This document shows, piece by piece, positions 1-36,820 of a stretch of DNA of 36,820 nt (position 1 is its first letter; each line of letters begins with the position of its first letter). The stretch lies in assembly GCA_009773315.1 (NCBI GenBank), contig WRPE01000032.1, positions 1-36,820 of the forward strand, read 5' to 3'. Origin of the DNA: Syntrophaceae bacterium. GTDB lineage: Bacteria > Desulfobacterota > Syntrophia > Syntrophales > Smithellaceae. The notes under the pieces are model-generated. The model made no database searches and was not told the origin of the DNA. It was given only the letters and a program-made list of their open reading frames with translations. The position numbers were made by a program, and so were the translations under genes.

Positions 1-114
1 AAAAATATTTCAAATCGATAAATAACTTTCTATTGCTTATTCTCATTGTTTTCTATACTTTACATTATCACCAAAATAAAACGTTGGGACAGTAGTGATT
101 GGAAACTCAAATTA

Positions 115-2091
115 ATGACCCTTGCACTCAATAAACAGAAACTCGACAATCTTGCCGACGAAATATGGAAATCCGCACAGCGTTTGCGCGGCAAGTTCAA
201 AGCCTACGAATATCAGAACGTTATTTTGCCCATTATCGTGATTCGCCGCCTGGAATGCGTGCTCATTAAATGGCGCGAGGATAGAGCGGCTGAAGTGCTC
301 GCCAAACGACCAAAGCTCACACCAAAAGAACTGGCCAAGCTGGTCAAAGGTCTGGAAACCAGCGGTGCGCCCTTCTCCAATAAGACCGACTGGACCTTGC
401 GCCGGGTTTATGAAGAAGACCATACGCTTCTGGAAGAAAATTTCCGCGCCTATATCAACGGATTCTCCAAAAATGTTGATGACGTCATCGAGCATTTCAA
501 TTACCGGGCCACCATCGGCCAGATGGTGAAAAACAACCGTCTTGCGCCGATACTCAATCAATATAAAGAACTGGAACTTGGCCCGGATAACTTGTCGCCG
601 CTGGAGATGGGGTACATTTACGAGGAACTGCTCCGGCGTTTTTCAGAACAAAGCGGTGAAGAAGCCGGAGATCATTTCACGCCGCGCGAAGTCATCCGTT
701 TGATGGTTGAGCTGCTCGATATTCCCCTTCCCGACCGCCACCTGTCCATCTATGACCCGGCCTGTGGCACCGGCGGCATGTTGTCGGTTGCCAAAGAACA
801 CCTGCTCGACCGCGCCGCGACACAAAAAGAAAAGGACAATGTTGAAAAGTATGTCACCGTCCATGGTCACGAACTTTCTCCCACAAACTACGCCGTCTGC
901 CAAGCGGACTTACTCATCAAAAACGACAAACAGGCCAAGGTGCATTACGGAAACTCACTGATTCCTCACGAGCCACATAGCAGGGAGCCGGGCGATCATT
1001 TTTCCGAATCCAAATTCCGGTTTGACTTTATGCTTTCCAACCCCCCCTTCGGCGTCACCTGGGGCGGCAAGGACGGCTACGAAGCCGAAGCGCGCAAACT
1101 GCGAACGACGCGCTATCGGGCAGGGATGCCGCGTGTCAACGACGGGGCCTTGCTTTTCCTGCAAACCATGCTGGCCAAAATGAAAGAGCCGGCCAAAGGA
1201 GAAAGCCGCATGGCCATTATTTTTAACGGATCGCCGCTTTCCAACGGGGATTGCGGGTCCGGCGAAAGCGAAATCCGCCGCTGGATTCTGGAAAACGACT
1301 GGCTTGACGCCATCGTTATGCTGCCCGACCAGCTCTTTTACAACACCGGCATTTTTACCTACATCTGGCTTTTACGCAACAACAAGCCCGCGTCTCACAA
1401 AGGCCGCGTCATGCTGATCGACGCCCGCAAGCAGTTTGAAAAAGAACCGAAATCTTTCGGCAGCAAGCGCAACCGCATCACCGACACACACCGTACCTGG
1501 ATAGAAGAACGCTACCGCGATGGCTGGAAAAAAGGTTTTTCCGACGATCAAGTCAAGATTTTCCGGCGGGAGGATTTTGCTTATCACAAGGTCAGCGTCG
1601 TCTTCTGGCAGTTTGACGAAAATGACCAGCCCGCTATAATCACCGAACCTTATGAAAAGACCTTTACCGCCGCGACGCTTAAGAAAGAACAGGAATTCTA
1701 CGCAAGCGACCTGACTTTTTCAGTGCGGTTGAAAAATGACGGAATCGAAAAAACGGAAATCCTTAAAATTACCGCCAAGGATGACGTAATAAAAAAATTC
1801 AAGGCGTTGATGGAAGACAGGCCGGAAGTCGTTGAGGTTGCATGGACGCATCGCCATTATGTGAAAGACGACGAATACATTCCGCACGGCGAAAACATCG
1901 AGGAATTTTTAAAGCGGGAGATTGCCAAGCCCATTATCCGCTGGCAGGACAGTCCGCAACTGGGCTACGAAATCCTGCCCAATAAATATTTCTATCGTTA
2001 CGAGCCGCCCACACCGGCCAAGGAATTGCTTGCGGAATTCTGGAAGCTGGAAAAAGAAGCGGAAAAGCTGCTGGAGGGCCTGGCAAGATGA
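115..2091 (+). CDS. hsdM: Type I restriction-modification system methyltransferase subunit HsdM
   Basis: Modification subunit of a type I restriction-modification complex; it transfers a methyl group from S-adenosylmethionine to adenine N6 at the site chosen by HsdS. An N-terminal helical HsdM_N region is followed by the N6-adenine methyltransferase core. Motif I DPACGTGG begins at residue 214 and motif IV NPPFG at residue 309, both intact. The frame is open from position 46, but the 23 extra residues do not look like the family; the ATG at 115 gives the typical MTLALNKQKLDNLADEIWK start, with only a weak GGAAA ribosome site. The 3' end overlaps the next gene by 4 bp (ATGA), as in a translationally coupled operon. 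The first 114 bases hold AT-rich sequence that probably contains the operon promoter, but no convincing -35/-10 pair was found. Function is near certain; the start is likely. Confidence 0.95.
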   Translation: MTLALNKQKLDNLADEIWKSAQRLRGKFKAYEYQNVILPIIVIRRLECVLIKWREDRAAEVLAKRPKLTPKELAKLVKGLETSGAPFSNKTDWTLRRVYEEDHTLLEENFRAYINGFSKNVDDVIEHFNYRATIGQMVKNNRLAPILNQYKELELGPDNLSPLEMGYIYEELLRRFSEQSGEEAGDHFTPREVIRLMVELLDIPLPDRHLSIYDPACGTGGMLSVAKEHLLDRAATQKEKDNVEKYVTVHGHELSPTNYAVCQADLLIKNDKQAKVHYGNSLIPHEPHSREPGDHFSESKFRFDFMLSNPPFGVTWGGKDGYEAEARKLRTTRYRAGMPRVNDGALLFLQTMLAKMKEPAKGESRMAIIFNGSPLSNGDCGSGESEIRRWILENDWLDAIVMLPDQLFYNTGIFTYIWLLRNNKPASHKGRVMLIDARKQFEKEPKSFGSKRNRITDTHRTWIEERYRDGWKKGFSDDQVKIFRREDFAYHKVSVVFWQFDENDQPAIITEPYEKTFTAATLKKEQEFYASDLTFSVRLKNDGIEKTEILKITAKDDVIKKFKALMEDRPEVVEVAWTHRHYVKDDEYIPHGENIEEFLKREIAKPIIRWQDSPQLGYEILPNKYFYRYEPPTPAKELLAEFWKLEKEAEKLLEGLAR

Positions 2092-3224
2092 GCAAAACCA
2101 AAGACATCTCTCTTGCGTCGCCGGAATACCGGCAATTCATCGAAGAGCTGAAAGGCAGGGTGCTCGCCGCCCGGATTTCCGCGGCGCGCGCCGTCAACCG
2201 GGATTTGATCCTGCTGTATTGGGATATCGGGCGTGGCATCGTGGAGAAGCAGCAGACACTCGGATGGGGCGATTCGATAGTCGAGATGGTTTCGGCGGAC
2301 TTACAAAAGGCATTCCCCGGCTCCTTCGGTTTCTCACCGCAAAATGTGTGGCGGATGCTCCAGTTTTTTCAGACGTACACGGACAACCTGTTTCTCTCAC
2401 AGACTGTGAGAGAATTGGAAAAGAAAGGGCGGAAAACGCCGAGCCCCAAAGAACTCTCACAGTTTGTGAGAGAATTGGTCGCCTCAGTTCCATGGGGCCA
2501 TCATGCCAATGTTTTGGCCAAGCTCACCGATCCCGCAGCCCGCCTTTATTACCTCCAGGCTACAGCCCGTTTTGGCTGGTCGCGCAATGTCTTGCTCAAC
2601 CAGATCAAGGCAGGGGCGTATGAGCGGGCGGTCACGGAAAAGAAAACACACAATTTTCCGTTGGCCTTACCTCAGTACTTAGCTGAGCAGGCGGATGAAG
2701 CGCTGAAAAGCTCCTATAATCTTGAATTTCTCGGCATCTGGCGCGAGGTAAAAGAACGCGAGCTTGAAGACCGTCTGATCGAACGCCTGCGCGATTTCAT
2801 TTTGGAACTGGGCTACGGCTTTTGCTTTGTGGGCCGCCAGCACCGGATTGCGCTGGGGAAGAAAGAATACTTTATCGATCTGCTTTTTTATCATCGCTTT
2901 CTTAAGGCGCTTGTCGCGTTTGAATTAAAGGTGGGCACATTCGAGCCGGAACATGCAGGCAAGATGGATTTTTATCTCAATCTCTTAAACGACAAGGAAC
3001 GCGCTCCGGATGACAATCCCTCCATCGGCATCATCCTCTGCGCCCAGAAAGATGATGTGGAAGTTGAATACGCCCTTAAAACCAAACAAAACCCGATCGG
3101 CGTGGCCGAGTATCATTTGCAGTCGAAGTTGCCGGCCGAAATGAAAGGCAAACTGCCGACAGCCCGGCAACTGGCCGACGTCGTCCGCGCCACCCTGCCG
3201 GAAAAGAAAGCGAAACGGCCATGA
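2088..3224 (+). CDS. DUF1016 / YhcG-family PD-(D/E)XK nuclease
   Basis: Predicted nuclease of the YhcG/DUF1016 family, often found inside type I restriction loci. The N-terminal DUF1016_N helical domain spans about residues 10-190; the PD-(D/E)XK domain follows, with FIDLLFY (Asp264) and FELK (Glu279, Lys281) as apparent catalytic residues. Length (378 aa) is normal. It overlaps hsdM and hsdS by 4 bp each, so it is made with the RM complex. Its role is not established; possibilities are an accessory anti-phage nuclease or repair function. One oddity: residues about 102-140 contain a 20-residue duplication (LSQTVRELE / LSQFVRELV) whose DNA is palindromic and is described separately. Family identity is secure; the role in this operon is inference. 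Confidence 0.9.
   Translation: MSKTKDISLASPEYRQFIEELKGRVLAARISAARAVNRDLILLYWDIGRGIVEKQQTLGWGDSIVEMVSADLQKAFPGSFGFSPQNVWRMLQFFQTYTDNLFLSQTVRELEKKGRKTPSPKELSQFVRELVASVPWGHHANVLAKLTDPAARLYYLQATARFGWSRNVLLNQIKAGAYERAVTEKKTHNFPLALPQYLAEQADEALKSSYNLEFLGIWREVKERELEDRLIERLRDFILELGYGFCFVGRQHRIALGKKEYFIDLLFYHRFLKALVAFELKVGTFEPEHAGKMDFYLNLLNDKERAPDDNPSIGIILCAQKDDVEVEYALKTKQNPIGVAEYHLQSKLPAEMKGKLPTARQLADVVRATLPEKKAKRP
2392..2414. repeat. In-frame palindromic repeat, copy 1, inside the DUF1016 gene
   Basis: Perfect 23-nt palindrome around one central base: arm TTCTCTCACAG, centre A, arm CTGTGAGAGAA. It encodes LSQTVREL in the reading frame. A near-copy lies exactly 60 bp downstream. Confidence 0.85.
2454..2472. 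repeat. In-frame palindromic repeat, copy 2, inside the DUF1016 gene
   Basis: Second copy of the palindrome, arms CTCTCACA and TGTGAGAG around GTT, encoding LSQFVREL. Together with copy 1 it forms a direct repeat with a 60-bp (20-codon) period; the matching stretch runs on for a few bases (AATTGG) in both copies. Confidence 0.8.
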
Positions 3225-4546
3225 ACAGTCCTGCAATGATACGCCAAATATTAGATGAAGTAAAAATTTATATGGCTGGAAAGGCCTTCGATACGAACTG
3301 TCTTCCCCTCGATTGGAAGTTTGATCGGTTAAAAGATGTTGCCTTGGTCAACAGGACTTCGCTAACTGCAAACACTGACCCGGACTACGAATTTGATTAC
3401 CTAGAGATATCGAATGTTAATTACCATGGAATTATTGACCATCAGGCCATAGAGCATTTGCGATATGAAGATGCACCATCAAGGGCTCGCAGGCGCGTGG
3501 GCAAAAACAATACAGTAATCTCATCCGTTAGACCGAATCTTCAGGCCGTGGCGTTTTTGCCTGACGTTGGTCAGGATTTCGTGTGTTCTACAGGATTCAA
3601 TGTTGTACAAGCACGAGAGATAAAACACCATCCAAAGTTTGTGTATTACACGCTAATATCAGAATCAGCGCGACAATATTTTGAATCAATCGCAAAAGGA
3701 GTTGGCTATCCGGCAATAGATGAGAAGGATTTTAATTCATTGCCTTTACCGCTGCCACCACGTCCGGAACAAGAGCGGATTGCGGCTTTTCTGGACGCGA
3801 GCTGTGCAGCGATTGATGCGGCAGTTTCGGCCAAGCAGCGACAAATTGAAACCTTAGATTCTATTGTAGATGCAACACTCCACAAAGCTTTTGCAAATGC
3901 TGAATGGCCACAAGAGCGAATAAAAGACGTGACAATAAAGATAGGAAGTGGCGTAACGCCTGAAGGTGGTGCGGCGAATTATTTGAATGAAGGGATTCCT
4001 TTGCTGAGGAGCCAAAATATACATTTCGACGGTCTGCATTTAGATGATGTTGCGTTTATATCTGAAGAAACTCATGCTGAGATGTCAAACAGTCAAATCA
4101 AGCCACGCGATGTTTTGCTCAACATAACAGGTGCTTCAATTGGCCGATGTACCTATGTGCCGGAGAACTTTGGAGAGGGTAATGTTAACCAGCATGTCTG
4201 CATTATTCGGGGCAATCATCAAATTGATTATCGTTTCCTTTCGTCATTTCTTTCCTCACCAATTGGGCAAGGTCAAGTACTTTCTTCGTTCACGGGCGCA
4301 TCACGTCAGGGGCTCAGTCACATAGAGCTTGGTCTTATCAGTGTACCATTGCCATCCATCGACGTGCAACGAACCATTATTGCAGATTTAGAAAGAAGAA
4401 TGCTTCAACAAAAGCAAATACACGGAAATATAGAATCGCAAATTACTACCCTCACAACCTTCCGCAAATCCCTGATCTACGAATGCGTCACAGGTCAGCG
4501 ACGAATAATGGAATCTGATCTGAAGAAGGTAAAAGCCTATGGCTAG
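3221..4546 (+). CDS. hsdS: Type I restriction-modification specificity subunit HsdS
   Basis: DNA-recognition subunit. It has two target-recognition domains, each followed by a helical spacer: TRD1 about residues 25-185, with the conserved boundary PLPLPPRPEQERIAAFLD near 175-195; TRD2 about 225-390, ending in VPLPSIDVQRTIIADLE. The length of 441 aa fits a full two-domain HsdS with a bipartite target. The start overlaps the stop of the DUF1016 gene (ATGA) and the end overlaps the hsdR start by 8 bp. By eye the gene is richer in A and T than hsdM and hsdR, which agrees with the known exchange of hsdS alleles. The recognition sequence cannot be predicted. Confidence 0.93.
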   Translation: MNSPAMIRQILDEVKIYMAGKAFDTNCLPLDWKFDRLKDVALVNRTSLTANTDPDYEFDYLEISNVNYHGIIDHQAIEHLRYEDAPSRARRRVGKNNTVISSVRPNLQAVAFLPDVGQDFVCSTGFNVVQAREIKHHPKFVYYTLISESARQYFESIAKGVGYPAIDEKDFNSLPLPLPPRPEQERIAAFLDASCAAIDAAVSAKQRQIETLDSIVDATLHKAFANAEWPQERIKDVTIKIGSGVTPEGGAANYLNEGIPLLRSQNIHFDGLHLDDVAFISEETHAEMSNSQIKPRDVLLNITGASIGRCTYVPENFGEGNVNQHVCIIRGNHQIDYRFLSSFLSSPIGQGQVLSSFTGASRQGLSHIELGLISVPLPSIDVQRTIIADLERRMLQQKQIHGNIESQITTLTTFRKSLIYECVTGQRRIMESDLKKVKAYG

Positions 4547-7472
4547 AAAGAAAGCGCCGGAGCTGACATTTCAGGAACACATTGCCAACTTTCTCACCCG
4601 CGAGCATCAGTATGGTGTGCTCGAACAGGATGATATCACGGATACGGAGCATTACCTTGCTGAAGACCATCTCTGGGCTTTCTTAAACGCCACGCAGGCC
4701 GACCAACTGAAAAAGCTTACCGACGATTACGGAACGGACGCCCGCGACGAGGTCTTTCGGGCGCTTTGCAAAGAATTAAACCATACACCGCTGTGGATGC
4801 TCCTGCGCCATGGTCTGAAGGTTCGCGGCCTGGAATTCCGCCTTTTCTATCCCCAACCCCGTTCCAGTGAAAGCACGGCGGCAAAAAAGCACGGCGAAAA
4901 TCGTATTACCTTCCGCCCGCACTTTTACTTTGGCGACACGAATCAGGAAGTTGACTTTGTCTTTTTCTTAAACGGTCTGCCCATTGTCGCTCTGGAGGTC
5001 AAACACGAAAAGAATCAAACCGTCCATGACGCCGTGGCGCAGTTTGCCGGGCGCGATCATGCCCATCGGATTTTCCGGCATCCATTTCTTTATTTGGCCG
5101 TCGACACCAGCGACGTCATGGCGGCCACCGACCCGCGACGGGTGGAGAACTTCCGCTGGCACAACATGGGGCTCGTAAACGAGCCGCTCACGAAAGGCGG
5201 CAAAGAATATCCGGTTGAGTTTCTCTATCGCGAAGTCCTGTCGCAGGATCAGCTATTGGAGATGTTGTCGTTTTTCCTGGTGCGCGTACCCGAGCGTGAG
5301 GCCGACGAAGACAAACCGGCGCAACCGGCTTTCACCATTTTGCCCCGTTACCACCAAAGCCGCATGGTGCGAAAAGTGGCCGATGACGCCCTGGCGCATT
5401 TTGTTGCCTCCGGGGATATCGGGCGGAAATATCTGATTGATCACTCCGCAGGCAGCGGCAAGACGTTATCCATGTGCTGGCTGGCCGACCGGTTGCACAG
5501 CCTGTTCAAACCGGACTCCAGCGAGAAAATGATCGATATTATCTTTATTCTGACCGACCGCACCACTTTGGACAAAAACATCCGCCGGGATATTGTTCAT
5601 TTTACTCATCTGAAAGATGTTGTCGGTCTGGCGGATCGCGCCGATGATCTGCCGCGCTTTCTTGCACAACGGAAATCGATCATTGTCACAACCATACAGA
5701 AGTTTGCCTGGATTCTGGAGAAACTTGAAGCAAAACCGGAATTAAAGAAATTGCGTGTTGCTTTTTTAATTGACGAGGCCCACCGCTCGCAGGAAGGGCA
5801 GATGGGCGTTGCCATCCGTGTGCCGTTCCGCACGCCGGATGACCCCGATGCGGCGGATACTGAGGATGATGTAAAGGACGAAGAAGAGAAGGTTGCCGAC
5901 ATTATCCGGGAGCACGACAAAAATCAGCTTTTTGTGGCCTTCACCGCCACCCCGGCCCCGGCCACCGTAACGCTTTTTGGCGCGCCATTCGATACCTACA
6001 GCGAGGCGGAAGCTATTGCCGAAGGTTACATTGTGGATGTGGCGGCCAGCATCATTTCCTATAAGACGCTCTATAACCTGCATTGCCCGGTTGTGCCCAA
6101 ACCGGATGAAGAAAAATTCTATCCCAAAGGCGTTGTCGCCAAAGCGCTGCAAAACCTGGCCTATCAGGATGAAGGATTAATTCAATACAAGGCGGAGGTC
6201 ATGCTTCGTATCTTTGAAAAAGACATCAAACCGCTGGTAGGCGGCCGCGCCAAGGCAATGATTGTCGCCACGTCACGCATGGCCGGTTTGCTCTATTTCA
6301 ATATTATCAAAGAAAAGCTCAAGGAACGCGGCGCGGATTACAAAGCGCTTTATGCCTTTTCCGATTTTGTGCATACGGAAACCAACAAGCCCGTAAGCGA
6401 ACATGCCGTAAACGAGTTAAAGGACGGCGAATTGATCGAAGATCGCTTTGCGGGCGACGATTACCGGTTGATGATTGTGGCCAACAAGTTCCAGACCGGG
6501 TTTGACCAGCCGCTTTTGGCCGGAATGTTTCTGGACAAACCGGTGATGGATCGCAACGCGGTGCAAACCGTGTCACGCCTGAACCGCTGCCATGAAGGGA
6601 AGAAAGATGTCGTTGTGGTTGATTTCACCAATAACGCTTCAGCCATCTTGAAGGCATTTGCCAAATACCGGCAGGGAACACCCTTTGTGCCAACAGAACC
6701 CGACCCGGCGCTTTGCACCAAATTATACGAGGACATTATTGCGGCCGGTGTTTTTGCGCAGGCTGATGCGCACGACTTTATTCAACTTGCGGCCACGGGG
6801 ACGGATGCCGAGATACAATATGTGATTAATGGCTTGCGGGTGCGGTTTCAGGCTCGGCTTAGTTCAATGGAAGACCGGAAATCGTTTGTTTACACGCTTG
6901 CCCGTCTGGTCAAGAGCTTCCATTTTCTGACGTGTTTCTTTACTTTTCCGGATGCGATCAAAGAGTTTACTGCTTTTGCCGAGGCAGTAGGACCGCAACT
7001 GATCAAACAGGGCAGCGTTTCGGAATTGATGAAACAGATTCGTCAAACCGAAGTGATCAAGGTGGCGGTCGAGTACCAAGGCGAAGTCCAGAACACAAGC
7101 GGCAAGGTGAAACTCCGGCCGGGTGGGGGTAAGCAAGGCGCAGGGCCGCCCCTTGTGAAAATATCCGTGCAGGACATGATTGACGACATCCGCAGGAAGT
7201 ACGCCATCACTGATGAGGAAGCGCTTTACATTCGACAGGTCACGGAGGCGAAAGTGGAAGACCCGGCTATTCGCGATACGGTTCAGAACCATCGGGAAGA
7301 CAGCATTTTTTTGGAAAACGCGTACCGGGGCCAGGTGAACGGCGAAATACGGGTTACTTATAATGATCTGGGGCGTTATGATGAACTGGCCGATGCCAAG
7401 TACACGGATACGGGCGGCATTTTCGATAGTATGGCGATAACGGTCATAAAAACACATTTGCTGGCGGCCTAA
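4539..7472 (+). CDS. hsdR: Type I restriction endonuclease subunit HsdR
   Basis: Motor and nuclease subunit, which translocates DNA using ATP and cuts unmethylated DNA. The N-terminal PD-(D/E)XK nuclease has Asp139 in VDFVFFLNG and Glu153-x-Lys155 in ALEVKHEKN. The SF2 helicase has Walker A SAGSGKT (about 303-309), DEAH at 412-415 (IDEAHRSQ), FTATPAPAT, and a second RecA domain with KFQTGFDQP and QTVSRLNR. The C-terminal region (about 700-977) is the usual helical subunit-binding part. All key residues are present and 977 aa is a normal length. The start overlaps hsdS and follows an AAAGCC stretch rather than a strong Shine-Dalgarno, suggesting coupling. With hsdM and hsdS intact the system is probably active. 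Confidence 0.95.
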   Translation: MARKKAPELTFQEHIANFLTREHQYGVLEQDDITDTEHYLAEDHLWAFLNATQADQLKKLTDDYGTDARDEVFRALCKELNHTPLWMLLRHGLKVRGLEFRLFYPQPRSSESTAAKKHGENRITFRPHFYFGDTNQEVDFVFFLNGLPIVALEVKHEKNQTVHDAVAQFAGRDHAHRIFRHPFLYLAVDTSDVMAATDPRRVENFRWHNMGLVNEPLTKGGKEYPVEFLYREVLSQDQLLEMLSFFLVRVPEREADEDKPAQPAFTILPRYHQSRMVRKVADDALAHFVASGDIGRKYLIDHSAGSGKTLSMCWLADRLHSLFKPDSSEKMIDIIFILTDRTTLDKNIRRDIVHFTHLKDVVGLADRADDLPRFLAQRKSIIVTTIQKFAWILEKLEAKPELKKLRVAFLIDEAHRSQEGQMGVAIRVPFRTPDDPDAADTEDDVKDEEEKVADIIREHDKNQLFVAFTATPAPATVTLFGAPFDTYSEAEAIAEGYIVDVAASIISYKTLYNLHCPVVPKPDEEKFYPKGVVAKALQNLAYQDEGLIQYKAEVMLRIFEKDIKPLVGGRAKAMIVATSRMAGLLYFNIIKEKLKERGADYKALYAFSDFVHTETNKPVSEHAVNELKDGELIEDRFAGDDYRLMIVANKFQTGFDQPLLAGMFLDKPVMDRNAVQTVSRLNRCHEGKKDVVVVDFTNNASAILKAFAKYRQGTPFVPTEPDPALCTKLYEDIIAAGVFAQADAHDFIQLAATGTDAEIQYVINGLRVRFQARLSSMEDRKSFVYTLARLVKSFHFLTCFFTFPDAIKEFTAFAEAVGPQLIKQGSVSELMKQIRQTEVIKVAVEYQGEVQNTSGKVKLRPGGGKQGAGPPLVKISVQDMIDDIRRKYAITDEEALYIRQVTEAKVEDPAIRDTVQNHREDSIFLENAYRGQVNGEIRVTYNDLGRYDELADAKYTDTGGIFDSMAITVIKTHLLAA

Positions 7473-7476
7473 AATT

Positions 7477-8145
7477 ATGAAGAAACGATTAAAAGACATT
7501 CCCAAGGAAGAGAGGCCGCGCGAGAAGCTGCTCCAGAGCGGCGCTGCGGCGCTTAGCGATCAGGAGTTGCTGGCGGTATTACTCGGTAAAGGAACGCCGG
7601 AAACGGACGTTATGGCTTTAGCCGCTAAACTGGTCAAGGTCATAGACGATAAAGGGCTCAATGTCCGGGCGGATGACCTGCGGAAGTTCGCAGGTGTGGG
7701 TGACGCAAAAGCCGCTCTGATTCTCGCGGCGCTGGAGTATGCGCGCCGCCGGATCAAACCGGAAGGGGCAAGGATCGAAACACCGGCTGATCTGCTCCCC
7801 CATGTGCGTCATTATGCAGACCGTAAACAGGAGCATTTTCTTTGTGCCAGCATTAACGGCGCAAATGAAATATTGAATATCCGGGTCGTGTCCATCGGGC
7901 TTGTTGATCGCACGCCGGTGCACCCCCGCGAGGTTTTTGCGGACGCGCTGGTGGATCGCGCAGCCGCTGTGATCGTGGCACACAACCACCCTGCGGGCAG
8001 CCTGGAGCCATCGGCTGCCGACATTGAAATCACCAACCAACTGAAAGCGGCGGGCGTTGTTCTGGGTATTTCCTTACTTGACCACATTATCTTTAGCCGG
8101 ATTGGCTATTTCAGCTTTCTGGAAGCCGGAATGATAAAGGGCTGA
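7477..8145 (+). CDS. radC: RadC-family JAMM/MPN protein
   Basis: RadC family (DUF2466). A helix-hairpin-helix-like N-terminal UPF0758 region (about 1-75, including LSDQELLAVLLGKGT) is followed by a JAB1/MPN/Mov34 metalloprotease-like domain. The JAMM metal-site signature is present: HNHPAG with His169 and His171, followed by SAAD with Asp182. The usual full length is 222-230 aa. The gene starts 4 bp after hsdR and may be co-transcribed with the RM operon; such genes are common hitchhikers in restriction and phage-defence islands. The biochemical role of RadC is unsettled; the old repair assignment is doubtful. Confidence 0.93.
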   Translation: MKKRLKDIPKEERPREKLLQSGAAALSDQELLAVLLGKGTPETDVMALAAKLVKVIDDKGLNVRADDLRKFAGVGDAKAALILAALEYARRRIKPEGARIETPADLLPHVRHYADRKQEHFLCASINGANEILNIRVVSIGLVDRTPVHPREVFADALVDRAAAVIVAHNHPAGSLEPSAADIEITNQLKAAGVVLGISLLDHIIFSRIGYFSFLEAGMIKG

Positions 8146-8227
8146 TAGTTAGCGAAAACGGCACAGGTATAATTATTTTCTGGGTTCGTCATGATTAGTC
8201 TTTCATAGATTATTTTGAGGAGCATAC

Positions 8228-8899
8228 ATGAAATATGATGAAGATAAAGTGGACGAATTAACCCTGGCGATTCTCTATCTTGTCTCCCACGGTCGGGAAG
8301 AAGGTTGCGGGGCAAGGGCATGGAAAGGTTTTGACTGGGACACATTAAACAGGCTCCACAACAAAGGATTGATATCGAATCCAATCGGGAAAACCAAGTC
8401 AGTCGGCATGACGGAAGAAGGTTTTCTCAAGTCCAAAGACCTTTTTGAAAAACATTTTGTCAATGATCAGCGGCGCGACAAATCACCCATAGAGCCTAAA
8501 ACCGCTTGTGCGAAGCAGGTGAAAACACGGCACAAACGCGAACGGGAACAACCCGACAGGGAAGACCGTATTCTGTACGAAATCGTTGTTGATGCATACA
8601 ACGATACCGAACGGGCCATGGGCTGGTACTACTACCTTAAGGATAAAATGCAAATGCCCTTTACAGCGCGATGCCGAATCAGCCATTCGATTTCTCCTCT
8701 GAAAACCGGTCAGGAGGTTCAAGTTATGGGCATGGCTAAAGAAAGTGAATGCATGTCCGAGGTTTTTGTTTTGGTGAAGTATGGCAAAACAACACTTGCC
8801 GTGCCTCTGGCGCAGATGGACTGCCTGTCTGAGCATGAAGAGACCATCGAAGCCGTTGCTGACTGGCATTACTGGGTTGCACGCGGCTATGAATACTGA
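8228..8899 (+). CDS. DUF6429 domain fused to a CcbP-type calcium-binding domain
   Basis: Two recognisable parts. Residues 1-78 (MKYDEDKVDELTLAILYL, then ARAWKGFDWDTLNRLHNKGL, LTEEG-like GMTEEGF) match the small winged-helix-like DUF6429 family. Residues about 115-223 match the CcbP family first described from Anabaena as a calcium-binding protein: EIVVDAYNDTERAMGWYYYL, PFTARC, SPLKTGQEVQVMGMA, and the ending ADWHYWVARGYEY. The linker at 78-112 is lysine/arginine-rich and probably disordered. A strong GAGGAG ribosome site lies 5-10 bp upstream of the ATG. The next gene follows after 38 bp with its own GGAGG site. It sits between the RM operon and an AbiE pair. The domain match is from memory of the families; the function of the fusion is unknown. 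Confidence 0.75.
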   Translation: MKYDEDKVDELTLAILYLVSHGREEGCGARAWKGFDWDTLNRLHNKGLISNPIGKTKSVGMTEEGFLKSKDLFEKHFVNDQRRDKSPIEPKTACAKQVKTRHKREREQPDREDRILYEIVVDAYNDTERAMGWYYYLKDKMQMPFTARCRISHSISPLKTGQEVQVMGMAKESECMSEVFVLVKYGKTTLAVPLAQMDCLSEHEETIEAVADWHYWVARGYEY

Positions 8900-8937
8900 G
8901 CGCCTCACCATCATATTATCAGCAAATTGGAGGAAAC

Positions 8938-9324
8938 ATGGATCTGTTTGAAAAATATCAAGATGTGCTTCAAAATATTGAATTTGCCATCGTCTCTATT
9001 TATCGGGAACATCTTGAAATGACGGACTATGCTGTGATGCGTTCGCTGGAGGCAATCATTAATCATTATAGCGCTGAAAAAACAGGAAAGACGCCACGGA
9101 ATTTTTCGCTCGATAAACCTGAAAAAGAGATTTTTCGGCAAGTTCAATCTGTTTGCGAATGGCGCATGGGACGGCCATCATCATTCGGGATGCCTGAAAA
9201 CAAACCCATATCCCTAGATGAAATCATTCAATGCCTGAAGCGGATTTTGAAATCCGTTGAGAAGTGGAATAAACATGAAGGCATACAAGGCTATTTGCGT
9301 TTTGTATCTCAATACGTCCGTTAG
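8938..9324 (+). CDS. Conserved hypothetical protein, 128 aa
   Basis: All-helical cytosolic protein without a signal peptide or membrane segment. The N-terminus (MDLFEKYQDVLQNIEFAIV) and the block VCEWRMGRPSSFG look conserved, but I cannot name the family with confidence. It has a good GGAGG ribosome site 9 bp before the ATG and lies 38 bp after the DUF6429-CcbP gene on the same strand, so the two are probably one transcript and may work together. The following 246 bases hold a weak hairpin (CTACC/GGTAG near 9361) and then the AbiE promoter. Confidence 0.7.
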   Translation: MDLFEKYQDVLQNIEFAIVSIYREHLEMTDYAVMRSLEAIINHYSAEKTGKTPRNFSLDKPEKEIFRQVQSVCEWRMGRPSSFGMPENKPISLDEIIQCLKRILKSVEKWNKHEGIQGYLRFVSQYVR

Positions 9325-9514
9325 GCCTGAAACATCGTTTATTCTATTTCCAATTCAAGCGCTACCTTCGTTGGTAGTTTGCCCGCCGCATGCTTGGTCG
9401 TCGGCTTCCTAAACCTATTGGAAGGTATAATAATTCCGGGGACACAACACTAAATTCCATGATATTTAACTAATCGTTACCATTGCGTTTTCTCTCAGTC
9501 CTGTTAAGAGCTCT

Positions 9515-9530
9515 ATTTTGCTTGCAAAAT
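9515..9530. promoter_or_regulatory. Inverted repeat over the -35 box, candidate AbiEi operator
   Basis: Perfect inverted repeat ATTTTGC - TT - GCAAAAT overlapping the putative -35 box of the AbiEi/AbiEii promoter. AbiEi proteins are known to repress their own operon by binding inverted repeats; that this one is the operator is inference. Confidence 0.45.
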
Positions 9531-9549
9531 ATTACAAAGTACATATAAT
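9522..9549 (+). promoter_or_regulatory. Putative sigma-70 promoter of the AbiE pair
   Basis: TTGCAA (9522-9527), 16-bp spacer, TATAAT (9544-9549). The -10 is a perfect consensus and lies 21 bp before the AbiEi start codon; an AAGGA ribosome site (9557-9561) follows. Confidence 0.6.
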
Positions 9550-9570
9550 TAACACTAAGGATAATTATAT

Positions 9571-10167
9571 ATGCTTAGTAAAAAAATAGCCAGATTGCAG
9601 GAATTAAGTCGGAAGCCCTATTTTACTCTTGGCGACGTGGCGCAGACTTTCAGCCTCCAGCCGGCCCCCGCCCGCGTATTATGCAGCCGTTATGTTCGGC
9701 AGGGTTTGCTGGTCAGATTTAAAAATAATATTTATACAACTGCCTGGAAATGGGAAAGTCTGACGCGCCAGGATCTTTTTAAAATCGCTAATGTGTTGCA
9801 GGTTCCTTCCTATATTTCTCTGATGACGGCCCTGGCGTATTATGATGTGACAACGCAGGCGCAGAACAATTATCAGGAAAGCGTCTGTCTGAAACGTTCG
9901 ATAGCCTACCATGTCCGGGAGGCTGTTTTCAGTTATGCCAAATTACAGAGCCGATACTATGGCGATTTCGTTAAAAAGGACGGCGTATTTATCGCTACCA
10001 AAGAAAAAGCGTTTCTGGACGCGGCCTATCTTTTCTCATTCGGCAAATATAAGTTTGACGTTGACTCACTAGACATGAAGAAACTGGAATTGAAAAAGAT
10101 AAAGAGTCTGTTGAAAGTTTATCCTGAAAAAACAAAAGAAACGGTGAAAAGACTATGCGGGATTTAA
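9571..10167 (+). CDS. AbiEi-like antitoxin / transcriptional regulator of a type IV toxin-antitoxin pair
   Basis: Antitoxin half of an AbiE-type system. The N-terminal winged-helix region (about 1-55: FTLGDVAQTFSLQPAPARVLCSRYVRQGLLVRFKNNIY, interrupted here only for length) is the usual AbiEi DNA-binding domain; the rest (about 60-198) is the antitoxin domain, with YISLMTALAYYDVT typical of the family. Length 198 aa is normal. The gene overlaps the toxin gene by 13 bp. In characterised AbiE systems AbiEi represses the operon and neutralises AbiEii without direct protein binding. Start chosen by an AAGGA ribosome site 9 bp upstream. Confidence 0.85.
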   Translation: MLSKKIARLQELSRKPYFTLGDVAQTFSLQPAPARVLCSRYVRQGLLVRFKNNIYTTAWKWESLTRQDLFKIANVLQVPSYISLMTALAYYDVTTQAQNNYQESVCLKRSIAYHVREAVFSYAKLQSRYYGDFVKKDGVFIATKEKAFLDAAYLFSFGKYKFDVDSLDMKKLELKKIKSLLKVYPEKTKETVKRLCGI

Positions 10168-10829
10168 TTCAACATGAGCAATTTGAGCTGGAAGTCCTGG
10201 ACAGGCTTAACAGCGGACGATTTCTGACCAACTTGATTTTCGGCGGCGGTACCATGTTGCGCTTATGCCATGGGCTGGATCGTTATTCGGTGGATTTGGA
10301 TTTCTGGGTGGCAAAGGATATTGACTGGGCAAAGTTTTACCGGAAGATGGAAAGATATTTACAGCAATTCTATTCACTTGCCGATTCCGCCAACAAGCAT
10401 TTTACAATTCTATTCGAATTGAAATCGCCACAATTTCCAAGAGCGCTGAAAATAGAAATCCGCAAAGAGGCAAAGATCATCAAAACGGAAACCTGCATCG
10501 CTTACAGTGTCAACTCCAATATTCAGGTTCTGATAAAAACTGTGGCGCAGGAAGAAATGATGAAGTCAAAAATTGAGGCCTTTCTCAGCCGCAAGGAAAT
10601 CCGTGACGCATACGATATTGAGTTTTTATTAAAAAGGGGCATACCCCTTGCTGCTGAAAATGAAATTCCGGGCAAACTGCTTGCCGGGTTGGAAAAACTT
10701 GGGAAGAAAGACTTTTCTGTAAAGTTGGGAACGCTGCTTGATGCTTCTGTGCGAAAATATTACCTGGAAAATGGATTCCGCATTCTGGAGATGAGCCTGC
10801 GGGACAAAATGAAAGCCAATGAAACATAA
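10155..10829 (+). CDS. AbiEii-like nucleotidyltransferase toxin
   Basis: Toxin half of the type IV toxin-antitoxin pair, a polymerase-beta-fold nucleotidyltransferase (DUF1814/AbiEii). Characterised relatives act on tRNA acceptor ends or other RNA and arrest growth on phage infection. The key motifs are intact: GGGT at residues 30-33 and RYSVDLDF at 43-50, with Asp47 and Asp49 as metal ligands; later KIEIRKE (about 97-103) and AYDIEFLLKRG (about 154-164) match family motifs. It overlaps AbiEi by 13 bp, implying coupled translation. The 160 bases downstream contain no gene and no obvious terminator. Confidence 0.88.
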   Translation: MRDLIQHEQFELEVLDRLNSGRFLTNLIFGGGTMLRLCHGLDRYSVDLDFWVAKDIDWAKFYRKMERYLQQFYSLADSANKHFTILFELKSPQFPRALKIEIRKEAKIIKTETCIAYSVNSNIQVLIKTVAQEEMMKSKIEAFLSRKEIRDAYDIEFLLKRGIPLAAENEIPGKLLAGLEKLGKKDFSVKLGTLLDASVRKYYLENGFRILEMSLRDKMKANET

Positions 10830-10989
10830 TGGGGAATGGTTCCAAATACCTGAACGAAATTGGGGAGCAACTCTTTCCCGATATTTTCATTGGATACGCG
10901 CTCATAGCAATGGACGTTCATTCGTGTTGTGAAAAAAAAACGACTATGGTAAATCAACAATCCTTATTCATCTTTAAAGGGATTTTGAC

Positions 10990-11793
10990 ATGATTGACGT
11001 TTTAAAAAGGGTTCACGCACACATGCCATACCATCTTCTACCTCAGCATCTGCCGATGATTCTGGAGAAGAAGCTCAATCTGGAGATTTATTTCAGCCAC
11101 TATGCGTTACAATCACTGGATAAAAAAAAGTGCGTCGAGACCGCTCACAGATTAAAAGATGCCGGATTGAAAGTGACTTTTCACGCTCCTTTTGTAGATC
11201 TGCGTCCCGGTGCGCTCGATGATCAGATCCGAAAGAGCAGTCTGGATCGGATTCGGCAGGTATTTGATCTGACACCGCATTTTCAGCCGCTGAAAATTGT
11301 CTGCCACCCGTCCTTTGACGACCGCTACTATGTGGACTGCGATGATTTGTGGCTGGAAAACAGCGTCAATTTCTGGCGTCAGCTTATTCCGTTGGCCAAA
11401 GACGCAGCGACCATCATCGCTCTGGAAAATGTTTATGAAAAAGAACCGCACATTTTAAGCCGTCTGTTTGAAATGCTTGCTTCGGATCAGGTTTGTTTTT
11501 GTTTTGACACAGGGCATTTCAATGTCTTTTCCTATGCGCCTTTGAAAGCCTGGATGGAGCAGATGGGCCGTTATATCGGTCATCTGCATCTGCATGATAA
11601 TTTCGGCAAGTTTGACGAGCATCTGCCGGTGGGCGCGGCGACGTTCCCCTTCGAGCGGTTTTTCATGGCGCTGAAAGATATGAACGCCAGACCGACCATC
11701 ACGCTGGAGGCGCACGCTCAGGAACATCTTTGGAAGTCGGCGGTTAATTTGCAAAAAATGTTGCTTTGGTATGACGGGGATAAGGCGGATTAG
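10990..11793 (+). CDS. Sugar phosphate isomerase/epimerase family protein (TIM barrel)
   Basis: Xylose-isomerase-like/AP-endonuclease-2 superfamily TIM barrel, 267 aa. Family metal-site blocks are visible: ALENVYEKEP (Glu near 139), CFDTGHFN (Asp/His near 165-168), GHLHLHDNFGKFDEHLPVG (near 190-210) and a final ITLEAH. It is probably a divalent-metal enzyme acting on a sugar or cyclitol, but the substrate cannot be told. An AAAGGG site precedes the ATG. It is followed after 21 bp by the permease gene oppB-like, so the three genes 10990-13629 may be one operon. Confidence 0.85.
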   Translation: MIDVLKRVHAHMPYHLLPQHLPMILEKKLNLEIYFSHYALQSLDKKKCVETAHRLKDAGLKVTFHAPFVDLRPGALDDQIRKSSLDRIRQVFDLTPHFQPLKIVCHPSFDDRYYVDCDDLWLENSVNFWRQLIPLAKDAATIIALENVYEKEPHILSRLFEMLASDQVCFCFDTGHFNVFSYAPLKAWMEQMGRYIGHLHLHDNFGKFDEHLPVGAATFPFERFFMALKDMNARPTITLEAHAQEHLWKSAVNLQKMLLWYDGDKAD

Positions 11794-11814
11794 AAGCCTG
11801 CCGCGGAGAATAAT

Positions 11815-12789
11815 GTGATTAAGTATCTGATCAAGAGGGTCCTCTTTATGATTCCGCTTCTGCTCGGCATCACCGTTATTTGTTTTTTTGTGATGCGCCT
11901 GGCGCCCGGATCGCCCACGGATTTGCAGACGCAGATGAATCCGAAAGCGTCGGCCGAGATGAAAGAGCGTCTGATGAGCCTGTATGAACTGGATAAGCCC
12001 ATCCATGTTCAATACTGGTCATGGCTGAAAAAGCTGGGGCGAGGTGACTTGGGAACTTCCTTTTCATCCGACCATCGGAAGGTGGCAGACAAGATTCTAG
12101 AGCGTCTGCCGATCACAGTTATTATCAATTTTCTGTCGCTGATCATTATTATCGCAGTGGCTGTGCCGATTGGCGTTTTATCGGCGGTTCATCAGGATTC
12201 GCTTTTTGATAAAGTGACCGCTGTGCTTGTGTTTATCGGTTTTGCTGTGCCGACGTTCTGGCTGGCGTTGCTCATGATGATTTTTTTCGGCATTCACCTG
12301 GGGTGGCTGCCGATTTCAGGATTGCGGTCCCTGAATTATGAATATCTCAGTGCCTGGGGGCAGTTGGCGGATCTGGTCAAGCATCTGATTCTGCCGGTCT
12401 TCATATCTGCTTTTGGAGGATTGGCCGGACTTTCCCGCTACATGCGGGCCAATATGCTGGAGGTTATCAGGCAGGATTACATTTTGACGGCGCGCGCCAA
12501 GGGGTTGAGCGAAAGACAGGTGATTTATAAACATGCCTTGCGCAATGCACTATTGCCGGCGATTACCATCCTGGGATTATCCATTCCCGGCCTGATCGGA
12601 GGCAGTGTCATCTTTGAAACTATTTTTGCGATTCCGGGCATGGGGCAGTTGTTTTACCTGTCGGTGATGGCTCGTGACTATCCGACGGTCATGGGGATAT
12701 TGCTGATTGGCGCGATTTTGACGTTGGTGGGGAATTTGATTGCCGATTTGTCGTATGCGCTGGCGGACCCGCGTATCCGCATTTCGTGA
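11815..12789 (+). CDS. Opp/Dpp-type ABC transporter permease (OppB/DppB-like)
   Basis: Inner-membrane permease of a peptide/nickel-type ABC importer. An N-terminal membrane helix (about 8-30, then RLAPGSPTD) is followed by a large extracytoplasmic loop and five further helices. The EAA loop that contacts the ATPase is present: [20 protein letters not shown] (about 223-242). Length 324 aa is typical for the B component. The start is GTG at 11815; an ATG two bases upstream is in another frame. The C-component permease follows after 12 bp, but no ATP-binding or solute-binding gene is in the neighbourhood, so the partners must be encoded elsewhere or the operon is split. Substrate unknown. Confidence 0.92.
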
Positions 12790-12801
12790 AAGAGTAAAAC
12801 G

Positions 12802-13629
12802 ATGGGTTTCTGGAAAATGTTTTATCAAAACAAACTGGCGCTGACCGGCTGTGGCATTGTAATTTTGCTGTTTGTCGTGTCGCTCCTGGCGCCCGTGCTT
12901 GCGCCTTACGATCCCGGCGCGATTGATCTGAAAAATGTCCTGGCGCCGCCGTCCGGTGAACACTGGTTTGGTACGGATCAGCTGGGGCGCGATGTTCTTT
13001 CCCGAATGATTTGGGGAGCGCGCATTTCGCTGAAGGTCGGTTTTGTCGCCACGGGTCTCGCAATTCTCATCGGGATGGTTCTGGGCGCCGTTGCCGGTTT
13101 CTACGGCGGTTGGATCGATGCGGTGATCATGCGATTTGTGGATGTCATGCTTTGTTTTCCCGCCTTTTTCCTGATCCTGGCGGTGATCGCCTTCCTGGAG
13201 CCTTCGATCTGGAATATTATGATTGTCATCGGGCTCACCGGCTGGATGGGGGTGACTCGTTTGGTGCGGGCGGATTTTGTCTCGCTTCGCGAGCGGGATT
13301 TTGTGCGGGCGGCCCGGGCCATAGGCGCAAATGATGCACGAATTATTTTTATGCACATTCTGCCCAACGCGCTGGCGTCCATTCTGGTGGCGGCTACCCT
13401 CGGTATTGCCGGCGCGATTCTGACGGAGTCGGCTCTGAGTTTTTTGGGAATCGGCGTGCAGCCGCCGACGCCCAGCTGGGGGAATATTCTGACGGCAGGC
13501 AAAGATAATATCGATATCGCCTGGTGGCTGTCGCTTTATCCGGGCCTGGCGATTCTGATCACGGTAGTCGGCTATAATTTATTGGGCGAAGGCATACGCG
13601 ACGCGTCCGATCCGCGCCTGAAAAGATAA
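12802..13629 (+). CDS. Opp/Dpp-type ABC transporter permease (OppC/DppC-like)
   Basis: Second permease of the importer. It has an N-terminal OppC_N helix (about 10-32), the conserved HWFGTDQLGRDVLSRMIWGAR segment (about 52-72), then five membrane helices. The EAA loop ARAIGANDARIIFMHILPNA is at about 169-188, and the ending GEGIRDASDPRLKR is the usual DppC C-terminus. 275 aa is full length. It follows OppB-like by 12 bp. No ATPase gene follows; after 171 bases a different unit begins, with a good ribosome site and a small gene. Confidence 0.92.
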   Translation: MGFWKMFYQNKLALTGCGIVILLFVVSLLAPVLAPYDPGAIDLKNVLAPPSGEHWFGTDQLGRDVLSRMIWGARISLKVGFVATGLAILIGMVLGAVAGFYGGWIDAVIMRFVDVMLCFPAFFLILAVIAFLEPSIWNIMIVIGLTGWMGVTRLVRADFVSLRERDFVRAARAIGANDARIIFMHILPNALASILVAATLGIAGAILTESALSFLGIGVQPPTPSWGNILTAGKDNIDIAWWLSLYPGLAILITVVGYNLLGEGIRDASDPRLKR

Positions 13630-13800
13630 TTCCATGATATGTACGGCAACGGTGTTACTAAACTTGAATATTTATTTTATGCCGCAATTCATAATAGCAC
13701 TCTTGGGGCTTGATTATGTTGTTAAAATATAATACTAGTCCGCCACGGTTACGAATGAATATGAAAAAGTTTACAGGCTATGCTTCCCAGGAGGATTTAA

Positions 13801-13968
13801 ATGTCCAGAAGAATCAACCCAGAATTACTCAAAACTGACCGCCGAATCATTTCCCGCAAGGTACTGATCGGTGAATTATCAGAAAAAGATTTATCCGCTC
13901 TTTTAAAAAAGCTGCCTGATATGGCCGATAATGCCGAAGAAATTCCGTTTCAGGCCAACGAAAAGTAG
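13801..13968 (+). CDS. Small hypothetical protein, 55 aa
   Basis: Short open frame starting ATG at 13801 and ending TAG at 13966-13968; it begins MSRRINPELLKTDRR and ends FQANEK. A near-perfect AGGAGG ribosome site lies 6-7 bp before the ATG, which is the main reason to accept it. The protein is charged, mainly helical (ELSEKDLSALLKKLPDM) and has no membrane segment. It ends 5 bp before tatD and is probably the first gene of a tatD-queC-queE-queD transcript. I do not recognise the family. Confidence 0.65.
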   Translation: MSRRINPELLKTDRRIISRKVLIGELSEKDLSALLKKLPDMADNAEEIPFQANEK

Positions 13969-13973
13969 GCGTT

Positions 13974-14750
13974 ATGCTGGTTGACTCCCATGCCCACCTG
14001 GAGATGAAAGAATTCGATTCCGACCGTAAGGACGTGATCGAACGGGCCAGCCTCGCAGGTGTTGACTGTATCATCACAGTGGGAACAAATCCGAGCTTGA
14101 GCCGTAAGGCGTTATCGATTGCCCGTCAATACGAAAACGTTTATGCAACCGTCGGGGTTCATCCCCATGATGTGGCCAAATCAAACGACAAATCATTTGA
14201 CGAACTGAAGGTGCTGGCGCAAGATCCAAAAGTTGTCGCCTATGGCGAAATCGGTCTGGATTTCTTTCGCAATATTTCACCGCGTGGAAAACAAATAGAA
14301 ATGTTTGCCAGGCAACTGGAATTGGCGAACGAACTCAATCTGCCGGTGATTATCCATGACCGCGATGCTCATGAAGAGACGCTCAGCATGGTGAAAGCCT
14401 CCGGTATCCGCTGGGGTGTCTTTCATTGTTTTTCCGGCGAGTGGGCCATGGCCAGGAAGTGTATTGATCTGGGTTTTTATATTTCCGTGCCCGGTGTCGT
14501 GACGTTTGATAAGTCTAAAGTGTTGCATGAGGTTGTGAGGCAGGCGCCGCTCGATTCGATCCTTTTAGAAACAGACTGTCCTTATCTGACGCCCGCCCCG
14601 CATCGCGGTAAAAGAAATGAACCGTCATTCATTATCCATACGGCAAAGAAAATCGCTGAAATCAAGGGCATGACCTGGGAAGAGGTGGCGCAAACGGCAG
14701 CCTGCAACACCCGGAAGCTTTTCCGCATCAAAACCTCTCCCGCTAAATAG
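13974..14750 (+). CDS. tatD: TatD-family metal-dependent DNase
   Basis: TatD/YcfH-type metal-dependent hydrolase (exonuclease acting on DNA in characterised members). TIM-barrel metal ligands are all visible: DSHAHLE with His6 and His8, GEIGLDFF with Glu92, IHDRDAHEE with His128, FHCFSG with His151, and [21 protein letters not shown] with Asp201. 258 aa is a normal length. The start at 13974 lies 5 bp after the small upstream gene and has a GTAGGCGTT leader without a strong Shine-Dalgarno, suggesting coupling. The queuosine genes follow on the same strand. Confidence 0.95.
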
Positions 14751-14790
14751 CCCGGGCGATTTTTTACAAAATCTGATAGACAATCTGACC

Positions 14791-15507
14791 ATGAAAAACG
14801 AAGTCGATAAACCAATGAAGAAAGCGGTTGTTTTGCTCTCCGGCGGCATTGATTCCGCCACCACACTGGCTATTGCCCGGAACAGGGGATTTGAGATATG
14901 TGCCTTGAGCTTCCGGTATGGTCAACGTCACCTGGTTGAATTGGAAGCAGCCGCGCGCATTGTCCAAAGCTATTTCGTGCCTCAACACCTGACGGTTGAT
15001 ATTGATCTGCGTCGTATCGGGGGGTCCGCTTTGACCAGTGACCTGGGCGTCCCCAAGAGCCGCTCATTGCAAGAAATGGGGAAGGATATTCCAATCACCT
15101 ACGTTCCGGCGCGCAACACCATCTTTCTTTCTTATGCTTTGGCGTGGGCGGAGGTGATCGGGTCTTCCGACATTTTTATCGGTGTGAATGCCCTGGACTA
15201 CAGCGGCTATCCGGACTGCCGCCCGGAATATATTGAGGCCTACGAACGCATGGCCAACCTGGCGACTAAAGCCGGTGTGGAGGGCAAACAAAAATTAAAA
15301 ATTCATACACCGCTCATCGCGTTAAGCAAGGCGCAGATTATTCGCAAAGGTATGGAATTGGACGTTGATTATTCCCTGACGCATAGTTGCTACGATCCGG
15401 GAACGGACGGCGCTGCCTGCGGCCAGTGTGATTCCTGCTTGCTGCGCCTGAAAGGCTTTCAGGAAGCGGGACTCAGCGATCCGGTAAGATATAGGCTGAC
15501 CCCCTAA
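14791..15507 (+). CDS. queC: 7-cyano-7-deazaguanine synthase QueC
   Basis: Converts 7-carboxy-7-deazaguanine to preQ0 using ATP and ammonia in queuosine precursor synthesis. The PP-loop [10 protein letters not shown] is at about residues 16-25. The C-terminal zinc site is [17 protein letters not shown] with four cysteines; [11 protein letters not shown] and [14 protein letters not shown] are also diagnostic. The ATG at 14791 gives 238 aa; a second ATG at 14815 would begin directly before [10 protein letters not shown] and is equally plausible, since neither has a strong ribosome site. The stop sits inside a small hairpin and is followed by a heptamer repeat before queE. Confidence 0.95.
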
Positions 15508-15514
15508 AGGGGTC
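15498..15514 (+). other. Small hairpin over the queC stop codon
   Basis: GACCCC - CTAAA - GGGGTC, a 6-bp stem with a 5-base loop that includes the queC stop TAA. There is no following T-run, so it is not a classical terminator; it may affect stability or coupling between queC and queE. Confidence 0.4.
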
Positions 15515-15519
15515 ACGAG

Positions 15520-15547
15520 ACCGAAGGCTGAAGACTGAAGACCGAAG
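15520..15547. repeat. Four-unit heptamer tandem repeat between queC and queE
   Basis: Four consecutive units of consensus RCYGAAG (ACCGAAG, GCTGAAG, ACTGAAG, ACCGAAG). It fills the 61-bp gap between queC and queE and codes for nothing visible. Confidence 0.7.
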
Positions 15548-15568
15548 GACAACCAGCCTAAAGGACTT

Positions 15569-16198
15569 ATGTATTCTGTTAAGGAAATATTTTATTCGGT
15601 ACAAGGGGAAGGCTATTACAGTGGCCGTCCGGCGGTTTTTTGTCGTTTTGCCGGATGTAACTTGTGGTCCGGTAAAGAAGAAGACCGAAAAGATGCGCTC
15701 TGCAAATTTTGCGATACGGATTTTGTCGGGACGGACGGCAACGATGGCGGATCATATAAGACCGCAAGCCTTTTGGTCCAAAAGATAGCTCAAAACTGGC
15801 CGCAATCAAACGGTCGCCGCTTTGTGGTTTGCACCGGCGGAGAACCCTTGCTGCAGATCAATGACGAGTTGATTGCCGCCCTGCATGAAGCAAATTTTGA
15901 AATAGCCGTGGAGACCAATGGTACACTTGCAGCGCCTGCGGGCATTGACTGGATTTGTGTCAGTCCCAAAGCCTCTGTGGCGTTGGCGCAGGTAAGCGGG
16001 CATGAGTTAAAGCTGGTCTATCCGCAGGATGGGGCCAATCCGGAACAATATCTAAAACTGAATTTCCGGCATTTTTTTCTGCAGCCCATGGACGGCGCTG
16101 GTCAGGAACAGGCCACAAGGCAGGCCTTGGAGTATGTTTTGGCGCATCCCGAGTGGCGAATCAGTGTGCAGTTGCATAAAATATTAGGTGTTCGATAA
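15569..16198 (+). CDS. queE: 7-carboxy-7-deazaguanine synthase QueE (radical SAM)
   Basis: Radical-SAM enzyme that converts 6-carboxytetrahydropterin to 7-carboxy-7-deazaguanine. The cluster motif is the QueE-type CX14CX2C: Cys30 (AGCNLWSG), Cys45 and Cys48 (CKFCDTDFVG). Further blocks are VQGEGYYSGRPAVFCRF at the N-terminus, CTGGEPLLQ (about 90-98), VETNGT and ICVSPKA. 209 aa is normal for this class. AAGGA lies 5-9 bp before the ATG. Followed 10 bp later by queD. Confidence 0.95.
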   Translation: MYSVKEIFYSVQGEGYYSGRPAVFCRFAGCNLWSGKEEDRKDALCKFCDTDFVGTDGNDGGSYKTASLLVQKIAQNWPQSNGRRFVVCTGGEPLLQINDELIAALHEANFEIAVETNGTLAAPAGIDWICVSPKASVALAQVSGHELKLVYPQDGANPEQYLKLNFRHFFLQPMDGAGQEQATRQALEYVLAHPEWRISVQLHKILGVR

Positions 16199-16208
16199 GG
16201 AATAAAAA

Positions 16209-16568
16209 ATGGAAATTTATAAAGTATTCAAATTTGACGCGGCGCATCATCTACCCTGTGTCCCTGTCGGCCACAAGTGCGCCAAGCTGCACGGCCATTC
16301 CTTCCGCGTTGAAATCCACATCCGGGGTAGCGCCGACCCCCGCACTGGCTGGGTGATGGATTTTGCCGACATCTCGGCCGCTTTTGAACCGGTCCTGGAT
16401 CAATTAGATCATAAAAATTTAAACAATATCGAAGGTCTGGAAAATCCCACTTCGGAAAATTTATGTCAGTGGATCTGGCGGCGTCTTCGACCCACACTTC
16501 CGCAATTGTATAAGATCATCGTTCAGGAAAGCCCGGAATCCGGCTGTATCTATGAAGGGGAAGATTAA
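16209..16568 (+). CDS. queD: 6-carboxy-5,6,7,8-tetrahydropterin synthase QueD
   Basis: Converts 7,8-dihydroneopterin triphosphate to 6-carboxytetrahydropterin, the first committed queuosine step. Zinc ligands come from FDAAHHL (His13/14) and KLHGHSF (His28, His30); Cys24 is the catalytic cysteine of VGHKCAKLHGH. WVMDFADI, LDHKNLN, NPTSENLC and QESPESGCIYEGED complete the family pattern. AAGGA precedes the ATG. The last 86 bp before the final codon are repeated exactly at 20781-20866, which marks this 3' end as an insertion site (described separately). The stop TAA is 27 bp before the TOTE gene, so the inserted gene may be read from the que transcript. Confidence 0.96.
   Translation: MEIYKVFKFDAAHHLPCVPVGHKCAKLHGHSFRVEIHIRGSADPRTGWVMDFADISAAFEPVLDQLDHKNLNNIEGLENPTSENLCQWIWRRLRPTLPQLYKIIVQESPESGCIYEGED
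16479..16564 (+). repeat. queD-end direct repeat, copy 1 (within queD)
   Basis: 86 bp, CGGCGTCTTC to GGGGAAGA, identical to 20781-20866. It covers the last 29 codons of queD except the final base of the GAT/GAA codon. In this copy the codon is GAT, then TAA, then TTGTATTAAC. Confidence 0.97.
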
Positions 16569-16595
16569 TTGTATTAACAACGGGAGCGGTGAATC

Positions 16596-19469
16596 GTGAC
16601 TTCCGACGCACTATTAGAAAAATATAACGCTTTAGTGGCCGAAAACGAAACTTTGAAAAAGGAAAATGAGCGGCTCAGAGCGAAATTGCGCGACATTCTT
16701 CCTTCGCCAAGCGATGATGTAATCTTCCCCGCCCCATCAAATGAGAGCATTCAACCATTGGTGTTGCTGTCCGAAATCCCTCCATCAGAAAAGATAAAGT
16801 TATTCATGACGCTTTTTAAAGGCAGAGATGATGTCTATGCCAAACGATGGGAAAACAAGAAAGGTGATACAGGATACTCACCCGCATGCCGTAATGAATG
16901 GAAATCAGGCGTCTGCCGAAAGCCGCAGATCAAATGTTCCGTCTGCGCTCACAGGACGTATGACGAATTGACGGAGCAGATTATCGAGGATCATCTGCGA
17001 GGGAAGGTCATTGTCGGCATATACCCTTTGTTCATGGATGAAACATGCCGTTTTCTGGCGATGGATTTTGACGACGAAGGCTGGCAAAGAGATATTACAA
17101 CGCTTCGCTCCGTTTGTTTGGCGTTCGATATATCCGTTGTTGTGGAGAGATCAAGATCAGGTAATGGCGCGCATGCCTGGTTTTTCTTTGAAACGCCGAT
17201 CCCTGCTGCATTGGCAAGAAAATTCGGTTCTGCATTAATTACTTGCTCCATGAGCAGGCATCATGAGCTATCCTTCAAATCCTACGATAGATTATTTCCA
17301 AACCAGGATACCATGCCTAAAGGTGGCTTCGGCAATTTAATCGCTCTGCCATTGCAGAAAAAGGCGCGTGAACTCGGCAACAGTGTTTTCATTGATGAAA
17401 ACTTCAATCCTTATGAAAATCAGTGGGAATTTTTATCCGCCATTCAAAAAATGTCTGAGGAAAGCGTTGCAATGCTTGCGGCGCACTTGAGCGGGCCGGA
17501 TGAGTTGGGCGCGTTGAAAAAAGATGATGAAAAAATAGAAAAGCCGTGGGAGCCAAAGCCCCGGATCGGTCTTGCCGCTCAGGATTTTCCAAAAGAAATG
17601 GTGTTAGTCCGGGCCAACATGATTTTTATTCCCAAAGCCAGTATTTCACAAAAAGGCTTAAACGCAATGCAACGGCTGGCTGCGTTTAAAAATCCTGATT
17701 TCTATAAAGCTCAGGCCATGCGCCTGTCGACCTACAACAAGCCGAGAATTATTTCATGTTGTGATGAGACACCCGACTATCTTTGTCTGCCTAGAGGATG
17801 CGAAGGGGACATCATAGCGCTTTGTGCTGATGCGGGCATCACACCTGCCTGGTTGGATAAGAAACAAAAAGGAAAAAGCATTCAAGTGGATTTTACTGGT
17901 GTGCTCAGGGACGAGCAGTGTCAGGCCATTGATGAATTGTTAAAACATGAAAACGGTGTTCTTTCGGCAACCACGGCTTTCGGCAAGACAGTGATTGCTG
18001 CAAAACTGATTGCCGAGCACAAGGTCAATACGTTGATTCTTGTCCATAGACAGCAGCTTCTTACCCAATGGACGGACAGGCTTACGGAGTTCTTGAAAAT
18101 CGACGAAGTCCTGCCCGCTATGGAAAAGAAGCGCGGACGCCAAAAAAAGAAAAATGTGATCGGATTGATTGGCGCCGGGAAGAAGAGTCCCGGCGGGATT
18201 GTGGATATTGCGATCATGCAATCTTTAAGCAGCGGTGGCGACGTTAAAGAGCTTGTGAAAGATTACGGCATGGTGATTGTCGATGAATGCCATCATGTCT
18301 CGGCGTTCAGTTTTGAACAGATCCTCAAGACCGTTACGGCAAAGTATGTCTATGGTTTGACGGCCACGGCGGCAAGGCAGGACGGTCATCATCCGATCAT
18401 CTTCATGCACTGCGGCCCCATCCGGTATCGCGTGGACGCAAAACAACAGGCACGCTTGCGGCCTTTTGAGCATTACATTATTCCAAGATTCACAAATTTC
18501 CGATTGTCATTTGAGATGGACGAGAAAGATTATTCCATTCAGGAACTTTATTCCGAAATTGTGTCAAACGACTGGCGAAACAGGCTAATCACCGATGACG
18601 TCATTAGGAGTTATTCCGAAAGCAGAAACTGTCTTGTCCTGACTGAAAGAACCGCGCATGTCGATGTGTTGGCAAAGATGCTGCAAGGAAGTATTCCGGA
18701 TGTTATTTCGCTGACCGGGCGCGCAAGCGCGAAAGAAAAGAGGGAAGCCTTCATCCGGATCAATGAAACACCTGCCGGGCAGCCATTGACGTTGTTGGCA
18801 ACGGGTAAATATGTCGGTGAAGGTTTTGATGAACCAAGGCTCGATACGCTTTTTCTGGCGATACCAATATCCTGGAAGGGAACCGTTCAGCAGTATGCAG
18901 GACGCCTGCACCGTCTCTTTGTCGGCAAGGAAAATGTCCAAATTTATGACTACGTGGACAGCCAAGTCAGGGTTTTTTCGAAGATGTATAATAAGAGATT
19001 GGCTGGTTATGCGTCACTGGGTTACAAGGTCCGGGCGGAGGGCCTGGCCGAAAATTCCATGGACATTATTTTTGACCATCAAAATTTCCAACCTGTTTAC
19101 GAGAATGACTTGGCAGTTGCACGAAAAGAAATTGTGATTGTCAGTCCTTTTGCCACAAAAAGACGAATTCAGCAGGCATCGCCGTTGATTGCCGCCGCTT
19201 TGCAAAAGCAGATCAAAGTCGTCATTATGACGCGGCCTGTTACGGACTATAAAGACGACAAGGCTCTGCGGGGGATTTTTACAGAGTTGGAATCCATGGG
19301 GCTGCAAATTATTTTCAAATCCAACATCCATCAAAAATTCGCGATCATCGACCGAAGTATTGTCTGGTACGGCAGCATCAATCTGCTGGGTTATGGTCGG
19401 TCGGAAGAAACCATGATGCGCTTGGAAAGCGCCAACATAGCCCGTGAATTACTAAAGAGCCTTGAATAA
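16596..19469 (+). CDS. TOTE-type primase - SF2 helicase - PLD nuclease fusion protein
   Basis: A 957-aa three-domain protein. Residues 4-32 form a short coiled coil. Residues about 65-290 are an archaeo-eukaryotic primase domain of the TOTE conflict-system type: zinc-like Cys98, Cys107, Cys114, Cys117; catalytic DFDDE with Asp157 and Asp159; SGNGAHAW with His193; YDRLFPNQD and GGFGNLIALPLQ. Residues about 435-800 are an SF2 helicase: Walker A ATTAFGKT (458-465), DECHH (563-567), YGLTATAARQDG, and a second RecA domain with GEGFDEPRLD and QYAGRLHR. The C-terminus has a phospholipase-D nuclease signature: His912-x-Lys914, Asp919, GSIN (926-929). The GTG start has a GGGAG site 10 bp upstream. All catalytic residues are present. 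The family is proposed to act in biological conflict; action against phage here is inferred. It lies between two copies of the queD end. Confidence 0.88.
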   Translation: MTSDALLEKYNALVAENETLKKENERLRAKLRDILPSPSDDVIFPAPSNESIQPLVLLSEIPPSEKIKLFMTLFKGRDDVYAKRWENKKGDTGYSPACRNEWKSGVCRKPQIKCSVCAHRTYDELTEQIIEDHLRGKVIVGIYPLFMDETCRFLAMDFDDEGWQRDITTLRSVCLAFDISVVVERSRSGNGAHAWFFFETPIPAALARKFGSALITCSMSRHHELSFKSYDRLFPNQDTMPKGGFGNLIALPLQKKARELGNSVFIDENFNPYENQWEFLSAIQKMSEESVAMLAAHLSGPDELGALKKDDEKIEKPWEPKPRIGLAAQDFPKEMVLVRANMIFIPKASISQKGLNAMQRLAAFKNPDFYKAQAMRLSTYNKPRIISCCDETPDYLCLPRGCEGDIIALCADAGITPAWLDKKQKGKSIQVDFTGVLRDEQCQAIDELLKHENGVLSATTAFGKTVIAAKLIAEHKVNTLILVHRQQLLTQWTDRLTEFLKIDEVLPAMEKKRGRQKKKNVIGLIGAGKKSPGGIVDIAIMQSLSSGGDVKELVKDYGMVIVDECHHVSAFSFEQILKTVTAKYVYGLTATAARQDGHHPIIFMHCGPIRYRVDAKQQARLRPFEHYIIPRFTNFRLSFEMDEKDYSIQELYSEIVSNDWRNRLITDDVIRSYSESRNCLVLTERTAHVDVLAKMLQGSIPDVISLTGRASAKEKREAFIRINETPAGQPLTLLATGKYVGEGFDEPRLDTLFLAIPISWKGTVQQYAGRLHRLFVGKENVQIYDYVDSQVRVFSKMYNKRLAGYASLGYKVRAEGLAENSMDIIFDHQNFQPVYENDLAVARKEIVIVSPFATKRRIQQASPLIAAALQKQIKVVIMTRPVTDYKDDKALRGIFTELESMGLQIIFKSNIHQKFAIIDRSIVWYGSINLLGYGRSEETMMRLESANIARELLKSLE

Positions 19470-19532
19470 AATAGATATAACATCATTTTCAATCAGATAA
19501 GAGAAGTGGTCGAATATCGTACGGTATTATCT

Positions 19533-19564
19533 GCTATTTTGACTTATATATAATGCAAAATAGC
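19533..19564. promoter_or_regulatory. Inverted repeat upstream of hipB, candidate operator
   Basis: GCTATTTTG (19533-19541) and CAAAATAGC (19556-19564) form a perfect 9-bp inverted repeat 14 bp apart, next to the -35 box. A further GCTATTT lies at 19603-19609, just inside the gene. This is the usual layout for an autoregulating Xre/HipB repressor; binding is inferred. Confidence 0.5.
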
Positions 19565-19565
19565 G

Positions 19566-19594
19566 TTGACAATCAGTAATGTATTACATATAAT
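19566..19594 (+). promoter_or_regulatory. Consensus sigma-70 promoter of hipB
   Basis: TTGACA (19566-19571), 17-bp spacer, TATAAT (19589-19594): both boxes perfect. The expected transcription start, about 7 bp after the -10, falls on the hipB ATG at 19601, and no Shine-Dalgarno is present, so the message may be leaderless. Confidence 0.8.
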
Positions 19595-19600
19595 GCAATC

Positions 19601-19846
19601 ATGCTATTTAATATTGGACAACAAATTCGGCAGACTCGAAAGAAACGTAAGATTTCTCAGGCGGAATTGGCGAAAGCCCTGGGAATGAGCCGGACAACCA
19701 TCGGGCAGATCGAAAATGGCACCGTGCAGGAAATCGGTGTACGCAAGCTGATTCGCATTCTTGAATTTCTGGGGTTGGAACTGCGAGTGCGATCGGCAGG
19801 TCAACCGCCAACCCTGGAAGAACTTCGTGAAGAGGAGGAACGCTGA
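19601..19846 (+). CDS. HipB-like Xre-family antitoxin
   Basis: 81-aa helix-turn-helix protein. The Xre fold covers residues 5-60 (GQQIRQTRKKRKISQAEL, then GMSRTTIGQIENG as the recognition region), followed by a charged tail ending LREEEER. Position directly before a HipA-like kinase identifies it as the antitoxin and operon repressor. A perfect consensus promoter ends 6 bp before its ATG and inverted repeats overlap the promoter. Its stop TGA overlaps an ATG (TGATG), but that frame closes after 22 codons; the kinase frame is the same frame as hipB itself, past the stop. Confidence 0.85.
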   Translation: MLFNIGQQIRQTRKKRKISQAELAKALGMSRTTIGQIENGTVQEIGVRKLIRILEFLGLELRVRSAGQPPTLEELREEEER

Positions 19847-19936
19847 TGGTGGGAGTGTCTTCGTGTAACTGGTGGCAATCAGGTAGGGCGAAATCGGTTT
19901 GCGCTTCCCGGTGATCCATCGCCTCATATTTCCGAA

Positions 19937-20815
19937 ATGCCGGAATCTCTGGATGAACTGCTTGTCTATTCCGATACCAAAGAACTGTTTCATGAACTGG
20001 TGGCAAAATATGCGCTTAGCTCCGGAATATCAGGGGTTCAGCCCAAGGTACTGCTGGATGCTTCCGAGCGCGGCACTTTGACGCAAGCGAGCTACATTGT
20101 AAAGTCGTGGGGTTCGGATTACCCGTGTCTGGCCGCCAATGAGTATTTCTGCATGACAGCGGCCAAGCGCGCCGGACTTTCCGTACCGGAATTTTTTCTT
20201 TCCCACAATGGCGGTCTTTTAATTATGCGGCGATTTGACATAACGGCGGAAGGCGCGGCGATCGGCTTTGAGGATATGTGCAGTCTTCAGGCATTGGGAA
20301 CAGCAAAAAAATATGCCGGCAGTTATGAACGTGTCGCCAAAAGCATCAGTGATTTTGTTTCCGGAAATCGTCTGATGGAAGCCCGCCAACAGTTCTTTTC
20401 GGCGCTGGTGTTGTCGGTCATGCTGCGAAACGGTGATGCGCATCTGAAAAACTTCGGTGTTCTGTATGACTTACCGGGACATGCCGTCCGAATGGCCCCC
20501 GTGTATGATCTGGTGACCACGACGGCCTACATCGCCAAAGATGTTCCGGCGCTGACCCTGGCCGGGACAAAGAAGTGGTGGCCGAAAAAAACGCTGGAGC
20601 GTTTTGCCGTGGCCCATCTTTCTTTACCGATGCCGGTGGTTTCAGCCACTTTCAACCGGATGGCCGAAGCGGTCACGGAAACACGGGCGTTAATCCCCGC
20701 CTATATGGCCGACCACCCGGGATTCAAAGATATCGGCCAGCGTTTGATAGCTTCTTGGGATCAAGGCGTGAAGGGGCTGACGGCGTCTTCGACCCACACT
20801 TCCGCAATTGTATAA
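19937..20815 (+). CDS. HipA-like Ser/Thr kinase toxin lacking the N-terminal subdomain (HipT-like)
   Basis: HipA-family kinase (known members phosphorylate aminoacyl-tRNA synthetases and arrest growth). Present: gly-rich loop GISGVQPK (about 32-39), lysine strand YIVKSWG, MRRFD, catalytic loop NGDAHLKNFGV and metal-binding APVYDLVTT. The HipA_N subdomain (about 100 residues) is missing. Family-like sequence (LRVTGGNQVGRNRFALPGD) continues in frame upstream to about 19859, back to the hipB stop, with no start codon; the first ATG is at 19937 and has no ribosome site. The final dozen residues (after KGLT) are read from the repeated queD end in another frame. It may be a decayed HipA, or a HipBST-type HipT that has lost HipS. 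Kinase residues are intact. Confidence 0.75.
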   Translation: MPESLDELLVYSDTKELFHELVAKYALSSGISGVQPKVLLDASERGTLTQASYIVKSWGSDYPCLAANEYFCMTAAKRAGLSVPEFFLSHNGGLLIMRRFDITAEGAAIGFEDMCSLQALGTAKKYAGSYERVAKSISDFVSGNRLMEARQQFFSALVLSVMLRNGDAHLKNFGVLYDLPGHAVRMAPVYDLVTTTAYIAKDVPALTLAGTKKWWPKKTLERFAVAHLSLPMPVVSATFNRMAEAVTETRALIPAYMADHPGFKDIGQRLIASWDQGVKGLTASSTHTSAIV

Positions 20816-20866
20816 GATCATCGTTCAGGAAAGCCCGGAATCCGGCTGTATCTATGAAGGGGAAGA
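20781..20866 (+). repeat. queD-end direct repeat, copy 2
   Basis: Exact 86-bp copy of 16479-16564, offset 4302 bp. It keeps the queD frame and stop (final residues EGEE) but has no start, and it overlaps the hipA-like 3' end in a different frame. It continues into AATAAAGAGTAA and a T-run, ending at about 20895, a stretch shared with copy 3 and absent from copy 1. Confidence 0.97.
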
Positions 20867-20920
20867 ATAAAGAGTAATTTTTTTATTTAAAATCAAGCCG
20901 AATGAATTTAGGCTACCTAG

Positions 20921-21607
20921 CTTCTCATCCTGGAAGAACGAAAACGCGCCAAAGCCTTTGTGGAGATCAACACGCCGATCATCAAGGCCTGGTGTTCGGA
21001 CATGGCGTTCCTCAGTATTTCCGAGGCAATGCAATGCTACGGAGGCTACGGATTTTCCGAAGATTATCCCATCGCGCAGCAGCTTCGGGACAGCCGGATC
21101 TACCCCATCTGGGAAGGAACCAACTATATCCAATCTCTGGACCTCATCGGCCACAAATGGATGATGGCCGGAGGTCAGGTGTTTGCTTTGTGATTTGCGG
21201 AACTGGAAAAATTTGTTGCCGACAACAAAGATCATAAAATTCTCAGCGCGCAAATCGCTCTTCTGGCGGAAGGTTTGAATCAGTATAAGGAAATTCAGAC
21301 TACAATGGCCGGATACCTGGGACAGGGTAAGTTCAGCATGATCGGTTTCTTTGCCACTCGAATCCTCAATGCCATAGGCCATATATACGGCGCCAAGCTT
21401 CTGCTTGAGTATGCCATAATTGCCCAGAAGAAAATCGACGAGCTGGGCAAAGAACATTTCGAATACCCGTACTATGCCGGTAAAGTGGCTTCGGCGAAAT
21501 TCTTCGCCCACAACCTTCTTCCCATAGTTGGAAATATCTTGCGGATCATCAAGGAAGGTTATAATTCCGTTATGGAAATTCCCGAGGCATCCTTCCTGTT
21601 AGAATAG
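20921..21607 (+). pseudogene. Acyl-CoA dehydrogenase remnant, 5'-truncated with internal stop
   Basis: Only the C-terminal part of an acyl-CoA dehydrogenase remains. The frame begins after a stop at 20918 with LLILEERKRAKAFVEI and lacks the N-terminal and FAD-binding middle domains. Conserved blocks are AMQCYGGYGFSEDYPIAQQ and IWEGTNYIQSLDL, matching CYGGYG and YEGTNAIQ of the intact gene at 24986. An in-frame TGA at 21191-21193 interrupts it where homologues usually carry tryptophan (TGG to TGA), after GGQVFAL; the frame then continues FAELEKFVADNKD to LLE and a stop at 21605-21607. A strong terminator follows. The 5' break lies just after repeat copy 2. Confidence 0.85.
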
Positions 21608-21619
21608 AACATTTTACTT

Positions 21620-21660
21620 CAGGGCGGGAGCAAACAAACTCCCGCCCTGATTCTTTTCTG
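21620..21660 (+). terminator. Rho-independent terminator after the acyl-CoA dehydrogenase remnant
   Basis: Perfect 11-bp stem CAGGGCGGGAG / CTCCCGCCCTG (21620-21630, 21639-21649), 8-base loop, then ATTCTTTTCT. It ends the + strand unit and separates it from the convergent lipase gene. Confidence 0.88.
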
Positions 21661-21697
21661 AGAAATACAACTGGAACAAAAATATTGGATAGACAAG

Positions 21698-22165
21698 CTA
21701 ATTGATCGCGCCGTTTTTTTTCAACAGTACTGCAATAGCCTCTGCAAGGCGGCTGTATCCTGCAGCGTTGGGATGGATATAATCCGATTTAAGTGAACCA
21801 TCGGCCAGTACCAGGGACAATGTATTTTCTTCCAGAGGAATAGTCAGCTCTTTGGCGATGTCTAAATAAAAAGACGCGGGTGAAACAAATATCCCCGGAG
21901 AAGGCACCGCAATTATAACAACGGCTACGCCTTTTTGCACTCCGGCATTAATAATCCGTCTCCCGATTAATTTCTCCAAAACCGCGGGATAACTCTCCTG
22001 CGGATTGGCGCCGGTGCCGAAAGTAATACTGTCGCCGAAAGCCACAACGACGGCATCAGCGGCAAGCCTTGGTAACTTGTCTGGAGACGAACAGGCGGCA
22101 AAGCCGAATAAAAGCAGAACTGCCGCCAGCAGAAACCTGAATACATTATTTTTTTTAGAATTCAT
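21698..22165 (-). CDS. SGNH/GDSL-type lipoprotein hydrolase with internal deletion
   Basis: 155-aa lipoprotein-like SGNH hydrolase related to arylesterase TesA/TAP. The N-terminus is a lipoprotein signal (FLLAAVLLLFGFAACSS, Cys about 25). Block I AFGDSITFGTG (serine near 45) and block V SDYIHPNAAGY (Asp/His near 129-133) are present. The middle is missing: after RRIINAGV the sequence jumps directly to QKGVAVVIIAVPSPGIF. In full-length relatives about 50 residues lie here, including block II glycine and block III GGND asparagine (oxyanion hole). The join is in frame. The protein is likely inactive or strongly altered. It lies 14 bp after the DUF2784 gene on the minus strand. Confidence 0.8.
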   Translation of the reverse strand: MNSKKNNVFRFLLAAVLLLFGFAACSSPDKLPRLAADAVVVAFGDSITFGTGANPQESYPAVLEKLIGRRIINAGVQKGVAVVIIAVPSPGIFVSPASFYLDIAKELTIPLEENTLSLVLADGSLKSDYIHPNAAGYSRLAEAIAVLLKKNGAIN

Positions 22166-22179
22166 ACCATGCCCTCCTG

Positions 22180-22560
22180 CTACCTGTGAATATCCTTCGG
22201 CAATGCACGTTGTTTTCTAATAATAATAGCGTAGATGACTAAGTTTATAGCGATGACCAGCCCGCCAAGGATAAATTGCGTAGATGCTGTGATGTTTGCA
22301 GGGTAGATTACCGGAATCAGGTATTGCTCAATGAAGCCTCCGCTGTATGAACTGCTGCCGGAAAGGCGGCGCAGATGATTTTCCAGCGGCGTCAGCGGAC
22401 AAATCCAGCCGGTCATCTCTACAACTACTCCCCAAACCACAGCCGGAATATGCACCCAGGCCAGACGTGGCCAACGCACGACAAGTAACCCTCCCGCAAC
22501 AACAAAAGCAATAAATAGAAGATGCGCCAAAATGATCGCGCCAGCTAGTATCGCATACAT
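22180..22560 (-). CDS. DUF2784-family membrane protein
   Basis: 126-aa integral membrane protein with about four helices: 1-25 (MYAILAGAIILAHLLFIAFV), 40-55 (WVHIPAVVWGVVVEM), and a C-terminal helix (LGGLVIAINLVIYAIII). The motif TGWICPLTPLENHLRRLSG followed by GFIEQYLIPVIYP is characteristic of DUF2784. The start at 22560 is chosen over an upstream in-frame ATG because AGAGGGGAG lies just before it. Function unknown. The downstream lipase gene is probably in the same transcript. Confidence 0.85.
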   Translation of the reverse strand: MYAILAGAIILAHLLFIAFVVAGGLLVVRWPRLAWVHIPAVVWGVVVEMTGWICPLTPLENHLRRLSGSSSYSGGFIEQYLIPVIYPANITASTQFILGGLVIAINLVIYAIIIRKQRALPKDIHR

Positions 22561-22740
22561 ACTCCCCTCTGATGTATATATGTTTTTTATGGATTCGTAA
22601 ATAATGTACTGAAAATATTTTTTTATTTCAATTAGAAATATTGACACACCATGATAATATAAACATTGACTCGGCAATAAATCTTTTTATATTCTAGCTC
22701 TGAGATAAACTGTTATTATAGAACAAACGGGGGGCAACCA

Positions 22741-23490
22741 ATGAATCTTGTCGAGCTTGCCGATGAAACAATAAATACTTTTGGCGAATATCCCTTTTTA
22801 ATATTCGATGACAAAATCTTTACCAACAAACAAATCATCTAGGACGCTACAAAGCTAGCTTGCAGCCTGATGAAGCTGGGCGTAAAAAAACCGATAATGT
22901 GGTTGTGATGCTTCCCAACTGCCCGGAGGTCATTATCAGCTATCAGGGAATTCTTCGCTGTAGCGGCGTTATCGTACCACTCATTCCGCTTATGGCGCAA
23001 AAGGAATTAACCCACATTCTGGACAACTGTGAAGCAGCGGCCACGATCACCATCAGCGATATTTTCCTAAAAAATGAATCCGTGCGGCTGCCGGACAAAA
23101 CCCTGAAAAACATTATCCTGCTTGATGATGCCGCACCGCAAGGGACCACTTCTTTTTCTCAACTGATTAATAACCAGCCTGATAAAACCTCGCTGCCAAC
23201 TATCGGAGAGGAAGATTATACACGGCAGGGACAACTTCAACACCCAAAGGGGTGATGTTAACGCATAAGAACCTTTACTCCTGTGCTGATAATTCGTTCC
23301 GCGCTCACGATACGCAGTCTTCTGATATCACGCTGGGTGCCCTGCCTCTTTCACATTCTTTCGGCCTTACTTCCATGAATAAAGCCTGCAAGTATGGCAA
23401 TCTTCATGTCCTGATGCGCAAATTCCAGGTTGAAGAGGCTTTTCAGCTGATCGAAAAATACAAAGTAACCGATTTCCCGGGAGCACCGGC
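22741..23490 (+). pseudogene. Acyl-CoA ligase (AMP-dependent) remnant, frameshifted and 3'-truncated
   Basis: Remains of an ANL-superfamily acyl-CoA synthetase. The frame opens at 22741 (MNLVELADETINTFGEYP), meets TAG at about 22840, shifts near the A-run at about 22885 into VVVMLPNCPEVIISYQGILR, and shifts again near 23220. After correction the P-loop-like signature reads TAGTTSTPKGVMLTHKNL, then LPLSHSFGLT and VTDFPGAPAL. Homology ends at about 23490, with roughly the last half to two thirds of the gene missing; a short unrelated tail continues into repeat copy 3. At least one nonsense and two frameshift lesions mean it is not functional. Confidence 0.85.
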
Positions 23491-23537
23491 TCTATCTATC
23501 AAGGGAAGAATAAAGAGTAATTTTTTATTTAAAATCA
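23486..23537 (+). repeat. queD-end repeat, copy 3 (partial, diverged)
   Basis: About 52 bp similar to 20842-20895 with two substitutions and two single-base indels; the core GGGAAGAATAAAGAGTAA plus the T-run and ATTTAAAATCA are shared. It begins where homology to the acyl-CoA ligase ends, so it marks the right junction of the 20.9-23.5 kb segment. Confidence 0.75.
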
Positions 23538-23698
23538 TAAACATTGAAGATGATTAAAAAATATTTCTTGCGTTTCCTTTTTTATCTGCTAAAAAAACGA
23601 AAGTTCCATATCAATCTTTAAGCGTTTGTCGAAAAAATGAGCGGTTTTGATCAGCGTCATTCAGCACTCTACACAGCAAATAATGAGGAGGAGCAGAC

Positions 23699-24949
23699 AT
23701 GAAGCATTTAAAAAGATTCATTTTATGGTCAACCATCAGTATTCTTTTTTTCTGGACATCTCTCGGCGTTGCGGGCGAAATAATTATCGGCTACTCGGGG
23801 CCGATCAGCGGCTTCGCCGCTGAATATGGTCAGGATATTTTCAACGGCATTGATATGGCTGTCAAAGAAATCAATGAAGAGGGCGGCATTACGGTTGCCG
23901 GAAAAAAATATACCTTTAAATTGGAAAAACTTGATGATCGCGCCGATCCCACTCAGGCAACCAACAATGCGCGACGCTTCCAGGCGGCAGGCGCCATCGC
24001 TGTCTTTAACGGTGTGTTCACCACCACCGTCCCTATAATGAAGATCAACGAAGAAAAGGGTAAAGAGTTTCTCATGATGGCGTATACCAGCACGCCGAAA
24101 GTTGAGGCACTGGGCAACAAACTGACCATCATATCCACGCCGACCTTCAGTGTTTATGTGGAAGTATTTACCGACTGGGCGCTGAAAAAAGGCTGGAAGA
24201 CCTGCGCCATGGTGGTAACGTTTGGCGGTTACGGCGACGAGTGGAGTCAGGCGTTCCGGGAATCCTGGGAAAAGAAGGGTGGCGTCATCACCATGTCCAA
24301 ACCAGCCAATTATTACATGGAAACAGACTTTTCCGCACCATTGACTGCTGCGATTGCGACCAAGCCTGATTGCATGCTGATTGGCGGCCCATCGGCCACA
24401 ACCGCTCTGGTGATCGAACAGGCGCGTCAGATGGGGTTCAAAGGCGGCTTCATTATGATCGATCAGGCCAAACAGGACATTATTGCCAAACTCCTGGGCA
24501 GCACGAAAATCATGGGCGACCTGATCGGTACGGGTGGTGTTTTGAGTCTTCCTGCTTCGCCTTACGCTGAGCGTCCGTTTGATTCGCGATATACAAAAGC
24601 CTATAAAAGAATGACCACTTGGGAATGCGTTCTCAATTACACGGCCGTGCATTCGCTGGCCCGAGCCATCACAGCGGCGGGCACGGCAACCGACGCCTAT
24701 AAGATCCGCGCGGCTTTTCCTAAAGCTTATCCCATGCTGGCTGACAAATTTCCGTCGGAGTTTATGGGCATTACAGCCGGAGGACGTGTCAAAATTTACG
24801 GTACGGTTCAGACGATTACCAAAGGCGTGTCCGATCCGTCATTCCTCAGTTGCTGGTGGCCGAAAAGCCAGGCAGAATTTGACGTGATCCTGAAAATGTC
24901 CAAAGTCAATGAAAAGGTCAATAAAATCTTAGTACCCGTCCCGTATTAA
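23699..24949 (+). CDS. Branched-chain amino acid-type ABC transporter substrate-binding protein
   Basis: Periplasmic binding protein of the LivJ/LivK (Peripla_BP_6) family, 416 aa. The N-terminus is a Sec signal peptide (residues 1-25, ending SLGVAG), then IIIGYSGPISGFAAEYGQD and INEEGGITVAGKKY, the typical first lobe. AVFNGVFTTTVPIMKINEEKG and the hinge regions fit the family. A GAGGAGG ribosome site precedes the ATG. No Liv permease or ATPase gene is adjacent. It lies 36 bp upstream of an acyl-CoA dehydrogenase gene, so the ligand may be an aromatic or fatty acid-type compound; this is inference from context. Confidence 0.9.
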   Translation: MKHLKRFILWSTISILFFWTSLGVAGEIIIGYSGPISGFAAEYGQDIFNGIDMAVKEINEEGGITVAGKKYTFKLEKLDDRADPTQATNNARRFQAAGAIAVFNGVFTTTVPIMKINEEKGKEFLMMAYTSTPKVEALGNKLTIISTPTFSVYVEVFTDWALKKGWKTCAMVVTFGGYGDEWSQAFRESWEKKGGVITMSKPANYYMETDFSAPLTAAIATKPDCMLIGGPSATTALVIEQARQMGFKGGFIMIDQAKQDIIAKLLGSTKIMGDLIGTGGVLSLPASPYAERPFDSRYTKAYKRMTTWECVLNYTAVHSLARAITAAGTATDAYKIRAAFPKAYPMLADKFPSEFMGITAGGRVKIYGTVQTITKGVSDPSFLSCWWPKSQAEFDVILKMSKVNEKVNKILVPVPY

Positions 24950-24985
24950 CAAGGGATAAAAAATATTATTTTTAAGGAGGCAAGT

Positions 24986-26851
24986 ATGTCGTTAAATCAG
25001 TTAATAGATTCACGTGATGTCCGTTTTACCCTGTTTGAAATGCTGGAGCTGGAGAAACTGAGCCGGTTTGAGGCATTCAAAGATTTTGACCGGAGCGTCT
25101 ATGAAGATACGCTCGAACTGGCAGAAAAGATTGCCATCCAGCAGTTTTATCCGACCAATGCCGAAGGGGACAAGACGGGCCTGAAGTTCGATCCCAAAAC
25201 GGGCGAGGTCAAGGTTCCCGAGTCGTTCAAAAAGGGATTCAATGCCTATATCGAGTCAGGATTCCATTCCCTGGCCCTGCCTCAGCAAATGGGCGGGATG
25301 GGCCTCCCCTCCAGCATCTCGATGGCCTGCGCCGAGTATTTCAATGCCGGAAACACATCCCTGACAATGTATTGCGGCTCGATCACCGGGGCGCTCGCCA
25401 TCATCGCCCCCTTCGCTAATAAGGAACTCTATGACATGGTTGTTCCCAAGCTGCTGGAAGGAAAATGGGGCGGCACCATGTGTCTGACGGAGCCGGGCGC
25501 CGGATCCGATGTCGGGGCTCTGAAAACAAAGGCGGTCAAGCAAGCCGATGGTACCTATCTGATCACCGGCTCAAAGATTTTCATCTCCAACGGCGAACAC
25601 GACATGAACGAGAACATCATTCACCCGGTCCTCGCGAGGATCGAAGGCGATCCGGAAGGGACCAAGGGGATCTCGATCTTCGTCGTTCCCAAAGTCCTCA
25701 TCAACAAGGATGGTTCCCTGGGCAAGCGCAACGACATGATCTGTTCGGGTATCGAGCACAAAATGGGCCTTAAAGGAAACGCCACCTCCTCGCTGAATTT
25801 TGGCGATAACGGCAAGTGCGTCGGCTACCTGCTGGGCAAAGAACGCGAAGGCATGAAGGTCATGTTCCATCTCATGAACGCAGCCCGCATCCACACGGGT
25901 GTCCAAGCCCTGGGTTGCTCCAGTGCCGCTTACCTGCACGCTGTAACTTACGCCCGCAACAGGGTTCAGAGCGCCCTCATTACCAATCCCAAAGGCGGCC
26001 CCGTGACCATCATCAATCACCCGGACGTGAAGCGGATGCTCCTTTACATGAAGAGCAACGTCGAGGGGATGAGTATGCTGTGCCTCTTCCTTGCCTATCA
26101 CGAGGATATCATGCATGCATCGAAAGATCCCGAAGAAGTGAAAAGAGCGACCGGTATCGTCGAAATCCTGACTCCGATCGTGAAGGCCGGCATCTCCGAC
26201 GCCTCCTGGCTCGTCACCGCCGAGGCGATGCAGGTTTACGGTGGTTACGGCTTCTGCCAGGAATACCCGGTCGAACAGTACGCCCGCGACACCAAAGTTT
26301 TTTCGATCTATGAGGGGACCAACGCCATCCAGTCACTCGACCTGGTCATGCGCAAGATTCTCATGAATCCCGAGATGTACAACTACTCCCAGCTCAAGGA
26401 ATGGATGAATGGCACGATTGCGAAGGCCAAAGGCGTCGTCGACGACAAGTATGTCAATCCGGTCGTCGACGGTCTGGCAAAACTCGACGAGATGATCGAG
26501 ATGATGAAGAAGCAGATGAGCGAAATGAAGATTCTCCTTCTGCTCAATAACGCAACACCCTTCCAGCAGGCCATGTATCCGCTGATTCTGGCCTGGCTGC
26601 ATCTGTGGAGCCTCACCATCACCACTCCCAAAGCCAAAGCGTTGTTGGGCGATGCCAAAGGCGCCGACCGGCAGAAGATTCTGGCCGACAACCCGGAAGC
26701 CGCCTACTACAGCGGCCGCGTGCTGTCGTCGCAGTTTTTCATCGGCGCGGAATTTCCCAAATTCTACGGCCGCCTTGCCTGCATCATGAACAACGAAGGT
26801 GCCGCGCTGAAGGTTGAGGCGGACAACTTCACCGGGGCGCTGAAAGAGTAA
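24986..26851 (+). CDS. Acyl-CoA dehydrogenase (long form with N- and C-terminal extensions)
   Basis: FAD-dependent beta-oxidation enzyme, 621 aa, longer than the ~380-aa classical form. Order: N-terminal extension (1-75), Acyl-CoA_dh_N (about 80-155), middle beta domain with MCLTEPGAGSDVGALKT (about 165-180), C-terminal helical domain with QVYGGYGFCQEYPVEQYARD and YEGTNAIQSLDL, where Glu443 is the expected catalytic base, and an all-alpha C-terminal extension (about 470-621) like that of the Syntrophales-type enzymes. A strong AAGGAGG site precedes the ATG. It lies between a solute-binding protein and a 3-hydroxyacyl-CoA dehydrogenase. A decayed relative is at 20921-21607. Confidence 0.94.
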   Translation: MSLNQLIDSRDVRFTLFEMLELEKLSRFEAFKDFDRSVYEDTLELAEKIAIQQFYPTNAEGDKTGLKFDPKTGEVKVPESFKKGFNAYIESGFHSLALPQQMGGMGLPSSISMACAEYFNAGNTSLTMYCGSITGALAIIAPFANKELYDMVVPKLLEGKWGGTMCLTEPGAGSDVGALKTKAVKQADGTYLITGSKIFISNGEHDMNENIIHPVLARIEGDPEGTKGISIFVVPKVLINKDGSLGKRNDMICSGIEHKMGLKGNATSSLNFGDNGKCVGYLLGKEREGMKVMFHLMNAARIHTGVQALGCSSAAYLHAVTYARNRVQSALITNPKGGPVTIINHPDVKRMLLYMKSNVEGMSMLCLFLAYHEDIMHASKDPEEVKRATGIVEILTPIVKAGISDASWLVTAEAMQVYGGYGFCQEYPVEQYARDTKVFSIYEGTNAIQSLDLVMRKILMNPEMYNYSQLKEWMNGTIAKAKGVVDDKYVNPVVDGLAKLDEMIEMMKKQMSEMKILLLLNNATPFQQAMYPLILAWLHLWSLTITTPKAKALLGDAKGADRQKILADNPEAAYYSGRVLSSQFFIGAEFPKFYGRLACIMNNEGAALKVEADNFTGALKE

Positions 26852-26909
26852 ATAGATGACGACGACGAAACTTAGGCATAAATCCTAAAGATAAGAAAGG
26901 AGAATTAAA

Positions 26910-28061
26910 ATGAAAGCTGAAGACGTAAAGAAGATTGCAATGATTGGTGCGGGGGACATGGGACACGGAATCGCGGCATCCTGCTTGTTGGGCGGTTATG
27001 CCGTTGTTTTGAGGGATATCGAGCAGAAGTTTGTGGATAAAGGAATGGCCGGTATCAAAGCCAGCTTTGACAAATTCAAGGAAAAAGGAAAAGTGACGCC
27101 GGAGGCATACAATGACGCTCTGGCGCGTCTTACCCCGATGGTGGATTTGCAGACAGCCGTGAAGGATGCGGATTTCATTATTGAAGCCGTGCCGGAAAAA
27201 CTCGAACTCAAAAGAAGCGTCTTTGCCGATCTGGACAAGTTCGCCCCCAAGCACGCCATTTTGGCGTCGAACACATCCAATATCAGCATCACAGACATTG
27301 CTTTGGCTACACAGAGACCGGAGAAGGTGATCGGCTATCATTTTTTCAACCCGGCTATTCTGATGAAACTGGTGGAAGTCATCAAAGGTGACAAGACATC
27401 CGACGAATCTATTCAGATCGGCTATGACATCGCCAAAAAAATTAAAAAAGTTCCGGTCATCGTTAGAAAAGACTCGCCGGGGTTCATTTACAACCGGGTC
27501 AACGAACCGACGCTGCTTTTGCTTTCCAAAATTCTGGAAGCGGGCCATCCCACGCCGGAAGAGTTTGACGCAGCGTTTAAGCCCATCATGGCGATGGCGC
27601 CATTCGAACTTTTGGACTATGTCGGCATTGATGTCGCTGTGCATGGTTTGGAATATTTTGCTTCGGTGCTTTCCAAGGATTACAAGCCGTCCGATGCCAT
27701 CGAGTCTTATTTGAAATCAGGCAACCTCGGCAAAAAAACCGGCAAGGGGTTTTATGACTGGTCCAAGGGCAGACCGGCCATTGATCTGGCCAAGGCGACC
27801 AAGGAATTCGACCTGAACCATCTGGTCGCGTTACAGGTCAACGAAGCGACGAAAATTCTGGAAGAAGGCGTGGCGGATGATCCCAAGGAAATCGATCTGG
27901 CGATGGCCAATGGCGGCGGGTCTCCTTTTGGTCCCTTTGCGCTCGCTCAGGGGATTGGTTATCCGGTTCTCCTAGTAAAGCTTGAAGAAGTATACAAAAA
28001 GTTCCCTCTGGATATTTTTAAGGCCACAAAAATGATGAAAGAAGGCAAAATCAAAGTGTGA
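26910..28061 (+). CDS. 3-hydroxyacyl-CoA dehydrogenase
   Basis: NAD-dependent oxidation of 3-hydroxyacyl-CoA to 3-ketoacyl-CoA, following the acyl-CoA dehydrogenase step. The Rossmann domain begins IAMIGAGDMGHGIAAS (Gly13, Gly15, Gly18). ADFIIEAVPEKLELK, ASNTSNISIT and the catalytic GYHFFNPA (His near 147) follow; SPGFIYNRV opens the C-terminal domain. At 383 aa it has two 3HCDH C-terminal repeats, the second near 290-383 (VNEATKILEEGVADDPKEIDLAM). AGGAG lies before the ATG. The 150 bases downstream contain no clear gene or terminator. Confidence 0.94.
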   Translation: MKAEDVKKIAMIGAGDMGHGIAASCLLGGYAVVLRDIEQKFVDKGMAGIKASFDKFKEKGKVTPEAYNDALARLTPMVDLQTAVKDADFIIEAVPEKLELKRSVFADLDKFAPKHAILASNTSNISITDIALATQRPEKVIGYHFFNPAILMKLVEVIKGDKTSDESIQIGYDIAKKIKKVPVIVRKDSPGFIYNRVNEPTLLLLSKILEAGHPTPEEFDAAFKPIMAMAPFELLDYVGIDVAVHGLEYFASVLSKDYKPSDAIESYLKSGNLGKKTGKGFYDWSKGRPAIDLAKATKEFDLNHLVALQVNEATKILEEGVADDPKEIDLAMANGGGSPFGPFALAQGIGYPVLLVKLEEVYKKFPLDIFKATKMMKEGKIKV

Positions 28062-28210
28062 TATCGCACTAAAAATATTCTCCCTAATGTCCATTCCGGT
28101 TGGCTCAGTTCGCGTAATGGGGGTGGCATTAGCGGAGATATTTTTGATTAGCGCGATTATTCGGCTGGTTTTAGATATTTGTGTCCAGAATAGCCACAAC
28201 CTTAATGAGC

Positions 28211-28378
28211 TCAGCAAATGCCGGGTCCGCAGGCATTCCCCGGTGCCTGGAAGATTGTCCATAGTGAGAAAACAATCACGAACACAGCGGCAGGAATGGC
28301 TATAAATGCAAAAAACTTAGCGATAATATCGGTCACATCTTCACCGTCTTTAATCTCACGGAACATACTTCTGTTCAT
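28211..28378 (-). CDS. Small single-pass membrane protein, 55 aa
   Basis: Open frame from ATG at 28378 to TGA at 28211-28213. The N-terminus is charged (MNRSMFREIKDGEDVTD), then one membrane helix (about 22-43), then a short tail ending GNACGPGIC with two cysteines. GAGAGGAG lies 9 bp before the ATG. It overlaps the end of the 151-aa gene by 23 bp, as expected for a coupled pair. Family unknown to me. Confidence 0.6.
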   Translation of the reverse strand: MNRSMFREIKDGEDVTDIIAKFFAFIAIPAAVFVIVFSLWTIFQAPGNACGPGIC

Positions 28379-28811
28379 TCGGGAACTCCTCTCGGCGTGT
28401 CGATTCTAATAATGGGTTTGGGTTGAACGTCAATGTTGTGTAATCCTCGCTATCTTCCGCCGGATGATTCATATTAATAGGTTTGACTGCTCCATGTGGG
28501 GCGATGAAGGCACATTCGTTGCCTTGTTTATCGTAAAAATAAGGCGCCTTCCCTTCTTCATAAATAACCACTGCCGGATTTCCATGATATTTGTACAGCC
28601 GTTTCCATTCTTGTTGGACATTCTCTTGCCTGAAAGATTCTTCCAACGCTTGTCTGTAAGGATTTGTCGATGGTGATGGCAGATAGAGATAGGACGTTGC
28701 GCCGAGAAAAACAAAAATTAAAACCAGAGAGGTCATGACTGTAAGATAGAAGCTGTATTTGCGCAGATGAAAAACAAACTTCGTATATTTATTTACTTTC
28801 ATCTTTATCAT
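28356..28811 (-). CDS. Hypothetical membrane-anchored protein, 151 aa
   Basis: N-terminal cytoplasmic basic stretch, one membrane helix (about 24-44, TVMTSLVLIFVFLGATSYLYL), then an extracytoplasmic soluble domain of about 105 residues with a tyrosine/proline-rich middle (NPAVVIYEEGKAPYFYDKQG). No family recognised. The start at 28811 has AGGGAAG upstream; the ATG three codons later is possible. It lies downstream of a GC-rich hairpin and overlaps the 55-aa gene; the two are probably co-translated. Confidence 0.6.
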   Translation of the reverse strand: MIKMKVNKYTKFVFHLRKYSFYLTVMTSLVLIFVFLGATSYLYLPSPSTNPYRQALEESFRQENVQQEWKRLYKYHGNPAVVIYEEGKAPYFYDKQGNECAFIAPHGAVKPINMNHPAEDSEDYTTLTFNPNPLLESTRREEFPNEQKYVP

Positions 28812-28836
28812 GAGTTGCTTCCCTCTTTTTCTTAAG

Positions 28837-28875
28837 GGGGGACCGGATCAATAAGAAACACCTTACCGGTCCCCC
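28837..28875 (-). terminator. GC-rich hairpin between the lmo0937-family gene and the 151-aa gene
   Basis: Perfect 10-bp stem GGGGGACCGG / CCGGTCCCCC with a 19-base loop. No T-run follows on either strand, so it may be a weak or factor-dependent terminator or a stability element. Confidence 0.4.
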
Positions 28876-28920
28876 AACTCCGATGCGCCTATCTCATAAA
28901 ATAATTTTCATGTTCGTCTT

Positions 28921-29070
28921 TTAAACGACCCGTCGCCCCTGAATGACTCTAACGAGTACAACAATTATTGCAATGACCAGCAGGACATGAATAAAAGAAC
29001 CCATCGTATAACCTGTCACCAGCCCCAGAGCCCACAAAATTAACAATACTACGGCAATTGTCCACAACAT
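28921..29070 (-). CDS. lmo0937-family small membrane protein
   Basis: 49-aa protein, MLWTIAVVLLILWALG at the start and RVIQGRRVV at the end. Two hydrophobic helices separated by GYTMGSF are the pattern of the lmo0937/DUF5670-like family, small membrane proteins often found among stress genes. GAGAGGAG lies upstream of the ATG at 29070; stop TAA at 28921-28923. Function unknown. Confidence 0.8.
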   Translation of the reverse strand: MLWTIAVVLLILWALGLVTGYTMGSFIHVLLVIAIIVVLVRVIQGRRVV

Positions 29071-29096
29071 ATGATTCTCCTCTCTGATAATTCATT

Positions 29097-29138
29097 CCCA
29101 TTGCCTTCCGGTACACTCCCGCGCCGGAAGGCAATGGG
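29097..29138 (-). terminator. Long perfect hairpin between the BON protein and lmo0937-family genes
   Basis: 15-bp perfect stem: CCCATTGCCTTCCGG (29097-29111) and its complement at 29124-29138, with a 12-base loop. It starts 22 bp after the BON gene stop. No T-run follows on the minus strand, so read-through to the downstream gene may be partial. Confidence 0.5.
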
Positions 29139-29159
29139 TGGTTAATTTGATCCCGGACT

Positions 29160-29915
29160 TTACTCGATGGTCATCCGGTTATTTACACTCTTTACACCAT
29201 TTACGTCGTTGGCGAATTTGGAAGCCAGATCTTTTTCAGCAGCATTTTTCGCCTTGCCGGTCAATGTCACAACACCCCTCTTTGTGGTGACTGAGGTATT
29301 GATGCCACTGGTCGAGCGGCGATAGAGCAGCGTCATCTTAACCTGAGCGGTGATGGACGCGTCATCAATCTTAGAGCCGACCGTTTGTTTCTTTTTCGGG
29401 TTTTTTCCTATGGTCATCTCATTATTGACGCCTTTGACCCCTTCAACATCTTTTGCGTATTCGGTTGTCAGATCCTTTTGTGCCTGGCTTAATGTATCGC
29501 CTTTCAGGGTGACGATGCCGTCTTTGGTGCTAATCTCTGTCATAACGCTCACGTTCCGATGAAACAGGAGTATGGTTTTTACTTTTGCTGTGATCCATGC
29601 ATCCGGGTTATCAGCGGGTCGTTCGCCTTTGATTTCCAGCTTGTTGTCCACGCTCTTCACCCCCGGCAAGCCTGCTACGGTCTCGTGGGCTAATGCTTTG
29701 TGTGATTCCTGGGAGACAGTTCCCGTTAAGGTCACAGCGCCATTTACGGATTGGATTTTAATATCATCCCCCTGAAGATAAGTCTGGAATACATACGACT
29801 TTTTGGCAGATGATTCAATACGGTTGTCCATCTTGGATGCATACACGGGCATGCTGAGTGCCAGCAGCGCCACTGCTGCCAATATCATTACTATAAGTCT
29901 GTTCATTGTTTTCAT
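29160..29915 (-). CDS. Periplasmic triple-BON-domain protein (OsmY-like)
   Basis: 251-aa exported protein. The Sec signal (residues 1-26, LIVMILAAVALLALSMPVYA) is followed by three BON domains at about 33-100, 107-170 and 182-250; each ends in the family pattern G-V-(K)-S/G-V-N-N-(K/R) (GVKSVDNKLEI, GVKGVNNEMTI, GVKSVNNRMTI). BON proteins bind phospholipid surfaces and help envelope integrity; OsmY is osmotic-shock inducible. GGAGAA precedes the ATG. It sits in a run of small envelope proteins, consistent with a stress regulon. Confidence 0.9.
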   Translation of the reverse strand: MKTMNRLIVMILAAVALLALSMPVYASKMDNRIESSAKKSYVFQTYLQGDDIKIQSVNGAVTLTGTVSQESHKALAHETVAGLPGVKSVDNKLEIKGERPADNPDAWITAKVKTILLFHRNVSVMTEISTKDGIVTLKGDTLSQAQKDLTTEYAKDVEGVKGVNNEMTIGKNPKKKQTVGSKIDDASITAQVKMTLLYRRSTSGINTSVTTKRGVVTLTGKAKNAAEKDLASKFANDVNGVKSVNNRMTIE

Positions 29916-30019
29916 TTGTCCGTTCTCCTTTTTTTGTTTTTACGGTTGTTGATGGAACTCTTTGATCCCGCAGGACTTCAATCCTTGCGGGTTCTGTTTA
30001 TACGAGATGCGCAGACCAA

Positions 30020-30127
30020 TCAGCGGATCAGCGCAGAAATGCCAATGGTGATGAGAAAGACCGTGACGATATAGCTCAATATCGGGACCTGGTCTCTGGC
30101 GCATGGTTGCAGGATGTTCAATTTCAT
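30020..30127 (-). CDS. DUF3096-like mini membrane protein, 35 aa
   Basis: Start ATG at 30127 after GGAGAGGAG, stop TGA at 30020-30022. The C-terminal half (LSYIVTVFLITIGISALIR) matches the 44-aa DUF3096-like protein at 33459-33593 (LNYIVAIYLIVIGILGLIR) residue for residue at most places. The N-terminal half is unrelated and lacks the first helix, so it may be a shortened paralogue. Confidence 0.6.
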   Translation of the reverse strand: MKLNILQPCARDQVPILSYIVTVFLITIGISALIR

Positions 30128-30179
30128 GGTTACTCCTCTCCAATAAGACTGATTGTTAAATGATTCATTGCGTGACCTC

Positions 30180-30488
30180 TTAAGTCTCCTCCATCCCTGC
30201 AGGGCTGAAAACGGTATGGAATCTCCTTTCATATGGACCTTGGAGAAGATTCTGTGCACCACCCCGGAACACACTCGCGTTCTCCGATTTCATGTGGTTC
30301 ATAAGATTTTCCCTGGTATCCCATTCTTCGATAAGAAAGAGTCGATCTTCATCCTCAATACTCTGGCAGAAGTCGCAACGCTTACATCCCTTTTCCTGCC
30401 TGATAGAACCGGATAGTGAAGCAATCGTCTGGGACAACTCCAAACGTTTTTCAGAGATGACCTTCATGCGTGTGATGACAAGGATCAT
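30180..30488 (-). CDS. Antibiotic biosynthesis monooxygenase (ABM) domain protein
   Basis: 102-aa ferredoxin-like-fold protein of the ABM/YgiN group (putative quinol monooxygenase). Features: MILVITRMKV first strand, LSGSIRQEKGC, and RLFLIEEWDTRENLMNHMKSE, which is the diagnostic ABM block. The frame is open further upstream (TTG at 30560), but the start at 30488 has AAGAAGG 9-12 bp before it and matches the family N-terminus. Three closely spaced cysteines (GCKRCDFCQ) are unusual. Likely role: redox stress protection; substrate unknown. Confidence 0.8.
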   Translation of the reverse strand: MILVITRMKVISEKRLELSQTIASLSGSIRQEKGCKRCDFCQSIEDEDRLFLIEEWDTRENLMNHMKSENASVFRGGAQNLLQGPYERRFHTVFSPAGMEET

Positions 30489-30544
30489 AAAAAAGAACCT
30501 TCTTTCGTACGATATATAATGAACATGATCATACCCATGTACTA

Positions 30545-30700
30545 GCAAGGAGTCTGCCAATAGCCGAAGGAGAATCAGAAGATTTAATTAATTCATTAAT
30601 AACGGAGTGTTAGATGAAAAGGAGAGAGCAGCAGCCTGATTTGGAGTGATTCGTTTGGCCTCAGTATTTGGTGGAGCCTCAATATTTTGAGGGATATTTT
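30545..30700. repeat. Dispersed intergenic repeat, copy A
   Basis: About 155 bp related to 33877-34031 (copy B) and in its second half to 35520-35620 (copy C). The first 29 bases, GCAAGGAGTCTGCC to GAAGGAGA, are identical to copy B; the second part shares TTTGGCCTCA and CCTCAATATT. It overlaps the last 37 codons of the penicillin-binding protein gene on the other strand. Confidence 0.8.
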
Positions 30701-33053
30701 CCTCCGGCGCCGGCGCATCGTCAGCGGGGTCGCCTTTCAGGTAATTATTAATGCGTTGTTCCATTTGAACCGGAAATGCAGGCACAGGTCCTGCCAGCAT
30801 TTTGCGGTACACGTTCAACATAATCTTTCTGAACACCGGAAGCGCAACCCGGCCGCCGGTTTCTTTGTGTCCGAGGGAACGGTTATCATCAAAGCCGATA
30901 CGCACGGCAATAGTGATTCCTTCCGGGCCGTAAGTGGACCCTACAAAGAGCGCATCCCTGAAGCCATTGGTTGTTCCTGTCTTTCCCATAACGGGGATCG
31001 GAAAATCGCTTGCTTCGAGCGTATGAGCGGTGCCGGAGGGCATGCGCACAATGCCGCGCAGGCCTTCCTGAATGAGCGCAAGTGCATGGAGGACGACGTC
31101 GACCGGAGGTTCGCTGTGGTCGTTATCGGCCAACACCTCACCGGAATTGCTAACGATCTTTCGGATCACATACGGCTTCGCGAAGATGCCCGAGGCCATC
31201 GTACGATACGCATTGGCCAGCTCCAGCAAATTCACTTCGGATGCGCCTAGCGCGGTTGTGACATAGGGCGAAAGCGGTGTTTGGATCCCCAGGCTACGCG
31301 CCATCCACATGACGCTGTCCATCCCAATCCGTTCGGTGATCCAAATTGCCACGGCGTTTCTGGATTGTGCCAGGGCTTCCCTGAGGGGGATCATGCCTTT
31401 GAATTGACCATCGTAATTTGAGATCCATTTCGTCTGCTGGTTCCCTTTGTCGGGAACGCTGATGGGTTCGTCGGGAACCAGCGTATCCAGATTAAATATT
31501 CCCTGCTGAAATGCAGCGAGATAGACAATAGGTTTCATTGCGGAACCCGGTTGCCTCAGAGACTTTGTGACGCGGTTAAAATCGCTGTATGAACTGGAAC
31601 GGTCTTGGTAGAGCCTGCGGCCACCCGTTTCGGCGAGGATGCTTGCATCACGATTTCTCAGCACAACGACAGAACCCTGGATCAGCCCTTTGGCGGCAGG
31701 GCGCCGCTTCTCGTAAAGCGCGAGACCGTGCTCGAGGGCATCGTCCACAATTTGTTGCACCCGGGCTTCCACCGTCGAGTAAATCTGGATGCGGCCCTGC
31801 AGAAGATCTTCAATGCTGAGGTTGGCATGGCGGCCTTTGAGCTCTTCCAGGACATTGCTTACAACCGCAGACCCCAGAAGCGCCTTGTTTTTGCGTCCTA
31901 CGACGGCCTGAATCGGGCGTTGTTCGGCATCCTTCAGTCTGTCGGGAGAAATGAACCCGTTGGCCGCCATGAGTGCCAGGCTTTGATTTCTCCGGTGCAA
32001 AACTCTCTCCGTGTTTTTCGCACCGGGCGCATAATGGAGGGGTGACTTGGCGATAGAGGCGAGCAGGGCTGCCAGGTCTGCATCATCCGCGGTGAACGTA
32101 GCGAGAGACCGGCCAAAATAATATTCCGCCGCCACCGCAAATCCGTACTGACCGTTTCCCATGTAGATCAAACTGGCGTATCGGGCCAAAAGTTCTTCCT
32201 TAGCGCGGCGTTTTGAACCAAAACGCTCCTGCATTTTTTTTTCGACCCACAAGGACAGTCGAATCTCCTCCAGCTTCCGAACCAGCATGTTGACGCTATG
32301 TGAGCCGATTAGGTAAGACAGCGCGCGGGGCAAGAGTACGCCGTGCAGAAGTTGATCGCTGTTTTCCTGAGTCGTCATGTTTTGGAAACTCGTCAGGTTT
32401 TTAAGAAAATGACACCGCACGAGCTGTTGGGTGATGGTCGATCCCCCATGCGGGAAGATCGCCTCGCTCTTCGCCTCGTCCTCACGGCTTAATGTTGTAA
32501 TTCTTGTTGCCAGCGTTCCGAATCTGATTTTGCTGAGGACGCGAGGAATGACGGAATAGTCAACGCCGTTATGGGTGAAAAAATTCTTGTCCTCGGCGGC
32601 GAGGATCGCATCTCGAACAACGGGTGGAATGTCCTGATACCGGATATTCCGGCGGTATTCTCTGGCCATTTCCACGAGCGGCTGGCCATTGGCATCGTAA
32701 ACGTGGCCGATGGTTGCAAACTCAAAACGGGTAAATGGTTCTAGAGCAGGCAGGTTGGTTCTATCAAAATAGATGCGATATAATCCGAGCGCAACGAGCG
32801 TGATGATCATGACGGTCGTGCAAATCAGAAGGCGAATGAGGCCACGCTGCCACCGCAGTCCGCCTAAGACTGAGCGGATACGCCGGAATATCCGTGATGC
32901 CAATAGGGAACCCCACCCCCACGGATAGCAATACGCATGGCCAATAGAATCGCTATCAGTGGATTTATGATCAACACCTTCGGGTTGAGATTTTATTTTC
33001 TTCTGTGTCTTATTTTTCTGTAACACCGGCTTCGGCCTGTTTTTTTTCGCCAT
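30588..33053 (-). CDS. Class A penicillin-binding protein (bifunctional glycosyltransferase/transpeptidase)
   Basis: Peptidoglycan synthase, 821 aa, anchored by one membrane helix (about 72-93) behind a basic cytoplasmic tail. GT51 transglycosylase: AAEDKNFFTHNGVD with Glu154, then GGSTITQQLVR. Transpeptidase: SAMK with Ser504 and Lys507, SRN with Ser564 and Asn566, and KTGTTNG from Lys691. All catalytic residues are intact. The last 37 residues (from ENIPQNIEAPP) are encoded by dispersed repeat copy A and are probably a disordered tail gained by insertion. The gene start overlaps the YtxH-like gene by 44 bp. Its membership in an envelope-stress cluster suggests a specialised rather than the main PBP1. 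Confidence 0.93.
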   Translation of the reverse strand: MAKKNRPKPVLQKNKTQKKIKSQPEGVDHKSTDSDSIGHAYCYPWGWGSLLASRIFRRIRSVLGGLRWQRGLIRLLICTTVMIITLVALGLYRIYFDRTNLPALEPFTRFEFATIGHVYDANGQPLVEMAREYRRNIRYQDIPPVVRDAILAAEDKNFFTHNGVDYSVIPRVLSKIRFGTLATRITTLSREDEAKSEAIFPHGGSTITQQLVRCHFLKNLTSFQNMTTQENSDQLLHGVLLPRALSYLIGSHSVNMLVRKLEEIRLSLWVEKKMQERFGSKRRAKEELLARYASLIYMGNGQYGFAVAAEYYFGRSLATFTADDADLAALLASIAKSPLHYAPGAKNTERVLHRRNQSLALMAANGFISPDRLKDAEQRPIQAVVGRKNKALLGSAVVSNVLEELKGRHANLSIEDLLQGRIQIYSTVEARVQQIVDDALEHGLALYEKRRPAAKGLIQGSVVVLRNRDASILAETGGRRLYQDRSSSYSDFNRVTKSLRQPGSAMKPIVYLAAFQQGIFNLDTLVPDEPISVPDKGNQQTKWISNYDGQFKGMIPLREALAQSRNAVAIWITERIGMDSVMWMARSLGIQTPLSPYVTTALGASEVNLLELANAYRTMASGIFAKPYVIRKIVSNSGEVLADNDHSEPPVDVVLHALALIQEGLRGIVRMPSGTAHTLEASDFPIPVMGKTGTTNGFRDALFVGSTYGPEGITIAVRIGFDDNRSLGHKETGGRVALPVFRKIMLNVYRKMLAGPVPAFPVQMEQRINNYLKGDPADDAPAPEENIPQNIEAPPNTEAKRITPNQAAALSFSSNTPLLMN

Positions 33054-33345
33054 GGGCCAAAATCTCTTTTGTCTTCTGGCGTGTCTCTGCGAAATGTCTA
33101 TCGGCGTCCTTCTTTAACGCCATTGCTTGATGCGTGGCCTCCTCAATAATCTCTTTTGCTTTCGTACTGGCATCAGCGTAAATTTCTTTTGCATCCTTTA
33201 AAACCGCGTTTCTTTTCTCCCTGATCTCAGAGCGCAGTTTTGTTCCGGATTTCGGTGCGAAGAGAATGCCGGCCAATACGCCTAGAGCCCCTCCGATCAA
33301 TAATCCAAGGAATAAATGATCCTGTGGTTTTTCATGTTCTGTCAT
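33010..33345 (-). CDS. YtxH-domain protein
   Basis: 111-aa protein with one N-terminal membrane helix (about 10-28, FLGLLIGGALGVLAGILFAP) followed by PKSGTKLRSEIREK, the YtxH signature, and a long amphipathic helix/coiled coil rich in Lys, Glu and Ala. Start at 33345 (MTEHEKPQD) is preferred over an upstream ATG because AAGGA lies 9-13 bp before it. Overlaps the PBP gene by 44 bp, so they are probably co-expressed. YtxH proteins are general-stress proteins of unknown activity. Confidence 0.82.
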   Translation of the reverse strand: MTEHEKPQDHLFLGLLIGGALGVLAGILFAPKSGTKLRSEIREKRNAVLKDAKEIYADASTKAKEIIEEATHQAMALKKDADRHFAETRQKTKEILAHGEKKQAEAGVTEK

Positions 33346-33458
33346 AATAAATTTTTCCTTTCTTTCCTTTTTTCCGGGCTTGTGCCCAATGGCGATCAAC
33401 CCCTCACAATGAGGACGGGAATGGTTTTATTATTGTGGATAAAAAATTGGCAACCCCA

Positions 33459-33593
33459 TCAGCGGATCAACCCGAGAATGCCAATCACAATGAGATAGAT
33501 GGCAACGATATAATTTAATAGTTTCGGGAAAATGAAAATCAATATTCCTGCGATGAGAGAAACCACCGGCTGTGGCGATATAGCGAGTTGCAT
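33459..33593 (-). CDS. DUF3096-family small membrane protein, 44 aa
   Basis: Starts MQLAISPQPVVSLIAG and ends LIVIGILGLIR; two hydrophobic helices around FPKLLNYIVAIY are the DUF3096 pattern. AGGAGG lies about 9 bp before the ATG at 33593; stop TGA at 33459-33461. A shorter relative is at 30020-30127. Function unknown; such proteins are often in stress-gene clusters. Confidence 0.8.
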   Translation of the reverse strand: MQLAISPQPVVSLIAGILIFIFPKLLNYIVAIYLIVIGILGLIR

Positions 33594-33642
33594 GGTATCC
33601 GGCCTCCTTTCTCAGCTCTGCATGAGCCGTTATTTTTACAAT

Positions 33643-33843
33643 TCACTTCCGGCCGATTTCGATATTTCCTTTATTGCTGCTACTGGCGACTGCGAGCATG
33701 ATGCCAATACCGATTGCTATCACCGCTGCAATCAAGGTCCATGCTGTACCGATGCTGGCCAGAACACCCATTTTCCAAAGCGCAGCGAGAAGGCCACCAA
33801 TCAGGATAACATAACCAATAAGATACATACCTGTCCATTTCAT
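33643..33843 (-). CDS. Small two-helix membrane protein, 66 aa
   Basis: Two membrane helices (about 6-23 YLIGYVILIGGLLAALWK and 32-52 AWTLIAAVIAIGIGIMLAVA) and a short polar tail (SSSNKGNIEIGRK). AGGAGGT lies 7 bp before the ATG at 33843. First gene of the minus-strand series 33843-33010 (this, DUF3096, YtxH, PBP). No family named with confidence. Confidence 0.75.
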   Translation of the reverse strand: MKWTGMYLIGYVILIGGLLAALWKMGVLASIGTAWTLIAAVIAIGIGIMLAVASSSNKGNIEIGRK

Positions 33844-33876
33844 GATAAACCTCCTGTTGAATACACAAATGTGATT

Positions 33877-34031
33877 GCAAGGAGTCTGCCAATAGCCGAA
33901 GGAGAGCGAGAAGATTGGATTAATGATTTAATAACGGGTTGTTAGCTTGGCAGGTCAGAACAGCCTCAAAAGCATGAGATGATTCATTTGGCCTCAATAT
34001 GCGGTGGAACCTCAGCATATTGAGGGATACT
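33877..34031. repeat. Dispersed intergenic repeat, copy B
   Basis: Second copy of the repeat, lying in the 371-base gap between the 66-aa membrane protein and the first metallo-beta-lactamase-fold gene. Identical to copy A over the first 29 bases and similar after that; contains CCTCA - GCATAT - TGAGG as a small hairpin. The rest of the gap (34032-34214) shows no gene; the ribosome site of the next gene is at its end. Confidence 0.8.
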
Positions 34032-34214
34032 TTGCGGGGAGGTGAACAGATAAACAGGCAATAAATTTAATTTATGGAATGCTATTCCACTTTCTGCGGG
34101 CCAAATGTGCATTGATCGCCTGTGTAAGCGCCTCATAGATCTTATCTTGACACACCAATGCCATCTCGATATGGTTTATCGCGCCTAAAGTGAGACTTCA
34201 ATAAAGGGAGCGCT

Positions 34215-35438
34215 GTGACACTTAGGAAACGATACCTGTTCTTATTTTCTTTAGCATTGTCAGTCATCCTGCTGATTCCTGCCTTCATGGTGGAGACAGG
34301 CATATCCGCAGAGAAAATGCAACCCAACTCGGACCACTTTGATGGCATCCGGTATCTCAACCCCGGTGTTCCTCAAATTCCGCCAAATTCGTCTGGCCGG
34401 ACATCAAAACGCAGCCCCACCTGGTGGGTTTGGAACTGGATGCTGGGCAATGATTGGCCCCAATGGCCCATGGTAAAGGATATTTTGCCTGGGCCGCGTC
34501 CGGTCGCCCGTATCCCGAAAGGCGAGATCAGCGTGACCCCTGTCGGCCACGCCACATTCCTTATTCAAATGGATGGTCTTAATATTCTCACCGATCCAAT
34601 TTGGTCGGACCGCTGCAGCCCGGTGCCATGGGCGGGTCCCAAAAGGTACTTTCAGCCCGGCATTCGTTTTGAAGATCTGCCTGCAATTGATGTCGTGCTC
34701 GTGTCTCACAATCATTATGATCACCTTGATATTCCTACCCTGAAGCGTCTCACGAAAAAGGGAACACCGCGCTCCATCGTGCCCCTTGGCAATCTCAACC
34801 TTGTCCAGAGTGCAGGCATCTCCATTGTGGATGAGCTTGACTGGTGGCAGTCGGTCCGTGTGTCTCCCGATGTAACGATAACCCTGGTTCCCGCACAGCA
34901 CTTTTCGATGCGCAACCTGTGGGACCGCGATCAAACCCTCTGGGGAGGTTTTGTCATCTCCGGATACTCGGGTAATATTTTTTATGCCGGGGATACAGGT
35001 TACGGTCCCCATTTTCAAGAAATCGCCCGCCGCTTTTCAACGATTCGGGTGGCGCTCCTGCCGATAGCGCCCTTCAGGCCGCAGAAGGTGAATGATACGA
35101 TTCCCGCGCATCGATCCATTGTCCACATGGGTCCTGTGGAAGCCGTAAAAGCGCATCTGGATCTGGGTGCGCCCTTCACCATCGCCGCCCACTACCAGGT
35201 ATTTAGGCTGGGCGTGGATGGATTTGATGATGCCGTGTCTGTTCTGGCCTCGACATTGAAGGAGCAGAATTTGAAGCCCGACACCTTCATCGCGCCTATT
35301 TTCGGTCAAGCCATTATCATGCCTCCCCTGCCGCATATATTACCATCGATTGTGTCCAGGGAGCACTGTGCCGGGTCGGAGCTTTTCATAGACTGTCCAC
35401 CCGTAAAAATGAATTTGAAAGAGAAAGCCTTTCGTTGA
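34215..35438 (+). CDS. NAPE-PLD-like metallo-beta-lactamase-fold hydrolase 1
   Basis: 407-aa exported or membrane-anchored enzyme related to N-acyl-phosphatidylethanolamine phospholipase D and UlaG-type hydrolases. N-terminal signal/anchor at about 7-28 (FLFSLALSVILLIPAFMVE). The metal site motif HNHYDH is at His165, His167, Asp169, His170; other ligands are in PAQHFSMR, YAGDTGYG (Asp) and IAAHYQVF (His). GHATFLIQMDGLNILTDPIWSDR is the family strand before the motif. GTG start at 34215, with AAAGGGAG 8 bp upstream. Converges with the second paralogue. Likely phospholipid-directed hydrolysis; substrate unknown. Confidence 0.87.
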   Translation: MTLRKRYLFLFSLALSVILLIPAFMVETGISAEKMQPNSDHFDGIRYLNPGVPQIPPNSSGRTSKRSPTWWVWNWMLGNDWPQWPMVKDILPGPRPVARIPKGEISVTPVGHATFLIQMDGLNILTDPIWSDRCSPVPWAGPKRYFQPGIRFEDLPAIDVVLVSHNHYDHLDIPTLKRLTKKGTPRSIVPLGNLNLVQSAGISIVDELDWWQSVRVSPDVTITLVPAQHFSMRNLWDRDQTLWGGFVISGYSGNIFYAGDTGYGPHFQEIARRFSTIRVALLPIAPFRPQKVNDTIPAHRSIVHMGPVEAVKAHLDLGAPFTIAAHYQVFRLGVDGFDDAVSVLASTLKEQNLKPDTFIAPIFGQAIIMPPLPHILPSIVSREHCAGSELFIDCPPVKMNLKEKAFR

Positions 35439-35476
35439 CAGGTGGGCTGAAGGAAGAGTTGTCTCTGATTATCCAA

Positions 35477-35520
35477 AATCAGCCACACCTGTTGGCGGCG
35501 AGCTCGCGAGGTGGCTGATT
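35477..35520. terminator. Hairpin between the two convergent hydrolase genes
   Basis: Perfect 10-bp stem AATCAGCCAC / GTGGCTGATT (35477-35486, 35511-35520) with the palindrome GCGAGCTCGC in the loop. It begins 38 bp after hydrolase 1; on the minus strand it is followed by TTTTGG. A plausible shared terminator for the convergent genes. Confidence 0.5.
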
Positions 35521-35620
35521 AACGTGATGTTTGATGAAGAGAAAAGAACAGCAGCAAAACATGAAATAATTCGCTTGGCCTCAATATTCAGCAGAACCTC
35601 AATATGTTTAGGGATTTTTT
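35520..35620. repeat. Dispersed intergenic repeat, copy C (partial)
   Basis: Matches only the second half of copies A and B (from TGATG through TTGGCCTCAATATT and CCTCAATATG). It lies in the 313-base gap between the convergent hydrolases 1 and 2; the rest of that gap holds the hairpin above and no gene. Confidence 0.7.
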
Positions 35621-35751
35621 GAAGAGTGGACAGGCAGATACTCCGGCTTTTTGTCTGCTGCCGAACTATCGCCATGCGTCACCGCGTGTCACATTCAGGT
35701 GATCCGGTGGACAGGTGCCTGGAGTATCGCAGACTATTCATCCAGTTTTAT

Positions 35752-36630
35752 TCAAAAAATCCGCGTTTCACCAAATTTCATGATCAGGAAAGACTCCTCC
35801 GCCATGGACGCCTCTTTCAGGGTTTTTTTCAAATAGAGGGGCGGTTCATCCAGCGGTTCATCGGCTATATAAAAGGTCCCCCAATGCATAGCAATGGATT
35901 GCTGAGCCTGCAGATCTTTGTGGGCGGACACGGCATCCGGGGGGTCCATATGGATGGTCTTCATGAACCAACGAGGCCGATAGGACCCGATGGGCAAGAG
36001 CGCCAGGCCCATTGGCCCCAGCTTTTCTCTGATTTCCCTGAAATGAGGAGAGTATCCCGTATCACCGGCAAAGAGTATCTTCCCGCGTTTTGTTTCCAGA
36101 ACCCATCCTGCCCAGAGCGTTTTATTGCCGTCACGGACGGCTCGCCTGGAGAAATGCTGGCCCGGTACAGACACAACGCGGATGCCTTTGAACATCGATG
36201 TGTTCCACCAATCCATCTCCGTATAGTGCGTAATCTTCTGATCGCGGAACCACTGTCCCAGCTTCAGAGGGATAAAATACTTCGGCGAGTTTCCCAACTT
36301 TTTAACCGTATATAAATCGAGATGATCATAGTGATTATGACTCAGGAGAACGGCATGGATCGGCGGCAGGTGATCAACGGGTATCCCCGGAGGACTCTTC
36401 CGTTCGAAACCAAGGCCAAGAGGCGATGCTTTGTTATTAAAAATGGGATCCGTTAAGATGTTGATCCCCTCCAACTGGATTAAAAACGTCGCATGACCTA
36501 TCCAGGTAATCTGTATTTTAGCGGGATCGGGATGATCGATACGCTGATAATCCGGTGCAACAATATCCGGCACATAGGGTATCTTCTGAACAGGGATAAT
36601 GGCCGGTTCTTCATCAGGCACGCGTCCCAA
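35752..36630 (-). CDS. NAPE-PLD-like metallo-beta-lactamase-fold hydrolase 2, uncertain 5' end
   Basis: Paralogue of hydrolase 1. From the TTG at 36630 it is 292 aa, with HNHYDH at His98, His100, Asp102, His103, GHATFLIQLEGINILTDPIF, PGQHFSRR, FAGDTGYSPHF and a late IAMHWGTF. Conserved family sequence (ANGFRNIYDYPEHGFASFLRW) runs on upstream of this TTG in the same frame to about 36741, where an in-frame TGA (36742-36744) closes it. No ATG or GTG start and no signal peptide are visible in that stretch, although hydrolase 1 has one. Either the true start is a rare codon or the 5' end was lost to a nonsense or frameshift mutation; the catalytic part is intact. Confidence 0.75.
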   Translation of the reverse strand: MGRVPDEEPAIIPVQKIPYVPDIVAPDYQRIDHPDPAKIQITWIGHATFLIQLEGINILTDPIFNNKASPLGLGFERKSPPGIPVDHLPPIHAVLLSHNHYDHLDLYTVKKLGNSPKYFIPLKLGQWFRDQKITHYTEMDWWNTSMFKGIRVVSVPGQHFSRRAVRDGNKTLWAGWVLETKRGKILFAGDTGYSPHFREIREKLGPMGLALLPIGSYRPRWFMKTIHMDPPDAVSAHKDLQAQQSIAMHWGTFYIADEPLDEPPLYLKKTLKEASMAEESFLIMKFGETRIF

Positions 36631-36820
36631 CTTCCAACGCAGAAAACTCGCGAATCCGTGTTCCGGATAATCATAAATATTGCGAAAGCCATTCGCTGTA
36701 TGATGCGCGGGCAGTTGCTTTCCTTGAACCCCTCCCCATTGTCAAGACAAAAAATATACAAAGTTAAGGTGTGTTCAATAAGCCTGCACGTTGTTTAAAA
36801 AATCCTTTTCCCTTTACTCA

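Follow-up and report, generated by a model that had tools for sequence, protein, structure and literature searches.

How did DNA come to be lodged behind queD in this genome, where the 3′ end of the gene occurs three times on one contig? The locus lies in a stretch of 36,820 nucleotides, here called the window, on contig C78 of a draft genome of 86 contigs (G000:C78; G000 is the source genome). Its features are the following, in coordinates of the window.

16209..16568, + strand: queD, 6-carboxytetrahydropterin synthase, 119 aa, the intact target gene (PTPS 5.8e-39; NCBIfam QueD 108.1 bits, cut-off 89.25)
16479..16564, + strand: repeat copy 1 (c1), queD 3′ end; the letters behind it (TTAATTG...) differ from those of the empty sites
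16596..19469, + strand: TOTE conflict protein, 957 aa (AEP-TOTE 2.8e-104, ResIII 9.3e-23, PLDc_2 9.2e-10)
19601..19846, + strand: hipB-like antitoxin, HTH (HTH_3 5.2e-16)
19937..20815, + strand: hipA-like toxin, N-terminally truncated remnant (HipA_C 1.2e-46; 398-aa homologue in the relative G004)
20781..20866, + strand: repeat copy 2 (c2), exact 86 bp, then native queD flank
20867..20895, + strand: native downstream flank of queD, the same as at the empty sites
20930..21607, + strand: outer layer, acyl-CoA dehydrogenase 3′ fragment, a pseudogene with its 5′ part missing and an in-frame stop between two domain pieces
21698..22165, − strand: outer layer, GDSL/SGNH hydrolase, partial domain match
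22180..22677, − strand: outer layer, DUF2784 protein (PF10861 1.2e-38, domain match nearly full-length)
22742..23490, + strand: outer layer, broken AMP-binding (acyl-CoA ligase) gene in two frames, left edge by eye
23486..23537, + strand: repeat copy 3 (c3), diverged displaced end and right border, running on into the native flank common to the relative G007

Alignment of 16475-16568 with 20777-20870 gave 98% identity over 94 nt, with mismatches at 16478 and 16565. The remainder contains the exact 86-bp run (16479-16564 and 20781-20866) reported in the first-pass annotation, a match that is impossible by chance. Dispersed repeats were rejected as the source of the copies: a 161-bp query around the queD end had just two strong matches in the source genome at E ≤ 0.001, c1 and c2, copy 3 being too short and too diverged to show in this search. 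The third, partial copy was nevertheless recovered as first described, aligning with 20842-20895 over 54 columns at 92.6% identity, and copies 2 and 3 are followed by a common flank (AATAAAGAGTAA, T-run, ATTTAAAATCA) that is absent behind copy 1. By eye, copy 3 has no sharp left border, as the fused broken AMP-binding gene has similar letters. No tRNA genes were found in the window.

The inner layer, an islet of 4216 bp by its coordinates, is dominated by the TOTE gene. Its product has an AEP primase, a helicase and a C-terminal PLD-like domain and is a clear member of the TOTE conflict system family (Pfam AEP-TOTE, PF22548; 348.2 bits compared with a gathering score of 27). It contains HxKx4D, AFGKT and DECH, which we take to be the motifs expected of such a protein. 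The hipA frame lacks the N-terminal part present in HipA of G004 and ends inside copy 2. Pfam analysis, applied to the main ORFs of the inner layer, displayed no conjugative transfer genes. In the outer layer, the acyl-CoA dehydrogenase fragment matches a copy elsewhere in the source genome (C42) at 82%. The right part of the window harbors three further, diverged direct repeats (30537-30700, 33869-34033 and 35520-35620; 74-78%).

Related genomes were searched for the same site. Among 40 genomes including the source, queD was matched in 21, and 20 queD loci were fetched. Two relatives, G007 and G015, have an empty site, in which the queD end (...GAAGAATAA) continues directly into AGAGTAAT7ATTTAAAATCATAAACATTGAAG (AATAAAGAGTAAT7... 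with the preceding letters), the DNA behind copy 3 in the window. Such a passage from queD into the DNA behind copy 3 had been predicted from the window, and the insertion proposed with it, at the 3′ end and with queD kept whole at the left and displaced ends at the right, is supported. All empty sites in this analysis are at queD. A livK-like substrate-binding gene right of copy 3 (23699-24949) is present at that position in G007 and absent there in G004 and G015.

Other relatives carry filled sites. G004 has the same TOTE gene (97%) and a left junction identical to that of the source genome (GAAGATTAATTGTATTAACAACGGGAG); its second queD end, 101 bp long and 91% alike, is followed by the native flank, and the outer layer is absent. 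The module accompanying the TOTE gene differs between genomes. It is HipBA in the source genome; in G004 an antitoxin/ParE-like pair that is absent in the window (ParE match just under the cut-off) is located between TOTE and hipB; in G012 an AAA_14/DUF4143 gene follows queD and precedes a TOTE gene (88% alike) running off the contig. Moreover, G004 retains a remnant of a second TOTE 3′ end (77-85 bp) between hipA and the repeat, 20-30 bp short of the latter. The expectation that the queD end of relatives would hold other cargo was borne out by G006, where a 194-bp queD repeat encloses FecR/LysM and CHASE2 kinase genes.

The perfect inner repeat had been taken to mean a recent insertion and the diverged outer one an older event. 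Neither part of this dating is supported. What is apparently a single insertion has copies 100% alike in the source genome and 91% alike in G004, so repeat identity is no clock and dating insertions by it calls for caution; gene conversion in the source genome would account for the perfect repeat. Since G004 shares the inner islet and is free of the outer block, the greater age of the outer layer is unsupported. This layer was seen as a block in the source genome only; in 39 relatives, with at most 7 candidates scored per genome, just pieces of it were seen, and it was rejected as a known unit. The outer layer may be younger than the inner islet; alternatively, G004 may have lost it through a recombination event joining copies 2 and 3.

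Divergence at fourfold sites was compared between genes of the site. Between the source genome and G004, the two parts of the TOTE gene differ at 3/147 and 15/229 sites (18/376 together) and hipB plus hipA at 37/160 (Fisher 2e-9 compared with TOTE); therefore, the toxin module has a history different from that of TOTE. The queE gene of the source genome is 96.5% identical to that of G007, which has the empty site, and 94.3% to that of G004. In the comparison with G012, fewer of the fourfold sites differ in TOTE (30/128) than in queE and queD together (41/101; p 0.006). To judge from the sequences, these figures suggest exchange at the queD site; they give no date.

We propose that the inner layer is probably a non-autonomous, CIME-like islet free of recombinase genes, which entered queD at its 3′ end by recombination and brought a queD end of its own. 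A crossover between this end and the resident one would leave queD whole with the islet's tail behind it (c1), while the resident end and the native flank attached to it would come to lie beyond the islet (c2, c3). As cargo, the islet has the TOTE primase-helicase-PLD gene and exchangeable modules of the toxin-antitoxin type. The recombinase may be supplied in trans, host homologous recombination being the closest alternative. The inner layer appears to work like a cis-mobilizable islet with a putative mover. The account is concrete and testable and offers a route by which TOTE genes, and toxin-antitoxin pairs on their own, might travel although no mover is seen. The cargo of G006 and that of a further relative, G080 (see below), is not conflict-type and speaks against it, as do the many TOTE loci free of such repeats and the restriction of empty sites to queD.

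Comparable structures were found at the 3′ end of mnmG. This gene, assigned by GIDA, was matched in 46 of 50 family genomes, and 17 loci (16 and L102) were inspected. Four of them contain displaced mnmG ends, with inserts ranging from 0.8 to 5 kb: G054 has a Phd/ParE-like pair and a broken TOTE gene, G056 a Phd/ParE pair alone, apparently whole, in 0.8 kb, G058 4 kb of DNA including an HTH gene, and G080 DUF898 and M48 peptidase genes in 2.4 kb. A 34-bp mnmG match in G077 was not confirmed as a displaced end on inspection. The queD and mnmG 3′ ends are candidate reusable docking sites in this bacterial family. Side by side, the mnmG loci (L217-L246) display last codons and downstream DNA that differ in nearly every genome behind a conserved stretch. 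In G056, G075, G020, G074 and G069, and less clearly in G061, G065 and G008, a GC*/GR* tail is followed by AAAACG-type DNA, which looks like a dispersed repeat.

The surroundings of TOTE genes were surveyed more widely. The 80 best-matching of 578 relatives, joined by additional loci from the order, gave 84 loci at which 1 kb or more of upstream DNA was available. A direct repeat linking the upstream DNA to the first 400 bp behind TOTE was present at 16 of the 84 loci compared with 26/510 later windows (Fisher 5e-5) and with inverted repeats at 5/84 in the same window (Fisher 0.009), the 400-bp window having been picked after a first repeat scan had been seen; 68 loci had no repeat in it. This first scan yielded 51 repeat pairs, many of them dispersed repeats, of which 37 bracketed TOTE (21.5 expected by random placement). 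Set aside from the 16 were L138 and L164 (dispersed repeats), L104 (a copy at the contig edge) and L171 (27 bp inside a gene). The 12 that remain are L089, L102, L106, L119, L125, L131, L150, L169, L185, L188, L194 and L196 (Fisher 0.0035 against the undropped later windows). Palindromic repeats (L094) and helicase paralogy (L097) were not counted as brackets. About 12 of the 84 loci appear to share one anatomy, in which the end of a gene or tRNA is followed by an accessory module and the TOTE gene, and a displaced copy of the end closes the block. Similarly constructed blocks, inside which no mover gene was seen, occur in some relatives and in some distant bacteria.

The bracketing ends, recognised at six of these 12 loci and at two others, are of several kinds. 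ARAGORN identified a tRNA-Asn end around the TOTE islet of L089, a tRNA-Lys end around TOTE and an AbiEi gene in L100, and a tRNA-Leu end in L333, where the module is a DUF4062 gene and TOTE is of a short form; in L102 the end belongs to mnmG. Exceptions to the 3′-end rule are L196 (yyaL-type 5′ end) and L106 (interior of an AbiEii gene). In L196, three yyaL-type (Thioredox_DsbH) 5′ ends surround a truncated TOTE gene (6321-6513, 9757-9878 and 12477-12669). By eye, the end is tmRNA-type in L150 and tRNA-type in L119. ARAGORN found no RNA gene at either, Rfam found nothing in L119, and sub-threshold tmRNA pieces in L150 (0.0021 and 0.023) do not lie at copy 1. An array of related repeats around the L150 TOTE gene (3952-3987, 8289-8385, 13266-13361 and 16197-16292) perhaps represents a row of successive islets at a tmRNA end. 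The module that separates TOTE from the left repeat is AAA_14 plus DUF4143 in L131, L150, L185 and L188, Fic plus DUF4172 in L089, RhuM-Fic in L125, HTH plus a DUF6036 nucleotidyltransferase in L169 and SLFN AlbA_2 in L194.

Eleven islets, picked cases including that of G004 and leaving out L196, L106, L100, L155, L108, L333 and the window, measure 4184-5211 bp, and in 10 of them a gap of 2-343 bp separates the end of the TOTE gene from the repeat on the right. Terminal inverted repeats were absent between their two 250-bp ends, and a transposon of that type was rejected. Follow-up TOTE loci had a repeat in 0/4 full-length and 1/11 short forms, the latter being L333 (14 of 15 without one in that window), after five further full-length loci had been dropped as duplicates of the 80-locus set. 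A second copy of the tRNA end was found in L089 and L100 among 11 tRNA-bearing TOTE loci, L118 having a 20-bp match at the contig edge; L122, L151, L182, L193, L177, L109, L188 and L189 gave none that was convincing. A search of 14 relatives for the empty site of L089 revealed no tRNA in the loci around the right-hand flank. As a background control, 20 stretches, each 20 kb long, were taken from two genomes of the family. Six of them contained a total of 15 direct-repeat pairs 40 bp or more in length; a tRNA-Thr end accounts for one pair, and others look dispersed or intragenic. In the stretch with the tRNA-Thr end (L286, from G065), a 63-bp copy of the tRNA-Thr 3′ end (5213-5295) is displaced 3.8 kb downstream (9008-9070).

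Host homologous recombination is a possible, though not a probable, explanation of these structures. Flanking repeats would free a circle with one gene end, which would re-enter the same gene elsewhere by a single crossover of the Campbell type, and 3′ ends would be seen since only such insertions keep the gene alive. The four mnmG islets have left repeat boundaries at about −113, −95, −73 and −59 from the stop, which is not expected of a single site-specific core and favours homology. Repeat lengths at queD and mnmG vary likewise (49-194 bp), the contigs are free of recombinase genes, and a foreign tail at c1 with a resident one at c2 would fit equally. In contrast, the repeats at tRNA ends (17, 24 and 47 bp) are short for RecA and resemble ordinary integrase sites, thereby favouring site-specific recombination. 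Furthermore, host recombination leaves the islet's first gain of a gene end unexplained.

A bolder reading makes the TOTE gene and one exchangeable module a minimal integrase-free mobile unit, which the primase-helicase-PLD protein would copy or nick and which would re-enter gene ends. We consider it rather unlikely; if true, host gene ends would serve as landing homology for an integrase-free element.

Nobusato in 2000 and Furuta in 2010 reportedly described restriction-modification genes inserted with long target duplication. A duplication of this kind, in which the target's own end is doubled, is an unlikely origin of the queD repeats. At queD, the letters of the copy 1 tail are foreign, and the native stop and flank are kept at copies 2 and 3. 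The queD tails of G006 differ between copies (RGDD* and QGEL*). In G054, the closest mnmG tails by score are those of G022/G007 for c1 (MEMTSR*) and those of G070/G078 for c2, at 27 and 26 at best on about 70 letters. A foreign c1 tail and a resident c2 tail fit a crossover between an element-borne and a resident gene end better than plain target duplication. An unusual KKRE stretch common to c1 and c2 of G056 points the other way, as target duplication would give, and in neither L196 nor L106 is the repeat a 3′ end. Conflict or toxin-antitoxin genes that lie between long direct repeats with no mover also agree with the pattern of restriction-modification insertion in passages of PMC1643837 and PMC3154945. 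The queD islet resembles what these passages describe in its conflict genes, long direct repeats and invisible mover; it differs in a left end that looks element-borne, and among the ends recognised here gene 3′ ends and tRNA genes predominate.

An autonomous tyrosine or serine integrase island was rejected, as no integrase gene is present in the element. The absence of an integrase between the copies, already observed in the first pass, extends to the contig: none of the eight PF00589 matches of the source genome is located on it, and the genome is without a PF00239 match. Nine islet-bearing genomes together have 80 PF00589 and 3 PF00239 matches, with none on the nine islet-type contigs, some of them short drafts (G000:C78, G004:C55, G006:C30, G012:C158, G054:C51, G056:C54, G058:C17, G080:C70 and G066:C26). 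The islet could also be the decayed remnant of a larger island that lost its integrase, which we regard as quite unlikely. Signs of decay are the truncated hipA in the window, the TOTE remnant in G004, the broken TOTE gene in G054 and a C-terminal piece of a tyrosine recombinase (sub-threshold, 3.2e-05) adjoining the L095 islet at a contig edge. However, the 11 chosen islets are near-equal in size and gene order, and the G056 insert retains an apparently whole toxin-antitoxin pair. An assembly artefact or a duplication without insertion is hardly credible: the genomes are drafts and misassembly had been considered a serious alternative, but for the inner layer it is very unlikely on the sequences compared, because the separately assembled G004 shares the left junction and has a repeat of its own, of 101 bp, and the sites of G007 and G015 are empty.

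For the islet that we favour, the closest known kind is the CIME, as defined in PMC5704250, combined with tandem accretion at a gene end as in the ssrA islands of Dehalococcoides (PMC3146451). Passages of these two papers report 15 units without integration genes between repeats. The inner islet likewise has direct repeats of the target gene end, an intact target and no integration genes inside, and displaced 3′ ends are a further likeness to the systems in these passages. In contrast to them, protein genes (queD and mnmG) are among the targets, the contigs revealed no partner with an integrase, and where TOTE is the cargo, a single gene and a small module make up the 4-5 kb. The open-licence literature searched contained no tie between TOTE and repeat-bounded islets.

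Possible vehicles were sought among phages and plasmids. A phage vehicle was rejected, as 0 of 1706 phage records with a match cover 80% of TOTE. Plasmid records with a TOTE match number 290, of which 48 cover at least 80%. In 20 plasmid records among the matches listed, the alignment ends at about residue 823, without the C-terminal part. Both the phylum sample (L324-L334) and the plasmids include a shorter form of TOTE, whose match stops at about residue 812-825 and which therefore lacks the PLD part.
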